DNA of 64,000 bases from Lasiosphaeris hirsuta (Eukaryota > Ascomycota > Sordariomycetes > Sordariales > Lasiosphaeriaceae): positions 186,001-250,000 of the forward strand of contig JAUKUA010000010.1 in assembly GCA_030549175.1 (NCBI GenBank), in the 5' to 3' direction. The notes beneath the pieces are model-generated. The model worked only from the letters and a program-made list of their open reading frames with translations, made no database searches and was not told where the DNA came from. Position numbers and translations under genes: made by a program. Within the stretch, counting starts at the first letter, position 1. The number at the start of each line of letters is the position of its first letter. Positions 1-64,000 of the stretch are shown one piece after another.

Positions 1-425
1 ATTGTCGTGAAGTAGGAGCGCGTCTTGATATTAGGCGGCGACGTGTTTCGGAATGAGCGCGCACAAGTATTCTTGGCATTGGCAGTCTTGGTTAGGCCGT
101 AATGCGGGGAGTGGACAAGATTGCAGTGGACAAGATTGGAGCAGACAGGGGTTGGGGTGGACAGGAATGGGGAGTGGTGAGGGGAAGTGGGGCTTTATCG
201 TACTGACAAAAAAAGGTCGCCTAACTAGGGCCACAACATCTGGCCTCCCAGAGGTCCGAAGACCTCTCTCATTTCCAATAGGTTACACGGCTAGTACCTC
301 GTGGTCAGGGGTGGATGGCTGTTGGGAGAAAGGGAATGAGGAAATAGCTGTTTTGATGGCATGATCCCTCCTTCAAGTTGTATTTGATTTCTATTCTATA
401 TCGTAACTGAACAATTTGCTTTCCA
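1..425. other. no recognisable gene
   Basis: No convincing coding region is seen. A 13-base unit (gtggacaagattg) is repeated in tandem at 111-123 and 126-138. A plus-strand reading frame over 53-364 has low-complexity Gly/Ser/Trp composition and matches no family I know, so I do not call it. Confidence 0.5.
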
Positions 426-761
426 CTAGTTATCTATCAGTGTATACAAGAAGCCGAACCTCGGGCTGAGCTTAACAAGCATGAAGCTTCCCGAAATCGA
501 CACAGGTGTGCCATTGACCACGATGGTGGCTTGAAAGATCAATAGCAAAACACTGATTAACAGACTTGTCACACTGAAGACTCGTTGCGACACTATTAAT
601 GTCCCAAATATCCTTGCAAGAACGCGGGGGACCTCGCGGATGGGAGCGGCTTCAAGGTCTCTGGCTCTGTCATAGACATTGGAATAAGCAATACAATCAC
701 CCAGTTGCAAGGAAGAAAATACCATACAGATCAATGACGATAAGGAGGAGGCGGTAGCCAC
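426..761 (-). CDS. hypothetical membrane-segment protein or gene fragment
   Basis: A 111-codon open frame on the minus strand. Residues about 50-85 are hydrophobic enough to form one or two membrane helices (a run with IFGTLIVS and then LLISVLLLIF). No family is recognised. No intron or promoter signal supports it, and neighbouring sequence is empty, so it may be a relic of a longer membrane protein or a chance frame. The call rests only on length and hydrophobic pattern. Confidence 0.2.
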   Translation of the reverse strand: MATASSLSSLICMVFSSLQLGDCIAYSNVYDRARDLEAAPIREVPRVLARIFGTLIVSQRVFSVTSLLISVLLLIFQATIVVNGTPVSISGSFMLVKLSPRFGFLYTLIDN

Positions 762-1528
762 GGTGGTTGCTACACAGGGTCCTAAGGGGGTTTTTAATCA
801 CCGTTAGAACTAGTGAGCTAGTGAGCTGGGTAGGTGAGGCTCGAAAGCGGCATTTTGTTAGACGTCTTAAATGTTCTGGATCATCTATCAGTCCATAATA
901 GGGGCCCTAACAAATAAATTCGGGACTACTAGCCAATATACCTCCTTACATCGGTACTAGTTCCCAGTGTACGATCAAGCGGGTCGTTCATCTCTCTGTA
1001 GCTAACATCCATATTATGGTATACAGCATGTTTCCTTGCCTTCTTGAATCTTGTCGAATCTACGGCATGTGTGCAAGATCTCCAAGTTTCGTAACCTTTA
1101 GAAATGCCAAACTAAGGATTCTGATGACTCTTTGCGACGTTGAGATATCACGGTATTTCACGGCTAGCCAGGTATGATTTAAGTTCCCGAAGATGCGGTC
1201 ACACAGCACCGGTAGATGCACCAATGGCATTTCCCAAGGGGCTTTGAATAGCCGGCTCGAAGTTTTTGTAGTGTCAATGGATTCCGTGGGGCTCACCGTC
1301 ATCTAACCATAACGTCTGCCTATCTCCTCCCCTACGCTTACGGTTACCACCTACCACTGTGACGCTCCCAGACCCGTATATCAGTTATAAATCTTATAAT
1401 CTGTTTCTTTACAGCCTTATGGCTGATGTGAAACCTAGCCAACCAATACATCCTTGCCCTAATATCCGGGTAGCGTGGTTGGCCTGGGCAATTGTCGGTT
1501 AAGCCTGTAGAAGCATTTCTCGCTCTGC
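762..1528. other. intergenic, nothing recognised
   Basis: No gene is supported. The longest minus-strand frame (1060-1302, 80 codons) shows no domain or motif. Confidence 0.45.
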
Positions 1529-2056
1529 TTAATATTTTGGTAGAGAACCTCTACCGGCGCTAGAATGAAGTCCTAATGCTGTTCGAGGGGATACAAGCTC
1601 CTCTGTGCCCGAGGCAGCTAAGTTTATGCCAGATTTTACAAGCGAGATATTTCGGTCACTGTCAACCCGGCGCGAAAAGGGGCCACGAGATACCACAGGC
1701 TTCCTAAGGTGTTCTGGAATAGGATCGGCAACATAAATGACAAAGGAATGGGCCGGCGTGGTTTCTTCAATCTTCGCCAATACCCTAGACGTGAGTTCGG
1801 CAGCGCCAGGCCTTCTTGCGGCATGAGAAGAGAAAGGCGTGGACCAAGTTGTTCGGGACAAGGGAAGACTGGAAGGGTGCGAAGTTAGGTGTGCAGTTGC
1901 CTGCGATGGGGTGGGCAGTGTCACCTCAGAAAAGGCATCGTTCATGGATCTCGGAGTTGATAATGGCCAATATGCCAGAATATCATCAGGGGCTTCAGAG
2001 ACCGGCGGCGGGACAACCTGGGCGGCATCTTGAGAAGGATTTATGGGGTGCTGAAT
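1529..2056 (-). other. open frame without recognised product
   Basis: The minus strand is open for about 175 codons from an in-frame stop near 2057 to the stop at 1529. The first ATG is at 1945. The composition (Ser/Pro/Thr-rich start, then a mixed segment) is plausible for coding DNA, but no motif is seen. It ends just upstream of the helicase relic on the other strand. It could be a gene fragment or a shadow. Confidence 0.2.
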
Positions 2057-2129
2057 TCACCAGACACGTCCATCGGTGACGTAGAGGCTGGCCTCTCACA
2101 TCTCTCTCGGTTCTGATCTGAGCTGCGTG

Positions 2130-2450
2130 GTAAGCAGTCTCTGCAATCTTACGGGGATCATCTTTGTGATGGCCCCCTACAAACCGACCGCGGACCTTGC
2201 CAACTCGCTTCTGAAGGAAATCGAGTAACCTATATTGGCCAAGATGCCTCTTGTACAAACGGCCGACACGTTCCACGGCTGTGAGGGCGAGACGGCGGTT
2301 GTCATTTTTCGGGACGAACGTCCATACCCGACCGGGTTTCATCAGCAACGAGAGCCGTCTCAATGTCATGATCACCAGGCAGCGATCTGCCGTTCTCTTG
2401 GTGGGAGACATGAACGTCACCGGCCCTCTGACATGCCCCAGAGTTGGGAA
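2130..2450 (+). pseudogene. relic of an SF1 (UPF1/NAM7-like) helicase C-terminal domain
   Basis: Two plus frames together show the end of an AAA_12-type superfamily 1 helicase core. In the first frame (about 2154-2315) the segment VMAPYK is followed by an in-frame TAA at 2226, then QTADTFHGCEGE, which resembles the motif preceding motif V (family form TVDSFQG-E). After a frameshift near 2315 the second frame shows PGFISNESRLNVMITRQRS and LLVGD, the usual motif VI and C-terminal strand (family form NRLNVMLSRQ...IVGD). All upstream helicase motifs are absent. The piece is therefore a truncated, frameshifted remnant. Fungal relatives are large RNA or zinc-finger NFX1-type helicases; which one cannot be said. 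Confidence 0.7.
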
Positions 2451-2800
2451 GCATACGAAGCAAGCGAGAATTGGGAAGCCGGCACACAGCAATGATGGTA
2501 CTCTCACACGTCAGAGAGGAGCGGGGTCTTGCCGGAGCTATTGATGGCCATTCAAAAACGTGGGCGCTTCTTTGAAGAGCGTATGGAACAGGTCAATAGT
2601 CATAGTGTAAAATTAGTCCTTATGAAAAAGATGATTCCTGCCGCGAATGTGTTATGGGCATGTTTCATTAACTGGGATACCTTACCCAGTGATGCAGCAG
2701 GACTTGATTGCAATCGGAGGGAATGTCTACACTGTAACTCTAGTTTGTTTGTTGGCGCGGAACACTCTTGCCGAAGAGATATTGAAGCTCTGATGAGGGC
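2451..2800. other. spacer between helicase relic and HET gene
   Basis: A plus frame at 2529-2804 (91 codons) is open but unrecognised. It could be the eroded 3' tail of the helicase gene or chance. It runs tail-to-tail into the HET gene stop at 2801. Confidence 0.3.
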
Positions 2801-4882
2801 TTAAACGATAAGCACCTCCTCCATATCAGATTTTTTGATCTCAACCGGAAACAAGGGGCGGTAGTCTCCCCGAGACTGCCAAAATCGCCCGATTCGCACA
2901 GCTTCTCCTATGGTATTTCGTCGGATTACGAGGCCAAGATCTAATGCTCGATCTTGAATGTGGTCTGGGGTCCTCGACAAGAGCAAGCAGCAAAGTCCTT
3001 CCCCCGCTGCTAACTCTGCCCCCGTGGACTCTTCGACGGTATCCGCAGCCCACGAAGCGACAGCGTAGCCGTCTCTGTCCTTATCCACTAGATGTCCCCC
3101 GGGATGGGAGCGTCGTACAACCTCCCTTGCAGCGGCGCGCAGACGCACATAGCCTCTACCTTGAGCATCCGTTCCCGTCTCGACAACCCGGCCGATCCAA
3201 GTCGGGAGACTCCCATTTCCACTCCCAGAAGCCACAGTGGTCTCTTCAAAGACACGCCCCTGTATGCCCGCCCAGGACCACGTCGGTGCAAGATACTCGT
3301 TTGTTTGTGGGCGATGGCTCGGTTGGTCGACGAACCACAACAACTCCTGCAGAAGTCTCTCCTCCCACATCCCCCACAGGCTCTTCCATGACGTCAACTT
3401 CTCAATCCGCTGAATAAGACTCGAAACAGCAACCAGGCGGTCGTCAAAATACGTCAGATTACAGCCGGTGTAGGCCGCGCGGACATCCAGCCAGGCGGAA
3501 AAGACAGCCGCCGCCTCCTCCGGAGCTAGCGCCCCTGACGTGCTCCCGGCCCGGATGCAGATGCCCCCCAGGAATGACGCCTTGGGAGAAAAGGGGCTAG
3601 CTTCGCCCCACGGCACTCCCTCAGTCGCCGCGCACTCGACGCACTCCCACGCGAGGCCCCATGCGCCGTAGTACAGCGTCCTCGGCGCGAGGATGCGCTC
3701 CTGCACAACCCACGCGCGCGTGTGCAGAGGCAGCGGGGCGCGGTCGAGCCGCAGGGCCGTGTCGAGGCGCCGGGGGTAGTCGACGCGCAGCCCGTGCGGG
3801 AGGTTGCAGATGCGGAAGGCGAGCGGGTTGCGCTCGTCGCCGGCCGGACCCTCGGCGAAGCAGCCTTCGGCTGAGGAGCGGGCCGTCAGGGCTGAGATGG
3901 TGCAGACGGAGTTGGCGTAGATGTCGCCCATAATCTGGGACTCGGTGCGCCAGTCGGATTTGGAGTCTTGGATGATGCAGAGAGAGTCGATCCATATGTA
4001 TCGATGGCCCAGCTGGCGGGTGATGTTGGCTGCGTCGCGGAATGTTGGTGGGAGCTGGTCGAAGGGGATCTGGCGTTCAAAGTCGGCCATGTTCCCGAGA
4101 AGAAGTCTCAGGATTTTGGCGCCTCCCCAGCAGTGGGAGAGTGTGAGATACTCCGGCTTGGTGCCCAGTCGTTCTGTGATCACCAGTCGCAGCCGTAAAC
4201 TCTCTCCCGGTTCGCTGCCGACATGGATGAGACGTGTCGGGTACCCGTGTTCAGGTGCGACGAGCGTGTTTGAAAGAGAACAGGATTTATGATTGCTGCA
4301 CTGTCTCAGCCATTCTCTTGCTAGCGCCGCCGAGGTGTTGTGTGAGAGAGACTTGGACAGCCGTGCATCATGATAGACGGTCGGGTCTGAGAACACAAAC
4401 GGTGAATCGGGCTTGGGTTCGTCAACCCGTCCGTCCAGGCTGCGGAAGACGGAAATCTCGCCCACGCTCTTCTCATGAGCGCCAGCATTTCCTGAGGAGA
4501 TCTCTGGGAGAAGCATGGCAATCTTTAGCCACGCCCCTCCCGAACGTGAGACGAAGAGGCTGACTTGCACTCTAGCATTTTCACGCCACTCTTCAGAAAT
4601 GTCGCTTGCTCTAAAAGTTCCAAGAAACAGGGAGCAAAGGTGACACCCTGCCAGGGACGAGACTTTGACTTCAGCAAGGGAGGCATATGACCGAAAATCT
4701 TCTGTCCCCTTTTGCAGCGTCGGCAGCAGGCCCGAGTTGGTGGCGGAATCACAGCAAGCTGAGCACAAGGCATGTTCTTCTACAAGGGACGGAGTAGACA
4801 CAGAAGGGGGCGATACGGAGGCCGAACGTGAAACGGGGGATTGATGGCTGTAGCTCAAGTTGTTGCTGACTAGGTTGATCAC
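2801..4882 (-). CDS. HET-domain (heterokaryon incompatibility) protein
   Basis: A 693-residue intronless protein. The HET domain covers about residues 244-405: YLTLSHCWGG opens it, RYIWIDSLCIIQD follows at about 294-306, then a GDIYANSVCTISA block, and LHTRAWVVQERILAPR with LYYG closes it. The cysteine-containing N-terminal part (CSACC near 40, GCHLCSLF near 79) is usual for long HET proteins. A variable C-terminal part has TWSWAG near 530. HET proteins trigger growth arrest or cell death on contact with non-self partners in filamentous ascomycetes; whether this copy takes part in allorecognition is not shown. The start is the first ATG in a long clean frame. No frameshift or RIP-type stop is seen, so the gene is probably functional. 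HET genes typically sit in variable, subtelomeric or transposon-rich regions, as here. Confidence 0.93.
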   Translation of the reverse strand: MINLVSNNLSYSHQSPVSRSASVSPPSVSTPSLVEEHALCSACCDSATNSGLLPTLQKGTEDFRSYASLAEVKVSSLAGCHLCSLFLGTFRASDISEEWRENARVQVSLFVSRSGGAWLKIAMLLPEISSGNAGAHEKSVGEISVFRSLDGRVDEPKPDSPFVFSDPTVYHDARLSKSLSHNTSAALAREWLRQCSNHKSCSLSNTLVAPEHGYPTRLIHVGSEPGESLRLRLVITERLGTKPEYLTLSHCWGGAKILRLLLGNMADFERQIPFDQLPPTFRDAANITRQLGHRYIWIDSLCIIQDSKSDWRTESQIMGDIYANSVCTISALTARSSAEGCFAEGPAGDERNPLAFRICNLPHGLRVDYPRRLDTALRLDRAPLPLHTRAWVVQERILAPRTLYYGAWGLAWECVECAATEGVPWGEASPFSPKASFLGGICIRAGSTSGALAPEEAAAVFSAWLDVRAAYTGCNLTYFDDRLVAVSSLIQRIEKLTSWKSLWGMWEERLLQELLWFVDQPSHRPQTNEYLAPTWSWAGIQGRVFEETTVASGSGNGSLPTWIGRVVETGTDAQGRGYVRLRAAAREVVRRSHPGGHLVDKDRDGYAVASWAADTVEESTGAELAAGEGLCCLLLSRTPDHIQDRALDLGLVIRRNTIGEAVRIGRFWQSRGDYRPLFPVEIKKSDMEEVLIV

Positions 4883-5579
4883 CGGAGTCTCGGGTACTGC
4901 CGGTCGAGCAGTCTTAGCTCTTGATAAGAAGCGAGCCCCAGAGCATGGGAGGCATCTATCAGAATGTGAGAAAAAAACTTCTCATTAATTGCCCGGGTTG
5001 AAGGCTGAGATATGGAAAGCAGCAGGACTGACCCAAAACAGTTCAAAACAGATGCCATGGTCATAATATTTCATCGGCCGGAAGATTAAGGTAGTATTCC
5101 GGTGCAACAGGACATGAATGCACCCGGAGAGAATGTATGATAGCCAAGGTTAATTATACGGTACCTATGGATCCTGGGAAGCGATGCTCGGGGGTTGGGC
5201 AGAAATTTCAACCCCGCAGAGTGGTTGTGACCTAATCTAGCTGCCTGACGACTCACGCCACTGCGAGCCGGTCCGTCCCTCAACATAACCGACGAAACCC
5301 TGTACAGCGCATTGTCTGGCAATCACCAAATACAACAGAGCTGAGACAACACGATGGCTCCTCCGAAATACGACACGGCGATGCCTCCTGGTGTGGAAGC
5401 AGCAGGCGATCAAGCCGGCAATGCGATGCACAACCAGGTACCTCGCCTTCCGTCCCCCAAACACTCCCAAACGACGCTGACAAAGGCCCCAAGGTTTGCT
5501 GTCGACATTCCCCTTTGCCCAAGTCGGGCCGCATTCGCCTGCTTCGTCTCATGCCGAACGAAGAGAACGCCGGCATTGA
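4883..5579. other. intergenic region between divergent HET and ankyrin genes
   Basis: Short frames occur on both strands (for example 5354-5665 plus) but none shows a domain. It may contain the promoters of both neighbours and possibly an upstream exon of the ankyrin gene. Confidence 0.4.
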
Positions 5580-6212
5580 ATGTCAGCTTACACACGCAGC
5601 GACTACGAATATCCAGAAGATGTGAGCAAGATGAGTGCCATGCTCGACCGATTCATCAGGAGTAACGGCTCATGGGAAACACTCTGCATGGCGGTAGCGG
5701 GGGGGCATAAATCAGTCGTCAAATCGCTGCTCAATACTCCCATAGCCCACCCAGATGGCGAGAACTTCCTCCGGGCGCCACTGTGGCTAGCGAAACAAAA
5801 TGCCCATGAGGAAGTCTTCAAGCTACTGCTGAGCTCCGCTGGAGTTGCTTCGAATGTCAAGGATACAGACGGGCAGATGGAACTGCCCCAGAGCGCTAGC
5901 AATTGTAATGAACTGGCTGTTAAGCTGCTGCTCGACACTGGTAAAATTGACCCGGATGTTGAGGATACAAATGGATCGCCACCACTAGTATTGGCGGCGC
6001 GGGCTGGCAACGAGGCAGCCGTACATTGGCTACTCGAAAAAGGGGCAAATGTTGATTGTATCGATGAAGACGGTAACACACCATGGATAGCGGCATTTCA
6101 GGGCCACAAAACAGTTTTGGTGTTGGTTGAAAAGGGGGCCAATTTGGAGTCTGCTGTTATTAACTGTGTTGCCAGTGTTGCAAGGTATGTAGTCAATCAA
6201 TCGGCTTATTAG
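5580..6212 (+). CDS. small ankyrin-repeat protein (possibly partial)
   Basis: A 210-residue frame with four to five ankyrin repeats between residues about 30 and 195. The clearest are AVAGGHKSVVKSLL, LAKQNAHEEVFKLLL, ELAVKLLLDTGKI and LAARAGNEAAVHWLLEKGANVDC followed by DEDGNTPWIAA. The last repeat is shortened (GHKTVLVLVEKGANLES) and then drifts into non-repeat sequence before the stop. In Pezizomycotina such repeats are often the C-terminal part of NACHT/ankyrin allorecognition proteins. No NACHT or patatin-type domain is seen upstream, so this is either a stand-alone repeat protein or a decayed remnant. Start chosen as the first ATG of the open frame; an upstream exon cannot be excluded. 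Confidence 0.65.
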   Translation: MSAYTRSDYEYPEDVSKMSAMLDRFIRSNGSWETLCMAVAGGHKSVVKSLLNTPIAHPDGENFLRAPLWLAKQNAHEEVFKLLLSSAGVASNVKDTDGQMELPQSASNCNELAVKLLLDTGKIDPDVEDTNGSPPLVLAARAGNEAAVHWLLEKGANVDCIDEDGNTPWIAAFQGHKTVLVLVEKGANLESAVINCVASVARYVVNQSAY

Positions 6213-6244
6213 GCCTATTATTGACTGCGATACCTGTGTGTGGT

Positions 6245-6345
6245 AAGGCGTGGATTTGACTGCGTTGCAAGGTGCGGATTTAACTGCGCTGCTAGTGTGT
6301 TGCAAGGTGTGGCATGGATTTGACTGCGCTGCGTGGATTGTGATG
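6245..6345. repeat. short degenerate tandem repeat
   Basis: The unit gTGGATTTgACTGCGcTGC occurs about three times with spacers (near 6250, 6275 and 6315), interleaved with GTTGCAAGGTG-like units (also near 6176). It lies just downstream of the ankyrin gene stop. Confidence 0.6.
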
Positions 6346-6837
6346 GTAGGGGGGTGTCAGGTGTGAGGAAATCTATGGTGGGGTGGGCCGAGTGGGGATG
6401 TTGGCAAGTTGCTCCGCCACTTAGAATACGCGCGTAAATACGCGTGCTGGTCAGGGCGGCGGCAATCTCCGTCGTATGACGTATTCCAAAGAAAGCTAGG
6501 CCCTGCTGTCCATACGCGAGGAACGAAGCGACTTCACCGTACGCTGATGCGTATTCCTGCACTTCGCCCCCTTTGGTACTTTTTTGTCATAGAAGCAGTT
6601 GCCCATATCAAATCTTCCCGACCATAATCTCACCGCCCTAGTGAATTTTATTATTGCGCGCAATGGCGCAGTTATACGCTCTTTGTATTTGGAATCACTC
6701 AGACCGGGACTAATACGGAGTGCAAATGTCAAAACTCCTATAAAGGAGATGTGCACGCAAAGGAAAATGTGAAGTTTAGATCCCAGCATCTCGAAAACCA
6801 GTCCGCAGTTTATCTTTTTGACACCGACCATCTCACC
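6346..6837. other. intergenic, presumed promoter region of the hydrolase gene
   Basis: No gene is seen. A CT- and A-rich stretch leads to the context accatcTCACCATGGC at the hydrolase start, a good fungal initiation context. Confidence 0.4.
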
Positions 6838-8086
6838 ATGGCGTCTATTCTAGTTGCCCTCGTTGTCGCAGCCCTTTCCATAAAGAAAGGCAAAGCCTCA
6901 CCGACAGCCAACACACGATCATGCGTTGAAATTGAAGTCCCAGTCAGCATTGACACCACCGCCATTCAGTGGCTACAACCACGAGTGGACAGCAACATCG
7001 ATGCCGTCGACTGGGTCACATACCAGACCACCAGAACGTCGCCCAACATTACCCAAAGCATGATTGGCCAAATCACAGTCAAGAAGACTTTCAAGATCAA
7101 TGGTCAGCTCTGTGTCCCTCAGAAGAGCAGCGCCAAATACGAGATCCTCCAGCTCGCTACCCACGGTGGCGGCTTCGACAAAAGGTTAGTCAGCCCGTGT
7201 TTCAGGCGGTTCACGAAAATCATTAACCATCACCCGTGACAGATATTGGGACGCCGACATCAAGCCAAAAGAGTACTCCTATGTGGAAGCCGCACTAGCG
7301 GAGGGCTATTCAATCTTCACTTACGACCGCCTTGGAACGGGGAGATCCGACAAGCCTGACGCCTACGACATCATCCAACTCAACGTCCAAGTCGAGATTC
7401 TCCGACAGCTTACCTCCATCGCCCGCTCTGGTAAGCTCGTCAGCGCCTCCAAGAAGCTTAGTGGGAGTCTAGACGACCGCCTTGTGAAATACAAGCCCTC
7501 CAAGATTGTGCATGTTGGCCATTCCATTGGGTCCATCCTCTCCGTTGGCCTGGTCACAAACTACCCCACTGAGAGCGACGGGCTCATTGCCACAGGATTT
7601 CTCCCGACTAATATCCCGCTCCCCAGCCTCAACATTGCAACCTGGGGGTTTGAATTTGCCCGCGAAAACAGCCCTGGTCTCTTTAAAGACCACGGATCCG
7701 GTTTCATTGTACAAGCCACTAAGTCCAACGTCCAGATTAGCTTCTTGAAGAAAGGTACATTTGAGCCTACCTTACTCGACTACGCGTGGAAGATCCGCCA
7801 ACCTATTGCTGTTAGCGAGTTCCTCTCTCTGGCTACCGCATTTGGTACGGAGGGTGCGAAATTCAAGGGCCCTGTGCAGTTTGTCATCGGAGAGAATGAC
7901 TATGGTAGCTGTGGAGGCGACTGCAATGGGACGTACGACCTTGACATGATCAAGCAAACCTACCCTGTAGCAAAGATTGTAGGTGTGCATATCCAGCCAG
8001 GGACAGGCCATGGCCTAACACTGTCTATGAATGCCACAGCTGGATACAAGGCTTCATTTGACTTTTTACAATCGTCGGGGCTATGA
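6838..8086 (+). CDS. secreted alpha/beta hydrolase, one intron
   Basis: The coding region is 6838-7184 joined to 7243-8086, 396 residues. The ATG at 6838 is preferred over the upstream in-frame ATG at 6751 because it opens directly with a hydrophobic signal-like stretch (ASILVALVVAALS). The fold is an alpha/beta hydrolase. The oxyanion-side motif THGGGFDKR spans the first exon end. The nucleophile elbow is GHSIGS, the acid is likely the Asp in IGENDYG, and the catalytic His lies in GTGHGL near the C terminus. Cysteines in a CGGDCNG loop and near the mature N terminus suggest disulfides, fitting an extracellular esterase/lipase-like enzyme. The substrate is unknown. The neighbouring SDR and the PKS/P450 relics suggest a former metabolic cluster, but this family is also common outside clusters. 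Confidence 0.88.
7185..7242 (+). other. spliceosomal intron of the hydrolase gene
   Basis: A 58-base intron with donor GTTAGT and acceptor ACAG. A branch-point-like cattAACc lies about 15-20 bases before the acceptor. Removal joins the two hydrolase frames exactly (AG/A gives Arg), restoring the KRYWDAD continuity expected before the next strand. Confidence 0.88.
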
Positions 8087-8701
8087 GAGGCGGTGTTTCA
8101 TTCTAGACGTTTTGCTTTCAGCTGTATTTCTTCGTTTTTGTTTCTTTTTGAGCATCTGGGGTCACAGAATTAGTAAATAGAGTGTTGTTGTTAGTAGCAT
8201 CTCGGTCTTTTTCGTCCAAATCATATAGAATTCTCATCATTAAAATAGTCCAGTTATTACAGGTCTTTTGTTACTACGACTCCAATCAGGTGATAACATT
8301 GAAAGCTCCTCTGCAAGACTGGAACTCCCAGCCACAGCTGTAGCTGCTGTGCTACACCCATCGTGGGTATGCGAAAAAAGATCTTGATGTAAAATCCGTT
8401 TAATGAAATTTCAGGCTTGATATTTCTATAGCAATGTTAGATCTGAGACTCTTGGAGGCCAATTGCACTGAGCGCAGCTTGTACACTATCCCTGAACCCC
8501 TTTGTCTGACAAATAATGCGTCACGTGACTTTGCTCGGGCGGGCTTTATCGCAACTCCGCAATTCCGCAACTCCGCCAAAGCCGACTCAACAAAGAGTGT
8601 CGTCTGTGGGCAAAGACCGCAAAGCAGATAAAAAGACTGGGACGTGCACTTCATCTCACCTCATCACCTAATCCTCAACCAAAAAAACAACACCCACCAC
8701 A
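8087..8701. other. intergenic; 3' region of hydrolase and promoter of SDR
   Basis: No gene is seen. A TATA-like agataaaaag near 8625-8637 and a C/A-rich leader (acaacacccaccacaATG) precede the SDR gene. Confidence 0.5.
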
Positions 8702-9568
8702 ATGTCATCCATCCGCGCAGTAGTGGTAGGCGGCACGAGCGGCATTGGCTACGCCATGGCCTGCCGCGTCGCGGCCTCCTCCCCACCCTCCTCAACTATC
8801 CTCATCAGCGGCCGCACAAAACCCGCCGCCCTCCCACATGCTAACATGGAGTTCCGCGCACTGGACGCGACCTCAATGCGCGCCATCAAGCACTACACCG
8901 ACACAATCAAGTCTGCCTCCCCGAAGCTGGACCTGCTCATCATGACGCAAGGCATTATGACCACAGCCGGCCGCACCGAGACTCCGGAAGGCATTGACGC
9001 CAAGATGGCATTACACTATTACGGCAAACAGCTCCTCGTACGCGAGCTGCTACCCTTGCTTTGTCCATCGGCGCGCGTCATCATTGTGTACGACGGCTGG
9101 CTTGGGAGTCCGACAAAGCTGGTCTGGGATGATCTCGACCTCAAAACGCACTTTAGTCTAGCCAAGGCAGCGGACCACTGTACGAGCATGACGGACGGGA
9201 TGGTGCAGTACTGGGCGACGGCGGGCCAGAGCGAGGGGGAGCGGGAGCGGAGGCGGCATTTTGTGCATGCGTATCCCGGCGGTGTGAACTCGAATCTTTT
9301 GCGCGAAATCGTCCCAACGTACTTACAAGCTGCCGTAAAAACAGTCGGGAAGGTGGTGCTCACGTCGCCAGAGACATGTGCGGAGCGTTTACTGAGCGGA
9401 GCGGAGTTGTGTGCTGACGAGGGGGAGAAGGAGGAGAGGGCGTGGAGTAATATTGACAATAAGGGGCGGTTACTTAAAAACAAAGCTGTTTGGAGCGACG
9501 AGCAGATCAGAAAGGTCACGTCGCATACGTGGGGGCTTATAGATGCAGCTTTGGCTTTGGAAGAGTAG
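8702..9568 (+). CDS. short-chain dehydrogenase/reductase-like protein
   Basis: A 288-residue intronless protein. The N terminus has a Rossmann beta strand and glycine-rich cofactor loop, AVVVGGTSGIGYAMA (family form TGxxxGIG). Further SDR landmarks are an Asp-containing strand (RALDATS, about residues 52-58) and LDLLIMTQGIM, corresponding to the NNAG strand. The usual active-site YxxxK is not visible at its normal place: the region after RVIIVYDGWLG reads FSLAKAADHCTSMTDGM. HAYPGGVNSN matches the PG loop after the active site. This resembles a fungal SDR subgroup found near metabolite clusters in which the catalytic Tyr is not conserved. NAD(P) binding is likely; catalysis is uncertain. The start ATG has a strong context and the frame is clean. 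Confidence 0.85.
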   Translation: MSSIRAVVVGGTSGIGYAMACRVAASSPPSSTILISGRTKPAALPHANMEFRALDATSMRAIKHYTDTIKSASPKLDLLIMTQGIMTTAGRTETPEGIDAKMALHYYGKQLLVRELLPLLCPSARVIIVYDGWLGSPTKLVWDDLDLKTHFSLAKAADHCTSMTDGMVQYWATAGQSEGERERRRHFVHAYPGGVNSNLLREIVPTYLQAAVKTVGKVVLTSPETCAERLLSGAELCADEGEKEERAWSNIDNKGRLLKNKAVWSDEQIRKVTSHTWGLIDAALALEE

Positions 9569-9732
9569 GCTTCGGACTGGTTGATTCTTGAAAGTGGTAT
9601 TGGAATCTGGGCACTGAGTAGGTCTCAGCTCGACGCTTCAATTGGTTGGGACGGCCTTGATATCCTTAATGACTAGCTACGCACTATCAAATGAATACAG
9701 CCGGGTTGAGAGTAAACTCCTAATCTAGATCC
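9569..9732. other. short intergenic spacer
   Basis: The SDR gene and the PKS relic converge here. No feature is seen. Confidence 0.5.
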
Positions 9733-11176
9733 TTACCCAACCCTACCTACCCTTTTCACAAATTTGTCAGCCAGATCACACATTGGCACACTAGCCACAA
9801 CCTCAAACACACTCACTTCTACCACCATCTCCATTGTGATCCAATTACGGACCTCCGCCGCCACCAAACTATCGACACCATAAGCGCTGAGAGGTCTCGC
9901 AGCATTAATATCCTCAATAGGCAGCATCATCGACCATGCTAGTTGGTGCATGAGCGCCTCTGTGATAGTGTCGACGGCAGCGGCTGTGTTAATGTCGCAT
10001 TTCCAAAGTTTTTCTTCAAGGAGATCATTGCCACCTTTGGATGAGTCTTACTGGAAGGTACTATTGGCTTTAGTGTTGGTGATGCTACGCAGCGCAGCAA
10101 AGTGGTCGTCACGCATCCATTACCGGCGCTCATCGTGCTCACTATCGAATGGCAGCCCACAGATGACTTGTCCTAGGTGGTTGCCCCCTTCCCTTGTAAC
10201 AGCTAGAAGTCGAAATCTCAAGAGAGAACTTTGTGTAGGTTCACGGTGCCGTGGACTGCAAGGAAGCTGCCGTGCTAGCGTGGATAATAGCAACAACAGC
10301 CGCCGGCGGGACTGTGTCAGGGGCAGATTTTGTTGACACAATGAGCGAAATCGGCTCCACAGACGTAACTCCATCACCCCCCACATCGAAGTCAACGCCA
10401 GTAAACTCGGCCTTGCGCAGTGCGACGTCCTACTTTGGCACGCTGAGCAGTGACCCGCCTTCCCGGCTATCCTATTCCCCCAACTACTAGCCTGCAGCGT
10501 GCCATAAATAAACCTAACAAAGATACGCTTCATCGTGATCTCAGCAAGGACAAGCTTCTCGCCGGGCTCAAGTAACGCACGGCAGTACTCCAATGTCTTG
10601 CGGATGCTCGCTGTCGTGTGTAGTACGTTGGAGGTCACGATGACGTCGAAGTTGGCGGGCTGGAAACCCTGCTGCAACGGGTCTTTCTCGATGGAAGTGT
10701 GGTAAACTCCATTTCTATCCCTGCGGTGGCGCTCCTTTCAGCGAAACGTTCCTGGGCCGTGCTCAGGAATCCCAAAGAGATGTCAGTGGAGACGTAGCGG
10801 CCTGTCTTGGTTGTTGATAAGCGTCGCAGGCGCTCTAGGACGTGATGCGTTGTGCCACCTGTACCGGCGCCAATTTCAAGGATGCTGAGCGTGGAGGACT
10901 TCGCGTCTGCAAGCAGTCCGATGTACTCGGCCACGTTGGCGTTATAACTGCGGCCTATGGCGTGCGATAGAACTCATACAGCAGTCCGCCCTTAGTCATT
11001 AACTAACTGCAGGGGCTCGATGCGTGCTGCTGTGGCTTGATCGAAGATACCAACAAGAGCCTCGCCAATGCGGCTGATCACCAGTGCAGCAATGGCACCG
11101 CCTTCAGAGCGCGAGACGAACTTGGTCGCCTTGTCCAGCTCAGCATCGCTATCCGTGCCATCGCAGCCTCAGCGAA
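9733..11176 (-). pseudogene. relic of a highly reducing polyketide synthase (C-MeT to ACP, ER and KR core deleted)
   Basis: Read on the minus strand from 11,176 downward, the order matches the 3' half of an HR-PKS. First comes the N-terminal part of a C-methyltransferase (GEALVGIF...[14 protein letters not shown]). Next is its SAM site ([19 protein letters not shown], about 10,835-10,895) and [13 protein letters not shown]...LLEPGEKLVLAEIT. Next is the linker after the MeT, [24 protein letters not shown], then a QVICGL...WMRDDHFAAL segment that normally follows the KR domain. The final ACP has the phosphopantetheine site GVDSL (9863-9877). The enoylreductase and nearly all of the ketoreductase are missing between MeT and ACP, and KS-AT-DH are absent upstream. 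Frames shift several times (near 10,940, 10,710, 10,490). At least two stops are TGG-to-TAG, the change RIP produces. Beyond about 11,176 a short recognisable stretch with a stop continues to about 11,215. Confidence 0.88.
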
Positions 11177-11215
11177 TCTTCATCTCCGCCATATCTACTG
11201 AAGGCTCATGTGGTA

Positions 11216-11677
11216 GCCATACTGACAGCACTCCTCCCAACCAAGGGGTATTGCAATTGAAACTCAATAATCTTGATAAATGGCCAAAGACACTACAGCT
11301 GTGATTAGTAAACTAGCTGAGTCTGATCTGTTGACTAGAAGGGAAACCATATTTCCTAGGCCACATATCAAAGGCAACACGGACAGAAGTGTGCGTGGCA
11401 TGAACCCCTCTCAGGTGTGAAGCTCACCCGGGTAAAAAATAGAAGTTATGCGGTTAGCTCCTCTTCGAGCTCAGGAGAACTAACGCCTCTCAACACAACC
11501 CCATCCCCCATATTCCCAGAGTCTACTAAGTCCGTTTCTCAAACATCTCAGTCTACCATATCAACCACAACTTCTACCCCAACAGAGCAATAGCCTTTCC
11601 CACATAGCACCCAAACCCCACCATGGCACAGCACAACCTCGTTTTAGTCTTCTCCATTATATCCTACACGTACACCT
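11216..11677. other. intergenic, nothing recognised
   Basis: No domain is seen on either strand. The C-rich plus-strand stretch at 11,480-11,630 has no open frame of note. Confidence 0.4.
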
Positions 11678-12007
11678 GTGATCCAAAGCCTGTACTGGCT
11701 ATATGCACGCTCTAAAGTCCGTAAAAGCAAATCCATCATGCTCGCCTTTGTCGACAAGGCCATCGATGCCGCCGATGCCACACGCGACAGGCCCACGCAC
11801 CGCTACGACTATCTTGAGACCCTCCGCCGTCAACCCAACCGTATCAGCTCCCGCAGCACCCTTCGCGAGGAAGTCCTCTCTCCCCTCGCCCCGGGGCGTA
11901 ACACCACTCCCGCAATGCTCTCATGGATAGATTACGCGCCCAGTTTACGCTATCGTGCTCGCCGGAGTCACCGGACGGCGATGGCAAGGCGGTTAAGTGC
12001 AGATTGA
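11678..12007 (+). pseudogene. cytochrome P450 fragment around the I helix
   Basis: A single open frame carries FVDKAIDAADATRDRPTHRY, then YLETLRR, then STLREEVLSPLAPGRNTTPAMLSW. This matches the H-I helix region of fungal CYP52/CYP539-like P450s (family form VLRDELLNILLAGRDTTASLLSW), where the AGRDTT threonines bind near oxygen. Here the motif is altered to APGRNTTP. Homology fades after the following Trp/Ile, with a probable frameshift near 11,945. The N-terminal half, the ExxR motif and the haem-binding Cys loop are absent. It is a decayed piece of a P450 gene. Its position beside the PKS relic suggests both came from one cluster. Confidence 0.7.
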
Positions 12008-12465
12008 GGGTGGCTGGCGGGGCTTGAGGGCTAGCGGTGGAAAGGGGGATGAAACGGGAATGAGGAATGGGGAAACTCTGCTAGGCCGTTTTCTAGATTG
12101 ATGTTGTTTGTGTGCCCGCTTTAGTGCGATACAAAAGGAAAGATATATGGCCGGGACGTTCAAATACCCTCAAATCCATCCACTCCCAAGACCAGTGATT
12201 CGTACTTCGGCATCCGCATAGCTACCAGCCTGAACCTCATGTATATACTTGGAAAGCTCTCAGACTGCTCAGTCTCGAGTATATGAATACCTAACTTTTT
12301 TCTGCTTGGCTGCTCCTCCCATCAAACCTCCGAGTCTGTCATTCGTCTTCATCTTGGACTAATCTAGAACTCTGGATAGTTTATAGAGGTTTCGAGCTGC
12401 TGCCAATTGTTAGGCAGGAGTGCTGCACGGTAGTATACCAAGTCACTGTTTATGAAAGGGATCTT
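12008..12465. other. transition zone, nothing recognised
   Basis: No gene is seen. Composition is still balanced; the AT-rich transposon block begins shortly after. Confidence 0.5.
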
Positions 12466-12468
12466 ATA

Positions 12469-12520
12469 GGGGGGCACTACCCGATTGATACGGGGGCACT
12501 ATCGGGGGGCACTTGGTCAA
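12469..12520. repeat. three iterations of GGGGGCACT
   Basis: GGGGGCACT or GGGGGGCACT occurs three times in about 50 bases (near 12,469, 12,492 and 12,504). Such iterated short motifs occur at the ends of some DNA transposons or MITEs, but no matching inverted copy was found in the window. Confidence 0.5.
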
Positions 12521-12688
12521 TTCTGCCGGTCAGGCTTCCTAGGAACACCCCCTTAGCATTGGAACCATCAAAATCGCCATACAAAAAGTGGTTAGGCTAG
12601 TACATCAATTGACACTGTAAAATGTAAAACAACAATAACATCAACACACAAGGCCCTACATGCCGCGTAATTGAATTGAAAGGCTCTC

Positions 12689-12783
12689 GGCCCTGAAAAC
12701 GCCGAATCTATAGTCTTTGAAGTGCCACATAATATAACTACATAAGCCCTGGCCCCTGAAAACGCCGAATCCGTAGTCTTTGA
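12689..12783. repeat. pair of 32-bp direct repeats, period about 62
   Basis: The segment ggcccTGAAAACGCCGAAT followed by c-TAGTCTTTGA occurs at 12,689-12,720 and again at 12,751-12,783 with two or three differences. It marks the left edge of the AT-rich block. Confidence 0.75.
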
Positions 12784-12799
12784 CGATAAACAACACTAT

Positions 12800-15724
12800 C
12801 CCGGGCCTAAGATCAATCCAGTCCTAATACCCTAGTCGTCGGGTACACCTCCCGACTACTACGAGTGGTTCTCTTGGTAACAGGAGGCTCCAGAGAGGTT
12901 TGTACAGGCCTTTTTTTAGTAGTAGCTAGCTCCTACGTGTTACCACTAATTATCAAATCTCTCTTAGCTCTTAGCTTGATGACAAGCTTAGTCCTAGGTC
13001 CTAGCCTAGGCTCTGGCATACTCGTGATAATCGCCTTGGTGTTACGATTCTTTAATCCACATAGGTAATCCCTAGCCTTCTTAGGTACCTACCCCTAGAT
13101 CTACGTACCCTAGCCTAGATCTTATGTACTATTTTCTTCCTATATGTCCTGTATATTATCTTCCTCTTAGTCCTCCTTATCTTCCAATATATATATCGGC
13201 GTTTCTTATACGTTAGATCTACTATTAGAAATAGTATTATCCTTACTGAGGTTCCATTCTTACTATGATAGTTTATGCCGTATACTTTCTTATAGATACT
13301 TAAGAACGTTACTCTTAGCCGGCCTCAGCTTAGAACGTGTTATCTTGGTATTAGTGGTTTTAGAGGTGGATCTTTAGGGTATATGTAGATTAGGGGTAGT
13401 CAGATCTTATATAGGTAATATTATTATTACCGGTATTACTACCGGAGTATTCTTTAGCTTATTGTACTACCGTTTTATAACCTAGGGGTTATAAATTCAG
13501 AGGTAAGGATTATTGTTATCTTATAATAATAGTTAGCGAGGTTATTTATAAATTTAGAAATACTTATAAGTTTCTTAGCTAAGTAGTAGTAGTAGTATAT
13601 ATCTTATAGATATAGGGGTTTATTTTTTAATTGTAGGGAGTAAATCTTATGATAGTAAGGTATGTCATATTAGTAGGAATAAGTATAATTTATTCCGCAG
13701 GTATTAATATTTTTTACTAGCCTTATAGCCGTTAAAACAACGGCCTTTATATAATAATTAATTAGACTTAGTATATAATAACTAACTTATGTTAGAAGCA
13801 TTTTAAGATAACTACAATCTAGATATTTATTATAGTTCTTGTAATTTTAATAAGTTAGTTCTTACTTAATTTATTTTTATTATTTTTAATATATTTTATA
13901 AATAGTTTTAATAAGTTTATTAATAATACTTTTACTATTTAAAAGATAACTCTTTATATTTATATTATTTAATTCGGTAAGTAAGGTAACTATAATACTA
14001 AAGTTATAGTAGTTTCAGGTCTAGAACTTTATTTATTACTTCCATAATAGTATTTATTACTTTTAAATATATCAGCGAATAGGTTATTAGTTTAAGAACT
14101 TCTTTATTAAGGCTTTCTAGGTTATAACAAAGGTAGGGTCGTTCTTAATATATATTATAGCCTTAAATATAGCTACTATGTTATGATAGTTATATTCAAT
14201 AGGCTTAGGGGTAACAAAGGTAACGTTAAGCTTGGTTTTTAAAATTTTATAATATATACTTATGAAGATTATGTAATCTTCGGGCCAAAGATTTATATCT
14301 TTATCTTCTTAGATTCATAACCCTCATTATCTTTTAAATCAAGGTTAAGATTACTAGGCTTTTTCTACTTTGACTTAGTAATACTTAAGATGTTAGTGAT
14401 GATATAGAATATATATAGTTATTGTTATAAACCGGAAAAAACCTCGGCTAAGGTAGCCTTAAGCTCTTTATATATATTTATTAATACTATATTAGGATCA
14501 GAGATATTATACTAGGTATAAAGTTTCTTTATTATGTTATAAAGTTAGTTAAATATCTTCTTTTCTTTATTATTAATAATACTGAAGATTAAATTAAAGA
14601 TAGTTCCTATAGCCGTTAGGTTAATAGTTTAAAAGAGAAAATATTTTATATAATTAGTTTTATATGTGTTATTAACTATTAACAGTTCGGGATATTACTT
14701 AGTAAGCTTAGTACTCTTTAGTAACATAAATACTAGGTTATTAAAGTAGTTTAGATTATTATCTACTTACTTAACGATATACTCGATACTCTCTTTGTTT
14801 AGTATTATTATTAAGGTACTGGCTATGATATATTTATTTAAGTACTTATACTGAAGGCTTATCTTAGTGTTATAGATATCTCTTCTCTTATAGTATAAAC
14901 TAGATAAATTATTTCAGACTATAGTATTAACCTTATAAACTTAGATACTATAGTACTTCGAGACGTTAGTAATAACTTTTATAGCCTTAGTAATTATATA
15001 TCGGTGTTATACATAAGCGAAAGAACTAAGAGATAGGCTATGGTTATAGATTTGATACTATAGATTAAAGTAGTTCTTAAAGATTTAGCTATTGAAGCTA
15101 AGGCTTATAAAGTCTTACTACTTATAGCTACATTTATAAGTAGCCATTTTATAAAGATTAGTTAATTAAAAGGATCTTAGCTAGCCGAACCTATCATAAC
15201 AAATCTTATAATACGTATAAGTGTTTTTTTTCTTGTTATGGCTATTATGGCAATTAACAGTAAATCTCCAGCTCTTTACCTCCTTGTTAATACTAGTGTA
15301 AAGGTCTTTAATAATGCTTATGGAGCTAACGCTCCTATTAGAGTACATGCTACCATTAAGAGGGTTAGAAATAGTATCATCTTCGTTATTAGATTCGGTA
15401 AAGTCTTTTTTGTTATCTTAATCTTAGTCATTAATACCTTTTCTTCAATCTTATCAAGGTAATCACGAAATATATTTCTAACGGTTAGTTAAATATAAAG
15501 CTAACATAATTCCTCGTATGGATTATTATATAGCTCAATAAATAATTAAAAATCCTCTATATCTTCTTATATTCTTACATACTTAAAATAATTTATTATA
15601 TATATGTAGACTAACTTACCGGTAATATTATCTTCGGCCTCAAACTTATTCATTGGTTAACTAAACTATCGTTTTATATTTATTAGCTTTAGTTCAAACT
15701 ATTAAAAGATAATTATAACTTAAA
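12800..15724 (-). mobile_element. RIP-degraded element, probably an LTR-element fragment (J)
   Basis: AT- and TpA-rich sequence without long frames. Read on the minus strand, a start-like ATGAATAAG with FEAEDNITG lies near 15,630-15,655. It continues through patches of open frame interrupted mainly by TAA/TAG, ending near 12,800 with a basic tail. No RT, integrase or transposase motif was recognised, so the class is unclear. Positions 15,622-15,724 match about 100 bp next to element D copy 2 (62,243-62,342). A hairpin GTCGTCGGG/CCCGACTAC lies at about 12,836-12,862. Confidence 0.4.
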
Positions 15725-15922
15725 GGAGGTGGTGGAAGCAATGGTAGTAAAGTGGAGTCACAACAGTGAGTGGAAGAAAGAGTGCTGTAAAGTGCATAAT
15801 TTATTTTAATCTATTTGGGGAGCACAGTAGTATATATAGAGCTTTTGAGCTTTTGTAATATGCCTTGCTTACAGGAAGTGGTTATGTACAGCCTTGATGT
15901 AGTTTGTAGTGGTTGTTACAGT
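15725..15922 (-). mobile_element. lightly mutated short LTR-like island
   Basis: About 200 bp with normal CpA content inside heavily mutated DNA. Read on the minus strand it begins TGTAACAACCACTAC and contains a TATA-like CTATATATAC and a pyrimidine-rich CACTCTTTCTTCCACTCAC. This looks like a short (copia-size) LTR. No second copy or target duplication could be confirmed. Its short length would let it escape RIP. Confidence 0.45.
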
Positions 15923-15969
15923 CTACTCATTTACCTTTTGATAGTTTACTATAAGCCAAGGGTTTTCTA

Positions 15970-18117
15970 AGTCTTAGATTACTTCCTTTTTTTTAAAACT
16001 TCTTTTATAATAAAGAAGATTAGTAATGAGTATAAGGATTTTGATTTTTTGATTTTTTCTTAGTTTAGTATTTAATCTAGTTAAGTATAGGAGATTCTTT
16101 TCTCAAGTCTTAACATCGGATATAAAGGTTCTTATAAGAGTTTATCTTTATTTTTTATCTCGATCTTATAATTCCATAGTTTGTAGTTTAGTAACCATTA
16201 AGCTATTTCAAAACTCATAAGTAATATAAATTCCTAGAACCTTTCAGAGATTTTATTAACTTAAGTATTAATAACACGCGCAATTACTTACTTTTTACAT
16301 AATATTATAAATGAAATATAATATTTTCTCTAAAACTCTAAACTAAAGGAGACTTTAGATAAGTTAATATTCTAAAGGTAATTAAGTTAGTATTTTTATT
16401 GTTATTAGTAAGATGGTATAATATCATATTTATCATTAAGGGGAAATATCCTAAACGAGATATAGAAGAAGTATACTACTTAGTACCTAAAGACTATTAT
16501 CTTTATATAATATTTATTACTTTTAAAGTTAACAATAGTATTAAACGTTTTCAAAGGTTTAACAAATTGTCTTTTAATTATAGAGATATTTTATTAGTCC
16601 AATAAAGCCTTACTTATGACTAGGACCGAAGATTTGATAGTTAAGAGAATTTAGATAGAAATTTCCTTAGCTTTATAGTATATTATAGATATAACAACGA
16701 TCTTACGAGTTCTATAGAATAGTTCGTAGCTTTGTTTCTGTTGTTTAGGTTAAGACTTAGTTTTACTTTTATAAGAAATTGAAAGGAAGTGGGCTTACTT
16801 AATTATAGTAATATAAGAGACAGTTTCTAATATCGTAGCCTAGGTCACAGTTAAAAACCTAACATCTCGTCGTTAAATAGCTTGATGATTTAAGGAAAGA
16901 GTTCTAAATAATTGACCTTTGTTATTACTAAGACTTTTACCTTTTTTCCTAATTATATTGATTCTTTGTCAAAATATTTCTTACTCTTAGGCTAGGTACG
17001 TTTCTTAGTATTAGAAATCTTACTTAGGGATTTAGAAATTTTCTTACTGTCTATAGCCTTACTTAAGTAACATTTTAAGGTTTTATAGCTTTGCCGGTTA
17101 TAACAGTAATAACTATTATCTTTCTTTCATTTATTAAGGTTAACTTAGTTAATCTTAATAATAGTTTCTTTATAAGTTTTCTAGTATTTTTCTTTAAGTA
17201 ATGTTAGTTTCTTATTATCTTCGGTTTCTCGTTTTTACTTCTTTTATCTTTTCTTAGATTCTTTACTAATAGATTTTTCTTCTTATACTTATCCTTCTTT
17301 AAACGTTTTTTATTATTTAAAGTAAACTTTCTTTTTTCTTATTTTACTTTTCAATTTATTTCTCGGTTCTTTATTTTGTCCTTATAGATTTAACTACCTA
17401 TGATAATAACTTCGAGAAAATCAATATCATTAGTAAGAAGATGACCTATTTATAAATAAATAAGATTAATTATGACTTTAGGGACTATACTTATAACTAG
17501 TGATTAGAAAGCTTAGCTACTAAAGTCGATAGCATAATTAAGTTCTTCAAACTTAGTTATATACTTATTTATATCCTTATTATAGGTTAGTACTTTCATA
17601 ACCTTATAGTCTTTAGCTCTTTTTACTAAATTATAAAATCTTTTGATAATAATAATAATATATCTTCTCTAGCTATTTATAATACTGAGCTTCTCAATTT
17701 AGCTACTTCGTTTTTAATACCATTTTAAAGTAGTATTTTTACTAAGATACCGACGAAGTTAATCTTTGCCTTATCATCGAGGAAGCTTTATTTATAGACA
17801 TTAAAATATTTTTTGACGAAGTATTACTAAGTTTTAAATTCGGCCTTGTCCTTCTTATTATATCTTTTGGGTCTAGCTATTATTATAACTATGCCTTATA
17901 TATGTAAGTTACGGATTGTAGCTATACATTCGTGTATAATAGCTTGATTTATTTAGATAATATTAAGAAGAATTATTTTAACATCAAGTAGAAGAGTTAA
18001 TGACGGTTCTTGTATAGGTCCTAGAGGTTCTAGTAGTTCTAATAGTTCTTCTAGAGGTCCTAGTAGTCCTAATAGTTCTCCTAAGGGTCTTCCCAAGGGT
18101 TCTAGGAAGCCTAGTAG
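15970..18117 (-). mobile_element. left fragment of chromovirus I (gag-protease part)
   Basis: This aligns by eye with the gag/protease part of element B, on the same strand. For example 16,160-16,260 matches B near 40,010-40,100, and 17,070-17,360 matches B near 40,910-41,240. The coding sense is minus and the frames are destroyed by RIP-type stops. It ends exactly at AGTAG before the LTR of H. The same gag continues at 49,514 after the other LTR of H. Confidence 0.8.
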
Positions 18118-18598
18118 TGTTACAACCTGTACACTAGGTACCGGGGTACGTAGTGTTGAATGACAGATTGTAAGGCAGAACGCCTAGGTTGATTATGGTA
18201 TAAGGGGAGATTGATCGTGATGAAGGTAAGCGTCTTAGACGGGGGTTTCATACTTTGTCAAACAGATTACTATTACTATAGTAGCCGTACTTTAGGACAC
18301 AGTAGAATATGAATTGCTTATGTAAGAAATAAGAATCCTTACGCTCTGAGGTACCTAACACCTTAGCTATTTATTTATTTAGTAAGTAGTCATACCAGAT
18401 AGTTTATATCCTTTGATCTACTTACTTCGTTACTCTATTAGAGAGTAAAGGGAGCGTGGGAATATCCTACTCTACTTACTCTATTACTTTGTTAGAGAGC
18501 AAAGGGAACGTAGAAGTATCTTCGTATGATTAAATGTTTTATTATCTAATCGCTTGTTCTATATCACGTGACTCCTTAGCATAAGGTAAGATATAACA
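18118..18598 (+). mobile_element. LTR of element H (left copy)
   Basis: A 481-bp repeat from TGTTACAACC to ATATAACA, matching the 481-bp repeat at 49,033-49,513 in the same orientation. AGTAG precedes it (18,113-18,117) and AGTAG follows the right copy (49,514-49,518), a 5-bp target duplication. The two repeats are therefore the LTRs of one element inserted in chromovirus I, now 31 kb apart because of later insertions. Confidence 0.9.
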
Positions 18599-21036
18599 CA
18601 TGTCTCCTTCTCCTAGGTTCTTTTTCTATAAAAAACTACGGGATAAGTCGTTTTTCTTTTCTTCCATTATACCTAATAATCGTGTTGTTAAGAAACCTCG
18701 TCCTTCTACTACTTGTTGCTACGATTTTACTAATTTTATCTTAATCTTTAGAATTGTAATGTCCGTTAGTTATTTTCGTTATAAGTCGTATAGTATTAAA
18801 TTATCTTATAAGGTCATAAGTCGTAGTAAGTCTTATAAGCCTTACTTCCGTATAAACGTAAGAGGTTATAACGTATATGATAATAATTCTAAAACCCTTT
18901 ATCGTATCTTTAAAGAAAAACATCACCTTAATTAAGAAAAGAAGAATATCCTATCTAAGCTTCTATGACTAGAAGCTTAGTCTCGGACTCTTAAAAAGTA
19001 TATTAAGGTATTATTTAGTGAATAAGATCGACATCTTCTAAGATAAGGACCGATAGGTTTAAGTTACGGTATCTTTACTTTTAACTTTTAACTAAGATAG
19101 TCTCTTTATTAAAAATCCTTCTCTTAACTTTAGATAAGTACCCTTTCTTTTTAAATAATATTAGAAAAAATGAAAATTTATTACTTATTCTAGCCTTATG
19201 TTTAGGTATGTCGAGTCTTTATAAGTTATTGTAACTCGGGCCTTTTTAAATGATTAGTACCTATAACGTAGTAATAACACTACCGGAGTTTCTCATTGGG
19301 AGGGTCGTAAGTTTAAACCTTACTAAATATATTTCTTTTTTATCTTTTTCTTAAGGTAGGTTTGTTAAAGTTCTTTCGGTAGAAATCTTTAACTAACTTA
19401 AGATACTTTAGATTAAAATATAATCTCTATGTGTTGTTTTTTAGTTTATAATCTAGTTATTTAACTAGATAATAAATTTTTTTAATTTTAAACTATAAAT
19501 TCAATAATTCCTTAACATCTTATTTTTGTTCATTTTTTTTTTTACTTTTAAACTCTTTTTATCGAGATATTCTTAGGTATTAATTTAAGAAATGAAACAT
19601 AGAAGACTTTTATTCTTACTCTTATAGTCTTAGGTAGTTTTAACTTATGATTAGAGATCGTTACTTTCTTAATGATATAAAAAATGGTTTAACTTATTTA
19701 AAATCGAGCTTTTTACTAAGTCGTTTTATTTATAAAATTGTTTAAAAAAATAAATGTAATCTCTCTCTTTTAAAGTTAGTTCCTTAACTTTATTTTTATC
19801 ATAATAAAGCTTTATCTTTTCTTATATATATATTAAGTTTCATCTTAGGTACTTTATAAGTTCTTAAACTTTATTTATATAAACTATTACTTGTATTATC
19901 ATTATTAATAGTTATATCGGAGTTTTAGTTCTTATTTATAAAATATAAGATAAGATAATACTTTAGTTAATTTAACTATAGTTATATTATAAGCTATTAG
20001 TATTATAGGTAACAGTCTAAGTTAGTTATCTTATTTAAAGTTAACATAAGTCCTTAAGTATATTTTATGTATTTAGTTTAGTTATTTTATTTAGTTATTT
20101 TTTATAGATAATATATAATGGAAAGTTTACTCTTTATTTTTATCTTTATTATAAGTTCTTACTAAAATCTTACTATTATTAGTTTATCTCTGTCCAAGAT
20201 AATATTATTAGACTAGAGATATATTAATACGTAAGTTATTTAGTTATTATAATCTTTTTAACTAAGAGAAAAAAACTTATTTTATAAGTTTATCTATTAC
20301 TATCTAGATATTATTATATATTATACCTATTATTAAGTCTTCAAAGTTTAAAATCTTAGTAATAAAATTTATTAAGACTAAACTTTATTTTCTTTTTAAA
20401 ACTAGAAGTAATTTAAAAAGTTTATATTATACATATCTCTTTAATTTAATCTTATTATATATGTAATACTTTTAAATAATATTTTTTACTTTTTTCTTTA
20501 TTAGTAAGAAGTTATAGTTTTATTATACTTAATTTAGTATCATTATAACTTTTATATAATTTCTTATTTATCCTTTATATATTTTTCTAATATACTTCTT
20601 TTATTATAAAGGTTAAATATGAGCATTATCATAATATTATAAAGAAGAATTTAATATATACTTACCTTTTACTTTCTTTAGTAAGTCTTTTCTTATATCT
20701 TTTCTTTTATATTAAAAGTTATTATTTTATTTTTTAACTTTAAACCTAATATAACAGTTTAAAAAGGTTTATAGTTTATATATTAGAATTTTATTTTTTT
20801 CATTCTTTAAGATCACCTTTATTTTTAATTCTTCTATCTTCTAATAATTAGACTTATGGCTTAGAGTATTAACTTTGCTATTTTCTTTTCTTTTAATATA
20901 GAAGATCTTAAAGTTAAATGAAGTTAAGAACTTTACCTATCTTATCTATCTTTTATTAAGCTTCTTAGTAATAAAGGTTTTAAGGTTTATATAGTCTATT
21001 AAAACCTTTATAAACTCCTTTATACTACTTAGATAT
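18599..21036 (+). mobile_element. internal region of element H with a zinc-finger-like leader frame
   Basis: A plus frame of 111 codons starts right after the LTR (18,600-18,935). It has a Ser/Lys-rich start, then aromatic residues spaced as a cysteine array (YFRYKS...SYKVISRSKSYKPYFR). Tyr is what RIP makes from Cys (TGC/TGT to TAC/TAT), so the ancestral protein probably had a C-x2-C type zinc cluster like gag-position proteins of some fungal LTR elements. The rest is AT-rich and unreadable, and no RT or integrase motif is seen. Only about 2.6 kb of H survives, counting 48,894-49,032. Confidence 0.55.
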
Positions 21037-22040
21037 TATGACACAGGTCAGCCCGCGGAGGTCTGGGGTGTAACAACCACAAGGTGAGATATCAAATGGA
21101 GAATCAGACTGTAGAGCTTTAACCTTTTCTTAACTCTCGACTCAACCGTTCAACGAACCACCCTGACAATTACTGTTAGTCTCGTTCAAAGCTTTCACAC
21201 GACGAACTCAGGGAGTTGATCTTCACAAGGCTGATAAGCACAAGGTCCGATTCAGAGCTTTAGAACAAAACGGTAAGGGAGTTAACGGTCGCAACGTAAA
21301 GTGGTAAAGAGCCAGGGAAAAGGAGGTTTAGGGAGATGGAATGATCTAACATAAGATAAGACACGATATTTCGCAATTGTAAGTCAAAAGAAACAAAAGG
21401 GTTCATAAGGTTATATTACCCCTTAGCTTCATTAAAGTTTAACTGATAATCTTTCTAGGTTTGTCTAAAGAAAACTAGGAAGCTTCATTCTCTCGAGGAT
21501 CCATCGTAGCATACATATCCTACTTATAGAAAGCTATATATAAGATATAAAGATACTAAAATATCTAAAGGACCCTCCTAGCTACTCGTCGATCCCGAAT
21601 CTCCCTTCTAGCCGCCCGTCTCTCGTACCTTATAAATCTATAACTATAAGCTAAGTAAAGCCAGCCTATTACATATCGGTTTACGGCTTGTATTAATACT
21701 TATCTATATAGCTTAAGTAACATAGTATCCATCGTTATAAGTGTTCCTTTACGTCTTTAGTACTTACGTTAGCTATAATACTATTAGGTTGATCCTATGT
21801 TAGCTATTATAACAACGGTTCCTTTTATAACTTATACACAGGGGTTATAACTACCTGTCACTACTAAAGCTAGACTCCGGAAAACGTCAGGTTCTAGGTC
21901 TTCTAAAGAAATACTAACGATAACGGGAAGGTTTATAATTCAAAAGACTAGTTATAATATCTAGGCTAACTATATAGGCCCTAATTATAATATTAAGGTT
22001 AAGTAACTTATCTATAATAAATCTAAAGTCTAATAATATT
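21037..22040 (-). mobile_element. LTR of chromovirus C, first part
   Basis: It starts TATGACACAGG (consensus TGTGACACAGG) and follows the 1.33-kb chromovirus LTR shared with A, B, F and the solo copy. It is interrupted after ...TAATATT at 22,040 by element D copy 1 and resumes at 25,520. Orientation is minus, as shown by the purine tract next to its other end (25,842-25,860). Confidence 0.9.
22034..22040 (+). other. target site TAATATT of element D copy 1
   Basis: Host LTR sequence TAATATT lies immediately before the element. The host resumes with AC at 25,520, so the uninterrupted host read TAATATTAC. Sister LTRs read TGACGTTGC at this place (44,126-44,134), so the site arose by C-to-T/G-to-A changes. 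Confidence 0.8.
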
Positions 22041-22328
22041 ATAGCCTTGGTGTTAATATCTTAATATCCTCTATCCTAGCAGTATGTCATAGGAGATATC
22101 CTCGGATATTTATAATATATGATCCGATGGATGGTATACTTATGTACCTACATCCGATGGTAAGAGATTACGATCGTCTAGACTCGGGAGATTAAACCTT
22201 CGTGGTTAGATAGTACCTACAAGGTACGGGGTCATACGTAATTGTTACGTAGCTACTATATACATTTTCCGTGAGGTATTTTTTTAATTAGTACATATAT
22301 AAGACGATTTGTCACATCGGTAAAATAT

Positions 22329-22395
22329 CAACCGAACCTCTCGTACTATGGTTAAGCGGTTAACCGCTCGGTCATTTGGCCTCTGTCTCCTTGTT
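22329..22395 (-). promoter_or_regulatory. tRNA-like segment with A and B box in D copy 1
   Basis: Minus-strand TGACCGAGCGGTT (A-box form, TGGCCGAGCGG in the other copy) is followed about 35 bases later by GGTTCGGTTGA (B-box form). Spacing and order fit an internal RNA polymerase III promoter or a Ser/Leu tRNA-derived segment. A complete tRNA fold was not established. Confidence 0.5.
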
Positions 22396-22423
22396 CTTTT
22401 TTTTCTCTTATATCAACTTCTCA

Positions 22424-22431
22424 TATATAAA
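22424..22431 (+). promoter_or_regulatory. TATA box of the virion-sense frame of D copy 1
   Basis: TATATAAA lies about 52 bases before the ATG at 22,483, on the same strand and on the virion-sense side of the split origin. The same box is present in copy 2 (reverse complement, near 61,853). Confidence 0.55.
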
Positions 22432-22482
22432 CCGTTCCCTTAGGAATTTTTTGTCAGTTCTCATACCTTATCCACGTTACCG

Positions 22483-22689
22483 ATGAGAAGGTTTTCGTCG
22501 TCCCTATCGTTACCTATATCGTTCTACATATCGTACCATACGATTTTTGTCATATCGACGACGTCTCTATCGGCGATATTAACACAATTATTTAACGTAT
22601 GTCTTTCTCTCCGCCGGTATATAATCTTTAGGTTCGATTTCGTAGACACTTATATCATATATTTCCTTTTAATCGGATATATAGGTTAA
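22483..22689 (+). CDS. virion-sense short frame of element D (unknown)
   Basis: A 68-codon frame whose counterpart is open in copy 2 (without the ATG). No family is recognised. An overlapping frame is strongly Arg/Tyr-rich (RSTYRTIRF, SYRRRLYRRY) up to a stop, as in basic N-terminal arms of small capsid proteins; that is only a resemblance. Which frame was used cannot be decided. Confidence 0.3.
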   Translation: MRRFSSSLSLPISFYISYHTIFVISTTSLSAILTQLFNVCLSLRRYIIFRFDFVDTYIIYFLLIGYIG

Positions 22690-24450
22690 GCTCGCTTTGA
22701 AATTACTATCGTTATCTTCTTAACTTATTATACGATTAGTAATTAGCTAATTAATTAAAGTTTATGTAATAGAAGTATTATAGAAATAAATATCTTCTTT
22801 AGTTACTTTTTTAATAAGTTAAAATTCTTTTTAGTTATATTAACTATCGTTCCGTTTCTTTACTCTCTTTATACCGCTAGTGATAAGTTAGAGGTTTTTA
22901 AATAGTCTTTAATAAAGATACTACTTTAATATATTTATTTATTAGTTTACTTAGAAGGTTAAAGTAATTATTAATACTATAAAAATATAAAATAGTATTT
23001 ATATAATAAGGACTATTTATACTTTTTTAGAGATATATATATTAGTATAAATCTCTATGTCCTTTTAATTCTTAGTTTAGAGATATTATGAAGTGACGAT
23101 ATTAACATTAGTATAATTAAGATATATAAAGTAAAATTATAGTTTGATATTATTTGTTCTTAAACTTATTATGTTAAGATTTTAACGTTTTAACTGTTTT
23201 TTATATTAATATAGAGTTTATTTATAATATGTGATTTTAATAGGATTATATTAAAAGGTAATATCTAGCCTTTTTTATTTACTTAAGTTTTATTACTTAA
23301 TAAAAAGTTATAAACTTTAGATTATATATATTTATTTTTTAATAAGAGGTTATTAACTTATATAGATATATATCTTCTTATATATTAGTTAGTTAAGAAG
23401 GAAACTAAGATATATATTTAGTTAGATAAAAGTTTTATTTATAAATCGTATAATATGTTAATATTAAAGTCTTAACCTTTTTTTATTTAACTTAGTTAAG
23501 AGAAAAAAGTTATAATAGATAGTAGTAATATAGATAATATTTAATAGGTAAATTATACTTTAGATATTATTTAATATATAAATATTATATTTTATATTTT
23601 ATTTAATATTTCTTATATATAAGTAAAGTAATTGTTAGTTATATTAAAGATAAAACCGAAGATAGAAGATAAAGATATCTCTATAAAATTATCTCGTTTT
23701 AATATATTATAGTTAAAGACGTTTATTATTATTATAATATAAGAGAAGAAAAATATTATAGAAACTGTTTTATTAGTTATTAAGATTAATAAGGTTAGAA
23801 CTATTATATATTAAAAAAAAGACGATTAGATAACTATAGAAATTTCTTATCTTTCTTAATTTGTAATAAAAACCCTTCTAATCTATCTTATATTAAGATA
23901 GGTATTCTTAGTAGTATTTATTTTATAAAAAGAAGGTTAATAATTTTAATGAAAATATAGTTCTTTTTTAATTAATCTATATCGATTTTATTATATAATT
24001 TTCTTAGATTTTTATTATAAACATAAATATATAGTAACTTCTATTTAGTAACTTTTATCTTCGGCTTATATTTATTTATATATATAAAAGATATCTAATA
24101 TCTTAAAATCTATTTATAGTATCGATATATGTCGTTGTTACTTAGTAAAATATTATTAAGAATGATATATTTTTTAATCTTATTAAATAATATATTATTT
24201 TAATATCTTTATATATAATAGTAATTACTTAAACTTCATACCTATGTCGTTTTTTATAACTTTATTAGACTAAATAAAACTAATAATTTTAATCTTATTA
24301 AAGAAATGTTAATTACTAAGTCCTAAATTTATTTTTAAATCTTAAGTACTTAAATAAAAAAAAGACGTTTCCTAAGTAACTTAGTAACATTTTATTTCGA
24401 AATTTAGGAAGAGGTTCCTTTAGGAAGAGAGAGAAAAATCTTATATTTTA
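22690..24450. other. AT-rich middle of D copy 1, unreadable
   Basis: Heavily mutated. No Walker A or other helicase motif of a full-length Rep could be recognised, and no second gene. Confidence 0.4.
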
Positions 24451-24452
24451 AT

Positions 24453-25352
24453 AATAATAGGTTTAAAAGGTCTAATAGAAGATATCTAAGTAACGTATCT
24501 TATTATATAAGAGTATTTATGTAATAAGTTATGGAGGTTTTTCTTTATTTATTCTATTATTTCTTTTGAGATTTCTTAGAGGCCGTCTAGTTATGGCGAG
24601 ACATATTATTCACGTTTGGCCTTAAACATGTCGTTTACATAGGCTTTGATATTAGTATATGAACACATAAACTGTTATGATACGTCTACTTTTAACGTTT
24701 TGAAGAGGTCGTCTTTTATTTCGGCTTTAGCGGTATCTTTCCATACGTTATTTTATATTATGACCCGGGCCGTTTTTGAGATGACGAGGTCGCCGCCGAT
24801 ATGTTCGGATCTGTCTTCTTTTTTATGGAGATATTTCTATATTACGATAAGGCTTCGAGTTTTACCGATCTGTAGGTAGTATTAGCTAATGTCGAAGTGG
24901 CGGACGTTCTTTATATTTTTCGTTTTAAGAAAGATTCTGATCACGTGAAAGTGCGGGGTACCGTCTTAGTAACTCTCACGTACTATAAAGTAATCCTCAA
25001 ATCCGAATGAGTTCATTACTATGTTAAATGTATCTGTGTCTAGTAGGTATCTGGGATATGTGAGAAAAACTGATTTGGTAACTAAACGAAAGTCGCGTTT
25101 TTTTCTGGTAGGTACTATAGTATTGTCTAGCTACGTCGTATACCATACCATTCCTTCTGGGCCTTTTAGTACGACTATTGGTTCGGATATATCGTGTTCT
25201 AACTGCTTAGATTGTATCACGAACAGATTAGATGGGTTTGGAGATGGGCTATCTCTTGGTTAAGCGTGTGTATTAAAAGATAAATCTGGTACGATGAATG
25301 AATTGAGAGAATCTTAGGAGCCTAGTATCTCTATAATAGAAGGGGAACTTAT
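24453..25352 (-). pseudogene. geminivirus-like Rep (HUH endonuclease) relic, D copy 1
   Basis: Complementary-sense gene of element D. Motif I reads FLTYP (geminivirus form FLTYPxC). Motif II is HFHV at 24,942-24,953, with both metal-binding histidines intact in this copy. Motif III is YLHK followed by KED near 24,815-24,828, supplying the catalytic Tyr and Lys of YxxK. GFEDYF and DGTP lie before motif II. The start codon is ATA instead of ATG (25,350-25,352) and several CAA/CAG codons are stops, so it is dead. Rep nicks TAATATT/AC and starts rolling-circle replication in geminiviruses and genomoviruses. The C-terminal SF3 helicase expected in those Reps was not recognised downstream. Confidence 0.85.
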
Positions 25353-25519
25353 GTCGAACAATTACGACAGTCTAACTGATGTGTTTGGCATTGTTAATGT
25401 AAGACATGGTAACGTATTTTATGTTTTTTTATGGACCGCGTTTTGTTTGTTGTGTACGTGTTGTTTGTGGGGGATATCTTCGGGACGTGGAGTTGGTACC
25501 AAGGCTACCTTTTAATATT

Positions 25520-25841
25520 ACTTAGTACAGGTAAGATTTGTTATATAGCTATTCTAGCTTATAAGTAGTTTTAGGCATTTTATCGTAACCTGTAGGTACT
25601 TAGGAGAATCTGTTAACCTATATACTGGCTAAATAGATTATTAGTTATACGTAGGAGTATATTCCGAGGTTGAGTTATATTATGACTATCTCTTTTATGA
25701 TAGTTCCCTTCTTTATGTTAATTTATAATAAATGTTTATAAGTCAATAGATATTTATATATATATAGTATATACCAGTAATATAACTCGGTTAAGGAGGT
25801 TAGTAATCATATTAACCTTAAGTAAGCCTACTAATATAACA
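25520..25841 (-). mobile_element. LTR of chromovirus C, second part
   Basis: Resumes as ACTTAGTACAGG and ends CTAATATAACA (consensus CCAGTGTGACA). With the first part the LTR is 1326 bp, the same length as the LTRs of A. Confidence 0.9.
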
Positions 25842-27213
25842 TTATCTCCCCTCCTAATAAGACTTACCTTAAGTTCTTAAGTGTTAAAGAAGTGTTTATA
25901 TAGTTTCTAAGTCTAATCTTTCTTTTTAAGATATTCCTTCTATTTAACATGGTATTTTACTATCTCTTTCTTAATATGGAAGTTTATAATTTCTTTTATT
26001 ATAAATTCCTTAGGGTAAATATCTTTTACTTACTTTAAGACTTAAATAAGGTTAGAAATTGGCTAAGAGCCGGTTTGAAAAGGCTTAATAAGAGATATAA
26101 AGAAGGTAGGATAAATCTTTTAATGTTTTAAGAGTTCGAGTTTTATGGTGGTAAGAGATATTACCTTAGAGATCTTAAATAGGCTAAGTAACTTCTTATC
26201 TAACTTCTTAGATAGTTTTTTAGTCTTAATATTCCTTATGTCGAGTATTACTAGTTACTTTTTTTTTAAAGGAAGGTATTTTCGTTTACTTCCGATTTAC
26301 ATACTTCTTTATTTATTCTTAAGATTTCTTAAGGGTTTCGTAAAGATTCTTATAGACTATCGTTATCTAATAAGTTATAATTTTACTATATAGGTTATGT
26401 ATAAACTCATCTAATAGGTCATTTACGGCTAGATAGTAACTGTAGTTGGTATAAAAAGGAGAGGTATTAGTAAAAGTCGATTTAATATTATTCTATGTAA
26501 ATTCGGCTATAAGTAATAAGATATCTTAGTTATTTATTTTATAATTAATAAAGACTTTAAGATAGGCATTGATATATTAATTAAGATATTTAGTTTAGTT
26601 ATCTATCTTAGGATAAAACAAGGTTAACATTCTTAGTATAACTCTTATGTATTTAAAAAAGTTACGTTATAATTTTATGTTAAACCGTAAGTTTTAATTT
26701 AAGATAATATTAGTAGGTATACTATAATGCTTTTAACATTTATAAGTAAAGATTAAGATTAAGTCTTTTATCTTCTTAGTATTATTTTTTAAAGGTATAA
26801 AATGTACTATTTTAATGAAGGTATTAACGATAACTTAAATAAAACTATATCTATTAGAGAGAGAAAGGTCTGTTATAAAGTTTATAGAAATAAGCCTCTA
26901 GGGGAAATATTTTAATTTAATAAGGTAGAATAGTTCGAAAAGAAAGTGACGTCTTAGCTTATTACTCTAAAACTTATAATAGAAATATATAAACTTAACG
27001 ACGTTGTTTTTAAAGTTTTATTAGTACATATGCCATCTAATAAGCTTAATAGTCTTATTTATACTTATATAACTTGCTACTTTGGTATTATGTTTTAAAT
27101 GGATGATTTAAATCTTAAGTTCCTTATTATTAAGGACTTAGATACGATTCTTTATAAATAAGATTCTATCTTTATTAGTTATATCTTTTTTAAGAGAAAC
27201 TAAAGTCTTTTAA
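25842..27213 (-). mobile_element. 3' internal part of chromovirus C (chromodomain, integrase end)
   Basis: Right next to the LTR lies the purine tract (read on minus, AGGAGGGGAGATA). Then comes a chromodomain-encoding stretch near 25,890-25,990 and integrase sequence that matches B at 37,200-38,500. It is cut at TTTAA (27,209-27,213) by element A and continues at 46,034. Confidence 0.85.
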
Positions 27214-28539
27214 TGTCACACTGGTAGGCTCACCTAGGTCAACAGAGTCACTGACCTCCTTAACCGAGCCACACCACCGGCACGAACTATACACATACAC
27301 AACCACCCATTGACTTACGAGCATCTACCATAGGTCGTCGTGGAGAAGGGAACCATCACAGAGGATGGCCACAACGTGGCTTAACCTCGGGACATGATCC
27401 CACGTGTAGCTAATAGCCTATTCAGCCGGTATATAGGTCAGCGAATTCTTCTAAGTGCCCACGGGTTACGACAGAACGCCTAGAACCACTCACAAGCCAA
27501 AGCTGCCGTACAACGGATCTTACCTATACTAAGGCAACGCCATCAAACTTCAGATTTGTCATGGACAAGCCACTCAACCTCAATATCGTGATCAAGGCCT
27601 ACATAGTTAGCTAAGATCCTATAGTTAGTCTTTCGAATTATAGACCTTCCCGTTATCGCTAGTATTCCTTTGGAAGACCTAGAACCTAACGTTCTCCGGA
27701 GTCTAGCTTCAGTAGTAACAGGTAGCTACGACCCCCGTGTATAAGTTATAAACGGAACCGTTACTATGACAGCCGACATAAGATCGACCTAACGGTACTA
27801 TAGCTAACGTAAGTACCAAGGACGTGAAGGAACACCTATAGCGATAGATACCATACCGTTAAAACTATATAGATAAGTACTAATACTGGCTACGAATCAA
27901 CGTATGATAGGCCGGCTTCACTTGGCTTGTAGCCACGGATTTGTAAGGTATAAGAGACGGGCGGCTAAAAAGGAGATTTGGGACCCACAGGCAGTTAGAA
28001 AGATCTTTCAGGTATTTTAGTATCTTTATATCTTATACATAGCCTTCCATAAGTAAGATAGGTATACTACGATAGATCCTCGAGAGAAAGAAGCTTCCTA
28101 GTTCTCTTTAGACAAACTTAAAAAGATTATTAACTAAACTTTAGTAAAGCTAAGAGATAATATAATCTTATGAACCTTTCTATTTCTCCTAACTTATAAC
28201 TACGAAGTATTATGTCTTATCTTCTATTAGATCATTCTATCTCCCTAAACCTCCTTTTTCCTAGCTCTTTACTACTTTATATTATGACAGTTAACTTTCT
28301 TACTGTTCTATTTTAGAGCTTTAAATCGGACTTTATACTTATTAACCTTATAAAGATTAACTACTTAAGTTTGTTATATGAAAGCTCTAAACTAGACTAA
28401 TAATAATTATCGGGATAGTTCGTTAAACGGATAAGTTAAAAGTTAAAAAAAGGTTAAAGTTCTATAGTTTAATTCTTTATTTAATATCTTATCTTATAGT
28501 TATTATGTCCCAGACCTCTATAGGCTAGCCTGTATCATA
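27214..28539 (+). mobile_element. 5' LTR of chromovirus A
   Basis: 1326 bp, from TGTCACACTGG to TGTATCATA. It is preceded by TTTAA; the same five bases follow the 3' LTR at 46,029-46,033. Element A spans 27,214-46,028, about 8.75 kb once its two insertions are subtracted. Confidence 0.93.
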
Positions 28540-30840
28540 GATAATCTTTCTCTTTATCTAAAGTACTTCGTTACTATTTATCATATCATTTATAATAGCT
28601 AGTAACCTCTCGTTATACTTAGCTATGATCTAAGGTTAGGAAATCAAATCTTCTTCCAGAATCGACTGTATAATTTAAAAACCTCCTAAGATAGAAATTA
28701 AGACTATTAAGAAGTTTCTTACACTTTTATTAAGTTTCTAAACTATTACTAAACTATCTTAATGATTTATAGATTTTTATAACTAAGTTACCGAAGCTTA
28801 TAAGAAATTTTATTCCTTTATAGCTAATACGTATAAGAATAAGAAAAGGCTTAATTTTCTTACTTTAATATTTACTATCTTTATTAATAACTACCAATTT
28901 ATAATATAACACGTTAAGATAAATTAATACGTCTTTAAAAATACTCGGTAAAAACTTAAAGTCACTTATATTATCTTTAGTATTAAGGTTAACTAAAAAC
29001 TAACCTAATTTACTACCTAAACAACTTAACATGAAAAATCTCTTAACCTTATTATCGTATAAACTAAGGTACTTCATAAAGAAATTACTAAATAAAAATA
29101 GTAATAAGTACGATAGGTATAAGAATAGAAATTATAGGTTAGGAAACAAAATACTAAGCTTATCTAAGTTAAGAAACTCCTTCGAATCTAAGAAAAAAAG
29201 TAAGCTTAATAAAACTGTTATAATACGGAACTTAGCTACTAATTTACTATAGCCTAGAACTAACTTAATTTACTTATAACTTTATAATAACCAGAAGTAT
29301 TATAGACCCAAAAAAATTAAAAACTGTTCGACTAGCTTAAGGCCTACTTAAATAACCTCGTCGAAAAAGTTCTTACTTTAAGGTTAACCTAAATAGGACT
29401 TTATGACAAAGAATAGATTATTTAAAAAGTTATAACCCGTTTATAGAAAATACTTTCTGTTAAATCCTTACGATAGACGTCATAACCGTTTAAAAAATCA
29501 ACTTTTACACGGTACTTCGATTAAAACGAAAACCTCTTCTTTGACTATAACCTCTAATGAAGAGTAACCTAAGAAATCTTAGCACGAGCTTAGAGACAGG
29601 TTGATAATATATAAAACTTCGATATTAAAATAAGAAGTAAAAACACTAGAGGAAATTCTTCTCTTTATTATATTAAGATAAAAACTTTACTACCCCTTAA
29701 TAATAATAATAATAACGACTTTAACGACGATTTATATTATGTAAGTTTACTTCCGGGTCCTTTAGAACTACTAAGAGACCTACTAAGGCTATTAGAACCT
29801 TAGGGTCCGGACTTTTAAAGCTTATTACTACAGCCTCCACTCGACTTTATGGTAGTTCTTCTTAATCTTATCTATACAAATTAAGATCTAATATATAATA
29901 ATATAAACGTAATTTATAAATCCCGTAGTTAAGGTACTGTCGTAACTATAGCAAAACCTAAGAAATATAACAAGAAGGATAAAGGTAAGTTCGAGATATA
30001 ATAATACTTTGTCAAGAAGTATTTTAATATCTACGAATAAAGCTTTCTTAATAACAAGGTTAAAATCGGTTTTGTCGGAGCCTTTATAAAAAATACTACC
30101 TTTAAATAGTATCAGAAGTAAGGAACTTAAATTAAAAATCTTAACTTAGTAAATTAGTAAAATAACTATACTACTATCATAGTTAAATGTTTCTGTGATC
30201 TAGTATATAGAGCTAAGGACTACGAGTTTATAAAAGTTCTAATATATAATAAGGATATAAACGAGTATATAACGAAGTTTTAAGAACTTAATTATACTGT
30301 TAATCTTAGTAGCTAGGCCCTATAATCACTAGTTACAAATACCATCTCGGAAGCTATAATAAACCTTATCTATTTACATATAGGACATCTCCCTCCCAAT
30401 AACACCAACTTCCTTAAAGTAGTTATTATGGCTAGTTTGATTCATAAGGACAAAATGAAAAACCGCGAAATTAACCATAAGACTAAGTAAAGAAAAGGAA
30501 AGTTTACTTTAAATAATAAAGAACATTTAAAAAAAGATAATCATAAAGAAGAAACTAATATCTCTAGCTTCCGTTGTAATCTAGTATCCATAAACAAGAT
30601 AAAAAGGGGCCCGAAGCAAAAGTAACAAAATCGAAAGGATAAGCTTTTAGTACCTACCAAAATAAAGTACTAACAAAACTATAAAGATACTACTACTAAG
30701 ATAGACCTAGCCGATATTAATAAACATAAAGTAAGTAAGAAATACTACTACTACGGACGATAAGGCCATAACATCCTTAAGTATTATAATAAGAAGACTA
30801 AGGATAGTAAAGAAATCCCTAGACTACCTAGTAAAATCTC
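28540..30840 (+). pseudogene. gag region of chromovirus A
   Basis: RIP-degraded gag on the plus strand. The piece at 29,031-29,252 (LLTLLSY...NRNYRLGNK) matches B at 42,459-42,677 on the minus strand. Near the 3' end a zinc knuckle is visible with its cysteines changed to tyrosine: YYYYGR-stop-GHNILKYY at about 30,742-30,780 (family form CxxCxxxGHxxxxC). The frame runs into the solo LTR inserted at 30,841. Confidence 0.85.
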
Positions 30841-32180
30841 TGTGACACAGGCCAGCCACCGAAGGTCTGGGGTATGACAACCACAAGGTGAGATATCAGG
30901 TGAAGAATCGAGCTGCAGAGCTATAACCTCAAACACAACTTCAACCGGACAGCTGACTATCCCGGCAATGGTATTAGTTCGATTCAAAGCTTTCAAGCCT
31001 TCCGACTCAGGGAGATGATCCTTACAAGGCCGCGTACGACTCGATGGTCAAGTATCTTAGCACAAGGTTGGATTCGGAGCTTTGGCACAGTGGTTGAGAG
31101 AGTTGATCGTCGCAGCCCAAAGTGGTAGTATACGCCGTGGGAAGGAGAGGTTCAAGAAGATGGAATGATACGACAGAAGATAACACACGATACTTCGCAG
31201 TTACAAGTCAGGGGAAACAAAAGGGTTCACAGGTTGTATTACCCCTCAGCTTTACTAAAGTTCAGTTAATAATCTTTCTAGGTTTGTCCAAAGAGAACTG
31301 GAGAGCTTCTTCCTCTCGAGGATCTATCGTAGGGTACCAACGCTACTTATGGAAGGCTATGTATAAGATATAAGAATACCGAGATACCTAAAGGATCCTC
31401 CTAGCCGCCTGTTAGTCCCGAATCTCCTTTTTAACCGCCCGTCTCTCGCGCCTTACAAATCAATGGCTACAAGCCAGGTAAGGTCGGCTCATCACACGTT
31501 AACCCTTGGTTAGTATTAGTACTTACTCCTATAGCTTAAGTAGTCATAGTAACTATCGCCGTGGAGGTTCCTTCATAGCCTTAGTACTTACGTTGGCTAT
31601 AAGTTACTAAGTCCTAAGGTTAGCACTTATTATAGTAACGGTTCCTTTCGTAACTTACACGTAGGAGTCGTGACCACTTGTCACTACTGAAGCTAGACTC
31701 CGGAGAACGTTAGGTTTTAGGTCTTCCAAAGGAATGTTAACGATAGCAGAAAGGTCCTTAATTTAAAAGACTAACTGTAGGATCCTAGCTGACTATGTAG
31801 GCCCTGATCGCGATGCTAAGGTTAAGTGGCTCGTCCATGACAAATCTGAAGTCTAGTGACGTTACCTAGCGCGGGTAAGATCCAGTGTATAGCTGCTCTG
31901 GCTTGTGAATGGTTCGAGGTATCCCGTCGCGACCCGTGGTCGTGCCTGAGGATCCGTTGACCTGTGTGCGGGCTAAATGAGCTACTGACCAAACGATGGG
32001 GTGTGTCCCGAGGTTAAGCCATGTTGTGGCAACCTTTCTAGTGCTGGTCCCACATTGACAGGTTCCCTGAACTTGTTGTGGGTCTATGATGTTGTGTAGG
32101 TGTATGGTGTGTGCCGGTGGTGTGGCTCGGTCAAGGAGGTCAGTGACCCTGTTGACCTAGGTGAGCCTACCAGTGTGACA
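30841..32180 (-). mobile_element. solo LTR inserted in chromovirus A
   Basis: 1340 bp, TGTGACACAGG to CCAGTGTGACA as read on plus. It is flanked by ATCTC (30,836-30,840) and ATCTC (32,181-32,185). With its internal region gone by LTR recombination it is a solo LTR. It is the least mutated chromovirus LTR in the window, with long stretches free of CpA-to-TpA changes, so it is the best template for the family LTR. Confidence 0.93.
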
Positions 32181-35100
32181 ATCTCCGGAGTTAAGACTAA
32201 ACGTAGAAAAAATAACGAAGACAAGAAATATAAAGATATTTTACCTTGACTACTTAAAAAGGCTAAGGTCTTTATAATAATAAAAAAAGACTATCCTAAG
32301 CTTTTTTCCTAGATTATTAAACTATCTAACAGTAAAGATATATCGGATTTTTAACTAGTATCCCGAATCTTACGGTATCGGAACTTATACCTCGTCATAT
32401 CACAATCTCTACTAAGAAGCGTACCTATTACTACAATAACACTAAGAAGCTTTCTCATAAAAAGATTAAGCGTAACTATAAACTATATTATAAAAATCAT
32501 AAGATTATTTCTATAATAATTATTTACTACGGAGCTAAGGAAATCTCTGTCCAAGTACTCCTTGACCTTAGAGCTTTAGGCCTAGTCATAAGTAAAAACT
32601 TCGTTAAGAAATAAAACATTTCTTATGTTAATAAGACGATCCTAAAACCCTTAGAAACCTTTAATAAAACTATTAACTTTGATTTAAGTAAAAAATATAC
32701 TAAGGAAATCGTTCTATGATACTAAATAGAATATTTCTCTCATATCACGTTCGAAATCTCTTTCCTTAACATAAAATATAATATCTTTTTACTATATTAG
32801 TAGTTATAACAGTACTAGCCGAATCACTTATAGGATCTTAACACCTCGAAAGTAACCTTCGTCTCAGACTATTATTATTAGAACTGTACCTCTCTTATAA
32901 TATTAGGAAATAAGAGCTTAACCACTAATATTATCAAATCCTATATCGTAAGAATCTCCGAATAATTTAAGATGTTTATATCTTTAGCGTCTTTTAAAGT
33001 AACTTAACGGCTTCTAGATCATTAGCTATGGGACTATATAATTAATATTATAAGAGATGAAAAGCTTCTATAAGAATCTTTCTATCTTATATTACCTTTA
33101 GAAAAGAAGATTCTTTATAATTAACTTAACTAAATACTTAAGGAAGGTAAGGTATAGGAATTAAAATTATCCTATTCTTTACTTATTTTCTTTACAGACA
33201 AAGAAACATTAATAGAAAAGGTAGCTACTAAGGATTTAAAAAACCTCTAACATATAGTCGACTATTAAAAGATTAATAAACGAATTATAAAAAACTGTTA
33301 CTTATTACTTCTTATTATCGAGCTTTAAGACATTCTCGTTAGATTTGTCATCATTATAAAGATAAATCTGAAGTTAGATTTTAACTTGATTTAAATAAAG
33401 GAAGGTTATAAATAAAAAACAACGTTTCGAACTTACTATAGTCTTTTCGAGTTTAACGTAATATCTTTCAGCTTTACTAATACTTCTATTACCTTTTAAA
33501 ATATAATAAATTATATCTTTTGAGACTTTATTACTCAAGGCCTCCTATCTTATATCGACGACCTTCCTATTTATATAAGCTCTAAGGAAGAGTATAACAA
33601 AATCGTTATTAAAGTCCTTAAGTAACTTTAAAAGTATAACTTCGTTATTAACTCTTCTAAATATATATAAGATATCAAGGAATTAAAATATCTAGGTTAT
33701 ATTATTAGTACTAAAGATATTACGATATTAAGAGATAAGGTAAAATATATTTTCTTATAAGAACAGCCAAAATCGATAAAAGAAGTTTAGTAATTTAATA
33801 GATTTATAAACTTCTATAGATACTATATTAAAGGTTACTTATACATTGTTAAACTACTTATGAACTTTACTAACTTAGCTTAGAAATCTTAAATATAAAA
33901 TAATTAGATAAATATAGTGTTTAAAGTATTAAAGAAAGCCTTTATTAAAGCCCCTATTTTAGTTTCTTTCGACTTTAATAAACTAATTATTATCGAACCT
34001 AATATATTAGATTATACATTAGAAGGAATAATATCATAGAAGTAAGATAATAGTAAGAAATATCCTATGATATTTTACTTAAGAAAACTAATCTCTATAG
34101 AAATTAACTATAAGATTTATAATAAAGAACTCTTAATAATAATTAACTGTTTTTAACGTCAGAGATACTATCTCGAAGGTACTAAATATCATATCGAAGT
34201 CTTCTCGGACTATCGTAATTTAAAATACTTTTAAACTACAAAGGTTCTTAACCATTACTAAGCTTAATGGGCTTAGTAGCTCGTTACCTTCGACTTCGTT
34301 ATTAACTTCTGTCCTAATACATAGAATGTTAAGGTAAATACTTTCTTACGGTATAAAGAATACCTTTCTAAAGGGGAGGATAAAAACTAGCTGATAATCT
34401 TAGTTTTAAATAAGGAACATTTCTCCTATTTAGAGGCCTTAACATTTATACTCTCAAAAGCTTATCTATATAGTATCCTAATACCAAAAAAGAACGAGAA
34501 ATTTCTTAACTAAGTTAAGAAAGTTACTTTAACGGACGAAACGTATCAAAAGGCCCTAGTTACCCTTAGAAAAGACGTAACTAACAAAGATAAAATCTTA
34601 TTTATAAAGAATTGTATCTAGGTCCTTAACAATAAGAAACTTAAGATCTAAATTACCTACTTAAAATACGATATTAAAGTAGTAGGCTATATAGATATAG
34701 ATAAGACCGTTAAACTTATTAGACAGTACATATACTAGTAAAATCTTAAGAAAGACGTTACTAAGTTTATACACTTTTGTTATAAGTATCAAAGTAATAA
34801 GTTAAGACGTCACCTTCCTTTCGGATTATTTTATCCTATTATGTTAAAATATTCTTCCTAGAGACTTATTTCAATAGACTTTATAACAAATCTTTCTCTC
34901 TCTAATAAATATAACTCTATCTAAGTTATTATCGATACCTTTACTAAAATGATATACTTTATCTCCTTAAAGGATAATACTAAGAAGATAAAAGACTTAA
35001 TCCTAATCTTTACTTATAAATGTTAAAAATATCATGGCATATCTACTAGTATCATTTCCAATTAGGATTTACGGTTTAACATAAGCTTTTGACACGACTT

Positions 35101-35740
35101 CCTTAATCATATTAAAGTCAAACTAAAAATGTTAACCTTGTTCTATCTTAAGATAGATAGTTAGACTAAACGTCTTAATTAACATATCGAGGCTTATCTT
35201 AAAGTCTTTGTTAACTACGAGATAAATAATTAGGACATTCCATTACCTACAGCCGAATTTATATAAAATAACGCTAGATCGACTTCTACTGGTAGCTCTC
35301 CTTTCTATACTAACTATAGTTACTATCCGGCCGTAAATAACCTACTAAACAAGTCCGCATATAACTTACATAACGAAATTATAGCTTATTAGATAACGAT
35401 GGTTTATAAGAACCTTTATGAAACCCTTAAAGAATCTTAAGAATAGATAAAGAAGTACGTAAATTAGAAGTAAACGGAAGTACCTTCCTTTAAAGAAAAG
35501 TAACTAGTAATACTCGACATAAGGAACATTAAGACTAAGAGACTATCTAAGAAGTTAGACAAAAAGTTACTCGGCCTATTTAAGATTTTTAAGGTAATAT
35601 CTTCTATAGCTATGGAACTTAAACTCCCAGAACGTTAGAAAATTTATCTTACCTTCTATATATCCCTTATTAAGCCTTTCTAAACTGACTCTTAGCCGAT
35701 CTCTGACCATATTTAGGTCTTAGAGCAAGTAGGAGATATT
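32181..35740 (+). pseudogene. pol of chromovirus A: protease, RT, RNase H, integrase
   Basis: Continuation of gag-pol after the solo LTR. Protease is marked by VLLDLRALGLVIS at about 32,553-32,590 (active site normally DSGA). The reverse transcriptase core is LLSYIDDL at 33,545-33,565, with both catalytic aspartates intact. Integrase follows: FIHFCYKYQ (zinc-binding part) near 34,770, DFI...VIIDTFTKMIYFI near 34,890-34,970, and STGSSPFY near 35,285. Frames are broken many times by TAA/TAG. The C-terminal chromodomain is interrupted at ATATT by element B and resumes at 44,463. Confidence 0.9.
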
Positions 35741-37069
35741 TGTGACACAGGCCAGCCCACGAAGGTCTGGGGTGTGACAACCACAAGGTGAGATATCAAA
35801 TGGAGAATCAGACTGTAGAGCTTTAACCTTTTCCTAACTCTCGACTTAACCGTTTAGCGAACCACCCCGACAATTGCTGTTGGTCTAGTTCAGAGCTTTC
35901 ATACGACGAACTCAGGGAGTTGATCTTCGCAAGGCTAATAAGCACAAGGTCCGATTCAGAGCTTTAGAACAGAACGGTGAGGGAGTTAACTATCGCAATA
36001 TAAAGTGGTGGAGAGCCAGGGAGAAGGAGGTTCAGGGAGATGGAATGATCTAACAGAAGATAAGACACAATACTTCGTAGTTATAAGTCAGGAGAAACAG
36101 AAGGGTTCACAAAGTTATATTATCCCTTAGCTTCATTGAAGTTCAACTGATAATCTTTCTAGGTTTGTCCAAAGAGAACTAGGGAGCTTCTTCCTCTCGA
36201 GGATCCATCATAGCGTACCGGTCTTACTTATAGAAGGCTATGTATAAGATATAAGGATACTAAAATATCTGAAGGATCCTCCTAGCCGCCCGTTAGTCCC
36301 GAATCTCCTTTCTAGCCGCCCGTCTCTCACGCCCTATAAATCAGCGGCTATAAGCTAAGTGAAGCCGGCTTATCACACGTCGGTTCACGGCCGATATCAG
36401 TACTTATTTATATAGCTCTAACGGTATGGTGTCTATTACTATAGATGTTCCTTTACGTCCTTAGTACTTACGTTGGCCATAGTACTGTTAGGTTAATCCC
36501 TAGGTTAGCTATTATAACAACGGTTCCCTTCATGACTTATATACGGGGGTCGTAGCTACCTGTTACCACTAAAGTTAGACTCCGGAGAACATTAGGTTCT
36601 AAGTTTTCTAAAGGAATGTTAACGATAGCGAGAAGGTCTATGATTTGAAAGACTAGCTATAAGATCTTAGCTAACTATATAGGCCTTAATCACGATATTA
36701 AGGTTAAGTAGCTTGTCTATGATAAATCTAAAGTTTAATAACGTTACTTAGCGTAAGTGAGATCCGTTATACGGTTACTCTAGCTTATAAATAGTTCTAG
36801 GCATTCCGTCATAATCCGTAGGTACTTAGGAAGATCTGTTAACCTATGTACCGGCTAAATAAGCCATTAACTATACATAAGATCATATCCCGAGGTTAAG
36901 CTACGTTATAGCCATCCTCTGTAATAATTCCTTTATCTACATGATCTATAATAGATGTTCATAGGTCAATGGGTATATACTTCTTATATGTAGTTCGTGC
37001 CGCTGGTATATAGCTCGGTCAAGGAGGTCGGTAGCCCTATTAACCTTAGGTAAGCTTACTAGTATAATA
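35741..37069 (-). mobile_element. 3' LTR of chromovirus B
   Basis: 1329 bp. It is preceded by ATATT (35,736-35,740), and the same ATATT follows the other LTR (44,458-44,462), proving one insertion of B (35,741-44,457, 8717 bp) into A. The polypurine tract (GGAGGGGAGATA on minus) adjoins its inner end at 37,070-37,083, fixing minus orientation. Confidence 0.94.
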
Positions 37070-37083
37070 CTATCTCCCCTCCT

Positions 37084-40000
37084 AAGAAGACTTATCTCAA
37101 GTCCCTAGGTTAATAACCTTAGGGTCTTTAAGCTTACGTAGGTACTTGACATAGAAGTCCTAAAGTTCCTAGGTATCAGAAAAGTACTCATATAGTTCTT
37201 AAGTCTAATCTTTTTCCTCGGGATATTTCTCCCATTTGACGTAATACTTTATTATCCCTTTCTTAGTACGGGAGTTTATAATTTCTTTTACTACGAATTT
37301 CTTAGGGTAAACGTCTCTTATTTATTCTAGGACCTAAATAGAGTCAGAGATCGGCTATGAGCCGGTTTGGAAAGGCTTAATGAGGGACATATGGAAAGTA
37401 AGATAAATTTTTTAACGTTCTGGGATTTCGAGTTTCACGGCTATAGAAGATACTACCTTAAAGATCTTAAATAGGCTAAGTAATTTCTTATCTAATTTCT
37501 TAGAAGGTCTTTTAGTCTTAATGTTCCGTATGTCGAGTATTACTAGTTACTTTTTCTCAAAGGAAGATACTTCCGTTTACTTCTAATTAACGTACTTCTT
37601 TATCCGTTCTCGAGATTCCTTAAGAGTTTCGTAAAGGTTTTTATAAACCGTTATTATTTAATATACTATGATTTTACTATGTAGGTTACGTACCAATTTA
37701 TCAGGTAGATTATTCGTAGCCGGGTAATATCTATAGTTTATATAAAAGAGAAAGTTACTAGTAGAAGTCGATTTAGTATTATTTTATACAAATTTAGCTG
37801 TAGGTAACAAGGTATCTTAGTTATTTATCTTATAGTTAACGAAGGCTTTGAGATAGGTCTTAATATATTAATTAAGACGTTCGGTCTAGTTATCCATTTC
37901 GGGATAGAACGAGGTTAATATCCTTGGCTTAACTCCGATATATTTAAAGAAATTATACTAAAGGCTTATATTAAACCGTAAATTCCGATTAAAGATAATA
38001 CTAGTAGGTATATCGTAGTATTTCTAATATTTATAAATAAAGATTAAGATCAAGTCTTCTATCTTCTTAGTATCGTCTTTTAAGGTAATAAAGTATATTA
38101 TCTTAGTAAAGGTATTAACTATGACCTAGATAGAACTATATCTATTAGAGAAAGGAAGGTCTATTATAAAGTCTATTAAAATAAGCTTCTAGAAAATATA
38201 TTTTAACTTAATAGGATAAAGTAGTCTAAAAGGAAGGTAACGTCTTAGCTTATTACTTTGACACTTATAATAGGAGCGTATAAACTTAGTAACGTCTTTC
38301 TTAAGGTTCTACTAGTATATATACTATCTAATAAGTTTAACGATCTTATCTATACCTATGTGGCCTATTACTTTAGTATCATATTTAAAACGGATAATTT
38401 AAATCTTAAGTTTCTTATTGTTAGAGATCTAAAGACGGTTCTTTATAAATAAGATTCTATCCTTATTAGTTACTTCTTTTCTAAGGAAAACTAAAGCCTT
38501 TTAGTACGTTTCGTCTGTAAGAGCTATAGTTCTAACTTACTTAAGGAATTCCTCGTTCCATTTTGGTATTAGAATGTTATAAAGACGAGCTTTTAAAAGT
38601 ATAAACGTTAGAGCTTTTAAATAAGAAAAGTATTCTTTGTTTAAAACCGAAGTTATCAGCTAGTTTTTATCCCCCCCTTTAGGAAGGTACTTCTCACACT
38701 GTAAAAGAGTATTAACCTTGGCATTTTATATATTAAGACGGAAATTAATAACGAAGTCGAAGGTAACGAGTTACTGAGCCTATTAGGCTTGGTAACAGTT
38801 AAGAACCTTTATGGTTTAGAAGTATTTTAAATTATGATAGTCTGAAAAGACTTCGATGTGATATTTAGTATCTTTAAGATAATATCTTTATCGTTAGAAG
38901 TAGTTAACTATCGTTAGAAGTTCTTTATTATAAATTTCGTAGTTAATTTCCGTAGGGATTAGTTTTCTAAAGTAGAACGTTATAGGATATATCTTATTAT
39001 TATCTTACTTCTATGATATTATTTCTTCTAATATATAATCTAAAGTATTAAGTTTGATAATAAATAATCTATTAAGGTCGAAATAGATTAGAACAAAGGT
39101 TTTAGTAAAGACTTTCTTTAATACTTTAAATATAACATTCATTTAATTATTCTATGTCTAAGATTTCTAGGTTAAGTTAGTAAAATTAGTAAGTAGCTTA
39201 GTTATATGTAAGTAGCCTCTGATATAGTACCTATAGAAGTTCGTAAAGTCATTAAATTATTATATTTCTTTTACTGATTTCGGCTGTTTCTATAAAAAGA
39301 TATATTCTATCTTATCCTTTGATATTACGATATCCTTAGTACTAATGATATAACCTAGGTATTTTAGTTTCTTAGTATCTTATATACATTTGGCGGGGTT
39401 AATAGTAAGGTTATACTTCTAAAGTTACTTAAGGACTTTAACGATAATTTTATTATATTCTTCTTTAGAACTTATATAAATAAGAAGGTCGTTAATGTAA
39501 GATAAGAGGCCTTGATCGATAAGGTTTCGAAAGATATAATTTATCATACCTTAGAAGGTAATAGGAATATTAATAAGGCTAAAGAACATTACGTTAAACT
39601 CAAAGAGGCCATAACAGGTTTGAAACGTTATTTTCTACTCATGGCCCTTCTTTATCCGGATTAAGTTAAACCCCGATTTTAAGTCTATTTTTATAAAGAT
39701 AATAGATCTAGTAAGAATATCTTAAAGTTTAGTAATAAGAAGTAACGGGTAATAGTTTTTAATCGTTTGTTCGTTAATCTTTCGATAGTTAACTATAAGA
39801 CGAAGGTTCTCTAAGTCCCTAGTAGCTACCTTTTCTAATGATACTTCCTTATCTACAAAGAAAATAAGCGAAGAACACGGTAACTTTGATTCCTATATCT
39901 TACCTTCCCTAAGTATCTAGTCTAACTATTTACGGAGGATTTTCTTTTCTAAGGGTGACATAGGGTAAAGAGGTTCCTATAGAAGCTTTTCGTCTCCGAT

Positions 40001-40900
40001 AATATCAATCACGTGGTCCCATAACTAGTAATTTAGTAACTGTTAAGCCACTTTAAGAAATATTAATAACATAAAGATCCTAAATCTTTCGGAGATGTTT
40101 AGGAGGTAAGACGTTATGATATTAGTAATAAAACTCTTCCTTCTAAGGATTATAAAGGAAATATAATTCTAACGACAATAGTTAGATTTAAAGGCTATCT
40201 TCGTTATATTAAGGTCCCATAGATAATCTAGCTAGTACTGTTATAGCTACTAATACGGTAGAAAGATATTACATTCTACGTTAAGGAGAGAAATTTCGAA
40301 CGTGATATAAGAAAAATATTCTACTTAATATCATATGACAACTTCCTTAGTATATTCCTTACCTAATTTAAGGTTAATAGTTCTATTAAAAGCTTCTAAA
40401 GGTTTTAAGATCGTTTTATATACATAAGAGATATTTTATTTTCTAACAAAGTCTTTACTTATAACCGGGCTAGAGGTACTAGGGTCTAGAAGTACTTAGA
40501 CAAAGATCTCCTCGGCTCCATAGTAAATAATAGTCATAAGAACAATCTTACGATTATTATAATATGGTTTATAGTTTTACTTAATCTTCTTATAAGAAGG
40601 TTCCTTAGTGTTATCATGGTAGTAGACACGCTTCTTAGTAGAGGTTATGGCGTGTTAAGGTACAGTTTTTGATACCGTGAGATTTGGGGTACTAGTTAAA
40701 AATCCGATATGTCCTCGCTATTAGATAATTTAACAATACGAGGGAAAAGCTTAGGATAGTCTTTTTCCGTCATAGTAAAGACTTTAGCCTTTTTGGAGGG
40801 TCGAGGGAAGGTATCTTCTTACTCCTTCTTTCTTCCACGTTTAGTTTTAGCTCTAGAGATCTTTCTAGGTAACTTAGAGATATCCTTACCGTCCTCAGTT
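37084..40900 (-). pseudogene. pol of chromovirus B: protease, RT, RNase H, integrase, chromodomain
   Basis: Minus-strand polyprotein, RIP-broken. The chromodomain lies near 37,200-37,320 (GIIKYYVKWEKYPEEKD, then YEYFSDT), which marks a chromovirus; such domains direct integration to heterochromatin. Integrase covers about 37,400-38,700. The RT catalytic box reads YINDLLIY at 39,476-39,499, with the first Asp changed to Asn (GAC to AAC). Protease lies upstream near 40,400-40,500. The same order is seen in A and C. Confidence 0.9.
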
Positions 40901-43128
40901 TTCTTACTATAACATTTAAGGGTGTTATATCCTTAATGTCTATAATGGTAGTATCTCTTACTTACCTTGTACTTGTTAATTTTAGCTTGATTTATCTCGG
41001 TAATAACTTCCTTATAGGTTTGCTAATACTTAGTTCGGGTAGGTACCGAGGGTTCGTCCTTCTTATCTTGTTATTTCCGTTTTAGGCCTTTAGGCTTTTT
41101 GACAGATATTAAACCGAGACGGAAGTTAGAAGTATTAGTTTCCTTCTAGTAATTGTCCTTCTTTAAACGCTTCTTATTATTCGAAGTAGACTTTCCTTTT
41201 TCCTATTAGGCCTTACGGTTAATTTCGCGGTTCTTCATTTTATCCTCATAAATCAAGCTTATAGTAACGATAACCTTAAGAAAGTCGGCGTCATCGGAAA
41301 GAAGATATCCCATATATAAATAGATTAAGTTTATTATAACATCGGAGATAGTAACTAGCGATTATAAGGCCTAGCCGCTAAAATCGATAGTATAATTAAG
41401 TTCTTAGAACTTAGTTACGTATTTGTTTATATCTCTATTGTAGGTTAGGGCTTTCATAGTCTCGTAGTCCTTAGCTCTTTGTACTAGGTCACGGAAACGT
41501 TTGACTATGGTAGTAATATAGTTATTTTATTAATCTACTAGGCTAAGCTTTTTGATCTAAGTCCTCCTTTTCTAATGCCATTCGAGGGTAGTACCTTTGG
41601 TAAGGATATCGATAAAGCCGATTTTAACCTTATCATCGAGGAAACTTCGTTCATAGATACTAAAGTACTTCTTAATAAAGTATTACCATGTCTTAAATTC
41701 ACCCTTATCTTTTTTATTATACTTCTCAGATTTCGCCATAGTTACGGCGGTACCTTAGCCATAAGATTCCCAAATTATATTAGTATTATTACGAATCAGG
41801 TCCTAGTTAATACAGATAAGGTCGAGAAAGATTACCATAGGGTCACGTAGGAGTGAAGGGCTCCGGGAGCTTAGACCCTAAGGTCCTAGGGGTTCTGGGG
41901 GCCCTAATAGGCCTCCTAGTAGTCTAGGAAGACCGGGAGATAGACTCATACGATAAAAGTCGTCGTCCGAGTCGTTATTACTATTATTAAGGAGAGGTAA
42001 CGTTTCCGTCCTAATATAACGGAGAGGTATATTTCCTCCGGTATTTCTACTCCTTATCTTAGTATCGGAGTTTTACATATTATCGACCTGTCTCTGGGCT
42101 CACACTGAGATTTCCCGCATAGCCCTTCTTTAGAGGTTATAGTCTAAGAGGAGGTCTTTATCTTAATCGAAATACCGTGTAGAAGTTAATTTTTTAGACG
42201 GTTATAACGGCCGTTGTAAAGGTTTAACAAAGGAGGTTTTTTATAAACGTGTTATAACCCTCTAGATAATCTACTCCTTATCATAAGGTCTTACTCGTGT
42301 TAGCCTTAATACGAGAGCTTCCTCGATAAGGTTATTAGAATAAGTCTTAAGTTATTTAAACAGTTTCTGGTCCTTCGGGGTTCATAAGGTTCCTAGTTAC
42401 TAGAATGCCATAAGGGAATTTAGCTAGCTCTAAGTTATGGTAGACTAATAGCCAAATTCTATGTTATGATAGTCTTAACGAGCTTACTTCTCTTCTTAGA
42501 TATGAAGGAGTTTCTTGACTTTGACAAGCTCGATGTTTTATTCCCTAGCCTACGTTTCCTACTCCTATGTCTACCGTACCTACCGTTATTTTTACTTAGT
42601 AATTTCTTTATAAAAGGCTTCGGTATATACGATAATAAGGTTAAGGGATTTTTTATGTTAAGCCGTTTAGGTAGCAAACTAGGCTAATGTTTAATTAACC
42701 TCGATGCCAAAAGTGTTATAAGAAGCTTCTAGTTCCTATCGGATACTTTTAAAAACATATTAATTTGTCTTAACATACTATACCATTGACTAATAGTCAG
42801 TAACTAAAGTAATAAACGTTAAAGTAAGTAAGTTAAGCCTTTCCTTGTCCTTACACATGTTATTTATAAAGAAATATAGTTCCTTATAAACTTCGGCGAC
42901 TTAGTTGTAAAGATGAATAAACCATTAAGGTAGTTTAGTAAGGGTTTCAGAGCTCGACGGGAGTATAAGAAATCGCTTAATGGTCTAGATTTCCATTTCG
43001 GAAGGTTCCCAGATTATTAAGTCGGTACTAGGGGCGGTTTCAGTTTCCCGGCCCCGGAACGTAGCCGAGTATGATATAAGGTTACCAGCTATCGTGAATG
43101 AGGTGTTCTTAGATAAAGAAAGATTATC
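40900..43128 (-). pseudogene. gag of chromovirus B
   Basis: The zinc knuckle region near 40,900-40,960 reads YYHYRH-stop-GYNTLKCYSKK on minus, with Cys-to-Tyr changes. Upstream is a gag core with YFIKKYFSIYERSF and LEWH near 41,560-41,720, a Pro/Leu/Gly-rich hinge, and the RLGNK segment at 42,459-42,677 shared with A. The short plus frames here are shadows. Confidence 0.85.
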
Positions 43129-44457
43129 TGTGATATAAGCTAGCCTACGAAGGTCTAGGGTATGATAACTACAAGGTAAGATATTAAATGAAGAATTAGA
43201 CTATAAAGCTTTAACCTTTTCCTAACTCTCGACTTAACCGTTTAATAAACTATCCCGACAATTACTATTAGTCTAGTTTAGAGCTTTTACACGACAAACT
43301 TAAAGAGTTAATCTTCACAAGGCTAATAAGTACAAAGTCCGATTCAAAGCTTTAGAACAGAACTGTAAGGGAGTTAACTATCGTAATATAAAGTAGTAGA
43401 GAGCTAGGAAGAAGGAGGTTTAAGAAGATAAAATAATTTAACAGAAAATAAGATATAATACTTCATAGTTATAAGTTAAGAGAAACAGAAAGGTTTACAA
43501 GGTTATATTACCTCTTAGCTTCACTAAAGTTCAACTAATAATCTTTCTAAGTTTGTCTAAAGAAAACTAAGGAACTTCTTTCTTTCGAGGATCTATCATA
43601 GTATACCGGTCTTACTTATGGAAGGCTATGTATAAGATATAAAGATACTAAAATACCTAAAGGATCCTCCTAGCCACCCATCGGTCCCGAATTTCCTTTC
43701 TAGCCGCCCGTCTCTCACGCCTTACAAATTAGCGGCTACAAGCTAAGTAAAGCCGGCCTATCACACGTCGGTCCACGGCCAGTATTAGTACTTATCCATA
43801 CAGCTCTAGTGGCATGGTATCCATTGTTACAGGTGTTCCTTCACGTCCTTGGTACTTACGTTGGCCACAACGTTATTAGGTTGATCCCTAGGTCGGCTGT
43901 CACAGCAACGGTTCCCTTTATGACTTATACGTGGGAGTCGCGGCTACCTGTCACTACTAAAGCTAGACTTCGGAGAACGTTAGGTTCCAGGTTTTCCAAA
44001 GGAATGCCAGCGATAACAAGGAGGTCTATGATTCGAAAGACTAACTGTAAGATCTTAGCTGACTGTGTAGGCCCTGATCACGATGCTGAGGTTGAGTAGC
44101 TTGTCTATGACAAATTTGAAGTCTGATGACGTTGCCTAGCACGGGCGAGATCCGTTATACGGCTACTCTAGCTTGTGAATGGTTCTAGGCATTCCGTCAT
44201 AACCCGTGGGCGCTTAGGAGGATCCGCTGACCTGTGTGCCGGCTAAATAGGCCATTAGCCACACGTGGGATCATGTCCCGAGGTTGAGCCACGTTGTGGC
44301 CATCCTCTATGATAGTTCTCTTATCTACGTAATCTATGATAGATGTTCGTAGGTCAATGGGTATGTGCTTCTTGTATGTGGTTCGTGCCACTGGTATATG
44401 GCTCGGTCAAGGAGGTCGGTGGCCCTGTTGACCTTAGGTGAGCCTACCAGTGTGACA
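43129..44457 (-). mobile_element. 5' LTR of chromovirus B
   Basis: 1329 bp, TGTGATATAAG to CCAGTGTGACA on plus. The part from 43,129 to about 43,700 is heavily mutated, while about 43,780-44,457 is nearly unmutated. The other LTR of B is mutated more evenly. Confidence 0.94.
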
Positions 44458-44462
44458 ATATT

Positions 44463-44702
44463 TACCCGAAGGAATTTATAGTAAAAGAAATTATAAACTC
44501 CTACATTAAGAAAGGGATAGTAGAATATCACGTCAAATAGAAGAAATATCTTAAAGAGAAGGACTAGACTTAGAAACTATATAAGTACTTCTCTAACACT
44601 TAGAAACTTTGGGACTTCTATGTTAAGTACCTACGTAAGCCTAAAGACCCTAGGGTTATTAACCCTAGGACTCGAGGTAAGTTCTCTTAGAAGGGGGGAT
44701 AG
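44463..44702 (+). pseudogene. chromodomain end of element A and its polypurine tract
   Basis: Completes the pol of A after the ATATT duplication: YPKEFIVKEIINSYIKKGIV, then EYHVKXKKYLKEKD (X = stop), the chromodomain core with Trp codons turned to TAG. The plus-strand purine tract AGAAGGGGGGATAG (44,690-44,702) adjoins the 3' LTR. Confidence 0.88.
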
Positions 44703-46028
44703 TATTATACTAGTAAGCTTACCTAGGTTAACAAGGTTACTAACCTCCTTAACCAAGTTATATTATCGGTACAAACTATATATATACATAACTACTTATT
44801 AACTTATGAATATTTACTATAGGTTATTGTAGAAAAGGAAACTATTATAGAAGATAGCTATAATGTAGCATAACTTTGGGATATAATCCTACATATAGCT
44901 AATAGCCTATTTAGCTAGTACATAAGTCAACGGATTCTCTTAAGTACCCACGGGTTATGACAGAACGCCTAGAACCACTTACAAGCTAAAGTAGCCGTAT
45001 AATAGATTTTACCCGTACTAAGGTAACATTATCAAACTTTAGATTTGTTATAGATAAGTTACTTAACCTTAATATCATAATTAAGGCTTATATAGTTAAC
45101 TAAGATCTTATAGCTAGTCTTTCAAATCATAGACTTTCTTACTATCGTTAACATTTCTTTAGAAGACCTAGAACCTAACGTTCTCCGGAGTCTAGCTTCA
45201 GTAGTAACAAGTAGCCGCGACTCCTATGTATAAGTTATAAAAAGAACCGTTACTATGACAACCGACATAAGATCGACCTAACAGCACTATAGCTAACATA
45301 AGTACTAAGGACATAAAGGAACATCTACAGCGATAGATACTATACTATTAAAGCTATATAGATAAGTACTAATACCGGCCGCAGATCAGCGTGTGATAGG
45401 CCGGCTTTACTTAACTTGTAGCCACGGATTTATAAGGCGTAAGAGACGGGTAGCTAAAAAGGAGATTCGAGACTGATAGGTAGCTAGGAAGATCCTTCAG
45501 ATATTTTAGTATCCTTATATCTTATACATAGCCTTCTATAAGTAAGATAAGTATACTACGACAGATCCTCAAGAGGAAAACGCTTCCCAGTTCTCATTAG
45601 ACAAACCTAGAAAGATTATCAGCTGAACTTCAGTGAAGCTAAGGGGTAATATAACCTTATGAACCCTTCTGTTTCTCCTAACTTGTAACTACGAAGTATT
45701 ATGTCTTATCTTCTGTTAGATCATTCCATCTCCCTAAACCTCCTTCTCCCTAGCTCTCTACCACTTTATATTACAACAGTTAACTTCCTTACCGTTCTAT
45801 TCTAAAGCTCTAAATCGGACCTTGTACTTATTAGCCTTGTGAAGATCAACTCCCTAAGTTCATCTTGTGAAAGCTCTAAACTAGACCAACAGCAATTGTC
45901 GGGGTGGTTCGCTAAACGGTTAAGTCAAGAGTTAGAAAAAGGTTAAAGCTCTACAGTCCAATTCTTCGTTTGATATCTCACCTTGTGGTTATCACACCCT
46001 AGACCTCCGCAGGCTGGCCTATGTCACA
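44703..46028 (+). mobile_element. 3' LTR of chromovirus A
   Basis: 1326 bp, TATTATACTAG (mutated TGTCACACTGG) to CCTATGTCACA, followed by the TTTAA duplication that matches 27,209-27,213. Confidence 0.93.
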
Positions 46029-46033
46029 TTTAA

Positions 46034-48893
46034 TATATTTCGTCTATAGAGATAGTAGCTTTGATCTATTTGAAGAATTCTTTATTTTATTTAGGTATTA
46101 GAATGTTATAGAGACGTACTTTTAAAAGTATAAACGTAGGAACTTTAAAGTAAGAGAAATGTTCTTTGTTTAAAATGGAGGTTATCAGCTAGTTTTTATC
46201 TCCTCCTTTAAGAAGGTACTCTTCGTATCGTAAGAAAATATTTACCTTAGTATTTTATATGCCGGGACAGAAGTCAATAACAAAGTCGAAGATAGTATGC
46301 TGTTAAGCCTATCGAGTCTAGCAGCAGTTAAGGACCTTTGTAATCTAGAGATATTCTAGATTATAATAGTCTAAAAAGACTTCGATATAGTATTTAATGT
46401 TCTCGAGGTAATATCTTTAATATTAGAAATAGTTAACTATCGTTAGAAGTTTCTTATCGTAGATTTCGTAGTTAATTTCCGTAGGGATTAGCTTTCTTGA
46501 GTAAAATATTATAAGATATATCTTACCGTTATCTTACTTCTGTGATATTATCCTTCTTAACATATAATCTAAAGTGTTAGGTTTAATAATAGATAGTTTA
46601 TTAAGGTCGAAATAGACTAGAATAGGGACTTTAGTAAAGGCTTTCTTTAATACTTTAAATATCGTATTTATTTAATTATTCTACGTCTAGGATTTCTAGG
46701 TTAAGTTAGTAGAGTTAGTAAGTAGTTTAGTAATATATAAGTAGCCTTTGATATAATATCTATACAAGTTCGTAAATTTATTAAATTACTAAGCTTCTTT
46801 TACCGATTTTAGTTATTTCTATAAGAAGATATATTTAACCTTATCTTTTGATATCACGATGTCCTTAGTACTAATAATATAACCTAGGTATTCTAATTTC
46901 TTAATATCTTATATATATTTAAAGAGGTTAATACCGAGGTTATACTTCTGAAGTTACTTAAGGACTTTAATGACAATTTTGTCATACTCTTTCTTAGAGC
47001 TTATATAAATAAGAAGGTCGTCGATGTAAGATAAGAGGCCTTAGTCGATAAGGTCTCAAAAGATGTAATTTATTATATCTTAGAAGGTAATAGAAATATT
47101 AATAAAATCGAAGGATATTACGTTAAACTTAAAAAGACTATAATAAGTTTAAAATGTTATTTTCTATTCGTAGCCTTCCTTCATCTAAATTAAGTTAAAG
47201 CCTAATTTAAGATCTATTTTCATAAAGATAATAGATCTTACGAGAGTATCTTGAAGTTCAATAATTAGAGATAGTAAGTAACGATTCTTTATAGTTCGTT
47301 CGTTAATCTTTCGGTAGTTAATTACGGGTTAGAGATTTTCCGAGTTCCTCGTAGCTACCTTTTCTATTAATACTTCCTTATTTATAAAGAAAATAGGTAA
47401 AGAATAGGATAACTTTAATTCTTATATCTTACCTTCCTTAAGTATCTAGTTAAGTCATTTATGAAAGATTTTCTTTTTTAAGGGTGACATAAGATAAAAA
47501 GGTTCCTATAGAAGCTTCTTATCTCCTATAATATTAATTACGTAGTCCCATAGCTAATAATCTAGAAGCCGTTAGGCCACTTTAAAAGACGCTAAAGATG
47601 TAAATATCTTAAATCTTTCGGGGATTTTTACGATATAAGATTTGATAACACTAGTGATTAAGCTTTTGTTTCTTAAAACTGTAAGAGAAGTATAGTTTTA
47701 GTGATAATAATTTAAGACGAAGGCTACTTTCGATATGTTAAGATCCCATAGGTAATTTAGCTAATATTTTTATAGTTATTAGTACGGTAAAAGGATGTCA
47801 TATTCTATATTGAGAAGAGAGATTTCGAACGTGATATGAGAGAAATGTTTTATTTAGTATTGTAAGACGATTTCTTTAGTATATTTCTTACTTAAACTAA
47901 GGTTGATAGTTTTATTAAAGGCTTTTAAGGATTTTAAAGTCGTCTTATCTATATAAGAGATGTTTTATTTTTAACGAAGTCTTTACTTATGACTGGGCCT
48001 AAAGCTCCGGGGTTAAGGAATACTTAGACGGAGATCTTTTTGGCTTTATAATAGATAATCGTTATAGAAATAATCTTATGATTTCTATGATATGATTTCT
48101 ATGATATAATTTATAGTTTCGTTTAGCCTTCTTAGGAGAGAGCTTCTTAGTGTTATCGTGGTAATGGGTACGTTTCTTAACAGAGGTTGTGGCATAGTGA
48201 GGCGTAGGTCTCAATGTTATGAGGTTTGAGGTGTCTATTAAAAATCTGACATATCTTTACTATTGGATAGCTTAATAATACGAGGAAAAAGCTTAGGGTA
48301 GTTTTTTTCTGTTATAGTAAAGACCTTAGCTTTTTTAGATAATCAAGATAAGATATCTTTATATTCCTCGTCTTTATCCTTTCTTCTGTGTTTAGTCTTA
48401 GCTCCGGAGATCTTTTTAGGTAGTTTAGAGATATCCTTACTATTCTTAGTCTTCTTACTATAACACTTAAGAATGTTATAATCTTACTGTTTATAATAAT
48501 AATATTCCTTATTTACCATATACTTGTTAATGTCAGCTTAGTCTACTCTGGTAGTAGCTTCTTAGTAGGTTTTTTAATACTTTATTCGAGTAGGTACTAA
48601 CGTCTTATTTTCCTAGTCTTATTTCTTTTACTTTAGGTTCTTTTTAGCCTTACTAGTAGGTATTAGACTGGGATAGGAGCTAGAGGTATTAGTTTCTTCC
48701 TTGTAATTATTTTTCTTTGAATACTTCTTATTATTTGAAGTAGACTCTCCTTTTTCCTACTTAGCCTTACGATTAATTTCGCGATTCTTCATTTTGTCTT
48801 CATAAATTAAACTGGCTATGATAACTACTTTAAGGAAGTTAATGTCGTCAGAAAGGAGATATTCCGTATATAAATAGATTAAGTCTATTATAG
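46034..48893 (-). pseudogene. pol and gag end of chromovirus C
   Basis: Continues the integrase of C after element A. The RT box YIDDLLIY is intact at 47,005-47,028 on minus; RNase H and protease order follow B. It matches B (38,500-41,330) to about 48,893, then stops matching. The 5' gag and 5' LTR of C are missing, so C is truncated by a deletion. Confidence 0.85.
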
Positions 48894-49032
48894 CTTTAGT
48901 TACGAGACTTTAGTAACTAAGGCTTTAACCGTGATCCTTAGTAAGATATCTCCCGATTCTACCATTGTTAATATTTTCTTATTTTATCTAAGACTCCTAA
49001 TTAACGTCTTTTTCGAGGGGACGTAAGTAACG
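48894..49032 (+). mobile_element. right internal remnant of element H
   Basis: Sequence between truncated C and the right LTR of H. A purine-rich CGAGGGGACGTAAG lies just before the LTR and could be its polypurine tract, supporting plus orientation of H. Confidence 0.5.
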
Positions 49033-49513
49033 TGTTATAACCTATATACTAGGTACCAGAGTACGTAGTATTAAATGACAAATTGTAAGATAAAACGCCT
49101 AGGTCGATGATAGTATAAGAGAAGATTAATCGTGATAAAGGTAAACGTCTCAGACAGGGGGTTTTATACTCTGTCAAACAGATTACTATTATTATAGTAG
49201 TCGTACTTTAGGACATAGCAGAATATAAATTACTTACGTAAGAAACAGAAATCTTACGCTCCGAGGTACTTAACACCTTGGCTATTTATCTATCTAGTAG
49301 GTAGTCATACCAGGTAGTTTATATCCTTTGATCTACTTACTCCGTTGTTCTGTTAGAGAGAAAAGAGAGCGCGGGAGCATCCTACTCTACTTACTCTGTT
49401 GTTCTGTTAGAGAGTGAAGGGAGCGTAGGAGTATCTTCGTGTAATTGGGTATTTTACTATCCAATCACTTGTTCCATGTTACGTAACTCCTTAGCATAAG
49501 GTAGGATGTGACA
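49033..49513 (+). mobile_element. LTR of element H (right copy)
   Basis: 481 bp, TGTTATAACC to GATGTGACA, followed by AGTAG (49,514-49,518), matching AGTAG before the left LTR. Confidence 0.9.
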
Positions 49514-50723
49514 AGTAGTCCTTTCAAAAGTAAGCTTAGCTATCTCTAGTAGTTATTATCCTTGTTATTTCTGTTATTGAAAGGTAGTAATAATATACCA
49601 ACCCTCGTTTAGTATTTTGGAGGAGGGTTTCTTTTATTATTACTACTTCTTATTTTAGTATTAGAATTTTATATGTTATTGACCTGTCTTTAGACCTTAG
49701 CTAATATGTCTTAAGTTACCTTTTTTTAAAGGTTTTAGTCGAAGTAATAGGTAGAGGTTGATTTTTAAATATTTAAGAAATCTATTATTATAAGGGCTCT
49801 ATAAATAAGATTTTCTAAGAACGGATTATTCCTTTTTATATAAATATATCGGTGTTGATTCTTTTCATCAGCCCTAGTTTAACTAAAAGTATTTCCATAA
49901 CTAAGTTACGGAAATACTTTTAAAGTTATTTTAGAAGTTCTTTGTCCCTAGGCATTTTAAGTATATTAGGCTAAGTTAATAATATAAGGACGTTAAGTTA
50001 CCTTTAAGCCTAAGTTAACTAATTCCTAATATCGGTATTGCATCTTTCTTAAAAGGATTACTTCTCTTTTTAGAGTCGTAGAAGTTTATTAACGTAAGTA
50101 AGTTTAAGATCGTAGTCTTTAGTTATTTTCTTAGCTACCTTAATTTTCTATTTATGGCAATATTTCTAACGTTAAAAGTCTTTAATGTTCTTTCGTTACG
50201 TTTCTATTTGAGCTACGATAATTACAAGGACTTTTTTACGATTAGCCATAGTAATAGTAAACTAAGTTAATTTTCTATTTCCTTCAATACCGAAGTTAGG
50301 AAAGGTAGTAGTAAGGGCTATTTCAATATTATCGAGGGTTACCGTGTTATTTTTAATATAATCAATCATATTTTTATAATCGTGAACTAAGATAGTAAAG
50401 TTATTAACTAAGAATTGAACCGATTTTTATTATTTTTTATATTAAGAACGTAGAAGTAAAGCTCTTAATAAGGATTTATTACTAGTTAGTATATTTTCAT
50501 GAGCTATCTTAACGGGTTAGAGATAGCTTAGAATATAAAAAAAAGTGATAGGTATTTTTTAATAGTTATGACCGTCATTTCGGGAGGTTTTTAGATTATA
50601 AGTTCTGTCCTAGTAGTTACTTTAACTTCTCTTCCACAGATTGTTACAATGTAAAAGCTAGAAAGAAGTAAAGTTACTATTGTTATAGAAAAGTTTGTTT
50701 TAAAATCAAAAAGAAAGATTATC
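49514..50723 (-). mobile_element. right fragment of chromovirus I (gag 5' part)
   Basis: Continues the gag of I interrupted at 18,117. It matches B at about 41,930-43,128, including the stretch before the LTR (agaaagattatc). Confidence 0.8.
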
Positions 50724-50879
50724 TATAACATAAAGTAATCAAAGGGACTAAGGTATAGTAATTACAAGGTATGTCACTTTTAGTATAACCAAACTGTAAA
50801 GTTATGATCTAGATTAACTTAACTGTCTACGTGAGGCTGGTAATAGTGTTAGTCTGACTTAGAGCTTTTATATGAAGAA
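50724..50879 (-). mobile_element. 5' LTR of chromovirus I, interrupted
   Basis: A diverged copy of the family LTR start (TATAACATAAAG...). It aligns to the first 155 bases and is broken at 50,880 by another copy of the same LTR (F). Confidence 0.75.
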
Positions 50880-51400
50880 TGTGACACAGGCCAGCTACCT
50901 AAGGTCTGGGGTGTGACAACCACAAGGTGAGGTATTAGGTGAGGAGTCGAACTACAGAGTTATAATCTTAAGTATAACTTCAACCGGACGGCTGACTACC
51001 CCGGCAGTAGTGTTAGTCCGATTCAAAGCTTTCAAGCCTTCTGACTTAGAGAGATGATTCTTACAAGGCTACGTACGACTCAATAGTCAAGTGACTAGGC
51101 ACAAGGTTGGATTTAGAGCTTTAGTCCAGTAGTTAAGGGAGTTGGTCGTCGTAGCCTAAAGTGGTAATATACGCCGAAGGAAGAGGTAGGTTCAGGGAGA
51201 TGGAACGATACAGCAGAAGATAGCCTACGATACTTCGTAGTTATAAGTCAGGAGAAACAGAAGGGTTCACAGGTTGTATTACCCCTTAGCTTTACTAAAG
51301 TTTAACTGATAATCTTTTTAGGTTGTTCTAAGAGAACTAGGAAGCTTCTTCCTCTCGAAAATCCGTTGTAGCGTACCTATTCCTTTTATGGAAGGCTATA
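50880..51400 (-). mobile_element. LTR F, first part
   Basis: TGTGACACAGG start, lightly mutated, following the family LTR for 521 bases up to CTATA at 51,396-51,400. There element E is inserted. It resumes at 63,815. Whether F is solo or part of a full element lies beyond the window. Confidence 0.88.
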
Positions 51401-51634
51401 TGCTTCGGTCAAAAGGACCGCTTGCGTAAGCGTTACTTTGGTGGTCCTTCACATGAACACTGATATGATATATTGTATGGTGGTGTAAATAATTTGTAAA
51501 GGATGGCCCGTTGGTAATCAGTCTGGAGGGTGTGCTGCCATTATATAGCAGCGTATCCCCTGTGCTTAATTAAGCGTAGGGACTGCGTATAACGGACTAA
51601 CCTATCTAGGCTATCTACATTTTTCCACGTAACA
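51401..51634 (-). mobile_element. LTR of Ty3/gypsy element E (left copy)
   Basis: 234 bp, TGCTTCGGTC to CCACGTAACA on plus (TGTTACGTGG to ...AGCA on minus). It matches 63,576-63,809. CTATA flanks the outer ends (51,396-51,400 and 63,810-63,814), so E spans 51,401-63,809, about 8.93 kb without D copy 2. The pol genes read on minus, making this the 3' LTR. Confidence 0.92.
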
Positions 51635-51780
51635 TGTGCCCGGGGCAAAGAATAAAGAAAAGGGCATCCTCGCCATCGTCCTCCGCTCTCTTGAACTATA
51701 AGAAAAGTACTAATTATCCCCAGCTCTTTCGTATACTGTTGCCATGCTTAGATCATCCCATTCTTTATACTCATACCCCT
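51635..51780. other. leader next to the left LTR of E
   Basis: GC-richer, little-mutated sequence. No typical polypurine tract is visible on the minus strand next to the LTR, which is unusual for a 3' end. Confidence 0.4.
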
Positions 51781-53391
51781 CTAGTCTACAGTGTCGAAGA
51801 GTGTCTTTTGCTTAGTCGTCTTGGAAGGCGACTTCTTGGCGGTAGGCTTTTTGCAACCAATACCTTTGGTAGGGGTCTCTTGAGTAAGAGAAAAGGTTGC
51901 CGACTTGCTACGTGTGCCAACCTTAGGAGCGTTAATGCCGAATAGGTTAGCAAGGGTACTACGCTTATTCTACTTCTTAGGTAGAGTGTCCATAGCTATG
52001 ATTTTACTCTGGGTATCCTTAGTAAGGTACTTACGTAAGATGCCAAGGGTTATAATAAGTATAGGGGTACTTGAACGAGTAGTCGAGGTGGCCGTAGGTC
52101 ACGTAGTTGATAGTTACTTGATGGCCTTGTTAAGCTTTGTTAAGTCCTTTTGAAGATCTTAGACCTGGTTATTAAGTACTTTAGTCTTCGGGCTGACCTT
52201 GTTTATACGGCCCGTTAGAGTGTTAACTTACTCTTTGGTAATATACTTATTAAGGTTATCTATCGTCATTCTCTTCATAGCTTAGAAAGCTTTATAGACC
52301 TTATCATAGCTTAGAAGCTTCTTAATCTTATTCTTAAGGATATTAATCTTATCCTTAAGGTATTTTTAAAGATCGTATATGTCAGTAAGTATGTTAGTTA
52401 TAGAAGATACATAGACTACTTTGGCTTTCTTAAGCTTTGTAGTCTTATCGGTAAGTTAGTACTTAAGGTGTTGGAACTATGTATGTTAGTATTAGTTTGT
52501 ACTAGTAATAAGAACGTTCGCTTAGTCGGCTTAGGTATGAACTTATGTAAAGTCGAGGTAATTAAGGTAGATAAGGACTAAAGATAACTTTTCGTTTAAA
52601 GTGGCTATAAGGTAATAGTAAATAGTCACAAGGATAGATACCTTTAAAGGTAAGTAGTTATTATTAACATCTTACTTATTATATGTCGTCTTAGCCTTGT
52701 TTAATAACTTCTTTAACTAGCATATATATAGGTTATTAGCTAAATCCTAGTTCTTAATAGCCGACTTTAATCCTTTAGTAAAGATATCTTTAATCTCTTT
52801 ATTTACTGTAAAGAGAAGCTTTAGATCGTCGATCATAAAGGTAGCGTATTTATAAACTTCCTATCTACTTATTGACTTATTAAAATATTTAAACTCGAAG
52901 TAGGCTCTATAGTTTGGTAAGACCTTAGACTCTTTATTACTGGTAATAAGTCACTTAGTTCTTTACTTAGCCTGTTTCTAAAGTGTCTTTATACCTTAGT
53001 AGTAATATTTCTTAAAAATACGATATTTGATAAGTAAGCCGGTAGAAAAGTTAGGTAAGTTACCTAAGAGATCTAAGGTTATCTCTTTATCTTCGTTATT
53101 AGGTTTATCTTTTATAGTAAGATTAAAGTTATCGTCTTTTACGTACTCACTTTTGTTATTATCATAGTTAGAATCATAGTTAAATAAATTATTAAGCTTA
53201 GACTTATCGTAGTCATTCTTACTATGTTTAGTAATAGTAGTAATATTCTCTTAGCCTTGTCTAACGTATCTTAAGGTTTCTTCGGCTAAAATTTAAAGGT
53301 ATGTAAGATCTAGACTCTTAGCTATTAGGCTGTCCTTAGGTACGTCTAGATTATTTAGCTTAGCTCGAGCTATCTTAAATTAACGTTTCAT
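51781..53391 (-). pseudogene. extra frame of element E, unknown product
   Basis: About 537 codons on the minus strand from ATG at 53,391 to TAG at 51,781, interrupted by perhaps 15-20 TAA/TAG codons of RIP type but with the frame otherwise held. The start reads MKR-stop-FKIARAKLNNLDVPKDS. The middle has KYRIFKKYYY and FEFKYFNKS, and a Leu/Lys-rich coiled-coil-like part (LKKAKVV, KYLKDKINILKNKIKKLL). The C-terminal end is Lys/Thr/Ser-rich. It lies between the end of pol and the 3' LTR, where most gypsy elements have no gene. No family is recognised. Confidence 0.55.
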
Positions 53392-53760
53392 TTTACGAAT
53401 GTACTCTTATAAATAGTTAAATTTAACTATCTTAAAGTACAAATGAACGTGATAGTAAGATATAAAAAAAGTATAAAGGTGTAACTTGATAGCGGCGACG
53501 AGGGTAGTAATAATTATAAGAAAGAAAAACATAAAAATTTTATAAGAGAGGTTTTTTAGTTAGTAACCTAGCTTAGTAAGCTAGGGCCTTATAATAAGGA
53601 AAATTGACAAAGAAAAAATAATACTATGATAAGGCTTCTATCTAATTATCTAGTCTTTTTTAACTCGTAGTAAGAAAGTACTTGTGTAGCTAAGTAAGGT
53701 TAATAAAGGAAAGTAAAAGAAAAAAAAGATTTAATATTATAGCTAAAATACTTCCTTACC
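53392..53760. other. spacer between extra frame and pol of E
   Basis: AT-rich; nothing recognised. Confidence 0.4.
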
Positions 53761-56700
53761 TTATTAAAAAAGCTATTCGTCCTCGAAAACATCTCTTATA
53801 TAACGGTTTAATACTATAGAAGCTTAATTACTATTTCTGTAGTAGGGATAATATCGACTTTAACGTACTTAATGGTCTTAATACCCTTTTTCTTACGTTC
53901 CTTATCCTAGTCGATAAGGTTCCTTACTTTATAACTTATGACGATATTTCTTACGTTTAGTAATAAGTTTACTCTTAATTCCTATATATTATCCTTAACT
54001 TTGTAGTTCTTTTAATAGACGAGATACTTAACACTTAGGTTCTTTTTCTTCTAGCTTACTTTATTACTAACGATATAGTCAAGCTTCTATTCTTTTTATT
54101 TATTAACCTTAATAACTAATAGTACCTATTACTTTTGGCTAAAAATATTCTTACCTTATTAAGGATAGTATAGTTACATAACTAAGACGATTAAGTATAC
54201 TTCCTATAACATTAGAAAGTTAAGCTTATAAGTTAGATTACTTATCTTTACCTTACTAATAATCTTAAACGGACTTACCTTTTAAGATAACTATTTTCTT
54301 TTTAGCTTACTAAGTAGATAGTAACCTTTATAGAGGTATAAATAAATAGTATCTTTAATCTTAAAGGTTTCGGATATATACTTATTATCATAACAGAGTT
54401 TTATTATTATATTAACGATATTAAGAAGCTAAATTACTTCCTTTTAGTAATATCTCCTAAGAACCTTTGTTACCTTAGTACCTACTCTTATATCTTTTTT
54501 CACGGTTAAAATATCTACTAGAGACCTTAGTCGGAATCTAAAGACTAGTTTATTAAATAATCTACTAATCGTAATAGTTAATATATTATTAATGTTAAAC
54601 TAGAGCGATAGTAGTATATCAACTTACGAAACCTCTCTGTCTGTTATAAAGGTATAGAAACGAATAGTAATCTTAACTATCTAGTTCGTTCTCTTTGACT
54701 AGTTATCGGTTTATAGATAGTAAGCGGTAAAAAAAAGTAGTTTAATATCGTAAATATCGAAAATCTCTTTCTATAATACCGAGGTAAACTTTAAGTCTTT
54801 GTTACTAATAATTATCGTTAGTAGTTCCTAATCGTATATAAATAATAATCTCGTTAATACCTTTACCTAATCTTTAACTATATAAGTATAATATTTCGTT
54901 AATAAGAGTGTTTTTTTAAAGAACTTATATGTAACTATATAGAGTATATTAAGTATGTTATAGCCTTTGAGATATTATATCGTTCTAACTAATAAAACTA
55001 TAGGTAAGTCGATAATAAAATATATCACGATAGTATAGAATGGTTATAAGGTTATATAAATAGATATTATTTCCTCGTTCGTAAGTTATCTATCGGTTTA
55101 GTTCTAATAATAGGCCTTATAGAACTAGATAAAACGTTTCACTTTCTATACCTTGTTAGTAAAGTATATATTCTAGAGGTTGTCTATTATCTTATAGAAA
55201 CCGAAATGATACGATTTATCATAAACTATCTTAAGTACTGTCTTAATATATACTCTTAAGATATAGAGGTAACGATTTCTATCGTGATTAACGTAATATA
55301 ATAACTTGTCCTTGATTTCAAATAATTCCATTAGAAGTCGTAGATATCTCTTAGATACTTTAATACGTTTTACCCATTATAATACGATAGGTTTTTTTAT
55401 CTTAGTGTTAATATCGGCTATTAACTTATTATATTTTATATCGTTCTTATAACTCTTATATAGGGCGGTTTTGAACGAGTCATTAATGACGGACTCGGTA
55501 CTTACCTAAATAACTATAACAGATATCTCGTCTCCTACATTCTATACTATAGCTTAGATATTATCGAACTTGTTAAATTTATTTACCTTAAGCTTCTTAA
55601 AGTCCTATTTAAACGTTAGAAGTTATGAAAGTATATTAGGAACGATGTTAAGATTACCTAAGATATAAAAAATATCGATCTCAAATTAAGAAAGCTAGTT
55701 TATTATATTCGTAAGCTTATGGTTAGCTTTATTTAAGTCTATTGTTACTAAAGACGTATACTTAACGATACCTTTAGTAAAAGTATAATCTATTAAGATA
55801 TTTAGATAATGTTAGTTTAATTAAACTATCTTCTTAAACTTTCTAACTACCTATATAACTATTACAGCCTCTATCTCCATAGATCCGTATTTTTACTCGG
55901 TCATAGTAATTACTCTTAATAAGAACATGATCAGTAGAACCCTCTCCGCTATGAGATCGTATCTTAAGATTACTTTCTTATCTTAGTTATCCTTAAGTTA
56001 AAAAACGAAGAGGCTAAAAGCTTCTTTATAAGTATCGACTTTAAAGAATAATAGCTTCGTTTTAACGTGATAGTAAGTCGTAAATTATGTATATAAGTAT
56101 TTCTATAGTAGGTAAAAAGATTTCTATTTATTTTTTAAAGGTTAAAAACGTATTTTCGATTTGTAAACCTTTCTTACATTTTTTATACTTCCGTTTATAA
56201 TCTTTCCTTCCTTATGGCTTAATATTAATAACATCGTCTTTTTCTTTTATAATAGTCCGGTTTTAACGTTATATTAGGTAATTTTATATCGTAGTTATCT
56301 AGCTATCTTTAGATAGATCTTAAGTATATCTAGCGTGTCTAGGAACTTTATCTTCTAAAAAGTTACAATTCGATCATCCGTTTTCGCGACTTTTTCCCCG
56401 TTAACAATATATCCTAGAAGTTAGATTATTAAATAGGCTACGAATAACTTATTAGTATTAATATATATCCTTATGTCTTTTAAGAACTTAAGTACCTTAC
56501 TTATTTTCTATAGTATTAAAGACGACGATGTTATCGATATATGCCCGTACGAAATCTTAATTGTTACAGAATAGACGGTCTATAAAACGTTAGGTAAAAG
56601 TAAGTAAGTTCTTAAATCCTATAAGTATTATGTTTAATTACTTAAGCTTTCTTTTTATAATAATAACCATATGATTATAATATTCGTTATAGACTAGTAA

Positions 56701-58764
56701 CTAATAGAAGAAACTAAAGGTATTTATTATAGAAAAAACTTTTTTTTTTTATATTATGAGGATTATATCGTCTTAGTCTACGAGTAGATAGACATCTAGT
56801 ATCGTAACCTTATTTAGGATATATAAGTTAACGATGAGACGGCTCTTTTCTACTCCGTTAATCATTTTCTATATTACGAAGATAAGATACGTAATAGGGG
56901 TTAGTTTGTTAAGAAAGGTTAGCTTTCTAGCCACATATATAGTATCGAGTCTTTACGTAGTAAAAATACGATCTTTCGCTTCCTAGGGATATAACTTTAT
57001 TAGTTTAATTCAGTTTTATTATCTCTTAATAAGGTTAATCTTTATTTTACTCTCATCGGACATAGTTATAATATCTCTATCATAAAATATATCATGTTTA
57101 TTTAGGAGGTCCTTAATACTTTCTATAAAGGTTTCGTTTATCTTATAAATGTTTATTCTAGCTTTATTTTTAATAATAGAAAAATCGGCTAGCTTCTCGA
57201 CTTTATATAATAATATATATTATCCTATCCTTAAAGAGAGTAACTATAAGATATCGACGATTTTTATCTCGTTACTTACTTAATTACTTAGAATATAAAC
57301 AAAAATATCCTTTATTTTATCCTTGAGTTAGTAGATTTTATTAAAGATAGCTAAATAACATTCTTTTATATTAACGTTATTAAACTTTATATAATATCTT
57401 ATAAAAGAGGCTTATGTAATTTTTACTCTTATGTTTACGTTATAACTTATTAAATCAAACATAAACACTTACTTTACTTTAAGCTATTTTTAAACTTTTT
57501 TAATCTTCTAACCTCTCTTAATAATTATTAGCTCGGATGTTTAGTTATAAAAGTATATTACATAAGATGTTAAGTAGTCGATGTTACTATCTTAGATACC
57601 TTCCTATGTTAACATAAGATAAAAAGTCTATAGCCTGTCATAAATATACGTCTCCTTAAGTAATAACTTTGGTAAATCGTATATCTTAGTTTTGATAAAA
57701 CCTTTTATTTTAGATATAAAAATAATACTTTAAAAAGTAGTGACCTTACATATAATCTCCTAACGAGGTTTAGTAACTAAGTCTATTCTTATCCTTATGT
57801 TTTTAACAGATCAGAAAGTAATATTATTTCTTAAAAAGTCGATAGTTATACCATTGTCATCTATAAAGGTAATACCAATTAATATATACGGCCCTAGCTC
57901 GTCAATAACATTGGCCTTTATATAAAAGTAAGTATTAATACTAGTTTACTATATTATATTAGAAATATAAAAATCGAACTTAGCTTACTTATCGATACGA
58001 GTTCTTAAGTTAACTCCCTTAACAAAACGAAGTTCTTATAGTACCTAGCGTAAATGGCGTGTCCATTTTTAAATCTACTTTTTATCGACAAGGTTAGTTA
58101 AGTTACTAGTATTAAAGTAGACGTGTATAGGTTTATCGTTTAAGTTTATTTTGATACTAATTCGAAGATAAGACTTCTTCGGATATTAAGAGCCTACGGA
58201 ATAAAGTAGTAGGTTTACTTTAATAACCTATCCTTCCTTAAAAATAACATAAGTTTCTTTATCACTTAAGTTATTATTACTTTAGTTCTTTATCGAGTGA
58301 CTTTCTTAGGTTATGATAAATCTTTTATCTTTCTCTTCCGTATCTTCTATAAATATCTATTTAAAATAAACCTTCCTTATGTCGTTCTTACTTATTCTTA
58401 CATTTCTATTATCTTCTAACTTCTTAGAGTTCTTTAGCTCTTCTTTTAAATAGGTAGGTTACCTCAGAGTCACGGGCTTTGTAAGAGACCTTTACTCCCT
58501 AAAGATCACGGGCTTTATAAGAGATATAAGAGATATAAGCTCATTTAGGAACTTAAGTTTCTAACGTATAATTAAACCTTTCTTTAGCTTTTATAATTAT
58601 TTAATATACTCCGTCTAGATATGTTACTATAACTCATTTCCATAGTCGAATATTTCTATATAGCTTAAATATTTATACTTTTTTTTATTAGATACCTTAT
58701 ATCGGGTAAGATTACTTAGTACTATAGAGAAACGAAGAAAAGCTAAATAGAAAAGAGATATCGT
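53761..58764 (-). pseudogene. pol of Ty3/gypsy element E
   Basis: Minus-strand polyprotein broken by RIP. The reverse transcriptase box reads VRAYIDNIVV at 56,521-56,550 (YIDD with Asp-to-Asn). The integrase zinc-binding domain is YYVNHDRNR followed by SYHFGFYK near 55,195-55,310 (family form H..H..GHxG). A catalytic-core segment (VVDRFTNLITF) lies near 55,020-55,060. Protease lies upstream but is unreadable. Order protease-RT-integrase makes it Ty3/gypsy, a different family from the chromoviruses. Element D copy 2 is inserted at 58,765. Confidence 0.8.
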
Positions 58765-58777
58765 AATATTAAAAGGT

Positions 58778-58787
58778 AGCCTTGGTG
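58778..58787. other. one arm of the split origin stem, D copy 2
   Basis: AGCCTTGGTG on plus. It pairs with CACCAAGGCT at 62,231-62,240. Confidence 0.85.
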
Positions 58788-58930
58788 CCAACTCCACGTC
58801 CCGAAGATGTCTCCCACAAACAACGCGTGCACAACAAATAAGACGCGGTCCATAAAAAACATAAAACACGTTACCGTGTCTCACATTGACAATGCCGAAC
58901 GTATCAGTTAGACTGTCGTAATTGTTCGAC

Positions 58931-59830
58931 ATGAGTTTCCCTTCTGTCGTAGAGATACCAGGCTCCTAAGATTCTCTCAATTCATTTATCGTACTAGATT
59001 TATCTTTTAATGTATATACTCAACCAAGAGATAGCCTATCTCCAAACCCGTCTGGTCTGTTCGTGACACAATCTGAGTAGCTAGAACGCGATATACCCGA
59101 ACCAATAGTCGTACCAGAAGGCCCGGAAGGAATGGTATGGTACGCGACATAGCCAGACAACGCTATAGTACCCACCAGAAAAAAACGCGACTTCTACTTA
59201 GCTGCCAAATCAGTTTTTCTTACTTATCCTAGATGCCTATTAGACATAGACATATTTAACACGGCAATAAACTTATTTGGATTCGAGGATTACTTTGTAG
59301 TACGTGAGAGTCATTAAGACGGTACTCCGTACTTTCACGTGATCGGGATCTTTCCCAAGACGAAAAATATAAAGAACGCCTATTACTTCGACATTAGCCA
59401 ATACTACCTATAGATCGGTAAAACTCGGAGCTTTATCACAGCGTGGAAATATTTTCATAAAAAAGAAGATAGATCCGAACACATCGGCGGCGACCTCGTT
59501 ATCCCGAAAACGGCCCGGGTCACAATGTAAGATAACGTATAGAAAGATACCGCCAAAGCCGAAACAAAAGATAATCTCTTTAAAATGTTAAAAGTAGACG
59601 TACTATAACAGTTCATATATTTATATATTAACATTAAAGCCTACATAAACGATATGTTTAAGGCCGAACGTAAATAATACGTCTCGTCATAACTAGACAG
59701 CCTTTGGGAAATCTTAGAAGAAATAACAAAATAGATAAAGAAAAACCTCTATAACCTACTATATAAGTACTCTTATATAATAAGATACGTTACTTAGGTA
59801 TTTTCTATTGGATGTTCTAAGTTTATTATT
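58931..59830 (+). pseudogene. geminivirus-like Rep (HUH endonuclease) relic, D copy 2
   Basis: The start ATG is kept (58,931), 166 bases from the element end. Motif I reads FLTYPRC near 59,215-59,235, the geminivirus form. Motif II reads YFHV at 59,330-59,341, its first His lost by CAC-to-TAC. GIFPKTK follows, then YFDI in the stretch where geminivirus Reps carry their GRS element. Motif III reads KYFHKKED at 59,447-59,470, with the catalytic Tyr and Lys (YxxK) present. Stops TAA/TAG occur at several former Gln or Trp codons, so it cannot be expressed. After about 59,600 the similarity to known Reps fades and no Walker A is visible. Homologues are Reps of geminiviruses, genomoviruses and endogenous Rep copies in fungi; placement among them needs a tree. 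Confidence 0.88.
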
Positions 59831-61560
59831 ATTAGAATATAAGATTTTTCTCTTCTCTCCCGGGGAGGCTTTCTTCCGAATTTCGAAATAAAGTATTATT
59901 AAGCCGCTTAGAAAATGTCTCCTCTTTATTCAGATACTTAAGATCTAAAAATAAATTTAAAACTTAACGACTAACTTTTCTTTAATAAGACCGAAATTAT
60001 TAGTCCTATTTAGCTTAATAAGACTATAAAAAATGACATAGGTATGAAGTTTAAGTAACTATAACTATATATAAGGATATTAAAACGGTATATTACTCGA
60101 CGAGACTAAAAAATATATTATTCTTAACGACATTTTATTAAATAACAATAATATATATTAGTATTATAAATAGATTCTAAGGTATTAGATATCTTTTATA
60201 TATATAAATAAATATAAGTTAAAGACGAAAGTTACTAAATAAAAGTTACTATATATTTATATTTATAATAAAGACTTAAGAGAATTATATAATAAAATCG
60301 ATATAAATTAGTTAAAAAGAAATTATATTTTCATCGAAATTATCAACTTTCTCTTTATAAAATAAGTACTATTAGAAACATTTACCTTAATATAAAATAA
60401 ACTAGAAAGATTTTTATTATAGATTAAAAAAAATAAAGAATTTTTATAACTATTTAATCGTCTTCTTTTTAATATATAGTAGTTTTAACCTTATTAATCT
60501 TAATAGCTAATAAAACAATTCCTATAATATCTTTCTTTTCCTATATTATAATAATAATAAATACCTCCGATTATAACATACCGAGACGAGACGATTTTAT
60601 AGAGACATCTTCGTTCTTTACCTTTAGTTTTATCTTTAGTATAACTAATAGCTACTCTACTTATATATAAGAAATATTAAATAAAATATAAAACATAACA
60701 TTTATATATTAAATAATATTTAAAGTATAGTCTACCTATTAAATATTATCTATATTATTACTACTTATTATAACTTTTTTCTTCTAACTAAGTTAAATAA
60801 AAAAAGATCGAAACTTTAATATTAATATATTATATAGTTTATAAATAAAACTCTTATCTAACTAAACACATGTCTTAACTTCCTTCTAAACTAGTTAATA
60901 TATAAAGAGACATATATTTATATAAGTTAACAACCCCTTATTAAAAAACAAATATATATAATCTAAAGTCTATAGCTTTTTATTAGGTGATAAGACCTAA
61001 GTAAATAAAAAAGGCTAGATATTATTCTTTAATATAATCTTATTAAAATTATATATCATAAACGAACTTTATATTAATATAAAAGATAGCTAAAATATCA
61101 AAATCTTAACATAATAAGTCTAAGAATAAATAATATCAAACTATAATTTTATTCTACGTGTCTTAATTATACTTATGTTAATATCGTTACTTTATAATAT
61201 CTCCGAACTAAGAACTAAGAGGACATAGAGATCCGTACCAACATATATATCCTTAAAAAAGTATAAATAATCCTTATCATACAAATACCGTTTTACGTTT
61301 TTTATAGTACCAGTAACTACTTTGATCTTTTAAATAAACTAATAACTAGGTATATTAAAGCGGTACCTCTGTTAAAAACTACTTAAGAACCCCTAACCTA
61401 TCACTAATAATATAAGGAGGGTAGAGAAACGGAACAACGGTTAGTACGACCAGAAAGAATCCTACACCGTCGAAGAGATAGCCAGAGAAGATATTTATTT
61501 CTAAGACACTTCTACTATATAAGCTCTAATTAATTAACTAATTACTAATCATATAGTAGG
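59831..61560. other. AT-rich middle of D copy 2, unreadable
   Basis: Same length and layout as in copy 1. No motif is recognised on either strand. Confidence 0.4.
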
Positions 61561-61909
61561 TCGGGAAGATAACAGTAACAGTTTCGAAGCGAGCTTAACC
61601 TATACGCCCGACCAAAAGAAAATATATAACACGAGCGTCTACGAAATCTAACCTAAAGATCATACACTGGCGGAGAGAAAGATATACGTTAAACAATCGT
61701 GTCAATATCGCCGATAGGGACGTCGTCGATACGACGAAAACCGTACGGTATGATATGTAGAACGATACGGGTGATGATAGAGACGACGAAAACCTCCTTG
61801 TCGGTAACGTAGATAAGGCATAAGAACTGACAAAAAATTCCTAAGGGAACGGTTTATATATGAAGAGTTAATATAGGAGGAAAAAAAGAATAAGGAGACG
61901 GAGGTTAAA

Positions 61910-61962
61910 TGGCCGAGCGGTTAACCGCTTGACCATAGCGTGAGAGATTCGGTTGATATTTT
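61910..61962 (+). promoter_or_regulatory. tRNA-like A and B boxes in D copy 2
   Basis: TGGCCGAGCGG at 61,910-61,920 is a perfect A-box form of Ser/Leu tRNAs. GATTCGGTTGA near 61,946-61,956 is a B-box-like match, GGTTCGGTTGA in copy 1. A second B-box-like GGTTCAATCCCC is at 62,086-62,097. This points to a Pol III promoter or a tRNA-derived insert beside the origin. Confidence 0.5.
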
Positions 61963-62230
61963 ACCGATATAACAAATCGCCCCATGTATGTACCAATTGA
62001 AAAAATGCCTCACGGAGAACGTACATAGTAGCTACGTAACAATTACGCACGACCCCGCACCCTGTAGGCACTGGCTAACCACGAAGGTTCAATCCCCGAG
62101 TCTAGACGATCGTAATCTCCTACCGTCAGATGTAAGCACATAAGTACGCCATCCATCGGATCACACACCGTAAACATCCGAGGACATCTCCTGTGACACA
62201 CTACCAGGACAGAGGATATCAAGACATCAA

Positions 62231-62249
62231 CACCAAGGCTGTAATATTA
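62231..62249 (-). other. nick-site half of the split origin and host TAATATT
   Basis: On minus: host TAATATT (62,249-62,243), then element AC (62,242-62,241), then stem arm AGCCTTGGTG. The junction itself reads TAATATTAC. Confidence 0.85.
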
Positions 62250-62342
62250 TTTTTAGCCTTAAACTTACTTATAAGTTAACTAAACTATCATTTTATATTT
62301 ATTAACTTTAATCTAAACTATTAAATAATAATTATAACCTAA
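62243..62342 (-). repeat. about 100 bp shared with 15,622-15,724
   Basis: Both copies run from a TAATATT site through GAGG/AAGG-C-TAAA, TTAACTAAACTATC and a final ATAATTATAAC, then diverge. At 15,622 the site is uninterrupted (TAATATTACC on minus); here element D occupies it. Confidence 0.75.
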
Positions 62343-63575
62343 TTAGAGACACTTAGTCTTATATACTCCTTATTCTTAATTAATAATTAAAGCTCGTATT
62401 ATTAGAGGGCTAATCCTTTAAATAATAAAAATAGTTCTTTATAAAAAGTACTATATCTATCTAAATCTAAGGCCGTTTCCTTAATATATATAGTTTAAAG
62501 ATAAATATTACGGTAATGAAGCTACTTACTGTCATAGAACAGTTAAACTTTACTATCTTTCTTTGGTAGTACGTCTAGCTAGAGAAGACCGACATGATAG
62601 ATCTGTTAGTTAGAACCTCTTATCGTTAATAGAATATATATTTAAGCCGCGGGACTAGTCGCCGACATATTGGTCCTTATAAGAGTAATCGTAAGATATG
62701 TCTATATAACTTATATTATCTACGTAAGCTACTTCTTAATTGTTAATTGTCTCAGAGGTAAAAATGAAGATAGACCAGAAGATTACTCGTCAGTACGATT
62801 CTTAAGTAGATCCGGATCTTACCCCGGCGTATAGTCTTCTGTTATTTTACTTAGTATTACGGGTAAGAATCCTTCGTCTTATAATGTGGTATCAGACTTC
62901 CTTAGTATAGTATCTCGTCTAGCTGTTAATGTCACGTTACTTAGTAGTAAGATGGTTAGCGTACCCTTAAGTATTAGGTCTGTGGGCGGTAACGTTACCA
63001 GGGTCTATTAGGTATCCCTTGGTTCTGGCGTTTCCGCCGTTCTTAAGTACTCTGGTACTAGATAGAGACCTTTCTATATTCCTTGAAGGTAGTTATCGAC
63101 CAGAGTTTTGAAGTGCTCTTTCAGAATGTAGTTGTTAACGTTCTAGGTATTTAGATAACTGTTTTGAATAGGGCTTCTTAAGTAGGTAAATGTTCCGTTG
63201 GTAAGAAAAATTAGGCTTGTTAACGCCACGAGTACTTACTTATACTCCGGCTTTACGTTAGTTTACTACTTGACTCTTAGATTCTTAGAGTTGTAGTCGA
63301 ATACCTGTTAGGCTTCGTGGAGCTTAATAATGTATATCCGCTTGTCTTGTTGTTTTAACAGTAGGTCGCCGACTTAGTTAAGAGCCTTCGTGCAGTTAAC
63401 GTGTGTGTTGTCGTTGTTGTCTTAACAGTAGGCCGCCGACTTAGTTAAGAGCCTTCGTACTGTTGACGTTGACGTTGTTGTTGTCTTTATTACAACGTGG
63501 TATAAGCTAGTGTTGGTCCTAGAGGTATTAAATTGACTGATGAGGTCTATCCGATTCGATGGTAGGGGTATCACT
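62343..63575 (-). mobile_element. 5' internal part of element E (leader and probable gag start)
   Basis: Less mutated than pol. It contains a repeated unit, GTCGCCGACTTAGTTAAGAG and its variant, near 63,365 and 63,432, and GTTGTTGTC-like repeats at 63,400-63,485. No gag motif is recognised with certainty. Confidence 0.5.
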
Positions 63576-63809
63576 TGCTACGGTTAAAAGGACCGCTTAC
63601 GTAAGCGTTACTTTGGTAGTCCTTCACATGAACACTGACATGACATATTATATAGTAGTGTAAATAGTTTGTAAAGGATGGCCCGTTGGCAATCAGTCTG
63701 GAGGGCGCGCTGCCATTATATAGCAACGCACCCCCTGTGCTTAATTGAGCGTAGGGACTACGTACAACGGACTAACCTATCTAGGCTATCTATATTTTTC
63801 CACGTAACA
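63576..63809 (-). mobile_element. LTR of Ty3/gypsy element E (right copy)
   Basis: 234 bp, TGCTACGGTT to CCACGTAACA on plus, followed by CTATA (63,810-63,814). It is the 5' LTR if pol is on minus. Confidence 0.92.
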
Positions 63810-63814
63810 CTATA

Positions 63815-64000
63815 TATAAGATACATAAATACCAAAATACCTAAAGGATCTGTCCTAACTACTCATCGGTCCCGAATCTTCCTTAGCTACCTGTCTCTCG
63901 TACCTTATAAATCCGTAGTTACAAGCTAAGTAAAGCTGGCCCATTACATATTGGTCTACGGCTAGTATTAATACTTATTCCTATAGTTCTAACGGTATGG
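63815..64000 (-). mobile_element. LTR F, second part, cut by the window end
   Basis: Resumes the chromovirus LTR after element E (TATAAGATACATAAATACC...), matching A, B and the solo LTR downstream of GGAAGGCTATGTATAAG. Confidence 0.88.

What the first reader, a model, noticed from the sequence alone, without database searches (positions are those of the whole stretch)
22041..25519. A geminivirus-like Rep element in a fungal genome with an ambisense, origin-centred layout
Two copies (22,041-25,519 and 58,765-62,242) of almost identical length carry a Rep HUH endonuclease relic with FLTYP, HFHV and YxxK motifs, a virion-sense frame with its own TATA box on the other side of the origin, and no capsid or integrase gene that I can recognise. 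At 3.48 kb it is larger than genomoviruses (about 2.2 kb) or geminiviruses (about 2.7 kb). It may be a CRESS-DNA replicon or a new class of rolling-circle transposon of fungi. Endogenous gemini-like Rep sequences are known in fungi; a complete element with defined ends would be much more informative.
Basis: partly seen in the sequence, partly recalled or inferred. Interest (0 to 1): 0.96.

Follow-up and report, generated by a model that had tools for sequence, protein, structure and literature searches.

The report
Viral Rep element targeting own origin
A broken, virus-derived DNA element in a fungal chromosome begins and ends exactly where its replication enzyme should cut, and sits in host DNA at copies of that same nine-letter cutting site, which suggests that the viral replication enzyme itself did the inserting.

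Summary
Window 22041-25519 and 58765-62242 are copies of a 3.48-kb element with a degraded geminivirus-type Rep (Pfam Gemini_AL1 over its cut-off at 4 places in this genome; closest named relative Diaporthe pseudophoenicicola DNA virus 1). The genome holds 12 left and 8 right ends: seven two-ended insertions (one a head-to-tail dimer) and four left-end remnants. The main result goes further: each end lies at TAATATT|AC, the geminivirus-type origin nonanucleotide at its nick point. Host DNA reads TAATATT before 10 of 11 left ends and AC after 7 of 7 right ends. Paralogous empty sites at several insertions show that the host supplied that sequence. One LTR site was hit three times, on both strands; at copy B the 720 bp between two host sites is missing. 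Best explanation: a circle opened at its origin was joined by its own Rep into genomic copies of the nick sequence. RIP (a fungal defence that mutates repeats) decayed the copies and may have made some landing sites. No capsid gene was recognised, so virus versus transposon stays open. The published truffle gemini-like transposon differs in ends, target and gene content. The mechanism is inferred, not tested.

The parts
22041..25519 (+). Element copy A, virion-sense orientation, 3479 bp
   Evidence: ends by comparison with 12 left and 8 right ends in the genome
22034..22042 (+). Left junction of A, TAATATTAT (RIP-altered TAATATTAC): TAATATT from host, AT (formerly AC) first two bases of the element
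25513..25521 (+). Right junction of A, TAATATTAC: TAATATT is the element's 3' end, AC is host
22042..22051 (+). Left arm of the origin hairpin (TAGCCTTGGT)
   Evidence: read from sequence; in the dimer the junction folds with an 11-bp stem and the nonanucleotide in a 13-nt loop
25498..25508 (+). Right arm of the origin hairpin (ACCAAGGCTAC)
24528..25370 (-). Rep, N-terminal extension, HUH catalytic and central domains, degraded
   Evidence: tblastn of P0121 residues 3-277, E 5e-46; PF00799 over cut-off with 3 stops inside
25053..25067 (-). Rep motif I FLTYP
24942..24953 (-). Rep motif II HFHV
24822..24833 (-). Rep motif III YLHK (YxxK)
24296..24527 (-). Unmatched stretch between the two Rep parts, putative intron
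   Evidence: P0121 residues 277 and 281 map about 230 bp apart in A, B, C7 and C13a; splice sites not examined
23924..24295 (-). Rep C-terminal (ATPase/helicase) part, degraded
   Evidence: tblastn of P0121 residues 281-406, E 4e-9; domain label inferred
22041..23900 (.). Left half of A, no protein family recognised
   Evidence: judged on the C7 copy: 23 of 23 open pieces of 30 aa or more in its left 1640 bp, no Pfam family over its cut-off
58765..62242 (-). Element copy B, virion sense on -, 3478 bp
62241..62249 (-). Left junction of B (TAATATTAC): host site 1 plus first two element bases
58763..58771 (-). Right junction of B (TAATATTAC): element 3' end plus host AC of site 2
58913..59755 (+). 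Rep of copy B, N-terminal two thirds, degraded
   Evidence: tblastn of P0121 3-277, E 7e-51
59988..60359 (+). Rep of copy B, C-terminal part, degraded
   Evidence: tblastn of P0121 281-406, E 2e-13
21041..22040 (+). Host of A: first part of an LTR (family 1) split by the element
25520..25842 (+). Host of A: rest of that LTR
51401..58764 (+). Host of B: LTR retrotransposon family 2, part up to the element
62243..63809 (+). Host of B: remainder of retrotransposon family 2; the 720 bp between its two TAATATT|AC sites are missing

Best explanation
These are dead insertions of a small circular replicon of the gemini/genomovirus kind (CRESS-DNA), related to a fungal DNA virus. Its own Rep most likely inserted it. 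Rep nicks the origin loop at TAATATT|AC, nicks the same sequence in a single-stranded stretch of host DNA, and joins the two: host ...TAATATT to element AC..., and element ...TAATATT to host AC.... A whole circle opened at the origin thus enters a genomic nonanucleotide without loss of host bases; a head-to-tail concatemer enters the same way; and where two nonanucleotides lie on one strand (copy B) the stretch between them can be lost. Shown: Rep homology, identical ends at the nick point, host supply of the target at several sites, repeated use of one site, the dimer, the missing 720 bp at B, RIP-type decay. Inferred: that Rep performed nicking and joining, that the donor was a circle, and that RIP made some of the landing sites beforehand.
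For: Rep: PF00799 at 4 places over cut-off; P0121 (D. pseudophoenicicola DNA virus 1) aligns from residue 3 to 413 of 434 on the C7 copy in two stretches, best E 5e-71, reversed-protein control best E 1.8. Ends: 12 left and 8 right ends, read-backwards controls 0; DNA searches with the left 660, right 920 and central 1601 bases found matches only in these same loci. Host flank: TAATATT before 10 of 11 genomic left ends, AC after 7 of 7 genomic right ends. Empty sites: 14 paralogous LTRs for A and C13c, one of them exactly TAATATT|AC; C on the opposite strand of that site; C14 and C12; for B, 33 of 40 matching places span both host sites and the 720 bp between (both sites read in 20 of them), and no element-free deletion junction was found with a pattern that B's own joined halves fit without mismatch. 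Independent use of one site: the host LTRs of A and C13c differ by 42 transversions in 867 bp while each has a closer relative elsewhere (12 and 16), and the two element left ends differ by 25 in 540 bp. Dimer with one nonanucleotide at its junction, which folds with it in the loop (z -2.4, 5 of 200 shuffles as good). Constraint on the Rep catalytic piece between copies: transversion sites 1/1/7 by codon position (only 9 sites).
Against: No active copy, no observed insertion event, one genome only. The nick position is recalled from geminiviruses, not measured for this Rep. Four insertions (C7, C13b, dimer, C2:297780) have no empty paralogue reaching the cut among the sequences held, and the one for C13a reads TAACACT|ACC across a gap. 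One left flank (C2:297780) reads TAATAAT. Four copies lack a right end, with breakpoints away from the origin; whether later damage or partial insertion is not settled. 23 of 34 empty paralogues at two sites lack the exact 7-mer, so exactness could partly be post-insertion RIP. The constraint signal is absent in the other Rep parts (helicase 3/1/3, N-terminal 0/1/1). Nine-base microhomology repair would leave the same junctions.
Confidence: 0.8

Rival explanations
1. Viral circles or linear forms released at the origin were captured by host end joining or single-strand annealing through nine bases of microhomology; Rep opened the circle but did not join it to the chromosome.
For: The junctions are those of a 9-nt homology; non-homologous recombination is named as the route of ssDNA virus integration in PMC3187698 (passages). 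Four copies have right breakpoints away from the origin.
Against: In the seven two-ended insertions both junctions are at the origin, and no right-end-only or internal-only copy was found, whereas capture should also use other parts of the circle and leave fillers; one site was used three times on both strands; at copy B the two junctions fall on separate host nonanucleotides 720 bp apart.
Confidence: 0.12
2. A terminal-inverted-repeat DNA transposon moved in trans by a DDE transposase: the hairpin arms are the inverted repeats and TAATATTAC a 9-bp target-site duplication; the Rep is cargo.
For: The ends form an 11-bp inverted repeat and the 9-mer flanks both sides; the truffle gemini-like transposon carries transposase ORFs (PMC3198968, section read).
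Against: The 'duplication' is one fixed sequence rather than varying with the target, and it equals the origin loop sequence of geminiviruses (PMC5014472 passage); no transposase in 27 of the 47 open pieces of the C7 copy; no short derivatives with the same ends.
Confidence: 0.04
3. Few insertion events, multiplied afterwards by copying of the host retrotransposons or by segmental duplication, so that the shared junction is one event seen many times.
For: Three copies share one LTR site and two share one site in retrotransposon family 2.
Against: The host LTRs of A and C13c are of different sublineages, C is in the opposite orientation, and the other flanks differ from each other.
Confidence: 0.03

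Closest known systems
[quoted passage not shown]
   Same: Closest named Rep: 57% identity over 87% of the 125-aa open piece; same branch in the tree, 98/91 support for element + P0121 + P0016, the element on a long branch; contig of 3143 bases, near the element's 3.48 kb.
   Different: Listed as an unclassified virus; no paper on it was read, and its other gene could not be compared here: no DNA context of a relative was found. The link between the two Diaporthe viruses is recalled, not tested.
Geminivirus-like transposon of Tuber melanosporum (Liu et al. 2011, PMC3198968, section 8 read)
   Same: Multi-copy geminivirus-type Rep in a fungal genome.
   Different: That one has 37-bp terminal inverted repeats, two transposase ORFs and no obvious target duplication; here the arms are 11 bp, no transposase was recognised, and the copies stand at the nonanucleotide.
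Endogenous geminiviral sequences of yam EGV1 (PMC5014472, passages)
   Same: Tandem Rep units with a TAATATTAC hairpin; the authors suggest Rep-mediated duplication and a turn towards transposition.
   Different: Plant begomovirus relatives, long arrays; the passages seen give no target rule or empty sites.
Helitrons
   Same: HUH endonuclease, rolling-circle logic, insertion without loss of target bases (recalled).
   Different: Different HUH protein family and ends; Helitrons insert between A and T (recalled), this one at TAATATT|AC.
AAV Rep-dependent integration (site on chromosome 19 named in PMC3187698 passage)
   Same: A viral HUH Rep directs integration to a site resembling its own (Rep's role recalled).
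   Different: Different virus group, one preferred locus and imprecise junctions (recalled); here junctions are exact and the target recurs in repeats.

Membership tests
CRESS-DNA (gemini/genomovirus-type) replicon | Rep with HUH catalytic domain, motifs I-III | tested here: met
   PF00799 over cut-off at 4 places, motifs
CRESS-DNA (gemini/genomovirus-type) replicon | C-terminal ATPase/helicase domain of Rep | tested here: met
   P0121 residues 281-413 (to 406 in A, B, C13a) aligned; by homology to P0121 only, Pfam itself named no helicase in P0121
CRESS-DNA (gemini/genomovirus-type) replicon | Origin hairpin with nonanucleotide in the loop | tested here: met
   natural dimer junction, 11-bp stem, loop with TAATATTA; the nonanucleotide's last base is RIP-altered there (AT for AC)
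CRESS-DNA virus (Geminiviridae or Genomoviridae) | Capsid protein gene | tested here: inconclusive
   no Pfam family over its cut-off in 23 of 23 left-half open pieces of one copy; no PF00844 in the genome, but that search had no positive control; RIP decay could hide it
Genomoviridae | Genome of about 1.8-2.4 kb (PMC11708013 passage) | tested here: not met
   3.48 kb unit; the same passage counts D. sojae circular DNA virus 1 among fungal CRESS viruses, so the size bound may not hold for this branch
Tuber-type geminivirus-like transposon | 37-bp terminal inverted repeats, transposase ORFs, no target duplication (PMC3198968) | tested here: not met
   11-bp arms; host nonanucleotide at both ends; no transposase recognised
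Helitron | Helitron end sequences and insertion between A and T (recalled) | tested here: not met
   ends AC...TT, target TAATATT|AC
DDE transposon with terminal inverted repeats | Target-site duplication that varies with the site | tested here: not met
   TAATATT before 10 of 11 genomic left ends and AC after 7 of 7 genomic right ends
DDE transposon with terminal inverted repeats | Transposase gene | tested here: inconclusive
   no match in 27 of the 47 open pieces of the C7 copy

The most novel reading that the evidence does not exclude
A distinct class of eukaryotic rolling-circle transposon: a CRESS-type Rep that uses its replication nick-and-join reaction on chromosomal copies of its own nonanucleotide. 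In a RIP-competent fungus the genome defence, which turns sites such as TAACGTTAC into TAATATTAC, makes landing sites for it, and the element has been active over more than one wave (two old copies, C13c and C2:297780, about 4.5% transversions from the rest).
Probability: 0.4. Interest if true: 0.93.

Novelty: new variant of a known kind. Interest (0 to 1): 0.84.

Why it matters
How circular ssDNA virus genomes enter chromosomes is commonly put down to non-homologous recombination. Here a series of insertions with defined ends and empty sites points to the Rep's own cut-and-join reaction, with a simple rule (TAATATT|AC) that can be checked in any genome. It would link CRESS viruses to rolling-circle transposons directly, and it raises the possibility that a fungal defence (RIP) creates targets for the parasite.

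Tried and rejected
Virion-sense gene: the 207-codon frame of the C7 copy has no family match (Pfam, NCBIfam, PHROGs) and no codon-position signal. Complementary-strand pieces of the same region look protein-like by eye but have no Pfam match either, and the two tested for codon position show no signal (4/4/2 and 3/2/0). Not taken as a gene.

Relatives in viral contigs: five scans found no relative; tblastn against the phage collection found none. So gene order in free relatives could not be compared.

tRNA-like stretch near the left end: looked like one by eye; ARAGORN and Rfam found nothing.

The 711-720 bp in the retrotransposon nested in C7 was first taken for a second small element at the same site; it proved native to the retrotransposon family, which turned it into evidence about copy B. 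Caution: the 20 paralogues read were fetched with a query that holds that stretch, so they could not have lacked it; the control is the search for an element-free deletion junction.

RIP before insertion: 5 of 5 insertion-bearing copies (A, C13c, C, B, C12) carry the 7-mer TAATATT left of the cut against 11 of 34 empty paralogues, counted by eye (Fisher p 0.008). Searches ran the same test in other counts (3 of 3 against 1 of 14, p 0.006; 5 of 5 against 9 of 34, p 0.003); the last is not used, because the full 9-mer cannot be read in C13c, C12 and B. Copies differ in overall RIP level, so this is suggestive only.

A host TAATATTAC at window 13415 was followed up: one short match elsewhere, nothing more.

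A structure prediction was not asked for, because the one open Rep piece comes from a locus fetched by the genome search, which the tool's list of allowed sources does not name.
Full report
What is there. The window lies at C2:186001-250000 of a 44.4-Mb genome in 14 contigs. Positions 1-12500 are gene-bearing (GC 0.525; a HET-domain protein at 2801-4882), which with the RIP signature suggests a filamentous ascomycete (inference); the rest is AT-rich (GC 0.31) and full of nested repeats, among them two LTR retrotransposon families. Dinucleotide indices of the Rep ends of eight copies are those of RIP (TA/AT 1.04-1.38, (CA+TG)/(AC+GT) 0.40-0.79, against 0.75 and 1.24 in window 1-12000). The first 350 bp of the C7 copy show none (0.59 and 1.04); C13c and C2:297780 were not measured.

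The Rep. PF00799 hits four places in the genome, all copies of this element, all over the cut-off, none in 14 controls. The copy on C7 keeps a 125-aa open stretch with FLTYP, PHFHV and YLHK. It matches six solved Rep chains at E about 2e-6. The homology searches (1, 197 and 12 hits at limits 1e-3, 10 and 1e-3; 120 of the 197 listed; the last scored only 8000 candidates) give as closest P0016 (58%), P0121 from Diaporthe pseudophoenicicola DNA virus 1 (57%), P0122 from Trichoglossum hirsutum (54%), P0018 (49%) and P0021 (47%). In a tree of 32 rows the element falls with P0121 and P0016 (98/91), on a long branch as expected for a decayed copy. tblastn with P0121 covers residues 3-277 and 281-413 in two stretches about 230 bp apart on C7, with the same gap in A, B and C13a, as an intron would give; splice sites were not examined. 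All 14 matches of P0121 in the genome carry stops.

The ends. A right-end pattern (22 bases, up to 3 mismatches) occurs 8 times, a left-end pattern (22 bases) 12 times, read-backwards controls 0. They pair into seven two-ended insertions: A, B, C (C2:250309-253710), C7 (4904906-4918058, with a 9.7-kb retrotransposon inside), C13a (148364-151843), C13b (456109-468075, with an 8.5-kb retrotransposon inside) and a head-to-tail dimer (C2:86481-98362 and 98363-103221, itself interrupted by later insertions); four more have a left end only: C12:918440 (interrupted by about 1.35 kb that begins as an LTR, last traced at element position about 2163), C14:583548 (to 1947), C13:448326, called C13c (to 1104), and C2:297780 (to 548). 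A search with the central 1601 bases found no copy outside these loci. Every unit starts AC (AT after RIP) and every one of the 8 right ends reads TTTTAATATT or, once, TTTCAATATT. Of 11 left ends that face host DNA, 10 are preceded by TAATATT and one by TAATAAT; all 7 right ends that face host DNA are followed by AC. The 12th left end and 8th right end meet each other in the dimer and share one nonanucleotide; that natural junction folds into an 11-bp stem with TAATATTA in the loop, while single ends of A with their flanks do not. GATGTCCT occurs three times within 62 bases of the left end, two of them in tandem, which resembles geminivirus iterons (recalled).

Host empty sites. For A and C13c, 14 LTRs without insertion align across the cut; they range from TGACGTT|GCC to TAATATT|AC. 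C sits in that same LTR site on the other strand, which is possible because TAATATTA is a palindrome. For C14, paralogues read for example AATAATATT|ACTTTTTAAT (at most nine rows printed). For C13a one paralogue in the window reads TAACACT|ACCGGAG, across an alignment gap. For C7, C13b, the dimer and C2:297780 no paralogue reaching the cut was found among the sequences held. Copy B is the most telling: its retrotransposon family has two sites on one strand 720 bp apart, TAATATT|ACC and TTAATATT|ACG in the copy nested in C7. Of 40 matching places in the genome 33 span both sites and the stretch between, and both sites were read in 20 of these. B has its left junction at the first and its right junction at the second, and the stretch is missing; C12 has its left junction at the first. 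A search for the same deletion without the element found none at up to 2 mismatches; B's own joined halves fit that pattern without mismatch.

Independence and age. Transitions dominate between copies (right part 5880 against 222 transversions, left part 4200 against 473, summed over pairs), so transversions are used for dating. In the first 540 bp nine copies differ from one another by 0-9 transversions, while C13c and C2:297780 differ from these nine by 23-26 and from each other by 15 (11 of 12 left ends, the inner unit of the dimer left out): a recent burst plus two older copies, with the target rule seen in C13c and, imperfectly, in C2:297780. The host LTRs of A and C13c differ by 42 transversions in 867 bp, while A's nearest of those compared differs by 12 and C13c's by 16 (a larger alignment gives 46-50 against 12-14 to the same five LTRs). 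So the same site was hit at least twice besides the reverse insertion C.

Mechanism. Established knowledge, recalled: geminivirus Rep nicks TAATATT|AC, stays linked to the 5' A, and closes the circle by joining; the loop sequence and hairpin are described in PMC5014472 (passages). If the acceptor is a genomic TAATATT|AC instead of the replicon's own, the product is exactly what is seen. Unit length, exact ends, absence of lost bases, dimer and replacement at B all follow from one reaction. Reuse of one LTR site, and the excess of the exact 7-mer in insertion-bearing copies (5 of 5 against 11 of 34), suggest that RIP had already turned the site into a nonanucleotide. That last step is weak: RIP after insertion and different RIP levels are not excluded.

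Virus or transposon. The catalytic piece of Rep was under constraint between copies (transversion sites 1/1/7 by codon position, nine sites); the helicase part (3/1/3) and the N-terminal part (0/1/1) show no such signal. The left 1.9 kb gave no family match above a cut-off: 23 of 23 open pieces of 30 aa or more in the C7 copy's left 1640 bp against Pfam, two of them against NCBIfam and three against PHROGs; and no codon signal. A capsid gene lost to RIP, a capsid of unknown type, and no capsid at all are all possible.

In print. Ten literature searches in an open-access library found the Tuber gemini-like transposon (PMC3198968: passages and section 8 read) and the yam sequences (PMC5014472: passages) as nearest; PMC11708013, PMC11945456, PMC11897279 and PMC3187698 were seen as passages, all others as listings only. 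None of what was seen describes insertion at the nonanucleotide with empty sites. Preprints are not held in that library and most subscription papers are missing from it.

Noticed in passing
window 21041-25842 (split), 27213-28539, 30841-32180, 35741-37063, 43129-44457, 44709-46028: Six LTRs of one family (about 1.33 kb) nested and inverted within 25 kb; the same LTR site is the target of three element copies.
   Followed up: partly
window 51401-63807: A retrotransposon family with 234-bp LTRs, 40 matching places in the genome, carries two TAATATTAC-like sites 720 bp apart on one strand.
   Followed up: yes
L032 (C14), L022 (dimer), L028 (C13c); element position about 546: In these copies the match to A breaks at about position 546 of the left half and resumes after a gap, as if two subtypes of the left half exist.
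   Followed up: no
window 2801-4882, 5580-6212, 7283-8086, 8702-9568: Gene-bearing edge of the window: HET-domain protein, ankyrin-repeat protein, alpha/beta hydrolase, short-chain dehydrogenase.
   Followed up: partly
P0122, Trichoglossum hirsutum GP486_008292: An annotated protein of another fungus lies in the same Rep branch; its surroundings were not available here.
   Followed up: no
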